This document shows, one piece after another, positions 1 to 64,000 of a stretch of 64,000 nucleotides of DNA. Numbering within the stretch: position 1 is the stretch's first letter; every line of letters starts with the position of its first letter. Source of the stretch: Rhodobacter sp. (lineage in GTDB: Bacteria; Pseudomonadota; Alphaproteobacteria; Rhodobacterales; Rhodobacteraceae); assembly GCA_020250175.1 (NCBI GenBank), contig JADCEN010000003.1:62001-126000 (forward strand), written 5' to 3'. The position numbers and the translations under genes are program-made. The notes below the pieces were generated by a model, which was given only the letters and a program-made list of their open reading frames with translations, did not search any database and was not told where the DNA came from.

Positions 1-51
1 CAAGGTCTTCCGAAGGGGGGAGTAAGCGCCCGTCGGGCAACCAGCCAATCC

Positions 52-85
52 GGTCAGAAGGGGCGGCACGCCGCCCCTTCTGACC
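52..85 (-). terminator. Stem-loop after the sugar-binding protein gene
   Basis: A perfect 16-bp inverted repeat (GGTCAGAAGGGGCGGC and its complement, 2-base loop) begins 6 bases after the stop codon of the minus-strand binding-protein gene. No clear T-run follows on the minus strand, so it may be a partial terminator or an mRNA-stabilising hairpin. Such hairpins often separate an abundant binding protein from less-expressed permeases, which would lie off the left edge of the window. Confidence 0.75.
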
Positions 86-90
86 GACGG

Positions 91-1338
91 TTACTTGTAG
101 ACCTGCTGGCGGACCTGCTCCAGCCGGGCCAGGATGTTGTCAAGCTGGTCGGGCTGTACCAGGAACTGCTGGAACCCTTCCATCCCGGCCTTGGCCATTT
201 CTGCCGGGGCATCCCGGTCAAAGAACTGGGCCAGGGCATGGGCCGTTGACAGCATTTCGAACCCGGCAACCAGGAACGGATCGTCCTGCGGGACGGTCGA
301 GTTCTTGTTGGTGGGAAGCTGGCCGACCGCCGCGTTCCACTTGGTCTGGGCATCGGGCGAGGCGACGAAGGCCAAGAATTTCTTCGCGTCTTCGACGTTC
401 TGCGCCCCGGTGGGAATGTGGATGGTATCCGTCGGCGCATCTTCGGCGCGCGGGATGCCGGGCGTGATTTCGGGGAACACCATGAAGCCCAGATTTTCGT
501 TCGTCATGCCGCCTTCCCTGAAGACGCCGACGGCAAAATTGCCCATCACATAGTTGGCAGCCTTGCCCTGCACCATAAGTGCTGCCGCATCCTGCCAATC
601 AATGGCGGCATGGTTCGCGGTGACATAGGGCTGAAGCCTGGCAAACTGGGCGAACACATCCCTGACCTTGGGGTCGGTCCATTCCACCTTGCCCGCAGTC
701 AATTCCATGTGCCATTCGTAGCCGTTGGTGCGCAGCGACAGATAGTCGAAAATGCCGGCCACCGGCCAAAGCGCCTTGCTGCCCGTGGTCAGGCAGTCAA
801 TTCCGGCCGCCTTGAACTTTTCACAGTTCTGGAGGAACTGGTCCCAACTGACGCCTTCCGGTCCCGGCACCTCGACGCCGGCCGTCTTGTAGGCGTCGCG
901 GTTATAGTAGATGCCCCACTGGTAGTAGGTATAGGGAACACCCCACTGCTTGCCGTCAATGGTCATCGATGCTTTGGCCGAGGCAAGGCTTTCGCCCAGA
1001 CCGTTCGCCTCCCACACGTCGGACACATCCATGAACTGGCCCGCATTGACGAAGGGTGCCATGCGGTTGCCGGCATACCAGTTTGCAAGATCAGGCGAAT
1101 CGGCAGTCAGGAAGTTGCGGATCGCGGTCTTGTAGCCTTCGTGGTCAAAGTTGTTCAGCTGCACGTCGACATCGGGGTTCGCCGCCTCGAAATCGGCGAT
1201 CAGGGCTTCCATCGCGGCAAGCGGGATCGGATCATAGTCGGCGTTGTACTTCAGCACGCGCTGGTCTTGTGCCATCGCAGTGGTGGACATGAGCAGCGCC
1301 GCCACGACGGCAAGCGCGCCTGTCTTTGAATGAACCAT
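91..1338 (-). CDS. ABC transporter sugar-binding protein (family 1 solute-binding)
   Basis: A 415-residue extracellular solute-binding protein of the family that feeds carbohydrate ABC importers. Residues 1-23 form a classical signal peptide ending in AMAQ, and the mature start resembles sugar-binding proteins. The middle holds the tryptophan- and tyrosine-rich ligand region and the C-terminal half the usual closing motif (VASPDAQTKWN). The start ATG at 1338 has a strong GGGAGGAAAC ribosome-binding site. It is divergent from an IclR-family regulator, and a UgpC-type ATPase follows that regulator, so the three probably form one uptake system. The permeases are not in the window; the space before position 91 suggests they lie to the left. 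The substrate cannot be told from sequence alone. Confidence 0.9.
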   Translation of the reverse strand: MVHSKTGALAVVAALLMSTTAMAQDQRVLKYNADYDPIPLAAMEALIADFEAANPDVDVQLNNFDHEGYKTAIRNFLTADSPDLANWYAGNRMAPFVNAGQFMDVSDVWEANGLGESLASAKASMTIDGKQWGVPYTYYQWGIYYNRDAYKTAGVEVPGPEGVSWDQFLQNCEKFKAAGIDCLTTGSKALWPVAGIFDYLSLRTNGYEWHMELTAGKVEWTDPKVRDVFAQFARLQPYVTANHAAIDWQDAAALMVQGKAANYVMGNFAVGVFREGGMTNENLGFMVFPEITPGIPRAEDAPTDTIHIPTGAQNVEDAKKFLAFVASPDAQTKWNAAVGQLPTNKNSTVPQDDPFLVAGFEMLSTAHALAQFFDRDAPAEMAKAGMEGFQQFLVQPDQLDNILARLEQVRQQVYK

Positions 1339-1361
1339 GGTTTCCTCCCTTTTGGTTCCAT

Positions 1362-1391
1362 TATTTGAAACTCAGTCTTGAATATTGAAAA
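1362..1391. promoter_or_regulatory. Divergent promoter/operator region with paired TTGAAA repeats
   Basis: The short AT-rich gap between the binding-protein gene and the regulator carries two direct copies of TTGAAA (1365-1370 and 1385-1390), exactly 20 bases apart, about two helical turns. That spacing suits a dimer-of-dimers such as an IclR-family protein. It is an inferred operator that could control both divergent genes. Confidence 0.4.
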
Positions 1392-1446
1392 CTATGCGGC
1401 GTATCGTCTAGGCTGTCAACAGGAACGGCAGAACGGGAAGACGGGT

Positions 1447-2232
1447 GTGGACGGTGGCGGCGACGGGACGGTGGGCAAGGCACTTGATGTGCTGGACAGG
1501 GTGGCGCAGGCCGGTCGCCCGGTGCGCTTTTCCGAACTTCTGGCGGACGGTGCCTATCCCAAGGCCACGCTCTACCGCTTTCTGCAGACCCTGACGCATC
1601 AGGGCATGCTGGCCTATGACGCGGACCGGCAGACCTATGGCCTGGGTGTGCGGCTGGTGCGGCTGGCCCATGCCGCTTGGGCGCAAAGCTCTATCGCGCC
1701 GCTGGCACGGCCCTTTGTTGACAGGCTTTCTGCCGACGTGGGCGAGACCATACACCTTGCCCAGCTTGACCTTGGCCAGGTGCTTTACGTGGACAAGCGC
1801 AACGCCCTGCGGCCGGTCGAAATGTTCAGCCAGGCCGGCAAGGTCGGCCCGGCCTATTGCACCGGTGTCGGCAAGGCGATGCTGGCCTTTCTGACGGACG
1901 AGGAACTGACACGCGCCCTGGACCGCCAGTCGTTCCACCGCTTTACCGACCACACGCTGGACACGCCGGCCAAGCTGCTGGCAGAACTGCAGGCGGTTCG
2001 CGACCGGGGCTTCGCCTTTGACAGCGAAGAACACGAGCCGGGAATCATCTGCATCGCCTTGCCGATCCTGACCCGTGGCGGTCGGGTGATGGGCGCGCTG
2101 TCGGTCACATCCACCACGGCGCGCAGCACGCTTGACGCGCTGGCAGCACTTGCGCCCAGAATCGGCGAAACGGCAGCGCTGATTGCCGCCGAAGCGGAAA
2201 GCTGGAGCTTTCCCGAACAGAACAGGGCCTGA
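1447..2232 (+). CDS. IclR-family transcriptional regulator
   Basis: A 261-residue regulator with a winged helix-turn-helix over about residues 7-70 (the recognition helix region reads KATLYRFLQTL) and an IclR effector-binding domain over about 85-255 (GVGKAMLAFL and EEHEPGIICIA are typical motifs). An upstream TTG at 1378 is in frame, but the GTG at 1447 is preceded by a GGGAAG ribosome-binding site and gives the usual family length, so it is preferred. It lies divergent to a sugar-binding protein and just upstream of an ABC ATPase, so it is most likely the local regulator of that uptake system, responding to a sugar or sugar acid. Confidence 0.88.
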   Translation: MDGGGDGTVGKALDVLDRVAQAGRPVRFSELLADGAYPKATLYRFLQTLTHQGMLAYDADRQTYGLGVRLVRLAHAAWAQSSIAPLARPFVDRLSADVGETIHLAQLDLGQVLYVDKRNALRPVEMFSQAGKVGPAYCTGVGKAMLAFLTDEELTRALDRQSFHRFTDHTLDTPAKLLAELQAVRDRGFAFDSEEHEPGIICIALPILTRGGRVMGALSVTSTTARSTLDALAALAPRIGETAALIAAEAESWSFPEQNRA

Positions 2233-2254
2233 ACCGGGCCGGCAAGGGGGGATC

Positions 2255-3313
2255 ATGTCGGAAGTGACTTTGCAGCGCGTGATCAAGCGCTATGGCGATG
2301 CGCAGGTGATCCACGGCGTTGATCTGACGGTCGGGGACGGCGAGTTCTGTGTTTTCGTCGGCCCGTCCGGCTGCGGAAAATCTACCCTGCTCCGGATGGT
2401 TGCCGGGCTGGAAGAGACCAGCGAAGGCACGATCCGCATCGGCACGCGCGATGTGACCCGCGCCGACCCGTCGGAACGCGGCGTTGCGATGGTGTTTCAG
2501 ACCTATGCGCTTTATCCGCATATGACCGTCGCCGAGAACATGGGTTTCGGCCTGAAGATGACCGGCCACCCGACGGATCAGATCGCCAGCAAGGTCAGGG
2601 AAGCCAGCCGTATCCTGAAGCTGGACGAGTACCTGACGCGCAAACCGAAAGCGCTGTCGGGCGGCCAGCGCCAGCGCGTGGCGATCGGGCGTGCCATTGT
2701 CCGCGGGCCGGAGGTGTTCCTGTTCGATGAACCCCTTTCCAACCTGGACGCCGAGTTGCGCGTGGAAATGCGCGTCGAGATTGCGCGCCTGCACCGCGAA
2801 ATCGGGGCAACGATGATCTATGTCACCCATGATCAGGTCGAGGCGATGACGCTGGCCGACAAGATCGTGGTGCTGCGTGCGGGCCGGGTCGAACAGGTGG
2901 GCCGCCCGCTGGAGCTGTACCATGACCCTGACAACAGGTTCGTCGCCGGGTTCATCGGCTCTCCGGCCATGAATTTCGTGGCGGCGGTGACGGAAAAGGG
3001 GGCGGTCAGCGCCCCCGGGCTTGGCGCGGGGTCCGTGCCCACCTTGGTCGCATTGCCCGGCAGCGGGGCCAAGGTTTCGATCGGCCTGCGCCCGCAGCAT
3101 CTTGCACTGGACACCGCCGGCAAGACACACCGGGTCGAAATGACCGAGGCGCTGGGCGGGGTGTGCTATATCCATCTGACTGCGCCGACCGGCGAAAAGC
3201 TGGTGGTGGAATCGCACAGCGACCCGGATGTGAAGATGGGTGGCATGACCGGAATCCGGTTTGATCCGAAAAACGCATTGTTCTTTTCCGACACCGGCCT
3301 GCGCCTGCGCTGA
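2255..3313 (+). CDS. Sugar ABC transporter ATP-binding protein, UgpC/MalK type
   Basis: A 352-residue ATPase of the UgpC/MsmX/MalK group. Walker A GPSGCGKST is at residues 36-44, the Q-loop at Gln82, the LSGGQ signature at 134-138 and Walker B FLFDEP around 155-160. After the nucleotide-binding domain there is a C-terminal TOBE-type region (IGLRPQHL), usual for carbohydrate importers. The ATG at 2255 has an AAGGGGGGA ribosome-binding site and lies 22 bases after the regulator stop codon, so the two are probably cotranscribed. The permeases it should energise are not adjacent; it may serve the divergent binding protein or be shared among several importers. Confidence 0.93.
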   Translation: MSEVTLQRVIKRYGDAQVIHGVDLTVGDGEFCVFVGPSGCGKSTLLRMVAGLEETSEGTIRIGTRDVTRADPSERGVAMVFQTYALYPHMTVAENMGFGLKMTGHPTDQIASKVREASRILKLDEYLTRKPKALSGGQRQRVAIGRAIVRGPEVFLFDEPLSNLDAELRVEMRVEIARLHREIGATMIYVTHDQVEAMTLADKIVVLRAGRVEQVGRPLELYHDPDNRFVAGFIGSPAMNFVAAVTEKGAVSAPGLGAGSVPTLVALPGSGAKVSIGLRPQHLALDTAGKTHRVEMTEALGGVCYIHLTAPTGEKLVVESHSDPDVKMGGMTGIRFDPKNALFFSDTGLRLR

Positions 3314-3383
3314 TCCTTTGCCATCCTGCACCGCCGCCGGAGCAGCGCGGCATCAAGACCCTGGCAGGGTGTTGAGAAAGCTT

Positions 3384-3577
3384 CCCCGCCGCTTTCCGGA
3401 CGGGAAGACCTTCTGATCCGCCAGATAGACGGCTTGCCGTTGCGGGCGGATCAGGAAACGCACCGCGTTTCCCCGCCCGGTTGGGGACCACGGTCGCGCA
3501 GGAACCGTCATGCAAGCACACCGCAGGCCGGCCGGGGGCTTTGACCCCCGGCGGGCGTGATGCATGCGCAGCGCGCG
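3384..3577. repeat. Intergenic palindromic repeat, copy A
   Basis: The 325-base gap between the ATPase gene and fliP holds no credible gene but is built from inverted repeats. At its centre is the palindrome cgggcgg / GGAAACGC-acc-GCGTTTCC / ccgcccg (3443-3479), followed by a CCGGGGGC...CCCCCGG hairpin (3528-3550 approximately). The same parts in the same order recur at 22539-22761, and the central palindrome recurs at 22813-22857. It is therefore a dispersed element rather than a gene-specific terminator. Confidence 0.75.
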
Positions 3578-3638
3578 TGGAAGAGCGTCCTATCTTGCAG
3601 CCTGCGGTCCATGCGGCTGGCGCTTTTTCAGCACCCCG

Positions 3639-4361
3639 TCAGAGATAGCTTCGGACAAGCGCCCCGGAAATCAGGCTCCAGCCGTCCGCCACGACGAAGA
3701 AGGCAAGCTTGAACGGCATCGAGACAATGGCCGGCGGCACCATCATCATGCCCATCGACATCAGCACGGCGGCGACGACCAGATCGATGATAAGAAAGGG
3801 CAGGAAGATCAGGAACCCGATCTCGAACGCCCGCTGAATCTCGCTGAGCAGAAAGGACGGCACCAGAATCGACAGCGGCGCATCCACCATCGCGCCGGGT
3901 GCCGGACCCGGACGCAGCGCCTGCAGCGCGGCGAAGGTATCGGGGTCCAGCCGGGCCGCCATGAAGACCCGGAACGGGGCAACCGTGGCAGGCAGGGCCG
4001 CCTGCAGATCCGTCTGGCCGGTGGTGAACGGTTCCATCCCGTTGACCCAGGCCTCGGTGAAGACCGGGTCCATGACGTACCAGGTCAGAAACAGGGCCAG
4101 AGTCACGATCAGCATGTTCGGGGGTGCCTGCTGCAACCCGATCGCCTGACGCAGAATGGACAGCACGGTGACGATGAAGGGAAAACAGGTGACCATGACC
4201 GCCAGCCCCGGAACCAGGCTGAGCAGGGTGATCAGCGCGATCAGCTGAATGCTGCGCGTCGCCAGAGTGGCATCGTCCCCGAAATTCACGGCAATATCCT
4301 GTGCCGCCACCGGGCCGGCAAGCGCGGCCAGCAGCAAGGCAAGCGCGGCTGCGCGCATCAA
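3639..4361 (-). CDS. fliP: Flagellar export gate protein FliP
   Basis: A 240-residue integral membrane protein of the flagellar type III export gate, which with FliQ, FliR, FlhA and FlhB forms the pore through which rod, hook and filament subunits pass. It has a cleavable signal peptide (residues 1-20, ending PVAAQ), then the hallmark segments FIVTVLSILRQAIGLQQ and PPNMLIVTLALFLTW, and a C-terminal hydrophobic hairpin. Length matches the family. Its start overlaps the fliN stop codon (ATGA), and it is the last gene of the fliF-fliH-fliN-fliP operon. In related genomes flgI or other flagellar genes often follow; here a repeat-filled gap follows instead. Confidence 0.96.
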   Translation of the reverse strand: MMRAAALALLLAALAGPVAAQDIAVNFGDDATLATRSIQLIALITLLSLVPGLAVMVTCFPFIVTVLSILRQAIGLQQAPPNMLIVTLALFLTWYVMDPVFTEAWVNGMEPFTTGQTDLQAALPATVAPFRVFMAARLDPDTFAALQALRPGPAPGAMVDAPLSILVPSFLLSEIQRAFEIGFLIFLPFLIIDLVVAAVLMSMGMMMVPPAIVSMPFKLAFFVVADGWSLISGALVRSYL

Positions 4362-4627
4362 AGCCCGCCGCGCAGATTGGCCACTTCGGTCAGGCGGACG
4401 GCAAGCTGGCCGGCCTGGTCGCCGTCCAGTTCCTGCAGTTCGCCACGGGCAATCAGACGGTCGCCCACGTAAAGCTCGACCGGATCATCGACGCGGCGAT
4501 CCAGCGCTAGAACGGCGTCCCGTTGCAGGCGCAGCAGATCGCGGATCTGCGGTCGCGCCTTGCCGACCGAGATCATGATCTCGATGGGGACCTGCGCGAA
4601 GGGGGTGGGTTCGATGGGGTCATCCAT
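4358..4627 (-). CDS. fliN: Flagellar motor switch protein FliN (short form)
   Basis: An 89-residue protein consisting almost entirely of one SpoA/surface-presentation domain (VPIEIMISVGKARPQIRDLL, then VELYVGDRLIARGELQEL). FliN sits in the C-ring below the MS-ring, helps switch rotation direction and docks the FliH-FliI export ATPase. The ATG at 4627 was chosen because the domain begins right after it; a longer in-frame extension upstream would overlap fliH heavily and has no FliN character. It lies between fliH and fliP with overlapping stops and starts. FliM and FliG, its ring partners, are not in the window. Confidence 0.9.
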   Translation of the reverse strand: MDDPIEPTPFAQVPIEIMISVGKARPQIRDLLRLQRDAVLALDRRVDDPVELYVGDRLIARGELQELDGDQAGQLAVRLTEVANLRGGL

Positions 4628-5213
4628 ATTTGCGGTCCTTTTCAGTGAGGTCGAAGAAACCGCGCACGGCGGCGACGATCTGTGCAATGGCCCGGTCAAG
4701 GTCCACGCGCGTTTCAGTTTCACCCAGCCGGAGATAGGCCTGACCTTCGCCAAGCGTCGGTTCATCCAGCAGCGTCACCGGCAAACCGGTGGCCTTGCCC
4801 AGCAGCAGTTCAGCGGCCGGGCGCGCCGCAGGGTTGATGACAATGCAGACGGGCGCATCGGCCAGCTCTTCGGTCAGCGGCATCAGGGCGTCAAGAACCA
4901 CCGGTGCGATGGCCTCGCGGGCAAGGTCGGGCAGAAGGCGGGTGCATATCTCTTCCAGCAGGGGGGCAATGGCGCGGATCAGATGGCCGCGCGCCTCGTG
5001 ATAGGTAAAGGACAGCGCCTGAAGGTTGCGGGCCAGTTCTGCCTGCAGACGGCGCTGCTCGTCATCCTGTGCCGCCGTGGCATCATCCCAGCCGGCGCCA
5101 TAGCCCTGATCATAGGCGGCAAGGCGCATTTCTTCCTGGGCGGCAGCTTCGGCTGCTTCGGCGGTCCCGCCGGGGGAGTCGGTCTTGAACACTTCCAGCT
5201 TCAGCGGCGGCAT
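4620..5213 (-). CDS. fliH: Flagellar export apparatus protein FliH-like
   Basis: A 197-residue acidic, alanine-rich, helical protein in the fliH position between fliF and fliN. The N-terminal third is a helical stretch (EEMRLAAYDQGYGAGWDDA, the glycine-repeat helix seen in FliH proteins) and the C-terminal part resembles the FliH/V-ATPase E-subunit fold. FliH dimers bind and regulate the FliI ATPase and bring it to the C-ring. The stop overlaps the fliN start by 8 bases and the start abuts the fliF stop, so the operon is translationally coupled. FliH sequences diverge quickly, so the call rests partly on position. Confidence 0.82.
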   Translation of the reverse strand: MPPLKLEVFKTDSPGGTAEAAEAAAQEEMRLAAYDQGYGAGWDDATAAQDDEQRRLQAELARNLQALSFTYHEARGHLIRAIAPLLEEICTRLLPDLAREAIAPVVLDALMPLTEELADAPVCIVINPAARPAAELLLGKATGLPVTLLDEPTLGEGQAYLRLGETETRVDLDRAIAQIVAAVRGFFDLTEKDRKYG

Positions 5214-6823
5214 CAGGCCTTTTCCTCGCGTTCGTCCATCCAGCCGCGCAGGATTTCGACAGATTCGGCCTGCCGGGCTTCGATCAGCTGGCGCAGCCGC
5301 GCCACGGGATCGGGGGCCATCACATCGGCATCTGCGCGCGAGATCACCTGCATCGACGGCAGATCGCCGCCCATGTCGATTTCCCCATCCAGGAAACGCG
5401 GCAGATCCGGCAGGGGTTCCAGCCCGTTCATATCCGCAAGCGACAGCGGCTGCGCCGCTGGCGGAAGCTCTGCCGCGTCGCGTCTGGCCGACAGCATCGG
5501 GCGCAGAACGAACAACCCGATCACCAGCGCGACCAGCGCAAGCACCGCAAGCCGGATCAACGACATCAGGTCAAGCCCGTCCAGCATGCCCGCTTCAACC
5601 AGCGTGCCGTCCTGGGGCAGCGGTTCAAAGGCAAGCGACCGCAGCGTCAGCGTATCCCCCCGCGCCTCGTCAAGGCCGACGGCCGAGGCAACAAGTTCCC
5701 GCAAGACATCCAGCTCTTCCTGCGGGCGCGGCTCCGAGGTTGTGGTGCCGTCTTCTGCCGTGACTGTCAGGGTGTTGACCAGTACGGCCACGCTCAGCTT
5801 GCGCAGGGCCCCGGGGCTGCGCAGAACCTCCCTTTGGGTTTCCGAAACCTCGAAGTTCACCCGTTCGCGCGTTTCAGCGGCGCTGCTCTGGCCGTTTGCG
5901 CCGCTGGCGACATCGGCTTCGGGCAGGTTGGAGGCAACCGTCACATCGCCGCCCGGCGTTGTGGAGTTTTCCGATTTCTCTTCGGTGTCGGTCGAGATGG
6001 CAACGCGGCCTTCCGGATCGATCCGCCGTTCCGTGATCGACTCGCGTTCGGTCACGACATCGACGGCCACTTCGACAACCGCATTGCCCGGCCCGACGCG
6101 GGCTTCAAGAAGGCGTTCCACATTGCGCTTCATTTCTGCCGCGCGGTCGTGACCGGCGATGGCAGGATCGTCGTCGGACGCGTCATCGATCAGCCCGCCC
6201 GTGCTGTCGATGACCGATACATCGTCGGGTGACATCCCGGCCACGGCGGACGCAACAAGGTGTTTCAGCGCCTTGGCCTGCGCCACCGGAAGGGTGCCCG
6301 CCGCGGTCGTTACGGTAACGCTGGCCGTCTGGCGTTCAGGCTGGCGGAAGGGCTGCGCATCACTGCGCGAGATATGTACGCGTGCCGCCTTGATCTGTGG
6401 CAGGGCAAGGATCGTGCGGGCCAGTTCGCCTTCCTTGGCGCGCCAGTAGGCGGCATCGAACATCTGCGATGTGGTTCCGAATCCGGACAGCGAATCAAGC
6501 AGCTCATACCCTGCGGCACCTGCCGCAGGCAGGCCTTCTGACGCCAGGGTCAGGCGCAGCTCATCGCGCATCCCGCCGTCGACATAGATGGCACCGCCGC
6601 GCACCTCATAGGGGGCGCCGCGCTGTTCCAGGGCGGCCACAACCTCGCCTGCCGCAGCGGGATCAAGGCCCGAATACAGCAAAGACATCTGCGGTGCCGT
6701 CGCCATGCGCGATACGCCGATCACTGCCGCGAACATGGCCACGGTGGCCAGAACGATCACGACACGGCGGCGAAGATCAAGCGTGGACCAGACCGACACG
6801 AGGTTCTGCACAGGATTCTCCAA
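5213..6823 (-). CDS. fliF: Flagellar MS-ring protein FliF
   Basis: A 536-residue protein that forms the membrane-embedded MS-ring on which the basal body is built. An N-terminal membrane segment (about residues 20-40, VVIVLATVAMFAAVIGV) is followed by the YscJ/FliF ring-building domain (LLYSGLDPAAAGEVVAALEQ, ELARTILALPQIKAARVHIS), a long periplasmic region, a second membrane segment near residues 415-435 and a short cytoplasmic tail that would bind FliG. First gene of the minus-strand fliF-fliH-fliN-fliP operon, divergent from fliL across about 100 bases that carry a CtrA-like box. Confidence 0.97.
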   Translation of the reverse strand: MENPVQNLVSVWSTLDLRRRVVIVLATVAMFAAVIGVSRMATAPQMSLLYSGLDPAAAGEVVAALEQRGAPYEVRGGAIYVDGGMRDELRLTLASEGLPAAGAAGYELLDSLSGFGTTSQMFDAAYWRAKEGELARTILALPQIKAARVHISRSDAQPFRQPERQTASVTVTTAAGTLPVAQAKALKHLVASAVAGMSPDDVSVIDSTGGLIDDASDDDPAIAGHDRAAEMKRNVERLLEARVGPGNAVVEVAVDVVTERESITERRIDPEGRVAISTDTEEKSENSTTPGGDVTVASNLPEADVASGANGQSSAAETRERVNFEVSETQREVLRSPGALRKLSVAVLVNTLTVTAEDGTTTSEPRPQEELDVLRELVASAVGLDEARGDTLTLRSLAFEPLPQDGTLVEAGMLDGLDLMSLIRLAVLALVALVIGLFVLRPMLSARRDAAELPPAAQPLSLADMNGLEPLPDLPRFLDGEIDMGGDLPSMQVISRADADVMAPDPVARLRQLIEARQAESVEILRGWMDEREEKA

Positions 6824-6868
6824 CCAGGGGGCTTCTGCCCGGTGCGGCCCACCTTTGGCGGATCGGAC

Positions 6869-6883
6869 TTAAGAATCGGTTAT
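6869..6883. promoter_or_regulatory. CtrA-like box between fliF and fliL
   Basis: TTAA (6869-6872), seven bases, then TTAT (6880-6883), matching the TTAA-N7-TTAA CtrA consensus at seven of eight positions. It lies in the divergent fliF/fliL promoter gap. CtrA control of early flagellar genes is established in alphaproteobacteria; binding here is inferred. Confidence 0.5.
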
Positions 6884-6926
6884 GACCTTTTGCCTATATC
6901 GGGTCGCACAACGCAGGAGAGCCCGA

Positions 6927-7409
6927 ATGGCCGACGCCAACGTGACGCTGGACCAGGACCCGAAGACGCGGTCGAAGAAGCCGCTGATCTTCGGGGCCGT
7001 TGCCGCCCTTCTTCTGGGGGGTGGTGCATTCTATGCGACCTATTCCGGTCTGCTGCTTGGCGGCGGCGCGACGCATGACGCGGAAAAAGCCGAAGCAGGC
7101 GCCCTGCCCGACATCGCCTTTGTGCCGATCGAACAGATGGTGCTGTCGCTGGGGTCTGCGGCCGAAGGGCGGTACCTTCGGTTCACCGCCCAGGTGGAGG
7201 TGCCTTCTGCCTATGCCGGGGAGGTGGCCATGCTGAAGCCGCGCATCCTTGATGTGCTGAACGGATACCTGCGTGCGGTTGACCCGGCAGAACTGGAAGA
7301 CCCCGCAGCGCTGGTGCGCCTGCGCGCGCAGATGCTCCGCCGTATCCAGATCGTGACCGGCGAAGGCCGCGTGCGCGATCTGCTGGTGACAGAATTCGTC
7401 ATGAACTGA
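6927..7409 (+). CDS. fliL: Flagellar basal-body protein FliL (first copy)
   Basis: A 160-residue single-pass inner-membrane protein: a basic cytoplasmic N-terminus (about 22 residues), a membrane segment at roughly 24-45 (LIFGAVAALLLGGGAFYATYSG), and a periplasmic FliL domain ending in the typical hydrophobic VRDLLVTEFVMN. FliL supports stator function and torque under load. The ATG at 6927 is preferred because AGGAGA lies just upstream; an earlier ATG at 6882 would extend into the promoter region. It heads the large plus-strand operon through motA to flhB. A second FliL-domain protein is encoded at 16596-17096. Confidence 0.88.
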   Translation: MADANVTLDQDPKTRSKKPLIFGAVAALLLGGGAFYATYSGLLLGGGATHDAEKAEAGALPDIAFVPIEQMVLSLGSAAEGRYLRFTAQVEVPSAYAGEVAMLKPRILDVLNGYLRAVDPAELEDPAALVRLRAQMLRRIQIVTGEGRVRDLLVTEFVMN

Positions 7410-7422
7410 GGGAAGAGGCGAA

Positions 7423-7791
7423 ATGACCTTGATTGCGGATATCCTGCTTGCCGTCGGTGCATTCGGGGCGGCGGCCTATTGTTACATCCTTGCCGGGCGG
7501 TTGAAGCGGTTCACCACGCTGGAAAACGGAATGGGCGGGGCGATTGCCGTCCTGTCCGCGCAGGTCGATGACATGACGCGCGCGCTGGACAAGGCACGGG
7601 GGTCGGCCTCGGCCTCGGCCACCTCTCTGGAAGCGCTGACGGCCCGGGCCGAACAGGCCGCGGCGCGGATGGAACTGCTGATGGCGTCGATGCACGACCT
7701 GCCGGATCCGAAACCCCATCGTGTCGAGCGTGACGAACGGCTTCGCTTCGTCCGCAGGCGTACGGAACGTTCGGTCGAGGCTGCGGAATGA
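7423..7791 (+). CDS. Small membrane-anchored flagellar-locus protein, DUF6468-like
   Basis: A 122-residue protein with one N-terminal membrane helix (about 3-25), a helical alanine-rich region (40-85) likely to form a coiled coil, and a basic C-terminus (RRRTERSVEAAE). It resembles the small DUF6468-type proteins found in alphaproteobacterial flagellar operons, whose function is not known to me. It sits between fliL and motE, and its stop overlaps the motE start (ATGA), so it is cotranscribed and probably a motor or stator accessory. Confidence 0.7.
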   Translation: MTLIADILLAVGAFGAAAYCYILAGRLKRFTTLENGMGGAIAVLSAQVDDMTRALDKARGSASASATSLEALTARAEQAAARMELLMASMHDLPDPKPHRVERDERLRFVRRRTERSVEAAE

Positions 7792-8345
7792 AGCGGACGC
7801 GCAGGCAGCCGGGCCGGGGCATTCTGGGTCTGCTGATGCTGACCCTTGTGGCCTCGGGTGCGATCCGTCTTGGGCTGGGCGTGAACGAGGCTGTTGCCAA
7901 TGCGCCTGCAACATCATCCGAGCCTCTGGTCTGTCCGCAGCCCCCAGCGGCCCTGGCAGAAGCCCTGACCAAGCGCGAGCAGCGCGTGGCAGCGCAGGAA
8001 AACGCCCTGAATGACCGGCTTTCCGCCCTTGCCTTGGCCGGGCAGGCCATCGAGGCGCGGCTTGTCGCGCTGACCGAAACCGAAGCAAAGCTGTCCGCGA
8101 CCCTGACCATGGCCGACGGGGCCGCCGAATCGGATCTGGCCAGACTGACCACCGTCTATGAGGCGATGAAGCCAAAAGATGCGGCCCCCCTGTTCGAGCA
8201 GATGGAACCGGAATTTGCGGCCGGTTTCCTCGGCCGGATGAAACCCGATGCCGCGGCCGCCATCCTGGGCGGAATGACCGCCAACAAGGCCTATGCGGTG
8301 ACCATTCTGCTGGCCAGCCGCAACGCCGGTGCCCCGACAGAGTGA
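7788..8345 (+). CDS. motE: MotE-family motility protein
   Basis: A 185-residue protein with an N-terminal membrane anchor or signal (residues 14-32), a coiled coil (about 55-110) and a C-terminal MgtE-N-like repeat region (YEAMKPKDAAPLFEQM, GFLGRMKPDAAAAILGGM). This is the layout of MotE, described in rhizobia as a periplasmic partner/chaperone of MotC, needed for motility. It overlaps the preceding gene by four bases and lies upstream of motA. The large periplasmic protein after motA is a possible partner. Confidence 0.8.
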   Translation: MKRTRRQPGRGILGLLMLTLVASGAIRLGLGVNEAVANAPATSSEPLVCPQPPAALAEALTKREQRVAAQENALNDRLSALALAGQAIEARLVALTETEAKLSATLTMADGAAESDLARLTTVYEAMKPKDAAPLFEQMEPEFAAGFLGRMKPDAAAAILGGMTANKAYAVTILLASRNAGAPTE

Positions 8346-8403
8346 GTGAGACGGTTTCTTAACCGGGGTCTGGCAGCGTGCCGGCACGCAGCAGGAGTGG
8401 GGC

Positions 8404-9273
8404 ATGATCGGCGCAATCGGAATCCTGGTGATCTTCATCATGGTCTTCGGCGGCTACATGCTGGCCGGGGGCAAGATGGGCATCATCCTCAAGGCCCTGC
8501 CCTTCGAGATGATCATGATCGGCGGTGCCGCCGTTGGCGCCTTTCTTCTGTCCAATGACACGTCCTCGATCAAGGGAACGCTGCGCGACCTGGGCAAGGT
8601 CTTCAAGGGACCGCGCTGGCAGACCTCTGACTACCGCGATCTGCTGTGCCTTCTGTTCGAACTGATCCGGATCGCAAAGTCCAACCCCGTGGCACTGGAA
8701 GAACATATCGAGCAACCCGAAAGCTCTTCGGTTTTCGGACGCTACCCGCGAATCCAGGCCGATCATGACGCGGTTGATCTGATCTGCGACACGCTGCGCG
8801 CCGCCTCGATGAACTATGACGATCCGCATCAGGTGGAAGAGGTTCTGGACAAGCGCATGGAAACGCAGATGCATCATGCCCTGCATTCCAGCCACGCGCT
8901 TCAGACCGTTGCAGACGGGCTGCCCGCCCTTGGCATCGTGGCCGCCGTTCTGGGCGTGATCAAGACCATGGGATCGATCGACCAGCCCCCCGAGATCCTG
9001 GGAAAGATGATCGGGGGGGCGCTTGTCGGCACCTTTCTGGGCGTCTTCCTGGCCTATGGCCTGGTCGGACCCTTCTCGGTGCGGGTCAAGAGCGTGGTCG
9101 AGGCGGATGCGCATTTCTACCAGCTGATCCGAGAGGTTCTGGTGGCCAACCTGCACAACCACCCCGCCAATATCTGCATCGAGGTCGGGCGTCAGAACAC
9201 GCCCCATGATGTCCGCCCCAGTTTCGGCGATCTGGAAGAGGCCCTGCGCGCATTGAAGAAAGAAGCCGCATGA
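8404..9273 (+). CDS. motA: Flagellar stator protein MotA
   Basis: A 289-residue stator subunit with four membrane segments: two near the N-terminus (about 3-20 and 33-53), a large cytoplasmic loop (about 60-165) and two near residues 172-195 and 203-225. Conserved MotA features include the proline-containing segments GLPALGIVAAVLGVIKTMG and GGALVGTFLGVFLAYGLVGP. With MotB it forms the ion channel driving rotation. An AGGAGTGGGGC ribosome-binding site precedes the ATG. Its stop overlaps the start of the next gene (ATGA). No motB is present anywhere in the window, which is unusual because motA and motB are often adjacent. Confidence 0.96.
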   Translation: MIGAIGILVIFIMVFGGYMLAGGKMGIILKALPFEMIMIGGAAVGAFLLSNDTSSIKGTLRDLGKVFKGPRWQTSDYRDLLCLLFELIRIAKSNPVALEEHIEQPESSSVFGRYPRIQADHDAVDLICDTLRAASMNYDDPHQVEEVLDKRMETQMHHALHSSHALQTVADGLPALGIVAAVLGVIKTMGSIDQPPEILGKMIGGALVGTFLGVFLAYGLVGPFSVRVKSVVEADAHFYQLIREVLVANLHNHPANICIEVGRQNTPHDVRPSFGDLEEALRALKKEAA

Positions 9274-11576
9274 GGGCCTTGCTCATCCTTGTGGCACTTG
9301 CCATCCCCGGGCTTGCATCGGCGCAGACGGCACGCGTCAAGGCGGGGGATCACCCCGGATTTACCCGGCTGGTTGTCGATCTTCCCGCCAGGGCCGACTG
9401 GCAGCTTGGCCGCACACCGGGCGGCTACGAGCTTCGGCTGGAGGGCGGTGCGGTGCCCTATGATCTGACAAAGGTCTTCCGCGTCATCACCAAGGACCGG
9501 CTTGCATCGGTCTGGGCCGATCCCGAGACGGGCAACCTGCAGATCGGCGTCGCCTGTGCCTGTCATGCCGTTCCCTTTGCCTTCCGGCCGGACATCATCG
9601 TGATCGACCTGCGCGATGGCCCGCCCGAGGCCGGCTCGCCGTTCGAGCTTGGTCTGGACGGGCGCAGCCAGCCGGCACTGACCGCCCAGGTCGTTCCCCC
9701 CCTGCGCCCGCGGCCGGCACCGGATCGCCCGGACCCGCCGGGCGACGGTGCAATCCTGCCCGCCACCATCCGCCCCGCCCCCCGGCAGGCGACGCCGGAC
9801 GAAAATGCAGCCGCCGAAGCAGGCATGGCCCCGGCCCCTTTCCCGCCGGGGATGGTGCCGCAGGTGCAGAATTCGACACCTGCCGTGCCCTTCGGTCTGA
9901 GCCGGGAACAGACACCGACCCCCGGCGTGCAGGGCATGCGCCTTGAGCTTTTGCAGGAACTGGGGCGCGCGGCGACAGCCGGTGTGATCGATGTGGACGA
10001 TCCGTCGTTTCCTGCGGACCAGCCCGGATCCCTGATGATCGGGCCCGACACCGAGGCCACGGCACATATGGCCATCGAGGGCATTCCGGGGATAGAGGCC
10101 GCCCCTGTCAACACCGGGGACCCTGCCCTGACACCGGACGGCGGCGCATGCCTGCCGGAGTCTGACCTGGACATAGCGGCCTGGGGCGATGACCGCGCCT
10201 TTGTGGTGCAGATGACCGAGGCGCGGGCCAACCTTGTCGGAGAATTCGACCGGCCGGACCCCGAGGCGCTGGCGCGTCTTGTCCGGCTGAACCTGTTCTT
10301 CGGCTTCGGAGCGGAAGCGCGGAATGTTCTGGCCAGCTTTGGCACCGACTTTCCCGAGGCACCCCTGTGGACCGCAATGGCGCATATTCTGGATGATCAG
10401 GCGGCCCCTTCGGGAAGCCCCTTTGCGGGTCAGATTGACTGCACCGGTTCTGTCGCGCTGTGGGCGACTCTGGCCGAGCCTATCCTGAAACCGGGTCAGG
10501 GCCCCGATGCCAAAAGCGTGGCCCTGGCCTTTTCGTCGCTTCCCTTGCACCTGCGCCGACATCTCGGGGCACCGCTGGCCGAAAAGATGCTCTCCATCGG
10601 CGACATCTCGACGGCGCAGATGATTCGCGATGCCATCTGGCGCGCGCCCGGTGCGGCGGGCCCTGCCGCCGAAATCCTGGAGGCCCAGCTCGACCGCGAA
10701 CGCGGCAACCTGCAGGATGCGGCCAAGACGCTGGGCACCCTGCACAAGGCAGGTGGCCCGACTGCACCCCTGGCCCTGATCGACCTGGTGGACACGCAGC
10801 TTGAGATGGGGCAGTCCGTGGACAAGGCGACCATCGTGGAACTGGGCGCGCACTTGCATGAAAACCAGGGCACGGAACTGCAAGCCCCGCTCGTCCGGGC
10901 CGAAATGCTGGCCCTGGCCTCGACCGGCGATTTTGACGCGGCCTTCAGTCGGATTCCCCGGGCCGACGCCGCCGATGTGGAAGGGCTTTGGGCGATGCTG
11001 GCCGGAAAGGGGCAGGATTCCGCGCTTCTGACCCATGCGGTTCTGCCCCAGGACAGCCCGGTGCCCCCGCTGGACAACGCCCTGCGCAAAAGCATCGCTG
11101 ACCGGCTGCTTGGCCTTGGCTTCGCCGATGAGGCCCTGCGCTGGCTGCCCGATGCCACCGATGCGTCAACCGCGGAAAGCCTGGCACGGGCCGAACTGCG
11201 GCGCGGTGACGCCCGGACCGCATTGCGCGGCATAGCGGGCCTCGATGGCCCGGAAATCAACAGGCTGCGGGCAGAAGCGCTGGAGAAACTGGGCGACCAG
11301 GCCGCGGCGGCGCGCGCCTTTGCAGCGGCAGGCGATCCGCAGGCAGAGGCCGCAGCCCTGTGGCGCGCGCAGGACTGGGCGGCCAGCGCCGCCTTGGGCA
11401 GCGACGCCGTGCGCGCGGCGCTGCAACAGCTTTCCCCCGACAGGCCGGTCCTGCCGCCGGACGGGAACGCCCCTTTGGCGCAGGGACGCGCCCTGCTGGA
11501 AGAAAGCGCCAGAACCCGCGACGCCATCCTGTCGCTGCTGGACGCAACCCCGGCACCCGAGCAGCCGCAACCCTGA
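9270..11576 (+). CDS. Large periplasmic repeat protein of the flagellar operon (unknown, possibly MotC-like)
   Basis: A 768-residue protein with a signal peptide (1-18, ASAQ). Residues 20-125 form a beta-rich N-terminal domain (PGFTRLVVDLPARADW, resembling AMIN-like domains). A proline-rich linker of low complexity runs from about 145 to 215, and the remainder (about 300-760) is a long alanine/leucine-rich helical region with tetratricopeptide-like spacing. It is translationally coupled to motA and followed by a lytic transglycosylase. In context it should act in the periplasm on the stator, peptidoglycan or P-ring. With MotE upstream, a MotC-like role is possible, but the protein is far longer than rhizobial MotC and I cannot confirm homology. 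Confidence 0.72.
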   Translation: MRALLILVALAIPGLASAQTARVKAGDHPGFTRLVVDLPARADWQLGRTPGGYELRLEGGAVPYDLTKVFRVITKDRLASVWADPETGNLQIGVACACHAVPFAFRPDIIVIDLRDGPPEAGSPFELGLDGRSQPALTAQVVPPLRPRPAPDRPDPPGDGAILPATIRPAPRQATPDENAAAEAGMAPAPFPPGMVPQVQNSTPAVPFGLSREQTPTPGVQGMRLELLQELGRAATAGVIDVDDPSFPADQPGSLMIGPDTEATAHMAIEGIPGIEAAPVNTGDPALTPDGGACLPESDLDIAAWGDDRAFVVQMTEARANLVGEFDRPDPEALARLVRLNLFFGFGAEARNVLASFGTDFPEAPLWTAMAHILDDQAAPSGSPFAGQIDCTGSVALWATLAEPILKPGQGPDAKSVALAFSSLPLHLRRHLGAPLAEKMLSIGDISTAQMIRDAIWRAPGAAGPAAEILEAQLDRERGNLQDAAKTLGTLHKAGGPTAPLALIDLVDTQLEMGQSVDKATIVELGAHLHENQGTELQAPLVRAEMLALASTGDFDAAFSRIPRADAADVEGLWAMLAGKGQDSALLTHAVLPQDSPVPPLDNALRKSIADRLLGLGFADEALRWLPDATDASTAESLARAELRRGDARTALRGIAGLDGPEINRLRAEALEKLGDQAAAARAFAAAGDPQAEAAALWRAQDWAASAALGSDAVRAALQQLSPDRPVLPPDGNAPLAQGRALLEESARTRDAILSLLDATPAPEQPQP

Positions 11577-11653
11577 CCGGCTTACCGAATCGAAAGACAT
11601 TTCCGCCAGCTTGGCCACGCAGAACGCCTTCAGGGCCGAACAGGGTGAAACCC

Positions 11654-12346
11654 ATGAGTCACGCGCATTTCTGGCACCGTTTGCGGATTGCGGGCGCCCT
11701 GGCCGCCGCCTGCGGTCTTTGTGGCGCAATGGCGCAGGGCGCGACCGACCCGGCAGCCCTGTGCGAACGCGCCACCGTGCTGGCCGCAGAAGAGACAGGC
11801 GTGCCGCTGTCTGTTCTGCAGGCCATCGCTTTGGCGGAAAGCGGCCGCAACCGGGGGGGGCATCACCGCCCCTGGCCCTGGACGGTGAATTACGGCGGCG
11901 ACGGCACCTGGTATGACAGCGCCACCGAAGCGCGGCACGCCGTGGCCGCGTATCAGGCCGGGGGCGGCACGAATTTCGACATCGGCTGTTTTCAGATCAA
12001 CCACCGCTGGCACGCCGGGGCCTTTCCCGACGTGGCCGCCATGTTCGACCCCACGGCGAATGCGCTGTACGCGGCGCAATTCCTGCTGGGCCTGTTTGCC
12101 GAAACCGGAAGCTGGCCGGATGCCGCCGCAGCCTATCATTCGCGCACGCCGGAACATGCCGACCGCTACCGCGCCCGCTTCAACCAGTTGCATGACGGGC
12201 TGGACGCAGGGGCACAGATGCCGCTTCTGGCCGGTGTGACACGCGAGAACCGCTTTCCGCTGCTGCAGGCCGGTGCCACCGGCAGCCTGGGGTCACTGGT
12301 GCCACAGGTCGAGGGTGGGTTCGCCCTGATCGGGGCTGCGCCGTGA
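11654..12346 (+). CDS. Flagellar-locus lytic transglycosylase (SLT domain)
   Basis: A 230-residue secreted enzyme with a signal peptide (to about residue 30, GAMAQG) and a single soluble-lytic-transglycosylase domain. The catalytic glutamate is in ALAESGRN and the family motif NFDIGCFQINHRWH follows. It would open peptidoglycan locally so that the rod can pass, replacing the muramidase domain absent from the short FlgJ-like protein encoded at 26627-26926. The ATG at 11654 directly precedes the signal peptide; longer in-frame starts overlap the previous gene. Its stop overlaps the start of flhA, so it belongs to the same operon. It is comparable to SltF of Rhodobacter. Confidence 0.85.
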   Translation: MSHAHFWHRLRIAGALAAACGLCGAMAQGATDPAALCERATVLAAEETGVPLSVLQAIALAESGRNRGGHHRPWPWTVNYGGDGTWYDSATEARHAVAAYQAGGGTNFDIGCFQINHRWHAGAFPDVAAMFDPTANALYAAQFLLGLFAETGSWPDAAAAYHSRTPEHADRYRARFNQLHDGLDAGAQMPLLAGVTRENRFPLLQAGATGSLGSLVPQVEGGFALIGAAP

Positions 12347-14421
12347 TCTTTCCTGCCGTGACCATGCGCGAGGTTTTCCAGCCCACCATCCTGCTGGCGC
12401 TGGCGCTTATGGCGGTGATCGCGATGATGGTGCTGCCGGTGCCGGCCTGGATGCTGGACATCGGGCTGGCGCTGTCTTTTGCGCTGGCGATCCTGATGCT
12501 GACGGTGGCGCTCTTCATCGAACGCCCCCTTGATTTTTCCGCCTTTCCGACCATTCTGCTGGCCAGCCTGCTGCTGCGCCTGTCTCTGAACATCTCTTCA
12601 ACCAAGCTGATCATCGGGCAGGGCCATACCGGCACCGATGCCGCCGGGCATGTGATCGAAGGTTTCGCGAACTTCATCATGGGCGGCAACCTGCTGCTGG
12701 GTGTGGTGATCTTTTGCGTGCTGATGATCGTCAACTTCATCGTCATCACAAAGGGCGCAGGCCGCATGGCCGAGGTGGGCGCGCGCTTTGCACTGGACGG
12801 CATGCCGGGCCGCCAGCTTGCCATCGACAGCGATATGTCCGCTGGCGCGATCAATCATGCCGAAGCCAAGGCGCGGCGCGAACAGGAACTTGCCGAGACG
12901 AATTTCTTCGGCTCGCTCGACGGGGCGTCGAAATTCGTCAAGGGCGACGCGGTTGCAGGCCTGCTGATCACGGCACTCAACATCGTGATGGGCCTGATCA
13001 TGGGCATTTTCGTGCATGACATGCCGGCGGGCGAGGCCTTTGAAACCTATGCGATCCTGACCGTGGGCGACGGGCTGGTCAGTCAGATACCGGCCGTGAT
13101 CATTTCCGTGGCAAGCGCCCTTCTGCTGACGCGCGGCGGGGCCAAAGGGGCGGCCGATCTTGCCTTCTTCCGCCAGCTGGGCCGGTATCCGGGGGCGCTG
13201 GGCACGGTTGCCGTTCTGATGGCGCTGTTTGCCCTTGTGCCGGGAATGCCGTTCGTCCCCTTCATGCTGGGTGCCGTTGCGCTGGGGGTGCTGGCGGCAC
13301 TGGCCCACAGGCGCGGTGCCGCGCCGCCCCCGGAAGACATGCCTGCAGAAGCCCCGCCCCGGCGCAGGCCCCTGGGCGATGTGCTGGATTTTGACGAGAT
13401 TCATGTGGAATTCTCGCCCACCCTGGTCGCGATGGTGCTGGATCCGGCAACGGGCCTTGATGCGCGCATCACCAACATGCGCACGCATGTCGCAACCGCC
13501 TTCGGTCTGATCCTGCCCGAAATCCGGCTGACGGATGATCCGATGCTGCCGCCGGGCTGCTACCGCATCCGCCTGCAGGGTGTCGAACGGGTACGCGACC
13601 TGCTGGTTCCCGACCGCGTGCTGGTGCTTCTGTCCGAAGGCGTCGACGCCCCCGAAGGCCAGGATGTGCGCGAGCCGGTCTATGGCGCGCCGGCGCGATG
13701 GATTCCGCCCGACCGGCAGGAAGATGCCGCACTGTCCGGCCTGACCGTGGTGACCCCGGCCGAGGTTCTGGCAACCCATCTTCTGGAAGTGCTGAAGGCC
13801 AACATGGCCCGCCTGCTGTCCCTGCGCGGATTGCGCAGGCTGCTGGATGAATTCGTCAACCTGTCCGACACGGCCCGCGCCGAGGCAAACCGGCGGCTGC
13901 TGGAGGAATTGGTGCCGGAAAAGGTGCCGGTTGATCTTCTGCTGGCGGTGATGCGGCTTTTGCTGGACGAACGCGTGTCGATCCGCAACCTGCCCCTGAT
14001 CCTGGAAGCGGTGGCCGAGGCAAGGGCCCTGGCCACACCGGAAGCCGTCTGCGAACATGTCCGGCACCGGCTTGGCTTTCAGATGGTGGCAGAGCTGAAG
14101 CGGGCGGATGGCACCATTCCGCTGATCCAGCTTGCCCCGGAATGGGAACGCACCTTCGGGCAATACCAGATCGAAGGCGAACGCGGCCTGCGGGACGTGG
14201 CCCTGCCCCCCGACCAGTTCAACCGGCTGGCCAATGCCCTGTCCGAAAAACTGGCCCGCGCCACGGAAATGGGGGTCCAGCCCGCCTTTGTCACATCGAC
14301 CCTGCGGCGGCGCTTCCTGCGCACCGTGTTGCTGGCCAAGGGGCTGACCGCCCCGGTCCTGTCTTACGAGGAAATCGGGATGGAGGCGCGGCCCGCCATG
14401 GTCGGTCTGGTCGCACCATGA
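12343..14421 (+). CDS. flhA: Flagellar export gate protein FlhA
   Basis: A 692-residue component of the flagellar type III export gate. Eight or so membrane helices fill residues 10-330, including the highly conserved LDFSAFPTILLASLLLRLSLN segment and the FHIPEP-type loop region (ARFALDGMPGRQLAIDSDM). The cytoplasmic domain (about 350-692) forms the nonameric ring that receives export chaperones. Stop and start overlap with fliR (ATGA). Length and all blocks are normal for the family. Confidence 0.97.
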   Translation: MIFPAVTMREVFQPTILLALALMAVIAMMVLPVPAWMLDIGLALSFALAILMLTVALFIERPLDFSAFPTILLASLLLRLSLNISSTKLIIGQGHTGTDAAGHVIEGFANFIMGGNLLLGVVIFCVLMIVNFIVITKGAGRMAEVGARFALDGMPGRQLAIDSDMSAGAINHAEAKARREQELAETNFFGSLDGASKFVKGDAVAGLLITALNIVMGLIMGIFVHDMPAGEAFETYAILTVGDGLVSQIPAVIISVASALLLTRGGAKGAADLAFFRQLGRYPGALGTVAVLMALFALVPGMPFVPFMLGAVALGVLAALAHRRGAAPPPEDMPAEAPPRRRPLGDVLDFDEIHVEFSPTLVAMVLDPATGLDARITNMRTHVATAFGLILPEIRLTDDPMLPPGCYRIRLQGVERVRDLLVPDRVLVLLSEGVDAPEGQDVREPVYGAPARWIPPDRQEDAALSGLTVVTPAEVLATHLLEVLKANMARLLSLRGLRRLLDEFVNLSDTARAEANRRLLEELVPEKVPVDLLLAVMRLLLDERVSIRNLPLILEAVAEARALATPEAVCEHVRHRLGFQMVAELKRADGTIPLIQLAPEWERTFGQYQIEGERGLRDVALPPDQFNRLANALSEKLARATEMGVQPAFVTSTLRRRFLRTVLLAKGLTAPVLSYEEIGMEARPAMVGLVAP

Positions 14422-15194
14422 CAGAGATGATCGGCACACTTGCCCAGCTTGCGGGCATCGGGGAAACCCTGCTGTGGACGGGCTTTGTCGTGCTGCTGCG
14501 CGTCGGGGCGGCCATGGCGCTTTTGCCCGCTTTCGGAGAGCTTGTGGTGCCCCAGCGCGTCCGGCTGGTGCTGGCGCTGGCCTTTACCGCCGTCATCTCT
14601 CCCGCTGTTGCTGCTGACATTCCGCCGATGGATCAGGGGTTCTGGGAGGTGTTCCTGACCGAGACGGCCGCAGGGCTGGCGCTGGGCGCGGCCCTGCGCC
14701 TTTTTGTCCATGCCCTGCAGATTGCCGGGGCCATCGCGGCCCAGGCCACGTCGCTGGCCCAGCTTTTTGCCGGTGCCGGGGCCGAGCCGCAGCCGGCCAT
14801 CGGCCATCTGCTGACAATTTCGGGGCTGGCCCTTGCCATGGCTGCCGATCTGCACGTGAGTTTTGCCGGATACTTCATCCTGAGCTATGACATCCTGCCG
14901 GTGGGCAGGCTGCCCGACGCCGCCGACATGGCGGGCTGGGGGCTTGCGCAGGTCACCCGGGCGTTTGCAACCGGCTTTTCGCTGGCCGCACCTTTCGTGA
15001 TTGCATCCTTCCTGTACAACCTGGCGCTTGGCGTCATCAACCGGGCCATGCCGCAGCTGATGGTGGCCTTTGTCGGGGCACCGGCGCTGGCCGCGGGGGG
15101 GCTTGTGCTGCTGGCGCTGAGCGCGCCGCTGGCGCTGGCGGTCTGGCTGGCCGCACTGAACGGATTCCTTGCAGCACCATTCGCGGTGCCCTGA
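14418..15194 (+). CDS. fliR: Flagellar export gate protein FliR
   Basis: A 258-residue, very hydrophobic export-gate subunit with six or so membrane segments. FliR fits the conserved pattern: an N-terminal helix (ETLLWTGFVVLLRVGAAMAL), LFVHALQIAGAIAAQATSLA, and a C-terminal NRAMPQLMVAFVGAPALAAGGL block. The ATG at 14418 overlaps the flhA stop codon, the standard arrangement; an upstream in-frame extension reads through flhA in another frame and is not real. The gene ends overlapping the flhB start (TGATG). Confidence 0.95.
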   Translation: MTEMIGTLAQLAGIGETLLWTGFVVLLRVGAAMALLPAFGELVVPQRVRLVLALAFTAVISPAVAADIPPMDQGFWEVFLTETAAGLALGAALRLFVHALQIAGAIAAQATSLAQLFAGAGAEPQPAIGHLLTISGLALAMAADLHVSFAGYFILSYDILPVGRLPDAADMAGWGLAQVTRAFATGFSLAAPFVIASFLYNLALGVINRAMPQLMVAFVGAPALAAGGLVLLALSAPLALAVWLAALNGFLAAPFAVP

Positions 15195-16276
15195 TGTCAC
15201 AGGACGAGGACAGTGGCGAGAAAATCCACGACCCCACACCAAAGCGGCTGTCCGACGCGCGTGACAGGGGCGAGGTGCCGCAGTCACAGGATGTGATCAC
15301 TGCGGCGACCTACGGGGGCTTCCTGCTTGCCTGCCTTTCGGCAGGGCCTGATGCGGTGAAGGAGGTGGCGCAGATCGGTGCTTCGGTTCTGGGACAGGCT
15401 GACCGGCTGAGCACCGCGATGACCCGGAACGGCGCAGCCCCGCTGGCCGCCCTGATCGCCGACACCGCCCGGGCCTTGGCGCCATTCCTTCTGCTGCCGG
15501 CAGGTGCCGCCGTGCTGGCGGTGCTGGCGCAGAACGCGCTGACCTTCGCCCCGCAGAAACTGGAACCGAAGCTGTCGCGGCTGAACCCGCTGGCGACCCT
15601 GGGCCACAAGTTCGGACGCGAGGGGCTGTTCGAATTCGCCAAGAGCACGGTCAAGCTCATCATCGTGTCGGTTGTGCTTGGCCTGTTCCTGACCTCGCGC
15701 CTGCCGGAGATTGTCCATACGGCAGATCTTTCGCCTGCGTTGTCCACCACGCAGCTGATGGACCTGTCCGTTGCCTTCCTTTGTCTTGTTCTGCTGATTT
15801 CGACCGTGATCGGTGTGATCGACCTGATTTGGCAGCGTGCGCAGTTCATCCACCGCAACCGCATGTCACACCAGGACCTGCTCGAGGAATTCAAGCAATC
15901 CGAAGGCGACCCGCACATGAAGGCGCAGCGGCGTCAGCGCGGCGAAGAGATTGCGGCCAACCGCATGATGCTGGATGTGCCGCGATCCGATGTGATCGTC
16001 GTCAACCCGCAGCATTATGCCGTTGCCCTGCGCTGGGACCGCGCCACAGGGGCCGCCCCGGTCTGCGTGGCCAAGGGGGTTGATGCGGTTGCCGCCCGGA
16101 TCCGGGAAAAGGCGGCAGAGGCGGGAATTCCCATTCACCGCGATCCGCCAACGGCGCGCGCGCTGTTCGCCACCGTAGACATCGGTCAGGAAATCCGCCC
16201 CGAGCATTACCGCGCCGTCGCCGCCGCCATCCGCTTTGCCGAGGCGATGCGGAAGAAAGCGAAGGTGCCGCGGTGA
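15194..16276 (+). CDS. flhB: Flagellar export switch protein FlhB (NPQH variant)
   Basis: A 360-residue export-specificity switch. The N-terminus has the conserved KIHDPTPKRLSDARDRGEVPQSQD, then four membrane helices (about 35-215), a basic linker and the C-terminal cytoplasmic domain. That domain normally self-cleaves at Asn-Pro-Thr-His; here residues 271-274 read Asn-Pro-Gln-His, keeping the Asn-Pro scissile pair but replacing Thr. Cleavage lets the exporter switch from rod/hook to filament substrates after FliK (encoded at 27035-28429) reports hook length. The stop codon overlaps the GTG of the next gene. Confidence 0.96.
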   Translation: MSQDEDSGEKIHDPTPKRLSDARDRGEVPQSQDVITAATYGGFLLACLSAGPDAVKEVAQIGASVLGQADRLSTAMTRNGAAPLAALIADTARALAPFLLLPAGAAVLAVLAQNALTFAPQKLEPKLSRLNPLATLGHKFGREGLFEFAKSTVKLIIVSVVLGLFLTSRLPEIVHTADLSPALSTTQLMDLSVAFLCLVLLISTVIGVIDLIWQRAQFIHRNRMSHQDLLEEFKQSEGDPHMKAQRRQRGEEIAANRMMLDVPRSDVIVVNPQHYAVALRWDRATGAAPVCVAKGVDAVAARIREKAAEAGIPIHRDPPTARALFATVDIGQEIRPEHYRAVAAAIRFAEAMRKKAKVPR

Positions 16277-16608
16277 GTTCCCGGCCCCTGCGCCCGCTGG
16301 TGGACATCAGCCGGCTGATGCTGGATCACAGGCTTGCCGCGCTGACGCGGGCCGCGGCCGCGCGCGAGGAAAGCAAGGCGCGCCTGGCGGGGCTGTCGCA
16401 GCCTTCGGCGGAAACCGACCTTCCGCTGGCCGTTGCGGCGCAGGCCAGCCTGCTGTACGAACGCTGGGCCGAGGCGCGCCGGGCCGAGATCAACCTGACC
16501 CTTGCGCGCCAGACGGCCGAGTGGATTGAGGCGCGTGATGCGGCGCGGCGGGCATTCGGCCGGGCGGATGCCCTGCGGCGGCTGTCTGACCGGGGTCAGT
16601 TATCCTGA
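16273..16608 (+). CDS. Small helical flagellar-locus protein, FliJ-like by position
   Basis: A 111-residue, alanine/arginine-rich helical protein with no membrane segment, apparently a helical hairpin (about 15-50 and 55-105). Its GTG start overlaps the flhB stop (GTGA), so it is translated with the export genes. Size, helicity and company suggest a FliJ-like export chaperone/stalk, but no diagnostic motif is visible and FliJ proteins are poorly conserved. Its 3' end overlaps the convergent second fliL by 13 bases, so there is no room for a terminator. Confidence 0.6.
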   Translation: MSSRPLRPLVDISRLMLDHRLAALTRAAAAREESKARLAGLSQPSAETDLPLAVAAQASLLYERWAEARRAEINLTLARQTAEWIEARDAARRAFGRADALRRLSDRGQLS

Positions 16609-17096
16609 CGGACGATGTCGACGATCAGCACATCGGTCACATCCTTGCCGAAGATGCGCAGGGCCGTTTCAAGAAGGGCCTCGCGAAGAAGCACAAGATT
16701 GGCCCCGTCGGTGAACGACCCGTTGAAGCCACCGCTGTTGGCGTGGTCAAACAGGACCTGCAGCATCGAATCGCGCAGCTTCGGCTCCATCTCGTAGACA
16801 CGCTCGACCTGACCTGGCGTCACCTCCAGGCTCAGCGACAGGACCACCAGCGACGAAACCCTGCCCTCGGCCATCACCGGCACGACGAACTGGTTGTTCA
16901 GCTTCACATATTCGTGCAGGGGCTCGGCCCCGCCTGACTCATTCGCCCCATATTCGGCATTGGCCCCGTGATCGTCCGGCGCGCCTTCGGCGGCGTCTTC
17001 GGCAGGGGGTGCAGCGGGCCGAAGGAAGACGCCGGCCGCAGCACCGGCACCGCATCCGACAAGAACAAGAAGAACCGGAAGAAGCTTGCGCAGCAT
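16596..17096 (-). CDS. FliL-family protein (second copy)
   Basis: A 166-residue protein with one N-terminal membrane helix (about 5-25), an acidic low-complexity linker (30-58) and a periplasmic FliL domain (VKLNNQFVVPVMAEGRVSSLVVLSLSLEV...ALRIFGKDVTDVLIVDIVRQDN). It differs clearly from the FliL encoded at 6927-7409 and is probably a paralogue with a separate role in the basal body or stator. It is the last gene of the minus-strand flgB-to-flgH operon, 6 bases after flgH. Confidence 0.82.
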   Translation of the reverse strand: MLRKLLPVLLVLVGCGAGAAAGVFLRPAAPPAEDAAEGAPDDHGANAEYGANESGGAEPLHEYVKLNNQFVVPVMAEGRVSSLVVLSLSLEVTPGQVERVYEMEPKLRDSMLQVLFDHANSGGFNGSFTDGANLVLLREALLETALRIFGKDVTDVLIVDIVRQDN

Positions 17097-17102
17097 GATG
17101 CC

Positions 17103-17840
17103 TCAGAACGGAAGGATGATGTCGGTGACCTGCTGGCCGTAACGCGGCTGCTGCACATCGGTGATCTGGCCGCGCCCGCCGTAGGAAATCTGGGCACCTG
17201 CCATCTTGTCGTAGGTGATTTCGTTCTGCCGCGAGATGTCTGCGGCCCGCACATAGCCCGTGACCAACAACTCGCGCAGTTCGTTGTTCACGCGGACCTC
17301 CTGCTTGCCCTCCAGGCGCAGAACGCCGTTGGGCAGTTCTTCCACCACTGTGACCGCGATGCGCAGGGTCAGCTGTTCGTTGCGCTTCACCGACCCGTCG
17401 CCTTCGAAGGATGAATCGGACGAGGTCCGGACGGCATCGGCCATCGACGCCCCCTCGGGCAGGCCCGCGTCGATGCTTTGCGGCAGGCCCACGAACTCGG
17501 GGATGTTCATCTCCTGGTCGCCGGTCCGTGCCCGCGCCGTTGTATTCGAGATCTCGGCGCTGTCGTCGATCTCGATGACCACGGTCAGGATATCGCCGCG
17601 CTGGCCTGCCCGCCGGTCGCCCAGCAGCGATGATCGTGATGCCGTCCACAGCGAAGAGGCATCCGAAGGCTCGCCCGATTCGCCGACATCCGGCAGCGGG
17701 TTTGAATACATCGCGTGATACTGGTAGGTGTTTTCCAGCGGCGAGAAATCCGGCGCGCGGCCGACATCGGCCAGTTTTCCGCAGGCGGCGACCGGCAGCA
17801 GGGCCAGCAGGCATGCAAGACGCATCGGGCGTTTGGTCAT
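17103..17840 (-). CDS. flgH: Flagellar L-ring lipoprotein FlgH
   Basis: A 245-residue outer-membrane lipoprotein forming the L-ring bushing around the rod. The signal peptide ends in a lipobox (LLPVAAC, lipidated Cys about residue 20). Family blocks include SLLGDRRAGQRGDILTVVIEI near the middle and a C-terminal VSGYVRP-like motif (LVTGYVRAADISRQNEITY). The start overlaps the flgA stop codon (ATGA). Its periplasmic partner FlgI is not in the window. Confidence 0.95.
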   Translation of the reverse strand: MTKRPMRLACLLALLPVAACGKLADVGRAPDFSPLENTYQYHAMYSNPLPDVGESGEPSDASSLWTASRSSLLGDRRAGQRGDILTVVIEIDDSAEISNTTARARTGDQEMNIPEFVGLPQSIDAGLPEGASMADAVRTSSDSSFEGDGSVKRNEQLTLRIAVTVVEELPNGVLRLEGKQEVRVNNELRELLVTGYVRAADISRQNEITYDKMAGAQISYGGRGQITDVQQPRYGQQVTDIILPF

Positions 17841-18265
17841 GGTGTCAGTCCCACAAGCACCTGCCCGTCAGGGGCGATCTGCCCGGAGACGGTGGTGCGA
17901 GATTGAAGGTTCATCACACGGATCACATCGCCCACGCCGCCACGGGCAAGTGCGCGTCCCTCGGCCTTGATCGCAAGCCCCCCGGACAGGAAGCTGATCG
18001 GGACGATCTGGTTGCGCTCCACCACGGCGGGCGGTCCAAGGTCACCCGCCCGCACCGGTCGGTCGGCGTAGATCGTCACCCGGGCTTCAAGGCCAAGGGC
18101 GTCTGCCGGGCGGGTCAGAGCACCCGGATACGGGGTATCGGACAGGGTCAGATCATCGGGGCCGATCACGGTTTCGGCGCGGATGGTCCGGGCCGCCACA
18201 AGGCTTTCGGCAAGCGCCGCGCCGGGCAGGACCAGCAGGACAAGGGCAAGAACCGGGCGCAGCAT
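17837..18265 (-). CDS. flgA: Flagellar P-ring assembly chaperone FlgA
   Basis: A 142-residue secreted protein with a signal peptide (1-19, ALAES) and a SAF domain (VAARTIRAETVIGPDDL, DRPVRAGDLGPPAVVERNQIV, GDVIRVMNLQSRTTVSGQI). FlgA helps FlgI polymerise into the P-ring. It is the short form, about the length of the C-terminal half of enterobacterial FlgA, as is common in Rhodobacteraceae. It is coupled to flgG upstream (one-base overlap) and flgH downstream. Confidence 0.93.
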   Translation of the reverse strand: MLRPVLALVLLVLPGAALAESLVAARTIRAETVIGPDDLTLSDTPYPGALTRPADALGLEARVTIYADRPVRAGDLGPPAVVERNQIVPISFLSGGLAIKAEGRALARGGVGDVIRVMNLQSRTTVSGQIAPDGQVLVGLTP

Positions 18266-19050
18266 CAGCGGACCTGGGTCGTGGCGGCAAGCATCTCGTC
18301 CGCCGCCGTGATGACCTTGGCGTTCAGCTCGTATCCGCGCTGCGCCTTGATCAGTTCAGTAACCTCGCGCACCGGATCGACCGAGCTTTCCTCAAGATAG
18401 CCCTGCCGCAGGGTGCCAAGACCGTCCTCGCCCGGCACGGCAATCGCGGCCGGGCCGGACGCCGCCGTTTCAAGGTACAGGTTTGACCCCATCGCCTCGA
18501 GCCCCTTTTCATTGGCAAAGGTGGCAAGGGTGATCTGGCCCAGCTGCTGCGGGGCGACCTGATCGTTGAAATAGGCAAAAACCTCTCCTGCGGCGTTGAT
18601 CGAAAGGCTGCGCGCATCGGTCGGTATGGTGATGCCCGGGGCCACCTCGTAGCCGTCCGAAGTCACGATCAGCCCGTCGGCAGACCGTTTCAGCCCGCCG
18701 TCGCGCGTATAGGCCGAAGTACCGGACGGCAGGGTCACCTCAATGTACCCCTTGCCTTCCACCGCCAGATCAAGCTCGCCCCCCGTTTCCAGAAGCGAGC
18801 CCTGCTGCACAATCACCGAAACCGCCGCAGGGCGCACGCCCAGACCCATCTGGACACCGGTCGGAAGCACGGTGCCATCCTGTGCGTTGACCGTCCCGGG
18901 CCGGGTGACCTGCTGGTAATGCAGGTCGGCGAATTCGGCCCGCCGGGCGTTATAGCCGCTGGTCGACATGTTCGCCAGGTTGTTGGACACCACATCGACG
19001 CGCATCTGCTGCGCGCTCATGCCGCTGGCGGCAATCTGCAAGGCTTTCAT
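18265..19050 (-). CDS. flgG: Flagellar distal rod protein FlgG
   Basis: A 261-residue rod subunit. The N-terminal rod motif is present (MKALQIAASGMSAQQMRVDVVSNNLANM), as is the flagellar hook/basal-body C-terminal motif (QGYLEESSVDPVREVTELIKAQRGYE). Length matches the family's 260-262 residues. FlgG forms the distal rod that crosses the outer membrane rings. It lies 12 bases after flgF in the minus-strand rod operon. Confidence 0.97.
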   Translation of the reverse strand: MKALQIAASGMSAQQMRVDVVSNNLANMSTSGYNARRAEFADLHYQQVTRPGTVNAQDGTVLPTGVQMGLGVRPAAVSVIVQQGSLLETGGELDLAVEGKGYIEVTLPSGTSAYTRDGGLKRSADGLIVTSDGYEVAPGITIPTDARSLSINAAGEVFAYFNDQVAPQQLGQITLATFANEKGLEAMGSNLYLETAASGPAAIAVPGEDGLGTLRQGYLEESSVDPVREVTELIKAQRGYELNAKVITAADEMLAATTQVR

Positions 19051-19062
19051 GACGGTATTCTC

Positions 19063-19776
19063 CTATCGGCCCAGGGTCCGGATCACGTTGCGGACGCGGT
19101 CATCTTCGCGGTCCAGCAGGCCCTGCCCCATTTCATAGGCGCGCTGCACCTCGATCATCCGCGACACTTCGACAATCGGGTTGACGTTCGACTCCTCGAC
19201 AAAACCCTGCATCAGCACGCCCCCCTCAACCGGTTCCAGACCGCCGGGCGACGCAAACAGCGTGCCGCCCTCGTGGATCAGCTGCTTCGGGTCGACAGGC
19301 TGCCACAGCCCGAGCCGCGTCAGAGGTTCGCCATCAGCGGACAGGGTTCCGTCCTGCGCCAGGCTGATCTTCGCCGCGTCCGGCGGGATGAATACCGCGC
19401 CGCCCCCCTCATCCATCACGCGGAAACCGTCGGGCGTGACCAGCTCTCCGTCCGCATTGGGGGCAAAGCTGCCGGCCCGGCTCAGACGCAGCCCGTTCGG
19501 GGTTTCGATCTGAAAGAACCCGTCTCCCTTTATGGCAAAGTCGAATGTGCCGCCGGTTTGCGACAGGCCGGCCTGGGACAGATCGACGTGACGCGCATTG
19601 CCATTGGCCATCGACAGCGATGGCCCCTCTTCCAGACGCTTCACATGTTCGGAAAACACCATTCCCTCGCGCCGGAAGCCAGAGGTTGATGCATTGGCGA
19701 TGTTGTTTGCAACAATCTGCATCTCGCGCATCAGCCCGGCCTGACGTGTCAGGGTCGTATATCCGCTGGCATCCAT
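19063..19776 (-). CDS. flgF: Flagellar proximal rod protein FlgF
   Basis: A 237-residue rod subunit related to FlgG: N-terminal rod motif (LTRQAGLMREMQIVANNIANASTSGFRRE) and C-terminal block (QGFVEESNVNPIVEVSRMIEVQRAYE). FlgF sits in the proximal rod near the MS-ring. It is downstream of fliQ with a 2-base gap and upstream of flgG. Confidence 0.95.
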   Translation of the reverse strand: MDASGYTTLTRQAGLMREMQIVANNIANASTSGFRREGMVFSEHVKRLEEGPSLSMANGNARHVDLSQAGLSQTGGTFDFAIKGDGFFQIETPNGLRLSRAGSFAPNADGELVTPDGFRVMDEGGGAVFIPPDAAKISLAQDGTLSADGEPLTRLGLWQPVDPKQLIHEGGTLFASPGGLEPVEGGVLMQGFVEESNVNPIVEVSRMIEVQRAYEMGQGLLDREDDRVRNVIRTLGR

Positions 19777-19778
19777 GG

Positions 19779-20045
19779 TCAGCCCCCCGCAATCATCGGC
19801 ACAACGGTGTCAACGAAAAAGCTGACCAGTGTCGCCGTCATGAAGCTCATTGAAATCCAGAACACCGCCAGCATCGCCCCGACCTTTGGCACGAAGGTGA
19901 TGGTCATTTCCTGCACCGAGGTCAGCGCCTGCAGCAGGCCGATGGCGATGCCGGCGGCAAGGGCAATGGCCAGCATCGGGGCCGAGATTTTCACCGCCAC
20001 CCAAAGCGCCTGCCGCAGCACATCATAGATCATTGCTTCGGACAT
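19779..20045 (-). CDS. fliQ: Flagellar export gate protein FliQ
   Basis: An 88-residue protein with two membrane helices (about 17-40 and 53-78), the standard FliQ size and layout (ALWVAVKISAPMLAIALAAGI, LQALTSVQEMTITFVPKV). It is a small subunit of the export gate. The ATG at 20045 lies 4 bases after the fliE stop; a longer upstream reading frame overlaps fliE and lacks FliQ character. Lying inside a rod operon apart from fliP and fliR is normal for Rhodobacteraceae. Confidence 0.95.
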   Translation of the reverse strand: MSEAMIYDVLRQALWVAVKISAPMLAIALAAGIAIGLLQALTSVQEMTITFVPKVGAMLAVFWISMSFMTATLVSFFVDTVVPMIAGG

Positions 20046-20049
20046 CGGA

Positions 20050-20340
20050 TCAGACCGGCATCCGCAGGATTTCCTGATAGGCTTCCACAACCTTGTCGCG
20101 CACGGTGACGGCGGTTTCGACAGCCAGAGAACTGGCCGCAAGCGCCTCGACCAGGGCATGGGGACTGGCCTGGCCGGTCATCGCGGCGCGGGCGGTCTGA
20201 TCGCCTTTGGCCAGCGTGTCCGCGAAGTCGCCAATCGCTCGAACAAAGTCGCTTGGACTGCCCGCCTCGCCCGGCAGCGGCGCGGTGGCCGGGCGGGCCT
20301 TTGCATAGGTCTGGGCGGCAAAGGCAGAACTGATATCCAC
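20050..20340 (-). CDS. fliE: MS-ring/rod junction protein FliE
   Basis: A 96-residue protein matching FliE in size and pattern: a poorly conserved N-terminus, then helices with the conserved C-terminal segment (ALAASSLAVETAVTVRDKVVEAYQEILRMPV). FliE joins the rod to the MS-ring and is the first rod-class substrate exported. It sits between flgC and fliQ. Confidence 0.93.
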   Translation of the reverse strand: MDISSAFAAQTYAKARPATAPLPGEAGSPSDFVRAIGDFADTLAKGDQTARAAMTGQASPHALVEALAASSLAVETAVTVRDKVVEAYQEILRMPV

Positions 20341-20352
20341 TCCGGATACTCC

Positions 20353-20730
20353 TTATCGGCGCAGAAGTTCAAACAGGCTTTGCGCCATCTGGCGGGCCTG
20401 GTCGAACATCCGCAGGTTTGCTTCATAGCTGCGCTGGGCTTCGCGCGCGTCGGCGATCTCGATCACAAGATCGACGTTCGATCCCTGGAAATGGCCGGTT
20501 TCGTCGGCCAGGGGGTGGCCGGGGTCGTAAATGTCCCGCAACTCACTGCGGTCCAGCTGCACCGGCCCGGGGGCAACAAGACCCTCGGCCAGTTCACGAA
20601 AGGCGACGGTCTTGCGGTGGTAACCGGGCGTATCGGCATTGGCGATATTCTCGGACACATGGCGCAGGCGCATGGCCTGGGCCTCCATGCCGGATGCCGA
20701 CAGCGAAAGGGTGCGGATCAGATCAGACAT
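20353..20730 (-). CDS. flgC: Flagellar proximal rod protein FlgC
   Basis: A 125-residue rod protein with the N-terminal rod motif (SLSASGMEAQAMRLRHVSENIANADTPGYHRK) and the C-terminal motif for building the rod (GSNVDLVIEIADAREAQRSYEANLRMF). Slightly shorter than the enterobacterial 134 residues. It follows flgB by 11 bases and precedes fliE. Confidence 0.95.
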   Translation of the reverse strand: MSDLIRTLSLSASGMEAQAMRLRHVSENIANADTPGYHRKTVAFRELAEGLVAPGPVQLDRSELRDIYDPGHPLADETGHFQGSNVDLVIEIADAREAQRSYEANLRMFDQARQMAQSLFELLRR

Positions 20731-20741
20731 CGGCGCGCCCC

Positions 20742-21128
20742 CTACCGCCGGCCAAGCGAGGCGCGGATGATTTCGGAGACGCTGCGATAGATCGACAGCG
20801 CCATGTCATGCTGCTGCTTCACATCGACGGCCTTCACCATCTCTGTTTCCAGCGACACGCTGTTGCCGTTGGGCGATGCTGCCCCCGGCATCTGGCGCAC
20901 CACAGCCTCGGCGGCGGCGGCTTCGGCACGGATATGACCGGGGCGGGTGGCCAAAAGCGTATCGGGCCGGTTCCCGGACCGATACGTGTCTTCAAAGGGC
21001 GTCAAATCCCGCGCGCGATAGCCCGGCGTGTCGGCCTGCGCGATATTCTGCGCAATCACCCCCTGCCGGGCTCCGGCATGGGCGGCCAACGCCTGTGCCA
21101 TTCTGGTCACTTCTAGCTTTCCGAACAT
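20742..21128 (-). CDS. flgB: Flagellar proximal rod protein FlgB
   Basis: A 128-residue rod protein: LEVTRMAQALAAHAGARQGVIAQNIAQADTPGYRARDL at the N-terminus and a short C-terminal helix (KAVDVKQQHDMALSIYRSVSEIIRASLGRR). The ATG at 21128 is chosen because the rod motif starts there; the in-frame ATG at 21158 is possible but lies closer to the promoter. It heads the minus-strand operon flgB-flgC-fliE-fliQ-flgF-flgG-flgA-flgH-fliL2, divergent from fliI. Confidence 0.94.
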   Translation of the reverse strand: MFGKLEVTRMAQALAAHAGARQGVIAQNIAQADTPGYRARDLTPFEDTYRSGNRPDTLLATRPGHIRAEAAAAEAVVRQMPGAASPNGNSVSLETEMVKAVDVKQQHDMALSIYRSVSEIIRASLGRR

Positions 21129-21150
21129 CGGGGCTTCTCCCTCGATCTGC

Positions 21151-21165
21151 TTCACCAAGACTTAA
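21151..21165. promoter_or_regulatory. CtrA-like box between flgB and fliI
   Basis: Read on the minus strand this is TTAA, seven bases, TGAA, matching the TTAA-N7-TTAA consensus at seven of eight positions. It lies upstream of flgB and in the divergent gap with fliI. The role is inferred from the known CtrA control of class II flagellar genes. Confidence 0.4.
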
Positions 21166-21211
21166 GGGTGATTCCTTTAGAAACGGTAATCGCCCTCAGG
21201 GATGGCCCACC

Positions 21212-22519
21212 ATGGATGCATTCGGCCCACTTCGCGCGGAAATACGTTCTTTAGCAAAGAGTTATCGTGTAGGACAGGTCGTTGAGATCGGCCGTGGAAC
21301 CCTGTCGGTCAGCGGTCTGTCAGATGTGGCGGCGCTGGGCGACCGGGTGATGATTCTGGCCGGCCCCGGCCCCGTGGGGGGCGAGGTTCTTAATCTGGCG
21401 CGCGATCGGGTCACCGTCCTGTCCGATGGTGCGATTGAAGGGCTGGGCATCGGCGACACGGTTGAACTGCTGGGCCGGACGGATATTGCGCCGGATGATC
21501 ACTGGATCGGCCGTATCATTGATCCGTTCGGGGCACCGCTGGACGGGCGCCCCTTGCTGCGCGGGTCACGGCCGCGCGGGCTGCGGGGCGCGGCCCCGCC
21601 TGCGGCGTCACGCGGCAGACTGGGCGCGCGGCTGTCCACCGGTATTGCAGCCTTCGATACCCTTCTGCCGCTGGTTCAGGGCCAGCGCATTGGTCTGTTC
21701 GCGGGCTCCGGCGTTGGAAAATCATCGCTTCTTGCAAAATTCGCGCGGGGCGTTGCCGCCGATGTGGTGGTGATTGCACTGATCGGCGAGCGTGGCCGGG
21801 AACTGCGGGACTTCACCGAAACCGTCCTGGGGACCCTGGGCATGAAGCGGGCGGTCATCGTGGCGGCAACGTCCGACCAGTCGCCGCTGATCCGCCGCCG
21901 CTGCGCCTGGGCGGCGATGGCGGTGGCCGAGCATTTCCGCGACAAGGGCCAGCATGTGCTGTTCCTGGCGGATTCGGTCACGCGGTTTGCCGAAGCCCAT
22001 CGCGAGGTGGCCCTTGCCGCCGGCGAAGAGGCCAGTCTGCGCGGCTATCCGCCTTCGGTTGCGCATATGATCATGTCGCTTGCCGAACGCGCCGGGCCGG
22101 GTCCGCAGGGCAGCGGCGACATTACCGGCGTGTTTTCCGTTCTGGTGCCCGGCTCTGACATGGAAGAACCCGTGGCCGACATCCTGCGCGGCGCGCTGGA
22201 CGGGCATGTCGTTCTGGACCGCAGGATTGCAGAACGGGGGCGCTATCCGGCGGTCGACCTGCTGCGCTCGGTCTCGCGCAGCCTGCCTGCGGCGGCGTCA
22301 GAACCCGAAAACCTGCTGATCGCCGAGGCGCGCAAGCTGCTGGGGGTCTATGACCGGGCGGAGCTGATGATCCAGGCCGGGCTTTACGTTGCCGGGTCGG
22401 ACCCGCTGATCGACCGGGCCATCAAGGTCTGGCCCGCGCTGGACGGCTTTCTGGCCGAGGATGCCCATGACGGCATCGAAGGCAGCTTTCGCCGCCTGGC
22501 CACCTGCCTTGGCCTTTAG
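21212..22519 (+). CDS. fliI: Flagellum-specific export ATPase FliI
   Basis: A 435-residue ATPase related to the F1 beta subunit. Walker A is in GLFAGSGVGKSSLL, Walker B in HVLFLADSVTRFAEAHREVAL, and the family signature YPPSVAHMIMSLAERAG follows. It forms a hexamer below the export gate, regulated by FliH. The ATG at 21212 fits the family length; the upstream in-frame extension crosses the promoter and is not real. A single-gene plus-strand unit, divergent from flgB and followed by a repeat-rich gap. Confidence 0.96.
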   Translation: MDAFGPLRAEIRSLAKSYRVGQVVEIGRGTLSVSGLSDVAALGDRVMILAGPGPVGGEVLNLARDRVTVLSDGAIEGLGIGDTVELLGRTDIAPDDHWIGRIIDPFGAPLDGRPLLRGSRPRGLRGAAPPAASRGRLGARLSTGIAAFDTLLPLVQGQRIGLFAGSGVGKSSLLAKFARGVAADVVVIALIGERGRELRDFTETVLGTLGMKRAVIVAATSDQSPLIRRRCAWAAMAVAEHFRDKGQHVLFLADSVTRFAEAHREVALAAGEEASLRGYPPSVAHMIMSLAERAGPGPQGSGDITGVFSVLVPGSDMEEPVADILRGALDGHVVLDRRIAERGRYPAVDLLRSVSRSLPAAASEPENLLIAEARKLLGVYDRAELMIQAGLYVAGSDPLIDRAIKVWPALDGFLAEDAHDGIEGSFRRLATCLGL

Positions 22520-22538
22520 CGGGGTGCCGGGAACGCAT

Positions 22539-22761
22539 CCCCGCCGCTTGCCCGACTGGAGACTCATCCTGATCTGCCGCAAAGGCGCTTGCCAGTCCGG
22601 GCGGACAGGGGGAACGCAGCGCGTTTCCCGGTCCGGACGGGGGCCACCGCCGCACGAGGACCGTTCCGGCAAGCGCAGCGCAGGCCAGTGCCCGCCTGTG
22701 GCTTGCCGGACGCTGGCCGGGGGCGATGGCCCCCGGCTGGTCCTGATGCCAGCGCAGCGCT
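22539..22761. repeat. Intergenic palindromic repeat, copy B
   Basis: Part of the 408-base gene-free gap between fliI and the DUF1217 gene. It shares the parts of copy A (3384-3577) in the same order: the ccccgccgctt start, a cgggcgg...GGGAACGC-agc-GCGTTTCCC palindrome (22598-22636), the GGACCGTTCCGGCAAGCGCA stretch, and a CCGGGGGC-gatg-GCCCCCGG hairpin. A further hairpin, GGCAGGGGC-gatg-GCCCCTGCC, follows at 22764-22785. Confidence 0.75.
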
Positions 22762-22812
22762 GTGGCAGGGGCGATGGCCCCTGCCATTGAAGCGGCGAAA
22801 CTGCTTTCGTCA

Positions 22813-22857
22813 GCGCGGGCGGAATCAGGAAACGCACCGCGTTTCCCCCGCCCGCGC
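22813..22857. repeat. Intergenic palindromic repeat core, copy C
   Basis: A third copy of the central palindrome: GCGCGGGC / GGAAACGC-acc-GCGTTTCC / GCCCGCGC. The inner 19 bases are identical to those of copy A. It lies about 70 bases upstream of the end of the convergent DUF1217 gene. Confidence 0.75.
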
Positions 22858-22927
22858 GGGGCGCGCGGAAGGGTTTCCTGCCTTCCAGCCAGCAGTCCGT
22901 CCGGTCGCCGACTTCTCCAGCGCCCTG

Positions 22928-23749
22928 TCAGCGCAGCAGCGATACAAGGCCCGACGCGCCGCGCGCGGATTGCAAAAGCTGCAGGGCCGCCGTTCCGCCC
23001 GATGCCGGCGAGCCACCCTGGTCGGCCAGGGTCAGATAGCGGCGCATCAGCGCATCCAGCTTTGCGGGATCGGAAAACTGCGTCACCGTGTCGGCACCGA
23101 AGAATTGCCGCGCCTTGTCCTTGAACACCCCCAGTTGCTGATCGATGTCAACCGAGGCGAAGCTTTTCGGCAGGTTGAAGGCGGTCTGGATCACCGCACG
23201 CAGCGGGGCGTTGCCCATGATCAGGAACCATTTTGCATCTTCGCCGGTTGTCCTGGCTGCCAGCGCACCGATCTCGCGTTCGGCGTTCAGCGCAAGCCGC
23301 ATCGACTCGTTGCGGGTACCCACGGCGATCTCGAACTGGCGCTGGCTGTACTTTGTCAGGATCCTGTCGGCAAAGTCGCTCAGCTTCGTGCGGGGCACGG
23401 AAAAATCGCCAAAGCCGAAGGCGGCGGAAAACTCCTTGTAGCGCTTGTCGGCCAGCTTGCTGGACAGGGCATCGGCAGACAGGGTGCCGTCCTCCAGAAC
23501 CTTGCGCAGGAAGAACGTGTTGTTGATGTCGGCATCCAGGCCAAATGCCCCCAGTGCCACTTTGAGAAGCCGCCGGTCAGACACTAGCTGCTCGGCACTG
23601 GTGACGGACCCGATCCGGGCGCGGAAATAGGCCTCGTCGCGCCTGAACACCGGGTCCGCCTGCAAGGCCGCCTGCTGGCGGTCCTGGGTGCGCTTGAGAA
23701 AGGTCCAGCCCGCATATCCGCCGGCTGGCACCACCGGGGAAAAGCTCAT
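22928..23749 (-). CDS. DUF1217-type flagellar-locus protein
   Basis: A 273-residue soluble helical protein without signal peptide, of the DUF1217 type commonly found beside flbT and flaF in alphaproteobacteria (FRRDEAYFRARIGSVTSAEQLVSDRRLLKVAL, a repeated helical unit). Its molecular role is not established to my knowledge; the site suggests a flagellar export substrate or late assembly factor. The ATG at 23749 overlaps the flbT stop codon (ATGA), fixing the start; earlier in-frame codons lie inside flbT. Confidence 0.75.
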   Translation of the reverse strand: MSFSPVVPAGGYAGWTFLKRTQDRQQAALQADPVFRRDEAYFRARIGSVTSAEQLVSDRRLLKVALGAFGLDADINNTFFLRKVLEDGTLSADALSSKLADKRYKEFSAAFGFGDFSVPRTKLSDFADRILTKYSQRQFEIAVGTRNESMRLALNAEREIGALAARTTGEDAKWFLIMGNAPLRAVIQTAFNLPKSFASVDIDQQLGVFKDKARQFFGADTVTQFSDPAKLDALMRRYLTLADQGGSPASGGTAALQLLQSARGASGLVSLLR

Positions 23750-24150
23750 CCCCGTGACGCGGCGAACAGCCGCTCCTCGCGCGGCAAAAGGCTGCGCAGC
23801 ACCTTCAACGCCTGATAGTGCTGATCCCCCAGCACGGCGGTGGTCGCAGCGCCCAGCAAGGACCGGCTGTCGGCATCCGTCAGCACCTGGCTCAGCTGTT
23901 CGATGCCGCGCAGCAGCTGTGTGCGCGCCTCGGCGGGAACCGCATCCCCAGACAGGACAAGCTGCACCACATAGCACACCCGGCGCACCGGCGTGTTCAC
24001 CTCTTCGGGGTGAATGGCATCGCGCAGGCGCAGGATATGCGCGTTGGGCGTCATAATCGCCAGCCGCGACCTGCGGTCGCCATTTTCAATGACCGCCCCG
24101 TTGATCAGCACCCGCTCTTTCGGGGCCAGTTTGAGGACAAGGCCGGTCAT
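23746..24150 (-). CDS. flbT: Flagellin synthesis regulator FlbT
   Basis: A 134-residue protein matching FlbT: N-terminal LVLKLAPKERVLINGAVIENGDRRSRLAI and a helical C-terminus (QHYQALKVLRSLLPREE). In Caulobacter FlbT binds the flagellin mRNA leader and lowers its stability until hook completion. It sits between flaF and the DUF1217 gene, with overlapping ends on both sides, and downstream of the flagellin gene it would regulate. Confidence 0.93.
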   Translation of the reverse strand: MTGLVLKLAPKERVLINGAVIENGDRRSRLAIMTPNAHILRLRDAIHPEEVNTPVRRVCYVVQLVLSGDAVPAEARTQLLRGIEQLSQVLTDADSRSLLGAATTAVLGDQHYQALKVLRSLLPREERLFAASRG

Positions 24151-24518
24151 GGCTTGGTGCCCTCACCCCGGAGCCCGCGCATGATGGCGGTGTTGATATC
24201 GACGAGAACCTCGGCAGAGGCATCCCCGGCAAGCACCTTGCGGCTGTGCTGGTCGGTGAATTCGTAAAGGTAGAACAGCCTGGCGCGCAGGGCGGGCGGC
24301 AGGGCATTGCCCGGTTCCGCCACATCGGCGGCCAGCACAGTCCACAGCTGGTGATTGTCATGCAGGGCTGCAGCCAGGGCGGCAAGGTTGCGCCGGTCGA
24401 GCGTTGCCTTCAGGCGGTGTGTCACACGTGCGAAAAGATCGTACTCGATTCCCCGCAGGCTTCTGGCCGGGGTTCCCGGCGTCGCGTAGGCCGTTCGGGC
24501 CATGTTCAGTACAGTCAC
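24147..24518 (-). CDS. flaF: Flagellin synthesis regulator FlaF
   Basis: A 123-residue helical protein of the FlaF family (ARTAYATPGTPARSLRGIEYDLFARVTHRL, NHQLWTVLAADVAEPGNALP). FlaF is needed for flagellin translation or secretion and acts opposite to FlbT in Caulobacter. Its stop overlaps the flbT start. It follows the flagellin gene after a 90-base gap with a strong hairpin. Confidence 0.93.
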   Translation of the reverse strand: MTVLNMARTAYATPGTPARSLRGIEYDLFARVTHRLKATLDRRNLAALAAALHDNHQLWTVLAADVAEPGNALPPALRARLFYLYEFTDQHSRKVLAGDASAEVLVDINTAIMRGLRGEGTKP

Positions 24519-24570
24519 AGGCTATCCTTCCCTGAATCGGTTCATGCAGCCGCCGAAGGCGGCCCGGAAT

Positions 24571-24592
24571 GAGGCGCCCCGAAGGGCGCCTC
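24571..24592 (-). terminator. Hairpin terminator after the flagellin gene
   Basis: A perfect 9-bp stem with a 4-base loop (transcript GAGGCGCCC-UUCG-GGGCGCCUC on the minus strand), 17 bases after the flagellin stop codon. The UUCG loop is unusually stable. It probably ends most flagellin transcripts and protects their 3' ends, with limited read-through into flaF-flbT. Confidence 0.8.
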
Positions 24593-24608
24593 TGCCACCG
24601 GTCTGATG

Positions 24609-26093
24609 TTACCGGAACAGGGCCAGGATGCTTTGCGGCGCCTGATTTGCGATTGACAGCGACTGGATGCCCAGCTGCTGCTGGGTCTGCAACGCCTGCA
24701 GTCGGGCTGACGCCTCTTCCATGTCGGCGTCCACCATCGAGCCGATGCCGGTCTTCAATGCATCGGTCAGCTTGGTGATGAAGTTGTTCTGCGTTTCAAT
24801 CCGGCCACCGTCCGAACCGAAGCTTGCTGCGGCATCGATCGAGTTCTGGATCAGCGTTTCGATGTTGCCCAGTGCTGCTTCGGCACCGGCGGCCGTCTTC
24901 ACGTCAATGCCGGACAGGCCGAACAGCCCGCCCGAGGCCGTGCCACCCGCAGCACCGGCCCGCGCAAGCGACACCGAGGTGGCGCTGTTGTTGTCGATCT
25001 TCAAAACCCACTGCCCGGAAGTGTTCTGAACCACCTTGGTCGACAGGTCGGCAACCTTGCCGCCATCGACGGCGGCCTTCAGTCCGCGTGCCACATCCTC
25101 AAAGGATTCGCCCTTGCCGGCAACATAGGTATAGGCGGTGCTGCCCACCGTCACCTGGTACCCGTCGCCTTCGTTCACCGCAGCCGAAGCCGAGAAGGTC
25201 AGGGTTTCCGCCCGTTCGGCCACGGTCGCCGCCGAAAGCGTGACACCGGTCGCGCCGCCGTTCTTCGACGCGGTCAGCGCCACGCTCTCGAAAGCACGGG
25301 TCGACGTGAAGGTGACGACGTTGGTCGAAACGCTGGCCGTGACACCCACCAGACCCAGGGCGTTGACCGCCGCACCGATCGCCGTGGCTGCCGCATCCTG
25401 GTCACCGGTGATCGAGCCTGCCGCAAAGCTCAGCGTTGCGCCGCCCACGGTCAGCGAGAAGACGTCCGTGCTCACGTCAGCATCCGCGGCAAGGGTCAGC
25501 GTTGCGGTATTGCCCGCGTTGGTCGCGGCACCGGCGCTCAGCGTGGCATTGGCGGACAGGTCGGTGCCCGTGCCCAGCGCCCCCGCATCCATCGACAGGT
25601 CCTTGCGATCAACAGTGATGTTCGACGCGTTCACGGTCCCGTCCGCCAGCCGGTCCAGCGATGACAGGATGCTCATGGAGTCCGTCCCCTTGATCAGGTT
25701 CTGGCCATTGAACTGGGCCGCATTTGTCACGGATGTGATCTGGTCGCGCAGCGCGCTGATGTCGGTCTGGATCTTGGCGCGGTCGACGTTTTCCTGTTGA
25801 GCCGTGACGATCTTGCCTTTGATGTCCGTCAGCAGATCGGTGATGGTTTCCGCAGCCTGGCGGGCCACGGCCACGGTGGACGACCCAAGCGAGAGGCTGT
25901 CCGAAATCCCCTTGAAGCCTTTGACGTCGGCTTCCATGACCTTGGAAATCGCCCAGACTGCGGCATTGTCCCTGGAAGAAGCGACGCTCTTGCCGGTCGA
26001 GATTTCGTCCTGGGTCTTGGCGAGGTTGGTGTTGATCGATTTCAGGGTCTGCAGTGCGACCATCGAACTAGTGTTGGTCAGAATCGAAGACAT
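24609..26093 (-). CDS. fliC: Flagellin
   Basis: A 494-residue filament subunit. The N-terminal D0/D1 helices (SSILTNTSSMVALQTLKSIN, then ISTGKSVASSRDNAAVWAIS) and the C-terminal helices (DADMEEASARLQALQTQQQLGIQSLSIANQ, ending QSILALFR) are typical. Between them, residues about 165-400 form a large alanine/threonine-rich surface region exposed on the filament. The ATG at 26093 has an AAGGTGAC ribosome-binding site 7 bases upstream; a GTG three codons earlier is less likely. Alphaproteobacterial flagellins need no FliS. Only one flagellin gene is visible here. Confidence 0.96.
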   Translation of the reverse strand: MSSILTNTSSMVALQTLKSINTNLAKTQDEISTGKSVASSRDNAAVWAISKVMEADVKGFKGISDSLSLGSSTVAVARQAAETITDLLTDIKGKIVTAQQENVDRAKIQTDISALRDQITSVTNAAQFNGQNLIKGTDSMSILSSLDRLADGTVNASNITVDRKDLSMDAGALGTGTDLSANATLSAGAATNAGNTATLTLAADADVSTDVFSLTVGGATLSFAAGSITGDQDAAATAIGAAVNALGLVGVTASVSTNVVTFTSTRAFESVALTASKNGGATGVTLSAATVAERAETLTFSASAAVNEGDGYQVTVGSTAYTYVAGKGESFEDVARGLKAAVDGGKVADLSTKVVQNTSGQWVLKIDNNSATSVSLARAGAAGGTASGGLFGLSGIDVKTAAGAEAALGNIETLIQNSIDAAASFGSDGGRIETQNNFITKLTDALKTGIGSMVDADMEEASARLQALQTQQQLGIQSLSIANQAPQSILALFR

Positions 26094-26110
26094 TTTCGTC
26101 ACCTTTCATG

Positions 26111-26156
26111 GGCCCGGCACTTTGTGCCCGGGCTGGTAGGGCCATCACGTGATGGC
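26111..26156 (-). promoter_or_regulatory. Structured leader of the flagellin mRNA
   Basis: Between the flagellin start and its CtrA-like box lies a leader with a perfect 16-bp palindrome (GCCATCACGTGATGGC, 26141-26156) and a second hairpin nearer the start (CCGGCAC-ttt-GTGCCCGG with one bulge, about 26114-26131) just upstream of the ribosome-binding site. FlbT, encoded downstream, is known in Caulobacter to act on the flagellin mRNA leader, so these are candidate sites. The palindrome could also be a DNA operator. Confidence 0.45.
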
Positions 26157-26240
26157 ATGAAGGGCGTTCTCGCCGGTGCGGATCTGTCTGGCCGCGCCAC
26201 CCCGGATTTGGGATGCACCGGCATCAGGCACTGCGGTGTC

Positions 26241-26255
26241 TTAAGGCAACACTAA
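26241..26255. promoter_or_regulatory. CtrA-like box upstream of flagellin
   Basis: TTAA-GGCAACA-CTAA, which on the flagellin strand reads TTAG-N7-TTAA, seven of eight positions of the CtrA consensus. It is about 150 bases upstream of the flagellin start codon, implying a leader of roughly 100 bases if a promoter lies beside it. Confidence 0.45.
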
Positions 26256-26310
26256 GGCGCGCAGATCAATGCCGATTATTTGAACCGTCTTTGCGGAAAA
26301 AAGGCCGGGA

Positions 26311-26646
26311 TCACAGGCGCTGTGTCAAGCGGACCGACAGGCCCGGCAGCTCGTCGCGCCTGCCCTTGTCATCATAGGTGCCCAACCCGCTTTCGATCGT
26401 CCGGATCTCGACCAGCCGACGCCGGGCGGCCCTTACCCCGCGCGCCGCAGCCTCAAGGCAGGCGGCGTTGCGCTGCGCCTTGTGCCGCAGCAGGTCAAGA
26501 CCCGCGCCATCCGCCGGATCAAGGCGGGCAAGTTCCAGTTCCAGCGCCTGGCTGGCAGCATCCAACCCGTCCAGCTTGCCGCTGCGCAAAACATGGTAGA
26601 CCCTGTCCAGTTCGTCCGACAGGCGGTCACTTGCCGTGCTGCGCAT
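26311..26646 (-). CDS. Small helical protein, FlgN-like by position
   Basis: A 111-residue, mostly helical protein with no signal peptide or membrane segment (RLSDELDRVYHVLRSGKLDGL, then long charged helices and a flexible tail). It overlaps the end of the rod-binding-protein gene by 20 bases, so the two are cotranscribed. Size and helical pattern resemble FlgN-type chaperones, which bind FlgK and FlgL; the family is poorly conserved, so this is a positional inference. Confidence 0.6.
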   Translation of the reverse strand: MRSTASDRLSDELDRVYHVLRSGKLDGLDAASQALELELARLDPADGAGLDLLRHKAQRNAACLEAAARGVRAARRRLVEIRTIESGLGTYDDKGRRDELPGLSVRLTQRL

Positions 26647-26926
26647 CGCGGTCTCCTTCGGTCATTGCATTGAAAAGACTCTCGGCAAGTCCGATGCCGC
26701 CTGCCTTGACCATGGCATGTGCCTGTTCCTGACGCAGGAAGGATGCGAACTGTTCTTCCCCCGCACCGCCGCCAAAGCTTTGCCGCGCCGCGCCAAGGCC
26801 GGCATGTCCCAGCATCTCGGCCAGAAAGCCTGCCTCGAGCTGCTGCGACAGGGCGCGCAGCCGTGCGTCGGCGGCAGGGTGCGCCGCAACCGGAACCGGC
26901 AGGGACAAGCGGACAGCCTCGGTCAT
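26627..26926 (-). CDS. Rod-binding protein (FlgJ N-terminal-domain type)
   Basis: A 99-residue protein with the rod-binding motif of FlgJ (LRALSQQLEAGFLAEMLGHAGLG, then FASFLRQEQAHAMVKAGGIGLAESLF). It lacks the muramidase domain of enterobacterial FlgJ, as usual for alphaproteobacteria, where it is often annotated cheL. The separate lytic transglycosylase at 11654-12346 could supply the missing activity. It is the first gene of a minus-strand pair, divergent from fliK. Confidence 0.85.
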   Translation of the reverse strand: MTEAVRLSLPVPVAAHPAADARLRALSQQLEAGFLAEMLGHAGLGAARQSFGGGAGEEQFASFLRQEQAHAMVKAGGIGLAESLFNAMTEGDRDAQHGK

Positions 26927-26972
26927 CGGAACCTCCTGTGGCAGACGTCGCGGCGAATATCAGCGACGCGCA

Positions 26973-26987
26973 GTAAACAAGTGGTAA
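26973..26987. promoter_or_regulatory. CtrA-like box between the rod-binding gene and fliK
   Basis: GTAA-ACAAGTG-GTAA, which on the minus strand reads TTAC-N7-TTAC, six of eight positions of the CtrA consensus with exact spacing. It lies in the 108-base divergent gap. This is the weakest of the four matches. Confidence 0.35.
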
Positions 26988-27034
26988 GCAATTGGCGGCA
27001 AGCTGCAGCGGTTCGGCAGAAAGTCGCAGGTGCC

Positions 27035-28429
27035 ATGCAAGCGGTCTCTTTTCCCTCTTCCCCGACGCCACCCGGCGGCGCCGCCACAAACCCGCAGCCG
27101 CAATCGGCCAGCCGCGACGGCGGCGGCGGGTTTGGGCAGGTGCTTCGCACGCTGTCGGACCCGGCCCCGGGGCCAACGCCCCAGGCTGTCGCGCCAGACG
27201 GTATGCTGGCGGACTCCGCCTGGCGGGATGATCCTGCTGCCCGGGCCGGGGCAGGGGGCAACCTGCTGCTGCCGGACCTCTCGGCGGACCCGCAGCCGGA
27301 GCTGCCAACGTCCGGTGCCCTGAACCAGGCAGAAGAGCCCGAGGCAGAGACGTCCCCCGCAACCGATCTTCTTGCGCTGCTGGTCACGGGCGCTGCCGTC
27401 GCCGCGCAGCTGCCGCCTGCGGCCTTTGCGATCACGCCGGCGGCAAAGGGGGCGATGACACTGCCGGACCCTGACGGTCCCGTTGCAGGCAATGCTGTCG
27501 CCGCTGCGGGGCCGGAACCGATGGGCCTCTCCGGCCCGCTGCCTCCCCCGCCTGACGCGGCAGAGGCCAGCCGCATGCCGACACTGCCGCAGGGGCCTTT
27601 GCCGGCCGCAGGTGACATGCGCGATCCGCAAATGCCCCCCCTTTCCGCGCAAACCGGCCCGGCCCTTCGCCCCAGTGCCGAGGCCCCCGTGACGGCCAGG
27701 ATCACCCTGTCTGAACCGGATCTTGCCGCAGCCTCTGTGCCCCGGCAGGCAGGGGCCGTTCCGGCGGTCTTTGCCTTTCGCAGCACGGAGATTGCTGAGA
27801 CGTCAGAGCATGACGGGCCGGCGTCCGGCCCTGTCGGGGCGGCACCGGCCCCGTCAGCGCCCGTGCCGGGCACCGCCGTTCCCGAACCCGATCCTGCCGC
27901 AGGCACCGTGCCCCTGGCCGACCTGCCAGAGATTGTGCCGCCGCCTGTCCTTCAGGGCGATGCCGATATCCAGTTTGCCGCGCCGTCCTCGCTGACGCAG
28001 GCGGCATCGGCCCCCGCCCTGCACGGGGTCGGCGCATCCTTTGTCCCGGCACCTCTTGCAGCAGCCCTGTCCGACCTTCTTCTGCGCCGGGCCGATGGCC
28101 CGGTGGAACTGACATTGTCACCCGAAGAGCTGGGCCGCGTGCGGCTCAGCCTGTCTCCGGACGGGGATGGCCTGCTTGTGACGGTTCAGGTCGAGCGGGG
28201 CGATACGCTTGACCTGCTGCGCCGGAACTCTGATCTGCTGCTGCAGGAAATCCGCGCCCAGGGCTTTTCCGGGGCGACGTTCAGCTTCTCCGGCTGGGCC
28301 GGGGACCGGCCGGAACCCCGGTCACCGTCCGGCCCCGGCCCCGGCCCTGTGGCCCTGCCGTCAGACCCCGCCGCCTTTGCGCCGTCCCTGTCGCCAGCCT
28401 CTGCCACCGGCCTTGATCTTCGACTTTGA
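27035..28429 (+). CDS. fliK: Flagellar hook-length control protein FliK
   Basis: A 464-residue protein. Residues 1-340 are proline/alanine-rich and disordered, the molecular ruler part; residues about 350-430 are the FliK C-terminal domain (PVELTLSPEELGRVRLSLSPDGDGLLVTVQVERGDTLDLLRR), which acts on FlhB to switch export specificity. The ATG at 27035 follows GCAGG, and the low-complexity ruler starts there; upstream in-frame codons overlap the divergent gene. The gene ends 10 bases before flgD. Confidence 0.9.
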   Translation: MQAVSFPSSPTPPGGAATNPQPQSASRDGGGGFGQVLRTLSDPAPGPTPQAVAPDGMLADSAWRDDPAARAGAGGNLLLPDLSADPQPELPTSGALNQAEEPEAETSPATDLLALLVTGAAVAAQLPPAAFAITPAAKGAMTLPDPDGPVAGNAVAAAGPEPMGLSGPLPPPPDAAEASRMPTLPQGPLPAAGDMRDPQMPPLSAQTGPALRPSAEAPVTARITLSEPDLAAASVPRQAGAVPAVFAFRSTEIAETSEHDGPASGPVGAAPAPSAPVPGTAVPEPDPAAGTVPLADLPEIVPPPVLQGDADIQFAAPSSLTQAASAPALHGVGASFVPAPLAAALSDLLLRRADGPVELTLSPEELGRVRLSLSPDGDGLLVTVQVERGDTLDLLRRNSDLLLQEIRAQGFSGATFSFSGWAGDRPEPRSPSGPGPGPVALPSDPAAFAPSLSPASATGLDLRL

Positions 28430-28439
28430 AAGGGCACTC

Positions 28440-29105
28440 ATGACCGAAATCTCTCCTGCTTCCCCCGTGCCGGGGCCAGCCCGCGCACCGAACGCCCCCG
28501 CCTCGCGGGCGGACCGGCTTATCAGTTCGGATTTCAATACCTTCCTCAGGATGCTGACGACCCAACTGAAGAATCAGGACCCGCTCAATCCGATGGACAA
28601 TTCGGAATATGCGGTTCAGCTGGCCACCTTTTCCGGTGTTGAACAGCAGGTAAGGACCAATACACTTCTGGAATCGCTTGGCACGCAGCTTGGGGTTTCG
28701 GGCCTTGCGACCTATGCGGGCTGGGTCGGCAAGGACGCCCGCGCAGACATGCCGGTCTGGTACAGCGGATCGCCTGTCACCCTGGCGGCAAAACCCGATC
28801 CGAAGGCGGACAGTGCCGAACTGGTCGTGACAAACGCGGCGGGCCTTGTCGTGGCGCGACAGCCTGTTCTGCCGGGCGCGGACACCGTCACCTGGACCGG
28901 TCTTGATCCCTTGGGGGCCCCCATGCCGACGGGCCGCTACACCTTCGCGCTTGAAAGCTTCGCCTTGGGTGCGCGAATCGCAACCACCCCGGCCGAAGCT
29001 TATGCGCGCGTCATCGAGGCGCGCGGCGGGGCCACGCCGACCCTGGTGTTCACAGGCGGGATCGCGGTTGAGGCACAGAAGGTTACGGCCCTGCGCGGCG
29101 GCTGA
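28440..29105 (+). CDS. flgD: Hook cap protein FlgD
   Basis: A 221-residue hook-assembly scaffold. The conserved N-terminal motif FNTFLRMLTTQLKNQDPLNPMDNSEYAVQLATFSGVEQ is complete, followed by a tudor-like and FnIII-like C-terminal region. FlgD caps the growing hook and is discarded when it is finished. It is cotranscribed with fliK. The hook protein FlgE normally follows nearby but is not in the window. Confidence 0.95.
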   Translation: MTEISPASPVPGPARAPNAPASRADRLISSDFNTFLRMLTTQLKNQDPLNPMDNSEYAVQLATFSGVEQQVRTNTLLESLGTQLGVSGLATYAGWVGKDARADMPVWYSGSPVTLAAKPDPKADSAELVVTNAAGLVVARQPVLPGADTVTWTGLDPLGAPMPTGRYTFALESFALGARIATTPAEAYARVIEARGGATPTLVFTGGIAVEAQKVTALRGG

Positions 29106-29112
29106 TCCTGCC

Positions 29113-29130
29113 CGCCGCCCGGCTGCGGCG
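29113..29130 (+). terminator. Hairpin after flgD
   Basis: A 6-bp stem (CGCCGC / GCGGCG) with a 6-base loop, 8 bases after the flgD stop codon and without a T-run. It is a possible terminator. The rest of the 447-base gap to 29552 holds no gene, repeat or site that I can recognise. Confidence 0.35.
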
Positions 29131-29552
29131 CGGCCCGATGCCGGCAATCGCGACCGCAAGCCCGGGAACCGCCTTTTGCGCCAGAGCCTGCCGCTTGCCG
29201 CCGACCAGGCGAAAGGCGGGGCGCACAGGCAACCCCCGGCCCCGACACCGCCCTTTGCAGCAACGACTGGCCACCCTGTCCGCGTCAACCGGCCCGCCGG
29301 AGTCCTGAAAGCGGTCGGGTGCGCCGGTCCTGCGCTTCGGCGTCCCGGTCGGCCCGCCTGCGCAATTCCTGATCATCCCAAGCCCTGCGCCTCGCACCCG
29401 AAGGGCCCAGACCAGGCTTCACCGGAGCGTGACGTTTCCGGTCCGGGTCCTGCGTTTCATGGCCCCAGATCAGCTCTGCAACCTTGTTTCGTGCCGGGAT
29501 TCAAAGGTCCGGTGCCAGCCCGCCGGGTCATGCCAGACGCGGCAGTCCACGG

Positions 29553-30374
29553 TCACGGGCGGCGGCGCGCCAGCACCGGCTGGCCTGCGGCGTAGATTCG
29601 AGCAACTGCCGCCGCCATGTCTTCAAACACCACGGCCATGCGGTGCCCCGTGGCATGGATGATTCGCCCGGCATCCGCCACCATCGCGACATGCCCGCTC
29701 CAGAAAATCAGGTCCCCCGGCAGCAGCGCCTCATCCGGCAGCAGGGCTCGTCCCACGGACTGCGCCTGCAAATCGCTGTCGCCGGGGCAATCCTTGCCAC
29801 AGGCCAGCAGCGCCGCCTGCACCAGCCCGGAACAGTCGATGCCCGCCCGGCTGTTGCCGCCCCACAGGTAGGGCGTGCCCAGAAACAGCGCCGCCGCCGC
29901 GACCGTATCCGTCAGCGGATCGGCCAGGGCCCGCAGGTGCTGAAGCGGCACAAAGCCGTCCGGCGTTTCGGCAAAGCGCTCGGCAGTGCCCGTCACGGTC
30001 AAGAGGCTGCCGAACGACAGGGCGCACATCTCGTGCGCCTGCACCTTCGGTAAGGGATATAGATGGGTTGCCGGGGCAATCACGCGGTGTGTCGGGGCCT
30101 GCGCCGCGCCCAGGGCGGCCTCCGGCACATAGCCGCAATAGCCGTCTTTCGCGGCCTGCACGAAAGCCCAAGCCTGCGCCCGGTCGATCACCGTCACCCC
30201 GTCGCCCAGCAAAAGCTGGCGGTCGCGCGGCCCGCCAGGTGCCCGGTCCAGATCAACCAGCGGGATCGCAATGCGCGCCGGTTCGCCCGGCACATGGCGC
30301 GGCGCATCGACCGTGCCGCGCAGGCTGGCCAGTGCCGCCCGCCCGTTCGCCGGGGTCAGCCGCCGGTCGGTCAC
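29553..30374 (-). CDS. NlpC/P60-family cell-wall peptidase
   Basis: A 273-residue C40 peptidase. The N-terminal part (about 1-130) holds SH3-like binding domains and the C-terminal domain the catalytic Cys in GIDCSGLVQAAL and His in GHVAMV. These enzymes cut gamma-D-glutamyl-meso-diaminopimelate bonds in cell-wall peptides. No signal peptide is seen, suggesting cytoplasmic recycling of muropeptides. The GTG start at 30374 overlaps the aminopeptidase stop (GTGA), which fixes it; the pair could degrade peptides in sequence. Confidence 0.9.
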   Translation of the reverse strand: MTDRRLTPANGRAALASLRGTVDAPRHVPGEPARIAIPLVDLDRAPGGPRDRQLLLGDGVTVIDRAQAWAFVQAAKDGYCGYVPEAALGAAQAPTHRVIAPATHLYPLPKVQAHEMCALSFGSLLTVTGTAERFAETPDGFVPLQHLRALADPLTDTVAAAALFLGTPYLWGGNSRAGIDCSGLVQAALLACGKDCPGDSDLQAQSVGRALLPDEALLPGDLIFWSGHVAMVADAGRIIHATGHRMAVVFEDMAAAVARIYAAGQPVLARRRP

Positions 30375-31750
30375 AGGCCCAGAACCGCAGGCAGGGCCGC
30401 CAGCACGGCCCGTGCCCCCTGGCCCACGCCGCCCCTGGGCCGCGCCGGGGCATCCGCCTTCTGGTGGCAGTAAAGGTCGAAATGCAGATAGCGCGGGCAT
30501 TCGACAAAGCGCCGCAGGAACAGCGCCGCCGTGATCGATCCCGCCATGCCATCGGGCGGGGCATTGTCCAGATCGGCGATCCCCGGCTCGATCATCGGCT
30601 CATAGGGTGTCCAGAACGGCAGCCGCCAGACCGGATCGCGCACCTCTGCCCCTGCCTTTTCCAGTGCCGCCGCCAGGGCGGCGTCATCGGTGTAATAGGG
30701 CGCAAGGTCCGGCCCCAGCGCCACGCGCGCCGATCCGGTCAGCGTAGCCATGGACACCAGCAGATCCGGCCTGCCTTCATCCGCCAGCACCAGCGCATCC
30801 CCCAGAATCAGCCGCCCCTCGGCATCGGTATCGTTCACCTCCACTGTCAGGCCCTTGCGCGAGGTCAGAATGTCGCGCGGGCGCATGGCGCGTCCCGAAA
30901 CGGCATTTTCCACCGCCGGCACGATCACCCGCAGCCGCAGCGGCAGGCGCAGCGCCATGATCATCTGCGCAAGGCCCATCACCGTGGCGGCCCCGCCCAT
31001 GTCCTTTTTCATCAGATGCATGCCGGACGAAGGCTTCAGGTTCAGCCCGCCCGTGTCAAAACACACGCCCTTGCCCACCAGCGTCAGGCTTGGCCCCGCA
31101 TCGCCCCAGCGCATCTCCAGCAGGCGCGGCGCACGGTCTGACGCGCGGCCCACGGCATGGATCATCGGGAAATTCTGCGCCAGCAGGTCATCGCCCCGGA
31201 CAACGGCCGTGTCCGCCCCATGCTGGCGGGCCAGCGCCAGAAACGCCTCTTCCAGCTCTGCCGGACCAAGATCAGAGGCAGGGGTGTTGATCAGATCACG
31301 CGTCAGCCATTCGCCGGCGGCAATCGCCTCGATCCGCGGCGCGTCGCAGCCGACAGGCGCTTTCAGGCGCGCCCCCGGTGCCTTGGCCGCATGGTAGCGG
31401 TCAAACCGGTACTGCGCCAGAAGCCATCCCAGCGCCGCCTCGTCCCGGTCAGCATCGATGAGGTCGGCCACCAGATGCCAGGCCCCGTCCGGCAGGGCCG
31501 CCACAGCGCGGGCCAGCGGGAACCGCCCCCGCGCCCGGACCTCGGGCGTGCCGAAACCGAACAGGGCCCCCGCCACGCCGTCACCGCCCGGAAGCAATGC
31601 CACCTCTCCCAGCCCGGCCGTGAACCCCGCCGCCTGGACCCAGCCGCGCAGGGCCGCACTCTGCCCCGCCAGCCAGCCCGGCAGATCGGCGGACGCGATG
31701 ATATGAAGCGGGCGCGACGGGTGGCCGTCATCGGCAAAGCGGGGGGGCAT
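30371..31750 (-). CDS. Leucyl aminopeptidase family protein (M17)
   Basis: A 459-residue cytosolic metallopeptidase of family M17. It has the metal/active-site motifs GKGVCFDTGGLNLKP, MKKDMGGAA and NDTDAEGRLILGDAL, with the family signature near residue 310. It removes N-terminal residues from peptides using two metal ions. It is shorter than E. coli PepA (503), mainly in the N-terminal domain, as is common in this group. It is followed directly by the cell-wall peptidase gene and preceded by an insertion-sequence remnant, so its promoter may lie in the 38 bases before that remnant. Confidence 0.93.
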   Translation of the reverse strand: MPPRFADDGHPSRPLHIIASADLPGWLAGQSAALRGWVQAAGFTAGLGEVALLPGGDGVAGALFGFGTPEVRARGRFPLARAVAALPDGAWHLVADLIDADRDEAALGWLLAQYRFDRYHAAKAPGARLKAPVGCDAPRIEAIAAGEWLTRDLINTPASDLGPAELEEAFLALARQHGADTAVVRGDDLLAQNFPMIHAVGRASDRAPRLLEMRWGDAGPSLTLVGKGVCFDTGGLNLKPSSGMHLMKKDMGGAATVMGLAQMIMALRLPLRLRVIVPAVENAVSGRAMRPRDILTSRKGLTVEVNDTDAEGRLILGDALVLADEGRPDLLVSMATLTGSARVALGPDLAPYYTDDAALAAALEKAGAEVRDPVWRLPFWTPYEPMIEPGIADLDNAPPDGMAGSITAALFLRRFVECPRYLHFDLYCHQKADAPARPRGGVGQGARAVLAALPAVLGL

Positions 31751-31788
31751 GGGCGTGATCCGGGTCTGAGCGGTGGATACCGCGCAGC

Positions 31789-32951
31789 CTAGCGGATCGC
31801 ATCCAACCCCTGGAACCCCCGATTTCTGGCGGCGATGATTTTGTCCGGGTCTGCACGCCAGGGGAAGGGCCTGACTTCACGGGTGGTGTGCTGTTCGATG
31901 AAACGGGTGATCGCGGTTTTCAGGGCACCGACGGATCAGAACACGCCGTGTTTCAACCTTCGTCGGGTGAGTTTGGCGAAGATGCGGAGGATCAGAGAAC
32001 GGTCCGGGGGACCGTTTTTCCAACGCAAGTCGGCGGCGTTCAGCCATGAGCTTGATGTCGGGATGAAGCGGAAGGTCCGGCACGGGTGGCGGGCAAGCCA
32101 GGCCCGGACATTGGCGTGCTTGTGGGTGCAGCAGTTGTCCAGGACCCCGTGAATGGCCTTGTCGGCAGGGACGCAGCGCTCGATCCGGTTCAGGAAGTGG
32201 AGGAACTCCTGGTGGCGGTGACGGGCCATGTTCCGGGCGGTGACCTCGCCGGTCAGAACATTGAACGCGGCAAAGAGCGTCGTGGTGCCGTGGCGCTTGT
32301 AGTCGTGGGTCATGGTCGGGCCGCGTCCTGTCTTCAGGGGGTGAGGAGGATCCTGGCCCCGGTGGGGCCGCGCAAGCCGACGAACGGCTGGGTGCGGTCA
32401 AGGGCCTGGATTTGCGACTTTTCATCGACCGGCAGGACAACCGCATGGTCGGGAGGTGCCACATAAAGACCGGCCACATCCCGCAGCTTATCGACAAAAG
32501 CCGGATCGTTCGACAGCTTGAACTGCCGCCAGCGGTGCGGGGCCAGGCCATGCGCCTTCCAGATGTCGCACAGGGTCAAGGCCGCCAGTCCGACGGCTTT
32601 CGCCATCGCGCGCAACGTCCAGTGCGTCGCATCCGGCGGCGGCGGCCCCTGGGTGAGACGGAGACCTTCTGTCACTTTCGCCTCCGCCGTCCTGGGGATG
32701 CCGGGCGGGCCCGTCTTCCCATGCAAGAGGCCCGCCACGCCCTCCGACATGAACCGCTCCTGCCAGCGCCAGACGCGGGTCTTCGACTTGCCTGTCGACG
32801 CCATGATTGCGCTGGTGCCCGTCCCGTCTGCGGACAACAGACCGATCCGCGCCCACCAGACATGCTTTTGCGGCGAAGAGGGAGCCGAAATGATCGCCTC
32901 AAGCCGGGCGCGATCCGTCGGCGTCACGGTGAATTGAATTCCTGTGCGCAT
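31789..32951 (-). pseudogene. Broken IS630-family transposase
   Basis: Remains of a full-length IS630-type transposase. The N-terminal part reads on from 32951 (MRTGIQFTVTPTDRARLEAI, helix-turn-helix, then LPVDEKSQIQALDRTQP). About 45 extra bases near 32340-32385 then break the frame; the DDE domain continues in another frame (TMTHDYKRHGTTTLFAA...HQEFLHFLN...LDNC). It carries about 13 extra residues near SWLNA, meets a TGA at 31936 and resumes in frame to a TAG at 31789 (DPDKIIAARNRGFQGLDAIR). It is inactive. It is a different subgroup from the three IS630 remnants at 42-53 kb. Confidence 0.85.
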
Positions 32952-33169
32952 GCACCTCAATCGCACAGACAACAAATCAGGGGACTTCGATCTTGGAATC
33001 CCTTGTTATGGTCAATGCACCAGACGCGATCTTTTGTGCCTGACCGCAACCCTTTTCTGCGCAGCGCCCGAAATTGCACCAAGACCCTCTTTCCTGCGCC
33101 CAATCCGTTGGCACCCCCGGTCGCTGCCAGGCATTACGGTTGCCTGCACGACGCAGCCCACATGATTTC

Positions 33170-33197
33170 TTGACGGAATCAGTTGCGCGTGTATCGT
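33170..33197 (+). promoter_or_regulatory. Candidate promoter of the amide-utilisation operon
   Basis: TTGACG (33170-33175), 16 bases, TATCGT (33192-33197), in the gap between the IS630 remnant and amiC. It is a reasonable housekeeping-type match placed about 100 bases before the chosen amiC start. Confidence 0.35.
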
Positions 33198-33258
33198 CGA
33201 AATTGTGGCGCTTGATCTCAATGGCGAGAGAGCCGCAGTCTCACATCATTCATACCGA

Positions 33259-33286
33259 CTTGGCCGGATGGCAACGTTGCCCCAAG
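33259..33286 (+). promoter_or_regulatory. Stem-loop in the leader before amiC
   Basis: An inverted repeat CTTGG...CCAAG encloses a perfect 12-bp palindrome GGCAACGTTGCC (33270-33281), just upstream of the amiC start and downstream of the candidate promoter. AmiR-type ANTAR proteins act on leader hairpins, so it is a candidate target, though it lacks the typical paired small loops. The 353 bases from 32952 to 33304 hold nothing else recognisable. Confidence 0.3.
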
Positions 33287-33304
33287 CGTAGATACGTATG
33301 GGCT

Positions 33305-34486
33305 ATGCCTGCTTTGGAGATTCACTTGGGCAAGACACCTGTTCCCCTGGGGCTGATGTTCTCGCAGGCGGGACCCTATGCGGCCGTCGGCCGGACGATG
33401 CTGCGCGGGGCGCAACTTGCTGTCAGCGAAATCGCTGCCGACCCGGCCCATGACTTCCATTTCGATGTGCATATGGTCGATCCCGGCGGCCGGAATGACG
33501 GTTATGTGGCGGGTGCGCAAGCCTTGCTGGCGGTGCCCGGCCTGAGGCATGTGGTGGGGTGCTATACATCCTCCAGCCGCAAGGAAGTGCTTCCGGTCTT
33601 TGAAAAGCTGGATGCCGTTCTGTGGTATCCGTCGCATTACGAAGGCTTCGAGACAAGCGAGAACATCGTTTACACCGGTGCCGCCCCCAACCAGCATGTG
33701 GTTCCGCTGACCCATTACATTCTGTCCCAGGGCGGGCGGCGGGCGTTCATGGTGGGGTCGAATTACATCTGGGCCTGGGAAAACAACCGCATCATGCGCG
33801 AGATTCTGGGGCGCAACGGCGCGCAGGTGCTGGGCGAACGCTATTTGCCGATCGATGAGGTGGATGTTGACGAGATCGTCGGACTGATCCTGCGGCATCG
33901 GCCGGATTTCATCTTTTCCACCCTGATCGGCCAGTCGGCCTACAGCTTTATCCGCTGCCTGCGCCGCAAGTGCGGCGAGGCAGGTCTGGACCAGCCGCGT
34001 GATCTGCCGGTGCTCAGCTGCAGCCTGGCCGAGTTTGAACTGCCGCTGATCGGCGATGCCTGTGACGGCCATATCTCGTCCAGCGTCTATTTCTCGTCCG
34101 TCAGGACAGAGGCCAACCACAGGTTTCTTGCCGCCTGGGAGCAGCACTATCCGGGCGTCGGCCAGACATCGGCCGATGCCGAAGCCAGCTACATCGCCGT
34201 CCATATGCTGGCCCGTGCCATCAGGCGCGCGGGCAGTGCTGAACCCGCTGCCGTCCTGGCGGCGCTGCACACTGTTTCCTTCGAAGCCCCCCAGGGGCTG
34301 GTGCAGATCGATGCCGAAAACCGCCACTGCTTCCTGTGGCCGCGCATCGGGCGATCACGCCACGATGGCACGTTTGAAATCCTGCACAGCAGCAGCAAGC
34401 TGGTCCGGCCTGATCCCTATCTGGTGTGGGAACCTTTGGCGCTTTCGGCCCTGACGGGTGAACAGATGCTGCGGTTGGTATCATGA
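33305..34486 (+). CDS. amiC: AmiC-like amide-sensing negative regulator
   Basis: A 393-residue cytoplasmic protein built like a periplasmic amino-acid-binding protein but with no signal peptide: PVPLGLMFSQAGPYAAVGR, then GCYTSSSRKEVLPVFEK and SHYEGFETSENIVYTGAAPNQ. These closely parallel Pseudomonas AmiC, which binds acetamide and holds the antiterminator AmiR inactive until an amide arrives. The ATG at 33305 gives the AmiC length; an in-frame ATG at 33222 would add 28 unmatched residues. The stop overlaps the start of the ANTAR gene (ATGA), as in the Pseudomonas pair. Confidence 0.88.
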   Translation: MPALEIHLGKTPVPLGLMFSQAGPYAAVGRTMLRGAQLAVSEIAADPAHDFHFDVHMVDPGGRNDGYVAGAQALLAVPGLRHVVGCYTSSSRKEVLPVFEKLDAVLWYPSHYEGFETSENIVYTGAAPNQHVVPLTHYILSQGGRRAFMVGSNYIWAWENNRIMREILGRNGAQVLGERYLPIDEVDVDEIVGLILRHRPDFIFSTLIGQSAYSFIRCLRRKCGEAGLDQPRDLPVLSCSLAEFELPLIGDACDGHISSSVYFSSVRTEANHRFLAAWEQHYPGVGQTSADAEASYIAVHMLARAIRRAGSAEPAAVLAALHTVSFEAPQGLVQIDAENRHCFLWPRIGRSRHDGTFEILHSSSKLVRPDPYLVWEPLALSALTGEQMLRLVS

Positions 34487-35094
34487 CCCCGCAGGTCCGG
34501 TCGAACTTTCGCGGCGCACGGGCTTGGGTTGCCTTGCCCCAGGATCAGAACCGCGAGGTTCTTGTGCGCACGCTGGAACGTCTGGGCCTGTCGGTCTTCG
34601 AACGCTGCCCCGATGCCGCCGATGTCGTGGCGGGCCTGCAGGATGTGGCTTTTTTCGATGCCGATCAGGACTTCACGGTGCCGGATGCGGATATTCCCCA
34701 TATTGCCCTGATCGGGATGGAGGCCCCCAGCCGTCTGGCCCGCGTGGTGCGCCACCGGGCATCCTCTGTCCTGATGAAGCCGGTTCGCGCCACCGGCGTC
34801 TTCACGGCGCTGTTTCTGGCCTTCAACGAACACGCCATCCGTCAGCGCGAGGTGATCGAGCGGGCAAACCTGTCGCGCCGGGCCGAAGGCCGCCGGGTTG
34901 TGATCAAGGCCATCCTGAAAATCATGAAGGACGATGATGTTTCGGATGACGAAGCCTATCGGAGAATGCGCGTGGCCAGCATGACCAGGCGCATCTCGAT
35001 CGAAGAATTCGCGGCCCAGACCGTGGCCGCGTCAACATCCTCCATGCGTCTTGCCGGCACTGCGGCGCATGAGCGGAAAACGAAACAACCATGA
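34483..35094 (+). CDS. amiR: AmiR-like ANTAR-domain transcription antiterminator
   Basis: A 203-residue protein with a pseudo-receiver N-terminal domain (about 10-120, without the phosphorylation aspartate pattern), a coiled-coil linker and a C-terminal ANTAR RNA-binding domain (RRVVIKAILKIMKDDDVSDDEAYRRMR and following helices). It should bind leader RNA and prevent termination when AmiC releases it. It is coupled to amiC and lies 14 bases before the amide transporter operon. An RNA target is not obvious in that short gap, so antitermination may act on the amiC leader or within the operon. Confidence 0.9.
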   Translation: MTPQVRSNFRGARAWVALPQDQNREVLVRTLERLGLSVFERCPDAADVVAGLQDVAFFDADQDFTVPDADIPHIALIGMEAPSRLARVVRHRASSVLMKPVRATGVFTALFLAFNEHAIRQREVIERANLSRRAEGRRVVIKAILKIMKDDDVSDDEAYRRMRVASMTRRISIEEFAAQTVAASTSSMRLAGTAAHERKTKQP

Positions 35095-35108
35095 CAAGGA
35101 GGTTTACT

Positions 35109-36347
35109 ATGCCCAGTGGAAGTCAACTTGCAAAGGCGCTGCGCCTTGGGGTGGCGGTTGCCGCCCTGACGGCGTCCGCCGGTCTGGCGCAGGACGCCAT
35201 CAAGATCGGCGTTCTGGAAGATCAGTCGGGCGATTTCGCCGCAGCCACCATGGTCAAGGTCAACGCGATCACGCTAGCCGCCGAGGAAATCAACGCGGCT
35301 GGCGGGATCGGTGGCCGCCCGATCGAACTGGTCACCTATGACACGCAGTCCGACAACACCCGCTATCAGGAATTCATGCGCCGCGTGCTGCAAAGCGACA
35401 AGGTGGATGTGGTCTTCGCCGGTTTTTCCTCGGCCTCGCGTGAGGCGTATCGCCCCATCGTCAACCAGTTCGACGGGTTGGCCTTCTACAACAACCAGTA
35501 CGAGGGTGGCGTTTGCGATGCCAACATGATCGTCACAGGCGCGGTGCCGGAACAGCAGTTTTCGACCCTGATCCCCTGGATGATGGAAAAATACGGCAAG
35601 AATGTCTATACGCTGGCCGCCGATTACAACTTTGGCCAGATCTCGGCCGAATGGGTGCGCAACATCGTCGAAGCCAATGGTGGCACCATGGTGGGCGAAG
35701 AGTTCATCCCGCTGGGCGTGTCGCAGTTCGGCCAGTCGATCCAGAACATCCAGGCCGCCAAGCCCGGCTTTGTGGTGACATTGCTGGTGGGTGCTGCACA
35801 GGCGTCCTATTATGAACAGGCGGCGGCGGCCAATGTGAACCTGCCGATGGCATCCTCGGTCAATGTGGGCCAGGGCTATGAACACAAGCGCTTCACCCCG
35901 CCCAGCCTGAAGGACATGTATGTGACCACCAACTTCATCGAAGAGGTGGACACGCCTGCCGCGAAGGCCTTTGTCGAGAAATTCCGCGCCCGCTTCCCGG
36001 ATGAGCCGTATATCAACCAGGAAGCGGCCAATTCCTACATCGCGATGTATCTTTACAAGCAGATGGTGGAACGTGCGGGCACGACAGATCGCGCCGCGTT
36101 ACTTGCCGAACTGGCCAAGGGCGATGTCTGCTTTGACGGACCCTCTGGCAAGGTCTGCCTTGATCCGAAAAGCCAGCACATGTCGCACACGATCTATCTG
36201 GCCAAGGTTGAGGCCGACCACAGCATCAGCTTTCCCACCGTCTGGGAAAACATCGCGCCCTACTGGCTGGGTGAAGCCGGCTGTGACCTGACCAAGACTG
36301 ACCCAAGCGCGCAATACACGCCGTCCAGCCCGCCGCCGGCGAACTGA
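35109..36347 (+). CDS. Urea/short-chain-amide ABC transporter binding protein
   Basis: A 412-residue branched-chain-type periplasmic binding protein with a signal peptide (to about residue 28, AGLAQ). It has the UrtA/FmdD-type pattern: IKIGVLEDQSGDF, NNQYEGGVCDANMIVTG and ADYNFGQISAEWVRNIVEANGG. Cysteines near residues 138, 340, 346 and 398 could form disulfides. An AAGGAGG ribosome-binding site precedes the ATG. With two permeases and two ATPases downstream it forms a complete importer, and the company of amide hydrolases and an amide sensor points to formamide, acetamide or urea. A strong hairpin follows. Confidence 0.92.
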   Translation: MPSGSQLAKALRLGVAVAALTASAGLAQDAIKIGVLEDQSGDFAAATMVKVNAITLAAEEINAAGGIGGRPIELVTYDTQSDNTRYQEFMRRVLQSDKVDVVFAGFSSASREAYRPIVNQFDGLAFYNNQYEGGVCDANMIVTGAVPEQQFSTLIPWMMEKYGKNVYTLAADYNFGQISAEWVRNIVEANGGTMVGEEFIPLGVSQFGQSIQNIQAAKPGFVVTLLVGAAQASYYEQAAAANVNLPMASSVNVGQGYEHKRFTPPSLKDMYVTTNFIEEVDTPAAKAFVEKFRARFPDEPYINQEAANSYIAMYLYKQMVERAGTTDRAALLAELAKGDVCFDGPSGKVCLDPKSQHMSHTIYLAKVEADHSISFPTVWENIAPYWLGEAGCDLTKTDPSAQYTPSSPPPAN

Positions 36348-36358
36348 GGGCAAAGACG

Positions 36359-36380
36359 CCGGGGGCGGCAACGCCCCCGG
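36359..36380 (+). terminator. Hairpin between the binding-protein and permease genes
   Basis: A perfect 9-bp stem CCGGGGGCG-gcaa-CGCCCCCGG followed by TCCATTTCTTT, 11 bases after the binding-protein stop codon. It looks like an intrinsic terminator allowing partial read-through, keeping binding protein in excess over the membrane subunits. It could also be a site where the antiterminator matters. Confidence 0.85.
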
Positions 36381-36441
36381 TCCATTTCTTTCCGCGCGCC
36401 GGGCTTGACAGGCCAGACGCGGCTTCGACAGGGAGACGGGT

Positions 36442-37308
36442 GTGTTACCGACCTTATTCTCGTTCCTTTATCAGTTCGGCGATGCCTTTGCCTTTCTGGT
36501 GATCGCCTCGATGGGGCTGGCGATCATCTTCGGAATGATGGGGGTCATCAACCTTGCGCATGGCGAATTCATCATGTGCGGGGCCTATACAACCGTCAGC
36601 CTGGCCCAGCTTGGCCTGCCCCTGCCCCTGGCCATTGCAGGCGGCGCTCTTGCTGCCGGTCTGATCGGCATGCTGATCGAGGTGACGGTCATCCGGCACC
36701 TGTACAACCGGCCGCTGGATTCCATCGTTGCCACCTGGGGGCTCAGCATGATTGCAACCCAGGGTGTGCTGATTGTGCTGGGGTCCACCATGCAGGGCGT
36801 CGGCACACCATTGGGCAGCTTTACCGTGGGCGGGTTTTCCTATTCCACCTACCGTCTGGTCCTGATGGGGATTGCGGTGCTGTTGCTGGCGGGGCTGTAT
36901 CTTCTGTTCTACCACACCCGCGCCGGGGTGATCGCGCGGGCGACGATCCAGTTGCCGCGGATGGCAAGGGCAATGGGCGTTGACACCGGAAGGGTTTACA
37001 CGCTGACCTTTGGCCTTGGGGCCGCGCTGGCGGGGCTGGCGGGCGGCCTTTACGCCCCGACGATGACGCTGGTGCCCACGATGGGGGCAACCTTCATGGT
37101 GGAAAGTTTTGTCACCGTAGTGATCGGGGGGGGCGACATCTTTCTTGGTGCGGCACCTGCGGCGGCAATTCTTGCCGTCATCCGGTCGGGCATGACCGCC
37201 TGGCAGGGCCAGCTCTTTGGCCAGATCGGCCTGCTGATTACCGTCATCATCGTGATCCGGGTTCTTCCGGGGGGGTTGTCGGGCTGGATCCTGGGGGGGC
37301 GCAAATGA
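36442..37308 (+). CDS. Amide/urea ABC transporter permease 1 (UrtB-like)
   Basis: A 288-residue branched-chain-type permease with about eight membrane helices; conserved blocks include GMMGVINLAHGEFIMCGAY and MGVDTGRVYTLTFGLGAALAGLAGGLYAP. It has the compact length of LivH/UrtB core domains without the long N-terminal extension of some UrtB proteins. The GTG at 36442 follows an AGGGAGAC ribosome-binding site. It overlaps the second permease gene by four bases. Confidence 0.92.
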   Translation: MLPTLFSFLYQFGDAFAFLVIASMGLAIIFGMMGVINLAHGEFIMCGAYTTVSLAQLGLPLPLAIAGGALAAGLIGMLIEVTVIRHLYNRPLDSIVATWGLSMIATQGVLIVLGSTMQGVGTPLGSFTVGGFSYSTYRLVLMGIAVLLLAGLYLLFYHTRAGVIARATIQLPRMARAMGVDTGRVYTLTFGLGAALAGLAGGLYAPTMTLVPTMGATFMVESFVTVVIGGGDIFLGAAPAAAILAVIRSGMTAWQGQLFGQIGLLITVIIVIRVLPGGLSGWILGGRK

Positions 37309-38435
37309 CAGGGCAAGGCAAGTCCGGCCCGGGTGTCGGGCCGTCCCTGATCGACGCCACCCCAAGGCAGCAGCGCAACACGCTGGCGCTGTGGCTGTCG
37401 CGGCTAGAGGGGCCGCAGACCATGGGGCGCGGCCGGGGGTTCTGGAGCGTCCTGGCCCTGGCCGTGCTGGCGGCTGCGATTTATCCGATGTTCGTTGATG
37501 GCTGGACCGTGGGGAACACCGCGTATTTTCTGGTCTGGACCTTCATGGCCATGGGGCTGGGGGTGATCTGGGGCTATGCCGGATCGCTGTCCTTCGGCCA
37601 GACTGCGTTTTTCGGGCTGGCGGGCTATGGCTATGGCGTGCTGACGCTGAACTTCGGCGCGGCTTACGGGTTTACGCTTGTGGCGCTGCTGCTTGCCGTG
37701 GGCCTGGCGGTCCTGCTGGCGGTGGTGCTGGGATATTTCATGTTCTACGGCCGCGTGCAGGGCGTGTTCATCGGCATCGTCACCCTGTCGGTCACGCTGG
37801 TGTTTCAGGCCTTCATGGCCCAGACTGCGGGGCCGGAATGGGCGATTGGGGCCGCCCGCCTGAACGGGTTCAACGGCATGTCGGGCATGCCGCCGCTGAC
37901 CATTCCCTGGCCGGGGGGGGATGTGCTGCTTTATGCCGACATCGCGCTTTATTACGTGCTCCTCGGCCTGATGCTGGTGGTCTATCTCGGGCTGCGGATG
38001 CTTCTGAACGCGCCCTTCGGCAATGTGCTGGTCGCCATCCGCGAAAACCCCGAACGGGCCGAGATGCTGGGCTATGACGTGCGCCGCTATCAGCTGTTGG
38101 GCTTTGTGCTGGGCGGCGCCCTGGCGGGTCTGTCGGGGGTGCTCTACACCGCCTGGGGCCAGTACATCACGCCCAGTTCCATGGGCATCACCGCCGCTGC
38201 CCTGCCGGTGATCTGGGTGGCCTTTGGTGGGCGCAAGGACGTGACCGCCACCCTGATCGGAACGCTGGCGATGATCTTCCTGTACCAGTGGCTGACCATC
38301 TACGGCAGCCAATATGCCATCGTGGCGATGGGGGTGATCCTTGTCCTGACCGTCCTTTTCGCCCCCGAAGGCATCGTGCTGTCGCTGATGCGCTGGCTTT
38401 CCGCACGCCTGACACCCGCCGGAGGCCGCCCATGA
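37305..38435 (+). CDS. Amide/urea ABC transporter permease 2 (UrtC-like)
   Basis: A 376-residue branched-chain-type permease (LivM/UrtC): a hydrophilic N-terminal extension of about 40 residues, then helices with GVIWGYAGSLSFGQTAFFGLAGYGYG and RENPERAEMLGYDVRRYQLLGFVLGGALAGLSGVLY, the cytoplasmic loop that contacts the ATPases. It overlaps its neighbours on both sides by four bases, indicating tight coupling. Confidence 0.93.
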   Translation: MTGQGKSGPGVGPSLIDATPRQQRNTLALWLSRLEGPQTMGRGRGFWSVLALAVLAAAIYPMFVDGWTVGNTAYFLVWTFMAMGLGVIWGYAGSLSFGQTAFFGLAGYGYGVLTLNFGAAYGFTLVALLLAVGLAVLLAVVLGYFMFYGRVQGVFIGIVTLSVTLVFQAFMAQTAGPEWAIGAARLNGFNGMSGMPPLTIPWPGGDVLLYADIALYYVLLGLMLVVYLGLRMLLNAPFGNVLVAIRENPERAEMLGYDVRRYQLLGFVLGGALAGLSGVLYTAWGQYITPSSMGITAAALPVIWVAFGGRKDVTATLIGTLAMIFLYQWLTIYGSQYAIVAMGVILVLTVLFAPEGIVLSLMRWLSARLTPAGGRP

Positions 38436-39145
38436 TCCTGCAGACCCGCGGCCTGTGCAAACGCTTTGGCGGCGTGCATGTTGCGCGCAACATCGACTTT
38501 GGCATCGAAGCGGGCGAGATTCATTGCCTGATCGGACCGAACGGGGCGGGAAAATCCTCACTCTTCCGGCTGATCCTGGGGGCGCATCAGCCAGACAGCG
38601 GCACCATCCTGTTCAAGGATGAGGATGTGACCCGCCTGCCCCCCTTTGCCCGTATCCGCAAGGGAATGAGTGTGAAATTTCAGGTGCCCGGCATCTTCAA
38701 GGACCTGAGCGTGCGGCAGAACCTTGTGATTTCGTTCCAGCACCACCTGCACGGCCATGATCTTGAGGCGACAATCCAGCGCGTGGTTGCCTTTGCCGGG
38801 CTGGAGGGTCTGGAAGGAAAGGCCGCAGGCACCTTGTCGCACGGGCGCCAACAATGGCTGGAAATCGGCATGGCGGTTGGGGTGGAACCATCGCTTCTGC
38901 TGCTGGATGAACCGACAGCGGGCATGTCGCCCGAAGAAACCCGCCAGACCGGAGAGATGCTGCGCGTCCTGAACGCGCAGGGCGTGACCATTCTGGCGGT
39001 GGAACATGACATGTCGTTTGTCCAGCAAATCGCCGACCGGGTGACGGTGCTGCATTTCGGCGAGATATTCGCCCAAGGGTCGGTGCAAGAGATCATCTCG
39101 CACCCCGGCGTGGCCGACATCTATCTGGGGGCGTCCGATGACTGA
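38432..39145 (+). CDS. Amide/urea ABC transporter ATPase 1 (UrtD-like)
   Basis: A 237-residue ATPase with Walker A IGPNGAGKSS near residue 34-43, the variant signature LSHGRQQWLEIGMAVG characteristic of UrtD-type ATPases, Walker B LLLLDEPTAGMSPEE and H-loop VEHDMSFV. It pairs with the following ATPase to form the nucleotide-binding dimer. It overlaps its neighbours on both sides. Confidence 0.94.
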   Translation: MILQTRGLCKRFGGVHVARNIDFGIEAGEIHCLIGPNGAGKSSLFRLILGAHQPDSGTILFKDEDVTRLPPFARIRKGMSVKFQVPGIFKDLSVRQNLVISFQHHLHGHDLEATIQRVVAFAGLEGLEGKAAGTLSHGRQQWLEIGMAVGVEPSLLLLDEPTAGMSPEETRQTGEMLRVLNAQGVTILAVEHDMSFVQQIADRVTVLHFGEIFAQGSVQEIISHPGVADIYLGASDD

Positions 39146-39842
39146 CATGCTGAATGTCTCGGACCTGCGTGCGGGCTATGGTGGCGAGCCTGTGTTGCAG
39201 GGCGTGTCATTGCGCGTGGGCAAGGGTGAAATCGTGGCCGTGATCGGCCGCAACGGCGTGGGCAAAAGCACATTGATGCGCACGCTGATCGGGCTGTTGC
39301 CGGTCGGGGCGGGCCGGATCGAATTCGCCGGGCGCGAGGTGAACAGGATCACCGCGCAGGGCCGGGCGCGCATGGGGATGGGTTATATCCCCCAGGGGCG
39401 CGATGTGTTTCCCCGCCTGACGGTGCGGGAAAACCTGCTGGTCGGCGAAACCGCCCGGCGTGGCGGAAGCCCCGATTACGGCAGGGTGTATGAATTCTTC
39501 CCGATCCTCCAGGAACGCGCCCACCAGGCGGCGGGCACGCTTTCGGGCGGGCAACAGCAACAGCTTGCGATCGGACGGGCCATGGTGGGCGGCCCGGACC
39601 TGATGCTGCTGGATGAACCGTCCGAGGGGATCCAGCCTTCCATCGTCAAGGATATCGCCCGCAACATCAAACGGTTGAACGCCGAAACCGGGCTGACCGT
39701 CCTGTTTGTCGAACAGAACCTTGATCTGATCGTCAACCTCGCGCAACGCGGCTTTGTCATCGACAAGGGGCGCATCATCGCTGAGGTCGGCCATGATCAG
39801 ATCAAGGATCGCGAGCAGGTGAAGAAATGGCTGGCACTGTAA
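39138..39842 (+). CDS. Amide/urea ABC transporter ATPase 2 (UrtE-like)
   Basis: A 234-residue ATPase of the LivF/UrtE group: Walker A GRNGVGKSTL, signature TLSGGQQQQLAIGRAM, Walker B LMLLDEPSEGIQPSIV and H-loop VEQNLDL. The pair of ATPases with different signatures is the usual arrangement for urea/amide importers. It overlaps the previous gene by eight bases and precedes the first amidase by 28 bases. Confidence 0.94.
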   Translation: MTDMLNVSDLRAGYGGEPVLQGVSLRVGKGEIVAVIGRNGVGKSTLMRTLIGLLPVGAGRIEFAGREVNRITAQGRARMGMGYIPQGRDVFPRLTVRENLLVGETARRGGSPDYGRVYEFFPILQERAHQAAGTLSGGQQQQLAIGRAMVGGPDLMLLDEPSEGIQPSIVKDIARNIKRLNAETGLTVLFVEQNLDLIVNLAQRGFVIDKGRIIAEVGHDQIKDREQVKKWLAL

Positions 39843-39870
39843 GGACATCACATCAGAAGGGAGACTGGGC

Positions 39871-40860
39871 ATGAGCTGGTTCGACGCCTCGGTAATGGCG
39901 AAAAAAGGCGTGGCACGGGGAAAACCCGGATCAAGCCATTTCATCGGGATCAAGGATCAGGGCGCCTTTCACTACGTCTACGGACCCTATGCCGCACCGG
40001 TGCTTGAGGTGAACCCGGGCGCAGTGGTTACGGTGGAAACACATGACGCCTTCGAGGGAAAGATCACCTCGGAATCCGACCGCCCGTCGGAAATCCTGAA
40101 CTTTCCCTTCCTGAACCCGCAGACCGGCCCGATTCTGGTGCGCGGGGCCGAAAAGGGCGATTGTCTGGCGGTCAAGATCATCTCGATCAAGCCGCGCGGG
40201 CCGCAACCGGTGGGCACAACCTGCCTTCTGCCCGAATTCGGCGGGCTTGTGGCCACCGGGCAGACCGCGATGCTGAACGCGCCCCTGCCGGAAAAGGTCA
40301 AGAAGGTGCGGCTGGATGAAGACGGGGTCTATTGGTCAGACAGCATCACCCTGCCGTATGAGCCGTTCATCGGCACCATAGGCACCAGCCCCGAGATCGA
40401 GGCGATCTCGTCCCTGGTCCCGGACTACTACGGCGGCAACATGGACCTGCCCGATGTGGGGCCTGGCGCGATCATCTATCTGCCTGTCAACATCGCAGGG
40501 GCGCTGCTGTATCTGGGCGATTGCCATGCCATTCAGGGCGATGGCGAATTGTGTGGCGTGGCCATGGAAATGCCCGCCACGGTGCAGGTGCAGATTGATC
40601 TGATCAAGGGCCACACCATCGGCTGGCCCCGGCTGGAAACCGAAACGACGATCATGACCATCGGCAGCGCCCGCCCGCTGGAAGATGCGGCGCGCATTGC
40701 CTATCGCGAACTGGTGCGCTGGATCGATCAGGAAACCGGCATGGGGCAGGAAGAGGCCTATATGCTGCTGACCATGGCGGGCAAGGCGCGCCTGGGCAAC
40801 ATGGTGGACCCGAAATACACGATCGGCACCGGCATCGCCAAGACCTACATCGGTCTCTGA
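39871..40860 (+). CDS. Acetamidase/formamidase family enzyme 1
   Basis: A 329-residue member of the FmdA_AmdA family, which hydrolyses formamide or acetamide to ammonia and the acid. Family blocks: VLEVNPGAVVTVETHDAFEGKI, ILVRGAEKGDCLAVKI, NMDLPDVGPGAIIYLPVNIAGALLYLGDCHAIQGDGELCGVAMEMP, and the conserved C-terminal AYMLLTMAGKARLGNMV. The AGAAGGGAGAC ribosome-binding site is good. As the gene directly after the transporter, it should act on the imported amide in the cytosol. Confidence 0.92.
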   Translation: MSWFDASVMAKKGVARGKPGSSHFIGIKDQGAFHYVYGPYAAPVLEVNPGAVVTVETHDAFEGKITSESDRPSEILNFPFLNPQTGPILVRGAEKGDCLAVKIISIKPRGPQPVGTTCLLPEFGGLVATGQTAMLNAPLPEKVKKVRLDEDGVYWSDSITLPYEPFIGTIGTSPEIEAISSLVPDYYGGNMDLPDVGPGAIIYLPVNIAGALLYLGDCHAIQGDGELCGVAMEMPATVQVQIDLIKGHTIGWPRLETETTIMTIGSARPLEDAARIAYRELVRWIDQETGMGQEEAYMLLTMAGKARLGNMVDPKYTIGTGIAKTYIGL

Positions 40861-40876
40861 CCACCCTCAAAAGGCG

Positions 40877-40903
40877 GCCCTGGCGGCTCAAATCTGCCAG
40901 GGC
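40877..40903 (+). terminator. Stem-loop between the two amidase genes
   Basis: An 8-bp perfect stem GCCCTGGC / GCCAGGGC with an 11-base loop in the 127-base gap between the two amidase genes. No T-run follows, so it may modulate rather than end transcription. Confidence 0.5.
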
Positions 40904-40987
40904 GGCGGGGCGTGATGCGAAAGGCTTGCTGCGCGACTGCGCCGCTCTAGCTATCGGACAGGGAACGAACATCTCAGGGGGATTACA

Positions 40988-42304
40988 ATGCCAGACGGCA
41001 GCAACACGCATTCAAGCCGCAGCATCGTGGTGTCGGAATTCACCAACTCTGTGCTGGACCCGGATGCACCGATGCTGGGGCCGGTCGAGAACGGCGGCAC
41101 CATCATCGCCAATACCGCGCCCGGCTGCTGGGGACCGATGATCACCCCCGCTTTGCGCGGCGGACATGAGGTGACGCGCCCGGTCTATGTGGACGGGGCC
41201 GAGATTGGCGACGGGGTCGCCATCCGCATCCGCGACATCACGGTCACCTCAATTGCCACGGCCTCGGGACATGATTCCTCACCCGAGGGCTTTTGCCTGG
41301 GCGACCCCTATGTCGCAGGACGTTGTCCGGTCTGCGACACGGTCTGGCCGGAAACCCATGTCGAGGGGATCGGGCAGCAGGCCGTCAAGTGCAACACCTG
41401 CGGCAATGCGGTAACCCCCTTTGCCATCGTGCATGGCTATACCGTCACGTTCGATGAATCCCGCTCTGTCGGCCTGACGCTGCCACAGGCGGCGGCAGAG
41501 ACCATTGCGCGCGATGCCAACCACTATTCCGCCCTGCCGGACCAAAGCCGCCAGCACTCGATCCTGACGTTCGCGCCGTCGGATATGCCCGGCACGCTGG
41601 TGCGGATGCGCCCCTTCATGGGTCAGCTTGGGACCTGCCCGTCGATGGCAATGCCAGACAGCCATAATGCGGGTGACTTCGGCTCTTTCCTCATCGGTGC
41701 CCCGCATGAATATGCGATCACCGCCGAGCAACTGGCCCAACACAAGACCGACGGTCACATGGACATCGACGCCGTGCGCGCAGGGGCCATCCTCATCTGC
41801 CCTGTCAAGGTGCGGGGTGCCGGTGTCTACATGGGCGACATGCACGCAGGCCAGGGCGATGGCGAGATTGCCGGGCATACGATGGATGTCTCAGGCAGCG
41901 TGACACTGCAGATCGAGGTGGTGAAGAATTACCCGATTGACGGCCCCGTCCTGTTCCCGCTGGAAGAGGACCTGCCGCCGATGGCCCGGCCCTTCACGGC
42001 TGCCGAAAAGGCCAAAGGGCGACGGCTGGCGGCAAAATGGGGGGTGGCCGGGATTGAGCCTTTGGCCCCTGTCAGCGTGATCGGCACAGCCGCCAACCTG
42101 AACCTTGCCATCGAAAACGGGCTGGCGCGGGCGGCCAGGCTTTTGGGCATGACGGTGGCCGAGGTGCGCAACCGCGCAACAGTGAACGGCGCGATTGAGA
42201 TTGGCCGTGCCCCAGGCGTCATTCAAGTGACATTCCTGGCGCCGCTTGCCCGCCTTGATGCCGCAGGTTTGGGGGATTTCGCGCGCGAGCAATACGGTCT
42301 GTGA
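40988..42304 (+). CDS. Acetamidase/formamidase family enzyme 2, with Cys4 insertion
   Basis: A 438-residue second member of the FmdA_AmdA family, about 110 residues longer than the first. Shared blocks: HEVTRPVYVDGAEIGDGVAIRI, GAGVYMGDMHAGQGDGEIAGHTMDVSG. It carries an inserted segment at about residues 115-142 with two Cys-x2-Cys pairs (CPVC and CNTC), looking like a zinc ribbon, and an extended C-terminus. The ribosome-binding site is CTCAGGGGG. It could have a different amide preference or different stability from enzyme 1. It is the last gene of the locus; an IS630 remnant starts about 100 bases later. Confidence 0.88.
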   Translation: MPDGSNTHSSRSIVVSEFTNSVLDPDAPMLGPVENGGTIIANTAPGCWGPMITPALRGGHEVTRPVYVDGAEIGDGVAIRIRDITVTSIATASGHDSSPEGFCLGDPYVAGRCPVCDTVWPETHVEGIGQQAVKCNTCGNAVTPFAIVHGYTVTFDESRSVGLTLPQAAAETIARDANHYSALPDQSRQHSILTFAPSDMPGTLVRMRPFMGQLGTCPSMAMPDSHNAGDFGSFLIGAPHEYAITAEQLAQHKTDGHMDIDAVRAGAILICPVKVRGAGVYMGDMHAGQGDGEIAGHTMDVSGSVTLQIEVVKNYPIDGPVLFPLEEDLPPMARPFTAAEKAKGRRLAAKWGVAGIEPLAPVSVIGTAANLNLAIENGLARAARLLGMTVAEVRNRATVNGAIEIGRAPGVIQVTFLAPLARLDAAGLGDFAREQYGL

Positions 42305-42401
42305 CCTCTGCGCGGTCCAACAGGCCCGCGCGTCCCTTCTGGCGGCAGCGTGATGCCGGGAAAGGGGCCAAGGGCAATCGTGTTGCGTTGCGTTCTGGCG
42401 A

Positions 42402-43189
42402 GACCGTGTTGCGGCCATTGCGATTCAGAATTCCCATGGCGGCTGATTTGTAGGTCCCCCTGCCTATCGCAGATATTGGGGGACAAGGATGGGCAAGCCA
42501 CTTCCTGTGGAGCTTCGTCAGCACGTCGTTGCTTTCGTTGAGGAAGGCCACACACCGGGCTGCTGCGGCGCGGTGCCGGGTTTCCATAAAATTCGTCAAC
42601 GACAGGGTGCTGCCAAGGCGCAGGACCGGGTCGCTTGATCCCAAGCCCCGGGCAACGGCGGCGGGCATGGCAAGCTGGCGGGCGTGGCGGGCTGGACGCG
42701 CCACGGGTCATCGGCGGGCCGATCAACCGCATGCACCATGCCGCTTGAACCGGCGGCGCGTCATGTCCCATTCTTCGACCTTTGCATCGAAACCCGACCG
42801 GCCCAGACCCAGCACAAGGGCGACGTGGTGATCCTCGATATCCTTGCCACCCTCCGCAGCCCGAAGGCCGCCGCGATCCTGAAAGACATCGGCGCATGGT
42901 TCCCGGTCTTGCCGGCAGACTCCCCCGACCTCAATCCCGTTGAAATCACTCGGGCATTCACCGGGACCAGTGGCGTTCATGCCCTCATGTTTGCCAGGTT
43001 CAAGGCCATTCGTCGGGAAATTGATCCCCCGGATCAATCTCTTACCCTCCACATTCCGAAAGACCGCTGCCCGCACCTATGACCCGCCTTGGAAAGCCGT
43101 TGGCCAGGTCCGCGACCTTTTCAAGGAAGAAGAATGCCATAACCTCTGCAAAGCCGCAGGATATGAAGCCGAATGAGCGCAACGCGCCC
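42402..43189 (+). mobile_element. IS630-family remnant, copy a (internally deleted)
   Basis: A 788-bp relic. The left end GACCGTGTTGCGGCCATT and the complement of the right end (GGGCGCGTTGCGCTCATT) form imperfect terminal repeats, and the right end is followed by TA, the IS630 target. The transposase starts at 42489 (GKPLPVELRQHVVAFVEEGH), shifts frame, then jumps to the DDE part (GDVVILDILATLRSPKAAAILKDIGAWF...SPDLNPVE) and ends with EECHNLCKAAGYEAE. The central third of the gene is missing. It is inactive. Confidence 0.8.
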
Positions 43190-43551
43190 TAACCCTTTGA
43201 TCCGGCTCCTGCCACCTGCGCAAGTCGCGTCTCGTCCAAGCCGGTTTTGTCGAATTTCGGAACGCCGCCCCGAGGCTCAGGCGAAATGCGCGAAAGCTGG
43301 TGATGGCCTGAACCTTCACCCTGGTCCGCTGATCATCTGTCGGACGCGGTTGCATCCGGTGCGGCCGGCTGGAGCGGCCCAACAGACCCGCCCGCCCTTG
43401 CGGCAGAATCGCGGGCAATCCACTTGCGCACCGTCACCTCTGCAACCCCGATCACGCCGGCGATCCGGCCCGGTGTTTCGCCCGCCTTCCTCCGCCCCGC
43501 AATCAGAGCGCGCATTCCGGGCGTGGTCTGGGCCTTCTTGGGAATGTTCAC
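43190..43551 (-). pseudogene. IS481-like transposase remnant
   Basis: From a GTG at 43551 the minus strand encodes NIPKKAQTTPGMRALIAGRR...GVAEVTVRKWIARDSAARA, the N-terminal helix-turn-helix of IS481-type transposases. After a frameshift near 43390-43400 it continues as GLLGRSSRPHRMQPRPT and then a second degenerate stretch (NSTKPAWTRRDLRRWQEPDQR). It stops exactly at the right end of IS630 copy a, so it was probably cut by that insertion. It is inactive. Confidence 0.65.
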
Positions 43552-43646
43552 CGGCTGTCGCCCCGGGGATCGTGCCGCTGTGCAAACACCACAATCAGCA
43601 AATTCAGCCCCTGGACGACCTGTTGAGACGTTGCCGCCGGGGCGTG

Positions 43647-43979
43647 TCACTCTGCGCTCTTTGGCGGGTTTTTTCCCGGCGCAGGCGAAGGGGAAGCGCT
43701 TGCAGCCGATGCGCGGACCTGATGCGCCCAGACTTCGCGGCGAATGCGGGCGGTCTTGTAGGCGTCCAGCGTTGCCATTGCCCAGACAAAAAGCCCTCCC
43801 GATATCTTGCCGACAAAGGAAATGTCCGCTGCGGCCGTCTTCACGGTGAAGGCCCCCAGCAGAACGGCAAAACAGACAAAGATCAGCCCGCGCACCGGTT
43901 GGCGGTTCAGGACCTGGCCCATACCAGGCAGCAGGATCGCCACGGCAAGAACACTGTAGGGATTCAGCGGTGGCTTCAT
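43647..43979 (-). CDS. Small two-helix membrane protein of the APC-permease operon
   Basis: A 110-residue protein with a proline/glycine-rich first membrane segment (about 8-30, AVAILLPGMGQVLNRQPVRGL), a second segment (about 30-50), a third weaker hydrophobic stretch near 56-70, and a hydrophilic C-terminus rich in Ala, Ser and Pro. The start pattern resembles small TM2-like membrane proteins. Function unknown. Its ATG overlaps the stop of the preceding unknown gene, so it is cotranscribed with the permease operon. Confidence 0.65.
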   Translation of the reverse strand: MKPPLNPYSVLAVAILLPGMGQVLNRQPVRGLIFVCFAVLLGAFTVKTAAADISFVGKISGGLFVWAMATLDAYKTARIRREVWAHQVRASAASASPSPAPGKNPPKSAE

Positions 43980-44644
43980 GCTTGCCCCCTCAGGACATCA
44001 TTGCGCAACGTGGCCAGCCTGCCGAGGATAGGTTCAAGGCGGGCAGGGGAAAGCGGTGTCCTTCCCATTTCGGCCTCGCGGAAGATGAGGAAGCGTCCAC
44101 GGTCGGCTTCCTCGGCCAGGATGACGATGCGGATGCCCTTTGGCGAGAGAACCAGTTCCTTGACTTGCGGGTCATTGAACAGGTCCGCATGGGCAGAGAT
44201 CAGTTCAGACGCAAGGATCGTCGGGGCATTGTCGGTACGGATGACAACATGGGCAGGCAGGTCGGGGGGGGTGGGCAAGGAGTGCGGCAGGGTCGGGAAG
44301 CGGCTGAACGACTCATTGCCCGAAGGGCGTGCCATCAGGTTCAGGGTTGCCGGCAGCGGCATGGGCCCGGGCAGTGTGACCAGCACCCAAAGCGCGGGCA
44401 GCTTGCGGAACGTCAGTGTGTCGGGGATGGCTTGCAAGTCATAGGCAAGGCCACAGCGCTTGCCGGTCATCCGGGGAAAGCCGGTCGGTTGCAGGCGCGT
44501 CACGCCCCCGTCGAACAGGGGTTTCAGTGCCGCAAAGTACCCGGCGCGGGCTGCGGTGCGGGCACGGCTTTCCCGAACCAGACGGGCGCTCAGCCAAAGG
44601 CCCAGGGCGGCGACGGCAAGGCCAAGGGGAATAAGCGGGGACAT
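43976..44644 (-). CDS. Unknown single-pass protein of the APC-permease operon
   Basis: A 222-residue protein with one N-terminal membrane helix (about 3-20), then a mixed alpha/beta soluble domain (LKPLFDGGVTRLQPTGFPRMTGKRCGLAYDLQ, later VVIRTDNAPTILASELISAHADLF). The tail is helical. I do not recognise the family. The start ATG at 44644 directly precedes the membrane helix. It follows the APC permease by 38 bases and overlaps the next small gene by four bases. Confidence 0.65.
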   Translation of the reverse strand: MSPLIPLGLAVAALGLWLSARLVRESRARTAARAGYFAALKPLFDGGVTRLQPTGFPRMTGKRCGLAYDLQAIPDTLTFRKLPALWVLVTLPGPMPLPATLNLMARPSGNESFSRFPTLPHSLPTPPDLPAHVVIRTDNAPTILASELISAHADLFNDPQVKELVLSPKGIRIVILAEEADRGRFLIFREAEMGRTPLSPARLEPILGRLATLRNDVLRGQA

Positions 44645-44682
44645 GCGAATTGGCCCGCCCCTTTCGGGCCGGGCCGCATACC

Positions 44683-46119
44683 TCAGTAGCCCTGCGGTTT
44701 CGGCCAGGGCATGGTGAACTGCGCGCCCCGGTTCACGAAGCGGTAGCGCCAGAAGTGGAACCACAGCGACACAACGATGTAGAAGCCTATCATCGCAACA
44801 AGCTGGGTCCCGTAGCCGAGGAATACCGCGAAGAAAGTCACGCCGCAAAGGGTCAGAAGCGTGATCGCGGGCAGCGGGTGGAACGGGTGCTCATACCCGC
44901 GCTTGATCGAGTTCAGCGGCCATTTCCTTCGGAACATGATGATGTTCAGCGGCATGAAGGTATAGCCAAGGAGGCCCGAGAGGATCGAGAAGGTTATGAC
45001 CTGATCAAGCGGCGCGCCCAGGGCGAAGATCAGAGCGATGGGAACCAGGAAAACGATGGCCCGGTAGGGGGTGCGATACTTTGGATGCACCGCTCCGAAC
45101 CAGCCCGGCAGGTATTTGTCGCGGCCCATGGCGAACCATGCGCGGCTGGCATCGTTGATACAGCCGTTGGCGCTGGCAAGCGTGGCGAAGAGAGTGCCAA
45201 AGCCCAGAAGCCAGACAAGGCCAGCCGACCCGGAAAGGCGCGCCGTATCGAAGAGGGGTGCGACAGAACCGTTGACGCCGTCGCCCAGGAATTCCCAAGG
45301 CAGGACGCCGGAGCAGACGTACCAGGTAAGCGTGGCGGCGATGAGAAGCGTCATGATCCCGGCCAGCGTGCCGAACGGCAGCGCGCGGGCCGGAGAGCGG
45401 ACTTCCTCGGCCGCTTGCGTCGTCCCTTCAATGCCAAGGTAGTACCAGAGGCCAAAGTGCAGGGATGCAAGGATGCCGATCCACCCGTAAGGCAGTTCGT
45501 GGCCCTCGAAAAGCGCGGCATGATCCATGATCCCGGCACCGATGATGCCGGAGGTTGAGAGGAAAAGGATCAGGATCGCCGCGAAGGCAAAGGCGGTGAT
45601 GACAAGGTTGAAGGTCAGTGTCGCAAGGACACCCCGGTAGTTGAGCCAGGCCAGGAACATGATCACGAGGATGATGAAGGGCCGCTGGTTAAGCGCGCCC
45701 TCGTGCCCGGTTATCGTGGCCACGACAGACACGAGATAGCCCGCCGTTATGGCGTTGGCAGCTTCCAGCATCGTGTAGGCGAACACCAGGTACAGGCCGA
45801 CGTTGAAGGCCATCAGCGGGCCGACGATATGCTTGGCCTGCGTATACTGCCCACCGGCCGAAGCAACGGTCGAGGTGACTTCGGAATCGATCATTGCCAC
45901 GCAGGTATAAAGGATGCCCGCGAACCAGCACGCGATGAGGGCTGCATAGGCGCCGCCTTTGCCGACGGCGAAGTTCCAGCCCATGTATTCCCCGACCAGC
46001 ACGATGCCGACGCCCAGCGCCCAGACATGCGCGGGCCCGAGCACGCGCAGAAGGCCGACCTTGACGCCATGCGGGCCGATGCCGTCCATGGTTTTCGAGG
46101 TGATGTCCACTTCGGTCAT
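44683..46119 (-). CDS. APC-superfamily amino acid/amine permease
   Basis: A 478-residue secondary transporter with about twelve membrane helices. The first helix carries the glycine-rich APC motif (VWALGVGIVLVGEYMGWNF) and helix 3 the SAGGQYTQAKHIVGP block; GIEGTTQAAEEVRSPARALPFGT is the conserved helix 6-loop region. It looks closest to ethanolamine/amino acid permeases such as Eat, but the substrate is uncertain. Its start overlaps the stop of a 57-residue protein (ATGA), and two more small membrane genes lie upstream in the same operon. Confidence 0.88.
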   Translation of the reverse strand: MTEVDITSKTMDGIGPHGVKVGLLRVLGPAHVWALGVGIVLVGEYMGWNFAVGKGGAYAALIACWFAGILYTCVAMIDSEVTSTVASAGGQYTQAKHIVGPLMAFNVGLYLVFAYTMLEAANAITAGYLVSVVATITGHEGALNQRPFIILVIMFLAWLNYRGVLATLTFNLVITAFAFAAILILFLSTSGIIGAGIMDHAALFEGHELPYGWIGILASLHFGLWYYLGIEGTTQAAEEVRSPARALPFGTLAGIMTLLIAATLTWYVCSGVLPWEFLGDGVNGSVAPLFDTARLSGSAGLVWLLGFGTLFATLASANGCINDASRAWFAMGRDKYLPGWFGAVHPKYRTPYRAIVFLVPIALIFALGAPLDQVITFSILSGLLGYTFMPLNIIMFRRKWPLNSIKRGYEHPFHPLPAITLLTLCGVTFFAVFLGYGTQLVAMIGFYIVVSLWFHFWRYRFVNRGAQFTMPWPKPQGY

Positions 46120-46289
46120 GACTTCACCTTGTGCTCTTCCGCCATCGCCTCAAGCTCGCCTTCGCGGGATGATGTGAGAACGTCTTCCGGATAGGTGCTG
46201 TCGGTGCGAAGCCAATCCAGCACCATGTGCAGGGCGAAGGCCGCAGAAAGCGCCCAGGCCCCGTATTCAATCCAATTCCACAGACCCAT
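46116..46289 (-). CDS. 57-residue single-pass protein coupled to the APC permease
   Basis: A 57-residue protein starting MGLWNWIEYGAWALSAAFAL: one membrane helix (about 7-24) and an acidic, hydrophilic tail (SSREGELEAMAEEHKVKS). Its stop codon overlaps the permease ATG, so it is almost certainly translated with the permease. This coupling suggests a small accessory subunit. No known family is recognised. Confidence 0.7.
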   Translation of the reverse strand: MGLWNWIEYGAWALSAAFALHMVLDWLRTDSTYPEDVLTSSREGELEAMAEEHKVKS

Positions 46290-46293
46290 CGGC

Positions 46294-46671
46294 TTACTCC
46301 CCGAATTTTTCGGAAATGACCTCGCGGTATTCCACTTCGGAAAACCGCAGGATCAGGAAATAGTAAAGGACGATGACCACAATCATCGTCAGCAGCGCGC
46401 CGATGGAGAATGAATAGTCAAAGCGCGACAGGATAAGGTCATGGGCGCTTTCCGGCGTAAAGCCGAGAGCTTCGTACTTGGCCGCCTGAGCGGCATTCTG
46501 GTTGAGACTTTCCCAGGTGGGGTTTGCGACAGGTGCGGTTACGGATTTCGCCGCGCCGGCCATCCCGAGCCAGATTGGCACGAAAAGCGCGCCGACGGTC
46601 AGGACCACCAGCACGATGACGTCGATCAACTGGCTGGCCTTGCCTTGGGTCGGAGGTTGGTATTGTGCCAT
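46294..46671 (-). CDS. Small two-helix membrane protein of the APC-permease operon
   Basis: A 125-residue protein with two membrane helices (about 15-38 and 88-110) joined by a periplasmic-type loop (NPTWESLNQNAAQAAKYEALGFTPESAHDL) and short charged ends. It follows the previous gene by one base and precedes the 57-residue gene by four. Function unknown; a transporter accessory role is inferred from the operon. Confidence 0.72.
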   Translation of the reverse strand: MAQYQPPTQGKASQLIDVIVLVVLTVGALFVPIWLGMAGAAKSVTAPVANPTWESLNQNAAQAAKYEALGFTPESAHDLILSRFDYSFSIGALLTMIVVIVLYYFLILRFSEVEYREVISEKFGE

Positions 46672-46672
46672 C

Positions 46673-46960
46673 TCAGCCCTTGCGCCCCCGTGCCTGGTCG
46701 CTGAACCTGATGTCGAGGCCGTACATGAAGTCGCGGTCCTCGCGGTAGTGCCGGAGCATCGCCAGGATGGCGGCGGTGTTCAAGAAAAGCACCATTGCCC
46801 CGCCGCTCAGAAGCAGGATCCGCACCCCGCCGGAGGGTGCCAGGTCCCAGGTTGCAATCGCAACAAAGATCATCGCGCACCAAAGGCCGACCACGAACGC
46901 CCATGCCACCAGCACGTCGCGTTTGTGCATCGCCTCAATCCGCTGATTAAGGTCTCCCAC
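46673..46960 (-). CDS. Small two-helix membrane protein, first gene of the APC-permease operon
   Basis: A 95-residue protein: a charged N-terminus (VGDLNQRIEAMHKRDVLVAW), two membrane helices (about 18-38 and 45-66) and a charged tail ending in RFSDQARGRKG. The GTG at 46960 has a very good GGGGGAGGACAAT ribosome-binding site and is preferred to longer in-frame starts. Function unknown. The size and two-helix layout recall small subunits of sodium symporters, but no specific match is claimed. Confidence 0.7.
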   Translation of the reverse strand: MGDLNQRIEAMHKRDVLVAWAFVVGLWCAMIFVAIATWDLAPSGGVRILLLSGGAMVLFLNTAAILAMLRHYREDRDFMYGLDIRFSDQARGRKG

Positions 46961-47021
46961 ATTGTCCTCCCCCGGGCTGTTGTGCCTGCCGGCCCCCGAC
47001 GCAGCCCCGACATCGCTCCTC

Positions 47022-47036
47022 AGGGAATTTCCCTGT
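47022..47036. promoter_or_regulatory. Palindrome upstream of the APC-permease operon
   Basis: CAGGGAATTTCCCTG is a near-perfect 15-base palindrome lying 62 bases upstream of the first gene of the operon. A TTGACA motif occurs on the minus strand at 47080-47085, without a convincing -10. The palindrome is a candidate operator. Confidence 0.35.
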
Positions 47037-47220
47037 CCGGCAAAATTGTTTTCCCCAAGGAAAGCCAACTGCGACATTCTGTCAAGACAAACCACATGTG
47101 CCCAGAGATTGGGCAGCAGTTTCCGATGGTGATGGAAATACGTTCACCTCAGTTTGCAGCGCTGTGCTTGTGTGACCGCTCCCTCGACTCCACCGATATG
47201 CCAAGATGGGTCGCCGCCTT

Positions 47221-47920
47221 GGGCATGTTGCGGCCATTGCGATGCTTGTGTCCCATGGTGGCTGATTTCTGTGTCCCTCTGCCTGTGGCAGATGTTGGGG
47301 GACAAGGATGGGCAAGCCACTTCCTGTGGAGCTTCTCCCGCGCGTCGTTGATGTCGTGGAGGAAGGCCGCTCGCATCGTTCGGCGGCGGCTAATTTCCGC
47401 GTGTCAGTCAAATTCGTCAACGACAGGGTGCTGCCAGGGCGCAGGGCCGGATCGCTTGATCCCCAGCCCCGGGGCAACGGCGGCGGGCATGGCAAGCTGG
47501 CGGGCGTGGTGGGTTGGACCCAGCACCGGATCAGGGAAAAAGCGTGACCTGACGCGGGATGAACGGGTGGTGGAACTGCGTGACGGGCATGGCATTGGGG
47601 CGCACCGCGTTCCGGTCTGGCGGCACCTGCGCGCCCTTGGCCTGACACATAAGAAACGACCTGCGGGGTGAGCCATTGATGCGCCATCGGTCCGAGCACA
47701 ATGGCGAACGGGCAGAAGCGCCCCGATATCGCGCGGGCGCGCGATGTTATGGATCAGCCGCCGTCAGCCCTTCATGCGTCACGTGCTGACAAGACTTGCC
47801 TTCATCGACGACACCTCGCTCCAGACCAACCTGGCCAGGACCACCGGATGGTCGCCCTGCGGGGGGCGGCTGGTCGATCATGTCCCGTTCGGCCACTGGC
47901 AGACCCAAACATTTGCGACG
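47221..47920 (+). mobile_element. IS630-family remnant, copy b (3' truncated)
   Basis: Left terminal repeat GGGCATGTTGCGGCCATT at 47221-47238, then a transposase start at 47308 (GKPLPVELLPRVVDVVEEGR). This copy keeps the middle that copies a and c lack: DLTRDERVVELRDGHGIGAHRV, GLTHKKRPAG, then after frame changes QPFMRHVLTRLAFIDDTSLQ and PFGHWQTQTF. Homology ends near 47911, so the C-terminal DDE part and right end are lost. It is inactive. The end is approximate. Confidence 0.78.
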
Positions 47921-47994
47921 CCAGACGGGGCGCGCCCGGCTGGCGGTCTGGCAGGCTGCCCGGTCGCGGCGCGGAAGCTGCGCCCATGAAGAGC

Positions 47995-48023
47995 TTGTTT
48001 GAAAGCTTTCCACCCGCTAACGT
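47995..48023 (+). promoter_or_regulatory. Candidate promoter and palindromic operator of the sugar ABC operon
   Basis: TTGTTT (47995-48000), 17 bases and TAACGT (48018-48023) could be a weak promoter. Inside the spacer is GAAAGCTTTC (48001-48010), a perfect 10-base palindrome of the kind bound by LacI-family repressors, which often control ribose-type importers. No regulator gene is adjacent. Confidence 0.3.
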
Positions 48024-48093
48024 CCGCATGTCGGCAGCAGAATGACAGCACGAATCGTCCGGCGCCAACAAATCCGCAGGGAAGGAGAAGAAA

Positions 48094-49038
48094 ATGGACA
48101 GACGTGGTTTTCTCAGATCGTCGGTCGCGCTGGCCGCGCTGGCCGCAGCGGGCCCGGCTCTGGCGCAGGACAGGCTGGTGGTTCTGGGCTCGGTGCCTTC
48201 GCTTGGCTTTCCGTTCTTCGTGCACATGCTGAACCAGATCAAGGCCGAGGCCGAGGCGCAGGGCGTGGACCTGATCGAGTCCGATGGCCAGAACTCGGCG
48301 CCCAAGCAGACCGCCGACATAGAGGCTGCGGTGGTGCAGGGGGTGAACGCCATCGTCATCTCGCCGCTTGACGTCAACGCCCTTGCGCCCGCGGTAGAGG
48401 CCGCGATCCAGGCTGGCGTGCCGGTCGTCACCATCGACCGCAGGGTTGACGGGGTGAAGGGTATCCTTGCCCATGTCGGCGCTGACAACGTCAAGGGCGG
48501 CGAGGCGCAGGCCCAGGCGATCATCGCGGCCTTCCCGGACGGCGCGCGCATCTTCAACCTGCAGGGCCAGCCCGGCGCGGGTCCGGCCATCGACCGCAAC
48601 CAGGGCGTCCACAACGTCCTCGACCCGGTCGCCGACAAGTACCAGATCATCTTCGAGCAGACTGCCAACTTCGCCCGGGCCGAGGCGCTGACCGTGACCG
48701 AGGCGGGCCTTGCCGCCAACGGAGAGCCCGACGTGATCGTCTGCGCCAATGACGACATGGCGCTTGGTGCGATCGAGGCTTGCGCGGCTCGCGGCTTCAC
48801 CAAGGTGAAGATCTATGGCTTTGACGCTCTGCCCGAGGCGCTGGTCGCTGTCCGCGACGGCACCATGGCCGGCACTGTGGAGCAGTTTCCGGGCGAGCAG
48901 TCCCGCACCGCCGTTCGCATCGCGGTGGCCTTCGCCAAGGATGGCACCGCGCCCGAGAGCGACCTCGTGCTTCTCACCCCCATCGTGATCGGCCAGGACA
49001 ACCTCGATCAGGCCGAGCGCATCGGCGAGGCCGGCTGA
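48094..49038 (+). CDS. Ribose/xylose-type ABC transporter sugar-binding protein
   Basis: A 314-residue periplasmic-binding protein of the LacI/RbsB type with a signal peptide (to about residue 24, GPALAQ; the twin Arg at 3-4 is suggestive of Tat export). Core blocks: FFVHMLNQIKAEAEAQGVDL, QTADIEAAVVQGVNAIVISPLD, VPVVTIDRRVDG, IVCANDDMALGAIEA. An AGGGAAGGAGAAG ribosome-binding site precedes the ATG. With the following ATPase and permease it forms a complete CUT2-type importer for a pentose or similar sugar. No sugar kinase or regulator is adjacent, and IS630 remnants lie on either side. Confidence 0.92.
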   Translation: MDRRGFLRSSVALAALAAAGPALAQDRLVVLGSVPSLGFPFFVHMLNQIKAEAEAQGVDLIESDGQNSAPKQTADIEAAVVQGVNAIVISPLDVNALAPAVEAAIQAGVPVVTIDRRVDGVKGILAHVGADNVKGGEAQAQAIIAAFPDGARIFNLQGQPGAGPAIDRNQGVHNVLDPVADKYQIIFEQTANFARAEALTVTEAGLAANGEPDVIVCANDDMALGAIEACAARGFTKVKIYGFDALPEALVAVRDGTMAGTVEQFPGEQSRTAVRIAVAFAKDGTAPESDLVLLTPIVIGQDNLDQAERIGEAG

Positions 49039-49045
49039 CCTTTCA

Positions 49046-49076
49046 GCGCAGGACCGGTGCCCTGCCGGCCCTGCGC
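49046..49076 (+). terminator. Hairpin after the sugar-binding protein gene
   Basis: A stem GCGCAGG / CCTGCGC with an inner CCGG / CCGG pair, 8 bases after the stop codon and before the ATPase gene. No T-run. It probably stabilises the binding-protein mRNA or limits read-through. Confidence 0.6.
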
Positions 49077-49099
49077 CCCTCATCCCCCCGGAGCGAACC

Positions 49100-50674
49100 A
49101 TGGACGGTGCCAGCCCCGCCGTGCACCCGACGTTTCCCCTGCTCGAAGTCGTGGGCGTCTCCAAGCAGTTCGCCGGCGTCGCCGCCCTCGACGACGTGTC
49201 GCTTGACGTCCGCCCGGGCGAGATCCTGGGCCTCTTGGGCGAGAATGGGGCAGGCAAGAGCACGCTCCTGAAGATTCTTTCGGGCGCCCAGCCGGCAAGC
49301 GGCGGGCGTATCCTGCTCGGCGGTGCTCCCTACCAGCCCGCGAACCCCGAGGCCGCGCGCCTTGCAGGCATTGTGACAATCTACCAGGAGCTGTCGCTCA
49401 TCCCGACCCTGTCGGTGGCCGAAAACATCTTCCTCGGCCGCGCCCCGGTGAACGGCCTGCGCCTTGTGGACTGGCCACGGATGCGGCGCGAGGCAAGGGG
49501 CATCCTCTCTCGCGTGGGCCTTTCGCTCGACCCCGACACGCCGGTCTCGGCCCTCTCGGTGGCCGAGCAGCAGCTTGTCGAGATCGCGCGGGCGCTCTCG
49601 CTCCAGAGCCGGTTGATCATCATGGACGAGCCGACCTCGGCCCTGACCGGGTCCGAGGTGCGCCGCCTTTTCGGGATCATGCACAAGCTGCGCGATGAGG
49701 GGGTGGCGATCATGTTCGTCACCCACCGCCTTGAGGAAGCATCCGAGATGTGTGACCGCATGACCGTGCTGCGTGACGGCCGCCTCGCCGGGCACCTTCT
49801 GCGCGAAGACGGTCCCATCCCCGTGCCCCGGATCATTGAGCGCATGGTCGGCCGCGCCGCATCCGAGCTTTACGCCCGCCCCACGGGCACTGTGGGCAGC
49901 GGGCCCGTCCGGCTTTCGGTGCGGGGCCTGCGCACCGTACGCGCCGCAGACGCGCCGCATGCCATCGTACTTGATGGCGTGGACCTCGACCTGCGCGGGG
50001 GCGAGATTCTGGGGGTGGCGGGCCTTGTCGGCTCGGGCCGGACCGAGCTTGCCCGTGCGATCTTCGGCGCTGACCCCATCGCAGCCGGGACCATCACGCT
50101 CGACGGAAAGCCCGTCCGCCCCGGCTCTCCGGCCGGCGCGCGCGACCTTGGAATCGGCCTCGTGCCCGAGGACCGCAAGCAGCAGGCGATCTTCCCGATG
50201 TTGTCCATCCGCGAGAACTTCACTTCGGCCTCGCTCGACCTCTACTCGGGGCCGCTCGGTTTTCTTGCCAGCGGCCGGGAGCTTGCAGACCTTGCGCAGT
50301 ACCGCAACGCCATGTCGATCCGCATGGCCTCCCCCGATCAGAGCATCGACGGTCTGTCGGGCGGCAACCAGCAGAAGGTGATCCTGGCCCGCTGGCTCGC
50401 CCGCGATCCCAAGGTGCTTATCGTGGACGAGCCGACGCGCGGCGTGGACGTGGGTGCCAAGGCCGAGGTTCACCAGATTCTCGTGCAACTCGCCGCCCGC
50501 GGCATCGCCGTGATGATGATTTCCTCCGAGCTTCCCGAGGTGCTGTCGGTGTCGGACCGCATCATCACGATGCGCCACGGGCGGATCACGGGAGAGATGC
50601 CGGCCGTCGCGGCCACCGAGCAAAGGCTGATGACGCTCATGGCGCTTGAACAACCCCCGGGAGACCGCGCATGA
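49100..50674 (+). CDS. Ribose/xylose-type ABC transporter double ATPase
   Basis: A 524-residue fused double ATPase (RbsA/XylG type). The first domain has Walker A LLGENGAGKSTLLK and Walker B LIIMDEPTSALT; the second has the degenerate A-loop GLVGSGRTELAR and the signature DGLSGGNQQKVILARWL with Walker B LIVDEPTRGVDVG. This arrangement is typical of CUT2 importers. It overlaps the permease start by four bases. Glutamate is nearly always GAG and CTC is frequent for leucine, unlike the flagellar genes. Confidence 0.95.
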   Translation: MDGASPAVHPTFPLLEVVGVSKQFAGVAALDDVSLDVRPGEILGLLGENGAGKSTLLKILSGAQPASGGRILLGGAPYQPANPEAARLAGIVTIYQELSLIPTLSVAENIFLGRAPVNGLRLVDWPRMRREARGILSRVGLSLDPDTPVSALSVAEQQLVEIARALSLQSRLIIMDEPTSALTGSEVRRLFGIMHKLRDEGVAIMFVTHRLEEASEMCDRMTVLRDGRLAGHLLREDGPIPVPRIIERMVGRAASELYARPTGTVGSGPVRLSVRGLRTVRAADAPHAIVLDGVDLDLRGGEILGVAGLVGSGRTELARAIFGADPIAAGTITLDGKPVRPGSPAGARDLGIGLVPEDRKQQAIFPMLSIRENFTSASLDLYSGPLGFLASGRELADLAQYRNAMSIRMASPDQSIDGLSGGNQQKVILARWLARDPKVLIVDEPTRGVDVGAKAEVHQILVQLAARGIAVMMISSELPEVLSVSDRIITMRHGRITGEMPAVAATEQRLMTLMALEQPPGDRA

Positions 50675-51684
50675 CCATGACCACCGGCGTCCGGACGGGC
50701 CGCATCAGCCCCATCCGCCTGCTCAAACAGTTCGGACCGCTCCTTTTCCTTTTCGCGCTGATGCTGGTCTTCGCCCTGACGAACGAGGCGTTCCTGACAC
50801 AGCTCAACCTCTTCAACGTGGCCCGCCAGATCAGCATCACTGGCCTTATCGCGCTGGGAATGACCTTTGTCATCCTGACTGCAGGGATCGACCTGTCGGT
50901 GGGCGCGCTCCTCGCCTTTTGCGGGATGGTGGCGGCGGTCGTCGCAAAGGGGACGACCGCCAATACCCTCTCGCTCGGCACCACCGAGGCCTCGGGCTGG
51001 GGCTGGTCGGCGGCGCTGTTCGCGGCCGTCCTGGTGGGGACGGTGGCGGGCGCGATCCAGGGGGGGCTGATCACCCTGCTGAAGGTCCCGCCCTTCGTCG
51101 TCACGCTGGGCGGCCTAACGGTGTTTCGCGGCTTCACCCTGATGCTCTCGGGCGGTGGCCCCATCTCTGGCTTCTCGGCCGAAATGCGGTGGTTCGGCAC
51201 CGGCCTTGTGGGCCCGGTGCCCGTGCCCGTCATCATCTTCGTCTTTGCCGCGCTCCTCTGCCACATCGTGCTGCGCTACACACGCTTCGGTCGCGAGGTC
51301 TATGCTGTGGGCGGCAACGCCGAGGCGGCGCGCCTCTCGGGCATCCGCGTGGACCGCGTGCTGGTCGCCGTCTACATGATCGTTGGATTCTTCTGCGGCC
51401 TTGCCGCCTTCGTCCTCGCCGCGCGCCTTAACTCGGCCGAGGCGGTGGCGGGAATAGGGTATGAGCTGACCGTCATTTCGGCCGTGGTGATCGGCGGCAC
51501 CTCGCTGTTCGGCGGCATCGGCAGCATCGGGGGAACCGTGGTGGGCGCGGCACTGATCGGGGTGCTGGTGAACGGCCTCCAGCTCAACAACGTGTCGTCC
51601 TACACGCAGCAGGTGACCATCGGCCTCATCCTGATCGCCGCAGTGGCCTTCGACCGCTGGCTCAAGACCCGCTCCAGTGGATGA
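50671..51684 (+). CDS. Ribose/xylose-type ABC transporter permease
   Basis: A 337-residue permease of the RbsC/XylH type with about nine to ten membrane helices. Conserved blocks: LIALGMTFVILTAGIDLSVG, PPFVVTLGGLTVFRGFTLMLSGG, VYAVGGNAEAARLSGIRVDRV and GGTSLFGGIGSIGGTVVGAALIGVL. It completes the three-gene importer. The next feature is IS630 copy c, beginning about 170 bases later. Confidence 0.95.
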   Translation: MTMTTGVRTGRISPIRLLKQFGPLLFLFALMLVFALTNEAFLTQLNLFNVARQISITGLIALGMTFVILTAGIDLSVGALLAFCGMVAAVVAKGTTANTLSLGTTEASGWGWSAALFAAVLVGTVAGAIQGGLITLLKVPPFVVTLGGLTVFRGFTLMLSGGGPISGFSAEMRWFGTGLVGPVPVPVIIFVFAALLCHIVLRYTRFGREVYAVGGNAEAARLSGIRVDRVLVAVYMIVGFFCGLAAFVLAARLNSAEAVAGIGYELTVISAVVIGGTSLFGGIGSIGGTVVGAALIGVLVNGLQLNNVSSYTQQVTIGLILIAAVAFDRWLKTRSSG

Positions 51685-51853
51685 GGCGGTTGGTAAGGCC
51701 TCCTGCAACCGATGTCTTTTGCGCCCGAGAAACGCCGGGCCCTGCCACGGGCCTCAGCTTGGACCTCTGATGATATCGGCCGCCAGAGCGCGCCGCGCTC
51801 TCGACCATCCGTTCCATGGGTCATGTCGGACGCACTCGAACCAGTCCTGGCTG

Positions 51854-52626
51854 AAGCGTGTTGCGGCCATTCCTGTTCTGGAGTGCCATGCCTGTAGAGG
51901 TCTGAGTCCCCTGCCTGTGGCAGATGTTGGGGGACAAGGATGGGCAAGCCAATTCCTGTGGAGCTTCGTCAGCGCGTCGTTGATGTCGTTGAGGAAGGCC
52001 ACTCGCATCGTTCGGCGGCGGCGAAGTTCCGCGTATCGGTCAGGTTCGTCAACGACAGGGTGCTGCCAAGGCGCAGGACCGGGTCGCTTGATCCCCAGCC
52101 CCGGGGCAACGGCGGCGGGCGTGGTGGGCTGGACGCGCCCCGGGTCATCGGCGGGCCGATCAACCGCATGCACCATGCCGCTTGAACCGGCGGCGCGTCA
52201 TGGCCCATTCTTCGACCTTTACATCGAAACCCCACCGGCCCAGACCCAGCACAAGGGCGACGTGGTGATCCTGGATAGCCTTGCCACCCACCGCAGCCCG
52301 AAGGCCGCCGCGATCCTGAAAGACATCGGCGCATGGTTCCCGTTCTTGCCGCCAGACTCCCCCGACCTCAATCCCGTTGAAATCAATCGGGCATTCACCC
52401 GGACCAGTGGCGTTCATGCCCTCATGTTTGCCAGGCTCAAGGCCATTCGTCAGGAAATTGATCCCCCGGATCAATCTCTTGCCCTCTTCATTCCGAAAGA
52501 CCGCTGCCCGCACCTGAGACCCGCTCTGAAAGTCCGTCGGCCAGGTCTGCGACCTTTTCAAGGAAGAAGAGTGCCATAACCTCTGCAAAGCGGCAGGATG
52601 TGAAGCCGAATGAGCGCAACGCGCCC
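51854..52626 (+). mobile_element. IS630-family remnant, copy c (internally deleted)
   Basis: A 773-bp relic with left end AAGCGTGTTGCGGCCATT and right end complement GGGCGCGTTGCGCTCATT. The transposase begins at 51940 (GKPIPVELRQRVVDVVEEGH), is intact through the helix-turn-helix (SAAAKFRVSVRFVND), then joins directly to LDAPRVIGGPINR and stops. The C-terminal DDE part (GDVVILDSLATHRSPKAAAILKDIG...) and EEECHNLCKAAGCEAE follow in another frame. The junction is the same as in copy a, with an extra deletion of about 18 bases. The right end abuts the stop codon of the RND pump gene. Confidence 0.82.
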
Positions 52627-55600
52627 TAATGCGCCTGCGGTCCGATGCCGGGCGCTGATCCCGCCTTCGGCCCCTTGACCCATTCGCGCAGCGACTGGAA
52701 CACCACGTAAAGCGCGGGAACCACGAAAATGCCCACCAGTGCGGCCGCCAGCATGCCCCCCGCCACACCGGTGCCCACGGCCCGGCGCGAATACATCGAC
52801 GGCCCGACGGCGATCACCAGCGGGATCAGCCCGGCGATGAAGGCAAAGCTTGTCATCATCACCGCCCGGAACCGCGACCGCGCGCCATCAATCGCGGCCT
52901 CGACGATGGGCACCCCGGCCTCGCGCCGCGCCTTGGCGAATTCCACGATCAGGATCGCGTTCTTCGCCGCCAGCGCAATCAGCACCACCAGCCCGATCTG
53001 GGCATAGATATTGAAGGGCAGCCCCGCCAGAAGCAGCGATGCCATGGCCCCCGCCACCCCGAACACCACCGAAATCAGCACGGGCACCGGAATCGTCCAG
53101 CTTTCATACAGCGCCACCAGGAACAGATAGGCAAAGAGCAGCGCCAGCGCCAGAATGACCACCGTCTGCCCTGCCGCCTTCTTTTCTTCCAATGCGGTGC
53201 CGGTCCATTCAAAGGTATAGCCGTCGGGCAGGACCTGGGCCGAAACCGCCTCCATCGCCGCAAGCGCCTGCCCGGTCGAGGCATCGGCCGAAGGCGTGCC
53301 GCTGATCGTGGCCGACCGCACGTTGTTGTAGCGCTGCAGCGACAGCGGCCCCACGGCGTATTCCGCCTTGGCCACCGCCCCCACCGCAACCATCTGCCCG
53401 GTGTTGGAGCGCACGTGAATCCTTGCAATATCGTCGACAGAGGCGCGGTCACTTTCCCGCGCGGTGATCAGAACCTGCCAGGCCCGTCCAAACAGGTTGA
53501 AATCGTTGACGTAAACCGTGCCAAGCGTGGACTGGAGCGCATTGAACAAATCCGACAGCGACACACCCAGCGCATAAAGACGGTCGCGGTCGATATCCAG
53601 ATACACCTGCGGACTGTCTGCCGAGAAGGTGGTGTAGACGCCCGACAGATCCGGGTGCTGGTTGGCCGCCAGCGCCAGCCCGCGCGCGGTTTCCGCAAGC
53701 TCGGTCGCCGGTCTGCCTTGCGTATCGATCAGCTGATACTCAAAGCCCGACCCTGTCCCAAGGCCAGGGATGGGGGGCATGTTGAACGGGATCACCTGCG
53801 CCTCGCGCAGTTTCGCCCCCTCGATAAAGGCGTTGCGGATCGCCCAGAAGACGGATGTCTCGCGGGTCTTGCGGTCCGCGAAATCATCCATCGTCACCAT
53901 CGCAAAGGCTGCGTTCGATTTCGCCAGCCCGTCCAGCATCGAATAGCCTGTGACGGTGGTCACGCTTCTGACCCCTTCCAGCCCGGCCAGCATGGTTGCA
54001 ACACTGGCCTGCACCGCTTTGGTGCGGTTCACCGAAGCGGCGTCGGGAAGCCGGGTTTCCACCATGAAATATCCCTGGTCCTCGGCGGGAAGGAACCCCG
54101 ACGGGACCGTCTTGAACAGAAAACCCGTCAACAGGAACGCCGCCGCCACCAGCACGACACCGATCACGACGCGCCGGGCAATCGCCCCGGCAACATAGGC
54201 ATAGCCATCGCGCGCGCCGTCGATGCGCCGGGAAATCCAGCCCAGAACACCCTTCTTCGGCCCATGATGCGGCGACAGGATGATCGCGCACAGCGCCGGG
54301 GCCAGGGTCAGCGCATTGATCGCCGAAATCACCATCGCGACCGAAACCGTGACGGCAAACTGCTGGAACAACTGCCCCGAGATGCCGGGAATGAAGGCAA
54401 CCGGCACGAAGACCGACAGCAACACCAGCGTGATCGCCAGGATCGCCCCGGTAATTTCACCCATGGCAGTACTTGCCGCCCCGGCAGGTGACAGGCCGGG
54501 GTTCGCCGCCATCTTCGCTTCGACCGCCTCGACCACGACGATGGCATCATCCACCACGATCCCGATCGCCAGCACCATCGCCAGCAGCGACACGGTGTTG
54601 ATGGTGAAATCCAGGGCAAACATCACCGCAAATGTGCCCACCAGCGCCACCGGCACGGCAATCAGCGGAATGATCGTGGCCCGCAGGCTGCCAAGGAAGA
54701 TGAACACAACCAGCACGACCAGCACAAAGGCCTCGATCAGCGTGTGTTCAACCGACCTGATGCTTTCCTTCACAAAGACAGAACTGTCTGCGACGATCTC
54801 GTATTCGATCCCGGTTGGAAACGCCGCCGACAGCCGGGCCAGCGCGGATTTCACCCCGTCGGCCGCCGCCAGCGAATTTGCCCCCGGCGCAAGATAGATG
54901 CCCACCAGGGTCGCCGGTGCGCCGTTGAAGAAACTGCTGATGTCCGCGTTGCGCGACCCAAGCTCGACCTTGGCGATATCGTAAACCCTGACGGTGCTGC
55001 CATCCGCATTTGATCGGATGATGATCCGTCCGAACTCGTCGGGGTCCGTCAGCCGGCCCTGGGTCTGCACGTTCAGCTGCAAACCCGGGTCTTCTGTCAT
55101 CGGCTGGCCACCGACACGCCCGATGGCGGCCTGAAGGTTCTGGCTGCGCAGCGCTGCCGTCACATCGGCCGGCGTCAGGTTCATCGCCGTCAGCCTGTCA
55201 ACATCCAGGATGATCCGCATGGCGAATTCATCTCCGGCAAAGACCGTGGCATCCCCAACACCCGGCACACGCTTGAGCGTATCGACAATGTTGATCCGGG
55301 CATAGTTGGTCAGCGTCGGCCCGGTGATTGACGGATCACTGGAATGCAGCACCACACCCAGCAGCAGCGAGGCGGATTTCTTGGCAACCTTGATCCCGGT
55401 CTGCCTGACCTCTGACGGCAGCAGCGGCTCGGCCAGCGCCACGCGGTTCTGCACCAGAACCGTGGCAATATCGGGATCCGTGCCCACTTCGAACGAGATG
55501 TTCAGCGTATAGCTGCCATCCGCCCCGGAGGTCGATTTCATGTAGATCATGTTGTCGACGCCGATGACCTTGTCCTCGATCACCTGGGCCACGGTCGCTT

Positions 55601-55775
55601 CGGTCACTTCCGCCCCGGCGCCGGGATAGCTCGCGGTGACGCTGACCTGCGGCGGCACGATGTTGGGGAACTGCTCGACTGGCATCCGCGTCATCGCGAT
55701 CAGACCGGCAAGAAACAGCACGATCGAGATCACCCCGGCAAGCCGGGGGCGGGAAATGAAGGTATCGGCGATCAT
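52626..55775 (-). CDS. RND-family multidrug efflux pump, inner-membrane subunit (AcrB/MexB type)
   Basis: A 1049-residue hydrophobe/amphiphile efflux transporter with twelve membrane helices in two sets and two large periplasmic domains. Typical blocks: [41 protein letters not shown], the proton-relay region with [18 protein letters not shown], and [20 protein letters not shown]. The ATG at 55775 lies one base after the adaptor stop codon, so the two are cotranscribed. The outer-membrane channel (TolC/OprM type) is not nearby. Its last codon and stop sit at the junction with IS630 copy c. Confidence 0.95.
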
Positions 55776-55776
55776 G

Positions 55777-56928
55777 TCAGCCTTCCCCGGCCAGTGCGGC
55801 ATTCACCGTGGCCCCGGGACGGGCCTTGTTGATCCCTTCGGTGATCACACGCTCGCCCACCGCAAGCCCGCCGCCGACAACCGCATGGCCGCCGGTGACC
55901 CGGGTCAGGTCGATGCGGCGCTGTTCCACCAGGCCGGCACTGTCCACCACCAGCACATAGGGGCCGGTCAGGTCGCGCTGCACTGCCTGCTGGGGAACGG
56001 TCAGCACCGGGTCCGGCGTGCCGCCGGTCAGTTCCACCGACACCAGCGATCCGTCGCGCAACAGCCCGTCCGGGTTCGCAAACACGGCGCGGATCAGCAC
56101 CGTGTCGGTGCCCGCGTCGACCGTAACATCCGAAAAGTCCACCTTGCCGGTCAGCGCATAGGCCGACCCGTCTGCCAGATACAGCTGCACCGGCCCCACA
56201 TCGTCTGTCGATTCGCCCCCTGTTGCAGCCCGGTAGGCCAGCAGGTCACGTTCGGTCACGGGGAATTCCACAGTCATCGGATCGGTCCGCACCAGCGTCA
56301 CCAGCGGCCCCGAATCGGGGCCGATCAGCGCGCCCACATCAAGGGACGACAGGCCCACGCTGCCAGCGAACGGGGCCTTCACCTCGGTATAGGACAGGTT
56401 CAGCGCCGCCACATCGCGCTGTGCCATGACACCCTTGACATCAGCCGAGGCACGGGCCGCTTCGGCCCGTGCCTTGTCCAGCATCGACTGCGGCACGGCG
56501 TTCCTGGCCACCAGTTCCGTCTGCCGGACCAGTTCAAGGTTGGCCAGCGTCTCTGTCGCTTGCGCTGCCGCCAGGGATGCCTCGACCTGTGCCAGCGTGG
56601 CCCGGTACGCTTCCGGTTCGATCCGGAACAGGACATCGCCTTCGGCCACGAGCCCGCCTTCGGTGAAGCCGCGTTCGTCAACAAAGCCGCTGACCCGCGC
56701 CCGAAGGTCAACCTTCTGCACCGCCACGGCGCGTCCCACGAAGCTGGCCGATTGCGCCAGTTGCATTTCTTCCGCCGCCGCCACGACCACCGCCGGGGCC
56801 GATGCACCCTCTGGCGTGGTCTGGGCAACCCCGCAGCCTGCCCCCAGAACGACCGCCGCAGCAAAGGCAAGACATCCGGCAGGGCGGATGAACCTGCCAT
56901 GACAAACACCCGAAAAGACACTGACCAT
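55777..56928 (-). CDS. RND efflux pump periplasmic adaptor (membrane fusion protein)
   Basis: A 383-residue HlyD/AcrA-type adaptor. The N-terminus has a signal with a lipobox (VVLGAGC, Cys about residue 32), followed by a barrel-sandwich/lipoyl domain ([34 protein letters not shown]), an alpha hairpin (about 110-170) and beta-barrel and membrane-proximal domains. It links the pump to an outer-membrane channel. The ATG at 56928 was chosen as directly preceding the signal sequence; an in-frame ATG at 56961 is also possible. No regulator is adjacent. Confidence 0.92.
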
Positions 56929-57100
56929 GATCCGCAGCCCTTGTTCCCGATGTGCAGACACTATGCAGCTTTGGGCGGGCTGTCACCTCCCAAGGGGGGC
57001 GACCGTCAGGAGGGGGCGGCAGGTTGCCGCGCTATTTCCTTGCAGTTATGCAGGGTTTACGCGACAGTCATGTCATATCCAACCCGACAGGATCACGATT

Positions 57101-57622
57101 ATGAAACACTGGTTTATTCTTCTTCTCGCCGGACTCGTCGCCATTCTGGGCGGCATCTTCGCCCTGTTCAATCCGATCGAGGCGACTTTTGCCGCGACCC
57201 GGATCGTGGCCTTTATCTTCATCATCATGGGGGCCCTGCAGATTGTCGCGGCCTTTGGCGATCTTGGCCTTGGCGCCCGGATCTGGACGGCGGCCCTGGG
57301 CGCGCTGGCGATCGTGATCGGCGTCTGGATCATCGGCAATCCGATCGAAGGGACAATGGTCCTGACATGGACCATCGGTCTGCTGTTTCTGGTGGAAGGC
57401 ATCGTCAAGATCGTGCTGGCCTTTGCCGCACGCGGGACCGGGTACTTCTGGATGCTGCTGCTGACCGGGGCCGTATCGGTTCTGCTGGCGGGCATGATCC
57501 TGTCGCGCTTCCCGGCCTCGGCCCTGACGATACCCGGCATCCTGCTGGCGGTTGACCTGATCTCGACCGGCGTGGCGATGGCGGCGCTGGCGCTGCACTT
57601 CAGATCACGCCGGACGGCCTGA
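57101..57622 (+). CDS. HdeD-family membrane protein
   Basis: A 173-residue protein with six membrane helices in the repeated pattern of the HdeD/DUF308 family (LLLAGLVAILGGIFALFNP, IFIIMGALQIVAA, ILSRFPASALTIPGILLAVDLISTG). Members are associated with acid or stress resistance in enterobacteria; no mechanism is certain. The ATG at 57101 begins the first helix. Divergent from the efflux operon, followed 20 bases later by a PerM-family gene, so probably cotranscribed with it. Confidence 0.9.
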   Translation: MKHWFILLLAGLVAILGGIFALFNPIEATFAATRIVAFIFIIMGALQIVAAFGDLGLGARIWTAALGALAIVIGVWIIGNPIEGTMVLTWTIGLLFLVEGIVKIVLAFAARGTGYFWMLLLTGAVSVLLAGMILSRFPASALTIPGILLAVDLISTGVAMAALALHFRSRRTA

Positions 57623-57642
57623 CGGAACAGGGGGCGGGTTTC

Positions 57643-58689
57643 ATGCAGAACGCGCCCCTTCTCAACCTTGTTCTGGCTGTCGCGCTGGTCGGCATGATCG
57701 GCTGGCTTCTGGTGATCGGCCAGCCCATTATCCTGCCCGTCGTCATGGCGATCATTGCCGTCTACGTCCTGACCACGGCGGCCGAGGCCCTTGGACGGGT
57801 GCCGGTGATCGGGCGTCTGCCGGGCGTGGCGCGGCACGGGCTGGTGCTGCTGGGCTTCACGCTGGCGGCGGTGGCGCTGGCGCTGGTGGTGACGGTGACG
57901 CTGGAACAGCTTACCGCCGTCATTCCGCGCTACCAGAGCAACCTTGAAACCCTGATCGCCCGGGCGGCAGATATCGGCGGAATCGAGCACCCGACCTGGG
58001 ACGATATCGTCGAGGCAACGCTGGGCAAGATGAACCTTCAGGCGATCCTGCTGCGCACGCTCGGCGGTCTGACCAGCCTTGGTCTGACGGTGTTCCTGGT
58101 GGTGATCTACGCCGCCTTCCTGATGGGGGAACGCGGCTCGCTGGCCCCCAAGCTGGCCGCTGCCTTTCCGCGTGGCGATCAGGCGGAGCTGACCGAGCGC
58201 ATCCTGCGCGACATCAACCGCAGGATTGGCGATTACCTGGCCATCAAGACGCTGATCAACATGATCCTCGCCACGGTGTCCTTCGTGATACTCTGGGGCA
58301 TGGGGGTGGATTTCGCGCTGTTCTGGGCGGTGGTGATCGGCCTGTTCAACTACATCCCCTATGTCGGGTCGATTGTGGGCGTGGCGCTGCCGGTCGTGTT
58401 GTCGCTGGCGCAGTTCGGATCCTTCGGAACCACGGCGGCGCTGGCGGCGCTTCTGATGACGGCGCAGGCATGGGTCGGCAATATTCTTGAACCGCGGATG
58501 ATCGGGCGACAGCTGAACCTGAGCCCCTTCGTGGTGCTGCTCGCCCTGTCGGTCTGGTCATCCCTGTGGGGCCTGCCGGGGGCCATTTTGGCCATTCCGA
58601 TGACCTCGATGCTGGTCATCATCTGCGCGGCCTTCGGGCCGACGCGCTTTGTGGCGGTGCTGCTGGCCGGGGCGTTGAAGAAAAGCTGA
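57643..58689 (+). CDS. AI-2E/PerM-family membrane protein
   Basis: A 348-residue membrane protein with about eight helices of the AI-2E transporter (TqsA/PerM) family: N-terminal paired helices, a helical periplasmic domain (about 85-150) and the conserved C-terminal core IGLFNYIPYVGSIVGVALPVVLSLAQ and IGRQLNLSPFVVLLALSVWSSLWGLPGAILAIPM. Family members export small molecules or exchange ions; a signalling role should not be assumed. A 20-base gap links it to the HdeD-family gene. Confidence 0.92.
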   Translation: MQNAPLLNLVLAVALVGMIGWLLVIGQPIILPVVMAIIAVYVLTTAAEALGRVPVIGRLPGVARHGLVLLGFTLAAVALALVVTVTLEQLTAVIPRYQSNLETLIARAADIGGIEHPTWDDIVEATLGKMNLQAILLRTLGGLTSLGLTVFLVVIYAAFLMGERGSLAPKLAAAFPRGDQAELTERILRDINRRIGDYLAIKTLINMILATVSFVILWGMGVDFALFWAVVIGLFNYIPYVGSIVGVALPVVLSLAQFGSFGTTAALAALLMTAQAWVGNILEPRMIGRQLNLSPFVVLLALSVWSSLWGLPGAILAIPMTSMLVIICAAFGPTRFVAVLLAGALKKS

Positions 58690-58698
58690 TCGCGGCGC

Positions 58699-58716
58699 GG
58701 CGCGCCTCTGCGCGCC
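58699..58716 (+). terminator. Hairpin after the PerM-family gene
   Basis: A 7-bp perfect stem GGCGCGC-ctct-GCGCGCC, 9 bases after the stop codon, without a T-run; likely terminator of the HdeD-PerM unit. The rest of the 322-base gap to 59011 holds short GC-rich repeats (ggcac four times near 58738-58757) but no recognisable gene. Confidence 0.55.
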
Positions 58717-59011
58717 CGTGAACGGCATCGCAGCGGCGGCACGGCACGGCACGGCTCGAGGCACCTTGCAGCTACCCCAAGCCGATGGCAGGGCCGCACG
58801 CGGCCGGTGTCGTACCCGACCGCACCGGCACCTGCCCGCCTGACGGCAGGGGCCGCTTACCGTCAACAGGGCCGGTGCGGCGGCGGCTCTTGCGCATAAG
58901 GAGTCCAGCATCCATGCCACACAGCGCCCGGAAAGGGGCCAAAGCGCATCCGGGGCGCGGCGAAACGCAAGCGGGGCATTTCCGCACTCCGGCGCTGTCA
59001 GGGCCGCAGGA

Positions 59012-60412
59012 TCATGCGGTTTCGGGCGATGCCCCGATCAGGGCAACGACCTGCGCCACCCGGGCCTTCAGACCGGCCTCTTGCCCCCTTGCTTCGACAT
59101 TCAGGCGCAGCAGCGGCTCGGTATTCGACCGGCGCAGGTTCAGCCGCCAGTCGTCAAAGGCAAGGCTCAGACCATCGGTTTCGTCCCGCGCGGGCACTTT
59201 TGAGGCAAAGGCCGCCTCGATGCGCGCGATGGCTGCACCCGGATCATCAAGGCGGAAGTTGATCTCGCCGGAAGAGGGAAAGGCCGCCATGCGGTCCGAC
59301 ACCAGCCCTGACAGGGGTTTTCCCGAACGCCCGACCAGTTCGGCCACCAAAAGCCAGGGGATCATCCCGCTGTCGCAGCACATGAAGTCGCGGAAATAGT
59401 GATGCGCCGACATCTCGCCGCCATAGATGGCACCGGTATCGCGCAGCGCCTGCTTCAGAAAGGCATGCCCGGTGCGGGCCTGCACGGCGTGGCCACCCGC
59501 CTTTGCCACAATGTCCTGCGTGTTCCAGATCACGCGCGGGTCGTGGATGATCGTGGCACCCGGCTGTCTGGCCAGAAACGCCTGCGCCAGCAGACCCACG
59601 ATGTATTCGCCGGGAATGAAGCGCCCGGTGTGATCGAACAGAAAGCAGCGGTCGAAATCGCCGTCCCAGGCAACGCCCATATCCGCCCTGGCGGCAACGA
59701 CCGCAGCGGCAGTGGCGGGCCGGTTTTCCGGCAGCAGCGGATTGGGAATGCCGTTCGGAAACGTCCCGTCCGGTTCGTGGTGCATCCGCACGAAACGCAG
59801 CGGCACCCCCGCCGCATCCAGCGCCGACGCTATGGCATCAAGGGTCGGGCCGGCGGCCCCGTTGCCGGCGTTGACAAGGATGGTCAAGGGGCGGAACGCC
59901 GCCGGATCGACAAAGGACAGTACCCGCGCGACATAGGCGGCGCGCGCACCATCGCCCTGACGGACCCGGCCACCGGGGACGACCGGCAGCGCGTCTGCTT
60001 CGGCAAGGTCCCTGATCCGCGCCAGTCCCGTTGCCGCATCAAGGGGGGCTGACCCCTTCTGCACCAGCTTCATGCCGTTGTAATCGATGGGATTGTGCGA
60101 TGCTGTCACTTCAATCCCGCCGTCAGCCGCGAAATGGGTGACGGCAAAGTACATCTCTTCGGTCCCGCACAGGCCAAGGTCGATCACCTCGGCCCCGCCC
60201 GCCACCAGCCCGTTGATGCAGGATTGCAGCAGACCCCCCGAAGAGGCCCGGCAATCGCGCCCCACAACGACCCGGCGGGCACCCAGCGCCGCCACAAAGG
60301 CACGACCGACCCGCCGCGCGATGTCTTCGTTCAACTCTGTGCCCAGACGGCCCCGGATATCATAGGCCTTGAAGCATGTCAGATCGGTCACTGCCTGGTC
60401 CAGCCCTTGCAT
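59012..60412 (-). CDS. manB: Phosphomannomutase/phosphoglucomutase
   Basis: A 466-residue alpha-D-phosphohexomutase of the ManB/AlgC type, interconverting hexose 6- and 1-phosphates for cell-surface polysaccharide precursors. N-terminal [11 protein letters not shown]; active-site serine loop TASHNP with Ser105; metal loop DGDFDRC; substrate loop GEMSAHHYF; phosphate-binding loop [14 protein letters not shown]. All catalytic loops are present. The ATG at 60412 gives the usual length; an in-frame codon further upstream would add about 36 unmatched residues. It is transcribed alone; 288 bases of gene-free DNA separate it from the tRNA gene. Confidence 0.93.
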
Positions 60413-60700
60413 GGCGTTGCATATCAGCCTGCAGAAACACGAAAGACCCGTCAGGTCAACCGCGCCGCTTGCCCGTCCTGTTCCCGGTGGCGCCACTGGC
60501 GAGACCCCCCGGAAAGACACAGGGTTTGCCTGCGCAGGTGGCCCGGACGGTGCGGCACAGCTGCGGGCTTGCGCCGCCCTGTCAGGCGCTGGACAGGGCC
60601 ATCAGACCGCCGCACGGCAGGCAGCACCCTGCCCGTCACGCGGGGGCGGTCATGACCGCACAAGGAATGCCGGGCGATCTGCCCGCTTCAACGGATATGG

Positions 60701-60773
<73 letters not shown>

Positions 60774-60827
60774 ATTGCGGCGTTATCTGGCGGACGGGGC
60801 TGGGGTTGTCAAGGCGGGCGCAGGCGG

Positions 60828-61274
60828 TCAGGCCGGGTGCGGCAGGGACTGGCGGACGAAGGCCGCGATCTCGGCGGCGGGGCGCGCCCCGGTCAGGCGG
60901 GCCACCTCGCGGCCCCGATGGTAAAGGATCAGCAGCGGAATGCCCCGGATGCCCAGACGGTCCGAAACCTCCGGGTGGTCTTCGGTATTGATCTTTGCCA
61001 GACGGGCCACCTGCGCAAGGGTGGCGGCGGCACGCGCAAACTCGGGTGCCATCGCGCGGCAGGGGCCGCACCAGGGGGCCCAGTAATCGACCAGCAGCGG
61101 CAGATCATCGCCGCGCGTCGCCTTGTCATGGATGCGCAGGTCCAGTTCGGCCACCTTGCCGGTCACCAGCGGATCGCGGCAATGGCCGCATTTCGGCTGA
61201 TCGGCCAGCCGGGCGACCGGAACGCGGTTGGTCTGGCCGCAGGTGGTGCAGGTCAGCTTGACAGCCTCTGACAT
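60828..61274 (-). CDS. trxC: Thioredoxin 2-type protein (TrxC)
   Basis: A 148-residue cytosolic thioredoxin with an N-terminal zinc ribbon (Cys9-x2-Cys12 and Cys29-x2-Cys32) and a thioredoxin fold with the active site WCGPC (Cys69, Cys72). The cis-proline region is GIPLLILY. This layout is that of thioredoxin 2, an oxidative-stress disulfide reductase. It follows gcvP in the same direction but across a strong inverted repeat, so it probably has its own promoter in the AT-rich stretch 61285-61315. Confidence 0.93.
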
Positions 61275-61370
61275 CGCGCCCCCTACATTTAGATTTCAGA
61301 ATATCATATATGGATAAAGCCCCGGCGTTCAAGACGCGAAACGCCCCCGACTTTCACCGCGCCGGGGACG

Positions 61371-61414
61371 AATTTTCTGCGAAAATTCAGGCGCGGAAAT
61401 TTTCGCAGAAAATT
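61371..61414 (-). terminator. 17-bp inverted repeat after gcvP
   Basis: AATTTTCTGCGAAAATT (61371-61387) and its exact complement (61398-61414) with a 10-base spacer, 22 bases after the gcvP stop codon. Each arm is itself nearly self-complementary. Immediately beyond is another inverted repeat, CCCCGGCG (61320-61327) / CGCCGGGG (61360-61367). Together they probably end gcvP transcription before the thioredoxin gene. Confidence 0.7.
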
Positions 61415-61435
61415 TGCAGTCGGCTGCGGGCCGCC

Positions 61436-64000
61436 CTATTCCGCCGCGTCGATATAGCTTTCCAGCGGCGGGCAGATGCAGACAAGATTGCGGTCGCCAT
61501 AGACGTTATCCACCCGGCCCACGGGGGGCCAGTATTTGTCCACCCGGAAACTGGCCGGCGGGAAGCAGCCCTGTTCGCGGCTGTAGGGCCGGTCCCAGTT
61601 GGCCACCAGATCGTTCACCGTGTGGGGGGCGTGTTTCAGGGGGTTGTTGTCGCGGTCAATCTCGCCCGCCTCGATCGCGCGGATCTCTTCGCGGATCGAC
61701 AGCAGGGCCAGGATGAAGCGGTCAATCTCGGCCTTGGTTTCGGATTCGGTCGGTTCCACCATCAGGGTGCCGGCCACGGGCCAGCTCATGGTGGGCGCGT
61801 GAAAGCCGTTGTCAATCAAACGTTTGGCAATATCGTCCACCGTTACCCCCGCTTCGGCAAAGGGGCGGGTGTCCAGGATGCATTCATGGGCAACGCGGCC
61901 CTTGTTGCCCATGAACAGCACATCATAGGCCCCGCGCAGCCGGGCGGCGATATAGTTGGCGTTCAGGATTGCCACCTTGGTCGCCTGTGTCAGGCCCGGC
62001 CCGCCCATCATCAGACAATAGGCCCAGGAGATCAGCAGGATCGAGGCAGAGCCATAGGGGGCGGCACTGACCGGCCCTTCGGCACCGCCGGTTTCGGGGT
62101 GGCCGGGCAGGAAGGGGGCAAGATGCGCCTTGACCCCGATGGGTCCCATGCCAGGGCCGCCGCCGCCGTGCGGAATAGCGAAGGTCTTGTGCAGGTTCAG
62201 GTGGCTGACATCGCCGCCGATCGCGCCGGGCTGCACCAGGCCGACCATCGCGTTCATGTTCGCCCCGTCGATATAGACCTGCCCGCCATGGTCATGGGTG
62301 ATCTGGCAGACCTCGCGCACGGTTTCTTCGAAGACCCCGTGGGTCGAGGGATAGGTGATCATGCAGGCGGCCAGCGCGACGCCCGCCTCGGCGGCCTTGG
62401 CGCGGAAGTCGTCAAGGTCCACGTCGCCATTGGGGGCGGATTTGACCACGACAACCTTCATCCCCGCCATCTGGGCGCTGGCCGGGTTGGTGCCATGCGC
62501 GGAAACCGGAATCAGGCAGACATCGCGGTGAGGGTCGCCGCGCGACCGGTGATACGCCTGAATGGTCAGCAGCCCCGCGTATTCGCCCTGCGCGCCGGAA
62601 TTGGGCTGCATCGACATCGCGTCATAGCCGGTGATCACGCAGAGCCTGTCGGCCAGATCGGCTATGGCGTGGTGATAGCCCTTCGCCTGATCGCGCGGCG
62701 CAAAGGGGTGCAGCGATCCGAATTCCGGCCAGGTGATCGGCATCATCTCGGCCGCCGCATTCAGCTTCATCGTGCAGGATCCCAGCGGGATCATCGCCCG
62801 GTCCAGTGCCAGATCGCGGTCCGACAGGCGGCGCATGTAGCGCATCATCTCGGATTCCGCGCGGTTCATGTGAAAGACCGGATGGGTCAGATAGCCGGTC
62901 TGGCGCAACAGCGCTTCGGGGAAACCCAGGGTGGCGCGGTGCGGCGGCACCCCGTCGATCCCGAAGGCGCGCAGAACGCGGATCAGCACCCTTTCATCCG
63001 TCGTCTCGTCCAGCGCGATGCCGACGCGGTCGGTCCCGATCTTGCGGAAGTTCAGCCCTTCGTGCCGGGCGGCGGCCAGAATGCCGGCTTGGCCCACCCC
63101 CACCTCGACCGTCAGCGTATCGAAAAACGCCTTGGGCGAGACCTTTGCCCCGGCGGCGCGCAGCGCACGCGACAGGCGGTTGGTCAGGAAATGCACGCGC
63201 TCGGCAATTGCGCGCAGCCCCTTTGGCCCGTGGAACACGGCATAGAAGCTGGCCATGACCGCCAGCAGCGCCTGCGCGGTGCAGACGTTGGACGTGGCCT
63301 TTTCGCGCCGGATGTGCTGCTCGCGTGTCTGCAGTGACAGCCGGTACGCCCGCCCGCCGCGCGCATCGACCGACACGCCCACGATGCGGCCCGGCATGGC
63401 GCGCTTCAATTCATCGCGGCAGGACATGAAGGCGGCGTGCGGCCCGCCATAGCCCATCGGCACGCCAAAGCGCTGGGACGAGCCCACGGCGATATCGGCC
63501 CCCATGGCCCCCGGTTCCTTCAGCAGGCACAGCGCCAGCAGGTCGGTGGCGACAATGGCAAGCGCCTTGGCCGCGTGAAGCGCCGCAATCTGCGCGGTGA
63601 AATCCTGCACATGGCCATAGGTGCCGGGGTACTGGAAGATCGCGCCAAACACCGCCGCCGCATCGATCTGTTCAGGGTCCCCGACAATGGTTTCAATGCC
63701 CAGCGGCCGGGCGCGGGTCTGGATCACGGCGATGGTCTGCGGGTGGCAGTTGCGGTCGATGAAAAAGGCGCGCGCCTTGGTCCTGGCGCTGCGTTCGGCC
63801 ATGGTCATGGCCTCGGCCGCCGCCGTTGCCTCATCCAGCAGGCTGGCATTGGCAATGGGCAGGCCGGTCAGATCGGCAACCATGGTTTGAAAGTTCAGCA
63901 GCGCCTCCAGCCGTCCTTGGGCGATTTCCGGCTGGTAGGGGGTATAGGCGGTGTACCAGGCCGGGTTCTCCAGGATATTGCGCTGGATCGCGGGTGGGGT
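61436..64000 (-). CDS. gcvP: Glycine dehydrogenase (decarboxylating), P protein (5' end off the window)
   Basis: 854 residues of the PLP-dependent P protein of the glycine cleavage system, which decarboxylates glycine and passes the aminomethyl group to the lipoylated H protein. The PLP-lysine region is [24 protein letters not shown], and other blocks include [32 protein letters not shown] and the C-terminal [16 protein letters not shown]. The frame is open to the right edge (visible start [20 protein letters not shown]), so about 100 N-terminal residues are missing, assuming the usual length near 950. gcvT and gcvH are expected upstream, beyond the window. Confidence 0.97.

Follow-up and report, generated by a model that had tools for sequence, protein, structure and literature searches.

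Methylamine is abundant and climate-active, and measurements of its specific uptake by methylotrophs date back decades. Full-text literature searches found no prior description of a methylamine permease, or of an amino acid permease associated with the N-methylglutamate (NMG) pathway, nor, in the searchable literature, of a dedicated importer gene tied to that pathway; Amt-type transporters have been noted in some clusters. For example, amt genes were reported in NMG clusters of marine Rhodobacteraceae (PMC5520151, PMC7574528). The NMG pathway is cytoplasmic (PMC5023228), and therefore methylamine must enter the cell.

TmoP, the TMAO permease of Methylocella silvestris, is an APC carrier for a methylated amine compound and is encoded by a single gene without small partners. 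APC proteins that do have one-helix partners include the animal heteromeric SLC7/SLC3 transporters and the GkApcT-MgtS heterodimer (PMC5803215). Thus, the statement in the original prediction for the DNA analyzed here, made from its letters alone, that APC transporters normally act alone was too strong.

Results

The window, the whole 64,000-nucleotide stretch of Rhodobacter sp. DNA that was analyzed, carries on its minus strand a cassette of p95 (positions 46673 to 46960; 95 amino acids, GTG start), p125 (46294 to 46671; 125 amino acids), p57 (46116 to 46289; 57 amino acids), an APC permease (44683 to 46119; 478 amino acids), p222 (43976 to 44644; 222 amino acids, ATG start, with a longer TTG start possible), and p110 (43647 to 43979; 110 amino acids). 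The six open reading frames (ORFs) run in one direction with gaps of at most 38 bases, as originally described. In that order the intergenic gaps are 1, 4, −4, 38, and −4 bases; the permease start overlaps the p57 stop in an ATGA, also as claimed, and the p110 start overlaps the p222 end by 4 bases. Substitutions are mostly at third codon positions (8, 7, and 24 at positions 1, 2, and 3 for p57 versus locus L016; 12, 8, and 48 for p125 and 37, 28, and 89 for p222 versus relatives), which, together with the conserved order and strand, indicates that the ORFs are genes rather than chance ORFs. Judged from these sequence comparisons, the six cassette genes are under purifying selection.

The cassette block in common with locus L014 spans 43188 to 47227. 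In the window it is flanked by decayed copies of one insertion sequence, with an IS630-type (DDE_3) remnant downstream (42392 to 43192, plus strand; 88% identical to 51844 to 52629) and another remnant upstream (47223 to 47519, plus strand; 84 to 87% identical to the other two copies).

Gene order and strand are identical in 92 of 92 loci in which all six genes are complete, and the cassette ranges over Rhodobacterales, Hyphomicrobiales, and Paraburkholderia. Fixed order and ATGA-type overlaps are kept across loci in which identity falls to about 30% for p222 and to 37 to 41% for p125. Permease and p125 were each found in 14 of 398 phylum-wide genomes, the same 14 for both, and among plasmid records 22 carried the permease and 22 carried p125, with matching genera and numbers per genus. 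The original prediction had named separation of the small genes from the permease in other genomes as evidence against it; no such separation was seen, because this APC subfamily never occurred without p125 in the plasmid records or the 398 genomes. This obligate co-occurrence and the invariant order lend strong support to the original idea of a permease that works with small proteins of its own; that these proteins form a physical complex is a step that we infer.

The permease matches the APC superfamily over most of its length (AA_permease_2, 109.9 bits; AA_permease, 108.5 bits; gathering scores, 27 and 24.6), and its best solved relative is GkApcT. Invariant residues include V42-G43-E44 in TM1 and W225 and E231 in TM6, with Glu44 invariant in 107 of 107. 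In one pairwise alignment at low identity, Val42 aligns with Thr43 of GkApcT, a residue in contact with the carboxylate of the substrate (PMC5803215), so that the carboxylate-site Thr/Ser of APC carriers is absent; in the same alignment, the proton-coupling Glu115 of GkApcT is matched by Ala114 and Lys191 is matched by Ala178. The best-scoring curated family is the ethanolamine permease TIGR00908, whose substrate is a small primary amine; the score of 177.5 bits is far under the cut-off of 381.75. We know of no small partner genes for ethanolamine permeases.

No match to Amt/Mep/Rh (PF00909) was found for the cassette permease, whereas the Amt neighboring the L097 cassette scores 194.8 bits. 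The permease is not among the matches listed for the TmoP model NF053774 (cut-off, 690 bits), to which a separate APC in the same methylated-amine islands scores 834.8 bits; TmoP represents another APC subfamily. In the window's genome, the NMG island (L095) holds a close TmoP relative. The cassette differs from the heteromeric SLC7/SLC3 transporters in that its partners have 57 to 222 amino acids and no Pfam match above the gathering score, and the large glucosidase-like ectodomain of SLC3 is absent.

The two-helix character proposed for p95 and p125 was borne out by prediction. Helices are predicted at residues 17 to 35 and 48 to 66 of p95, which has a conserved C-terminal tail (AMLRHYxEDxxFxYGLD), and the transmembrane helices of p125 (residues 11 to 34 and 90 to 123; AlphaFold2 pLDDT of 82, and alignments) are separated by an approximately 55-residue loop that has the conserved motifs NPTWE..LGQN and R.DYSF and probably faces the periplasm. 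For p57, single-helix status is likely but not strong for the protein taken alone, because its helix falls below the threshold in a simple hydropathy scan; its tail, Y(S)(E/D)(D/E)xLTSSREGELE, is strongly conserved and probably cytoplasmic. The small membrane protein p110 has the motif NPYxVLA...LPGxGQV...RGL and a weak, subthreshold likeness to DUF5683/DUF6677 (Pfam). Searches of Pfam, NCBIfam, and PDB sequences returned nothing above threshold for the five small proteins. No NCBIfam match for p95, p125, p57, or p110 came near any cut-off, curated small transporter subunits included, and NCBIfam did not place these four among the small subunits of sodium:solute symporters.

The 222-residue protein, originally called anchored, has a predicted N-terminal membrane anchor (residues 5 to 34) followed by a soluble alpha/beta domain that is predicted to be cytoplasmic. 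Its AlphaFold2 model (pLDDT, 90.6; pTM, 0.87) aligned in VIA-align with 6t84 at a Z of 11.9 over 154 residues and with chain 4 of 7tm3 at a Z of 11.7 over 199 residues; the next group of structures was at a Z of about 7. The agreement extends across most of the soluble domain. From this model, the anchored domain is confidently predicted to have the TtfA fold, and it probably has the CCDC47 fold too. An Asterix-like role for p110 as partner of the CCDC47-fold p222 is attractive but found no support in sequence, and it is retained purely as a speculation that belongs with the obligate multi-subunit reading considered below.

A palindrome upstream of the cassette had been suggested as an operator. 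It is exact, reading CAGGGAATTTCCCTG on the plus strand (0.01 expected by chance), and lies at 47021 to 47035 instead of 47022 to 47036. However, it was found in 6 of 101 upstream regions, several from the same genomes and all from the window's genus, and an operator role unsupported beyond one genus was rejected. The conserved element is instead TTGACAGANTGTCGCA (47070 to 47085, minus strand), a candidate promoter or regulator site about 110 bases upstream of the p95 start codon, which recurs at the equivalent position with 0 to 2 mismatches in most cassette loci, mgsABC-linked or not. A genome-wide scan gave one exact copy, and its two-mismatch matches were no more numerous than in the reversed control; thus, a regulon is not supported.

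Of the 61 loci flanked on each side by 8 kb or more of sequence, 44 have the cassette beside mgsABC-gmaS. Over all loci, mgsA is upstream on the opposite strand in 58, downstream on the same strand in 6, upstream on the same strand in 4, and downstream on the opposite strand in 1; these four relative arrangements indicate that linkage has survived rearrangement. In genus g71, as in L121, L122, L123, and L127, the cassette and mgs-gmaS lie in a single series of genes that all point the same way, and the order in S. meliloti Ak57 is tmm-dmmDABC-purU-cassette-gmaS-mgsCBA-mgdABCD. Where the cassette is not linked to mgs, mgsB is still present in 17 of 20 such whole genomes. The window's genome carries mgsB away from the cassette, and on an Aminobacter plasmid the two are 20 kb apart. 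As a control, strong mgsB was found in about 52 of 385 genomes of the class versus 5 of 6 cassette holders. The cassette thus has the linkage to and co-occurrence with mgsABC-gmaS expected of a methylamine permease for the NMG pathway. This linkage, and with it the clue to the substrate, was missed in the original prediction. The accessible part of the P. aminophilus paper identifies mgsABC-gmaS as pAMI6p108-105 and does not mention the adjacent cassette.

About one-quarter of the loci, including the window's own, lie away from methylamine genes. The cassette is absent from most NMG-pathway genomes and is therefore not essential to the pathway. AmtB/Mep transporters, an unrelated family without p95, p125, p222, or p110 partners, can fill its slot beside mgsA and dmm, as in L131, an NMG cluster without the cassette, in which amtB and a small one-helix gene lie between mgsA and dmmD. 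The tmm and dmm amine genes often share the cassette neighborhood, so dimethylamine and trimethylamine are possible, if less likely, substrates; methylamine is favored because some loci show only mgs/gmaS or mgd.

Discussion

The cassette is likely to be a dedicated importer of monomethylamine (methylammonium), or of a very similar short amine, in which an APC permease and its small partners feed the NMG pathway. What follows on the substrate, the direction of transport, the assembly into a complex, and the individual roles of the small proteins is our inference. Imported methylamine would pass to GmaS, then to MgsABC, and then to MgdABCD, all in the cytoplasm. The permease would be the carrier, and p57, p125, and p95 would pack against it to stabilize, gate, or regulate it, p57 through a one-helix contact and its conserved cytoplasmic tail and p125 through its conserved periplasmic loop. 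p222 and p110 may form an accessory or assembly module, the anchored cytoplasmic domain of p222 having the predicted fold of TtfA and CCDC47, which act on large multi-pass membrane proteins. The cassette would then be a widely distributed, concrete candidate for the methylamine importer of many soil and water bacteria, and it would challenge the view that each bacterial APC carrier is the product of a single gene.

The substrate might instead be a different compound of the NMG network (gamma-glutamylmethylamide, glutamate, or N-methylglutamate) or an amine other than methylamine (for example, dimethylamine or ethanolamine). The nearest curated family, the frequent proximity of tmm and dmm, and a glutamine-synthetase-like gene ahead of the L013 and L014 cassettes are consistent with such substrates. 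We consider them unlikely because gmaS and mgsABC are common neighbors even with no tmm or dmm in view (genus g71; L124) and because the Thr/Ser with which amino acid carriers bind the carboxylate is Val here. Exchange of methylamine for outgoing ammonium, or ammonium export, in place of net import would suit the many APC proteins that are antiporters, the ammonia that the NMG route frees in the cytoplasm, and the two alanines at the GkApcT Glu115 and Lys191 positions, but in genus g71 amtB adjoins the cassette and would supply an ammonium carrier of its own, which makes this direction of transport rather improbable. Service to the adjoining amide operon, by formamide or urea uptake, is hardly credible. 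An AmiR/ANTAR regulator, urea-type ABC genes, and two FmdA/AmdA homologues do lie at 33074 to 42304; however, decayed insertion sequences intervene, the arrangement is absent from the other loci read, and the amide operon has its own ABC transporter. That link was rejected.

The small proteins could also be co-transcribed with the permease for roles of their own, for example in amine or nitrogen sensing, while the permease alone suffices. Some functionally characterized APC carriers, TmoP among them, do stand alone in the same islands. This explanation has a modest chance of being correct, given the perfect co-occurrence, the ATGA-type overlaps, and an order that stayed fixed while p222 and p125 diverged. 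The proposal of a methylamine importer can be taken further, to an APC that works solely as an obligate multi-subunit machine of three helical subunits and a two-gene assembly module, with p222 as dedicated chaperone or activator. We put this forward tentatively, as conceivable but on balance doubtful; if true, it would represent the first specific methylamine importer identified and a bacterial counterpart of CCDC47 in both fold and role.

Precedents for a methylamine importer of this kind are TmoP, GkApcT-MgtS, and TtfA-MmpL3. MgtS was contributed by the E. coli host in which GkApcT was expressed and, unlike the cassette partners, is not encoded by a linked gene. In mycobacteria, TtfA is an accessory of MmpL3 and has an N-terminal anchor and a cytoplasmic domain, as predicted for p222, and p222 probably also shares the fold of CCDC47 of the endoplasmic reticulum multipass translocon. 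Profile searches (Pfam and PDB sequences) detected no sequence homology of p222 to either protein, and the neighbor of p222 is an APC carrier. The predicted fold would tie an accessory of a bacterial permease to TtfA and probably also to CCDC47, a membrane-protein chaperone of eukaryotes.

A six-gene unit

The six open reading frames of the original prediction were present as described at 43647 to 46960 on the minus strand. They are transcribed in the order p95, p125, p57, APC permease, p222, and p110 (numbers denote amino acids; the permease has 478), separated by gaps of 1, 4, -4, 38, and -4 bases. The codon-position pattern of substitutions relative to homologues indicated that each small open reading frame is a protein under purifying selection. 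The permease matched Pfam AA_permease_2 with 109.9 bits. Its best curated family was the ethanolamine permease TIGR00908, yet its 177.5 bits fell far below the cut-off of 381.75. No family was assigned to p95, p125, p57, p222, or p110.

Identical gene order and strand were found in all 92 loci with six complete genes. Scanning GTDB contigs yielded 267 stretches encoding a relative of p125; 80 loci were retained from these. Searches by tblastn with p125 and with a permease from another genus returned 22 plasmid records and 22 records, respectively, with the same genera and the same numbers per genus. The expectation that the small genes accompany the permease in other genomes was borne out when 398 genomes, sampled evenly across the phylum, were searched: p125 was present in 14, and the permease in precisely those 14. 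No permease of the subfamily without p125 was found among the 398 at a limit of 1e-50 (weakest true match, ~1e-196). These are not 14 independent events, because only seven genera are represented. Distant holders, including Paraburkholderia and one genome from another class, had identities as low as 65% for the permease, ~37 to 41% for p125, and ~30% for p222, and the association is therefore old. At the level of sequence, the cassette behaves as an obligate unit of real genes.

In Sinorhizobium meliloti Ak57 pSymB (CP090106.1; locus L103, 11427-11982), p125 and p57 were absent from the public annotation, and tblastn recovered both at full length. Annotation of such small genes is probably incomplete in other records too.

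Linkage to methylamine oxidation

The mgsABC-gmaS genes of the N-methylglutamate (NMG) pathway of methylamine oxidation were present in 44 of the 61 loci having at least 8 kb on either side. Over all loci, their orientation relative to the cassette was divergent in most, with mgsA in the same direction downstream in six and upstream in four. The arrangement is divergent in Paracoccus aminophilus, in which mgsABC-gmaS is described as the operon that encodes gamma-glutamylmethylamide synthetase together with N-methylglutamate synthase (PMC4543880). Four genomes of one genus (g71) carry a single run, mgsA-mgsB-mgsC-gmaS-p95-p125-p57-APC-p222-p110, followed by amtB in one locus (L097), and in three genomes of another genus (g325) the cassette precedes mgsABC-gmaS-mgdAB, with dmmDABC divergent. 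The S. meliloti Ak57 cassette lies within a tmm-dmm-purU-gmaS-mgs-mgd-folD island. In Aminobacter aminovorans, the plasmid that holds the cassette also carries mgsABC-gmaS-mgdABCD, at a distance of ~20 kb; in Paraburkholderia a dmmD-like gene and a permease like TmoP, the TMAO permease, adjoin the cassette; and in the locus from another class (L126) the neighbors are more distant homologues of mgd and gmaS. Where the cassette does not adjoin mgs genes, mgsB was kept in 17 of 20 whole genomes. Comparison of these loci indicates that linkage to the pathway is old and repeated.

Two unlinked loci from different taxonomic orders have a glutamine-synthetase-like gene before the cassette (L013, 10073-11425; L014, ~6.8 to 8.2 kb). 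It is distinct from gmaS (26 to 30% identical) and is possibly another gamma-glutamyl-amine synthetase.

The NMG pathway also occurs without the cassette, in 18 clusters picked from genomes that lack it. The ammonium transporter gene amtB occupied the cassette's slot in one of these (L131) and was nearby in two others (L132 and L145). The cassette would thus be one uptake solution among several. In L097 (16242-17905) and L131 (~11.6 to 13.4 kb) the ammonium transporter gene is followed by a one-helix gene of ~78 amino acids, whose product had no match in Pfam or NCBIfam and has a charged tail (YNDDMEVL...) similar in pattern to that of p57. The transporter in these clusters may also have a small partner.

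Genomic surroundings and upstream elements

In the window's genome mgsABC-gmaS, dmm, tmm, and a TmoP-like permease are all on a different contig from the cassette. The genome also has three sarcosine-oxidase/MgdC-like genes. The best MgdC homologue (55%; L111, G000:C51:42779-45772) has one in-frame TGA in the aligned stretch, which may precede the true start or signal a decayed gene; the other two are free of internal stops.

The cassette block shared with L014 (43188-47227) is delimited exactly by decayed IS630-type copies at 42392-43192 and 47223-47519, with a third at 51844-52629. The three are 84 to 88% identical and in the same orientation, an arrangement as in a relic composite element. 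The neighboring plus-strand amide-type operon (33074-42304) encodes an AmiC-like sensor, an AmiR/ANTAR regulator, a urea-type ABC transporter, and two FmdA/AmdA homologues. The binding protein of the transporter exceeds the TIGR03669 cut-off; the two homologues score far under that for formamidase. Because decayed IS630-type copies flank the cassette, adjacency to this operon is best regarded as fortuitous.

A conserved element, TTGACAGANTGTCGCA (47070-47085), lies ~110 bases ahead of p95. Most loci, with or without adjacent mgsABC, have it with 0 to 2 mismatches; no regulon for it could be demonstrated. The palindrome proposed as an operator (47021-47035) is exact, and its conservation is restricted to the window's genus.

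Proposed function and precedents

In a low-identity alignment with GkApcT, the best solved APC relative, Val42 of the cassette permease occupies the position of Thr43, which contacts the carboxylate of the substrate through its backbone (PMC5803215). The proton-coupling Glu115 and TM5 Lys191 are replaced by Ala114 and Ala178. All 107 permease sequences have Glu44, Trp225, and Glu231; the latter two align with the gating Phe231 and with Asp237 of GkApcT, respectively. Low as the alignment identity is, this pattern is consistent with a substrate that lacks a carboxylate, namely an amine. We read the cassette as an APC carrier whose small partners are obligate, with methylamine as a well-supported guess at the substrate. 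The permease and small proteins would form a complex that imports methylamine, each small protein with its own part. No earlier description was found in the open-access literature searched.

The predicted structure of p125 has two helices joined by a helical loop. The tail of p57 is highly conserved and, by the positive-inside rule, probably cytoplasmic. The fold of p222, predicted with high confidence (pLDDT 90.6), resembled chains of translocon structures (7tm3 chain 4, Z 11.7; 6w6l chain 7, Z 10.1), both probably CCDC47 as judged from residue numbering, and TtfA (Z 11.9). TtfA, which combines an anchor with a cytoplasmic domain, is complexed with the transporter MmpL3, whose transport requires it (PMC6593404). 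For an APC carrier with a one-helix partner, the structural precedent is GkApcT with MgtS (PMC5803215).
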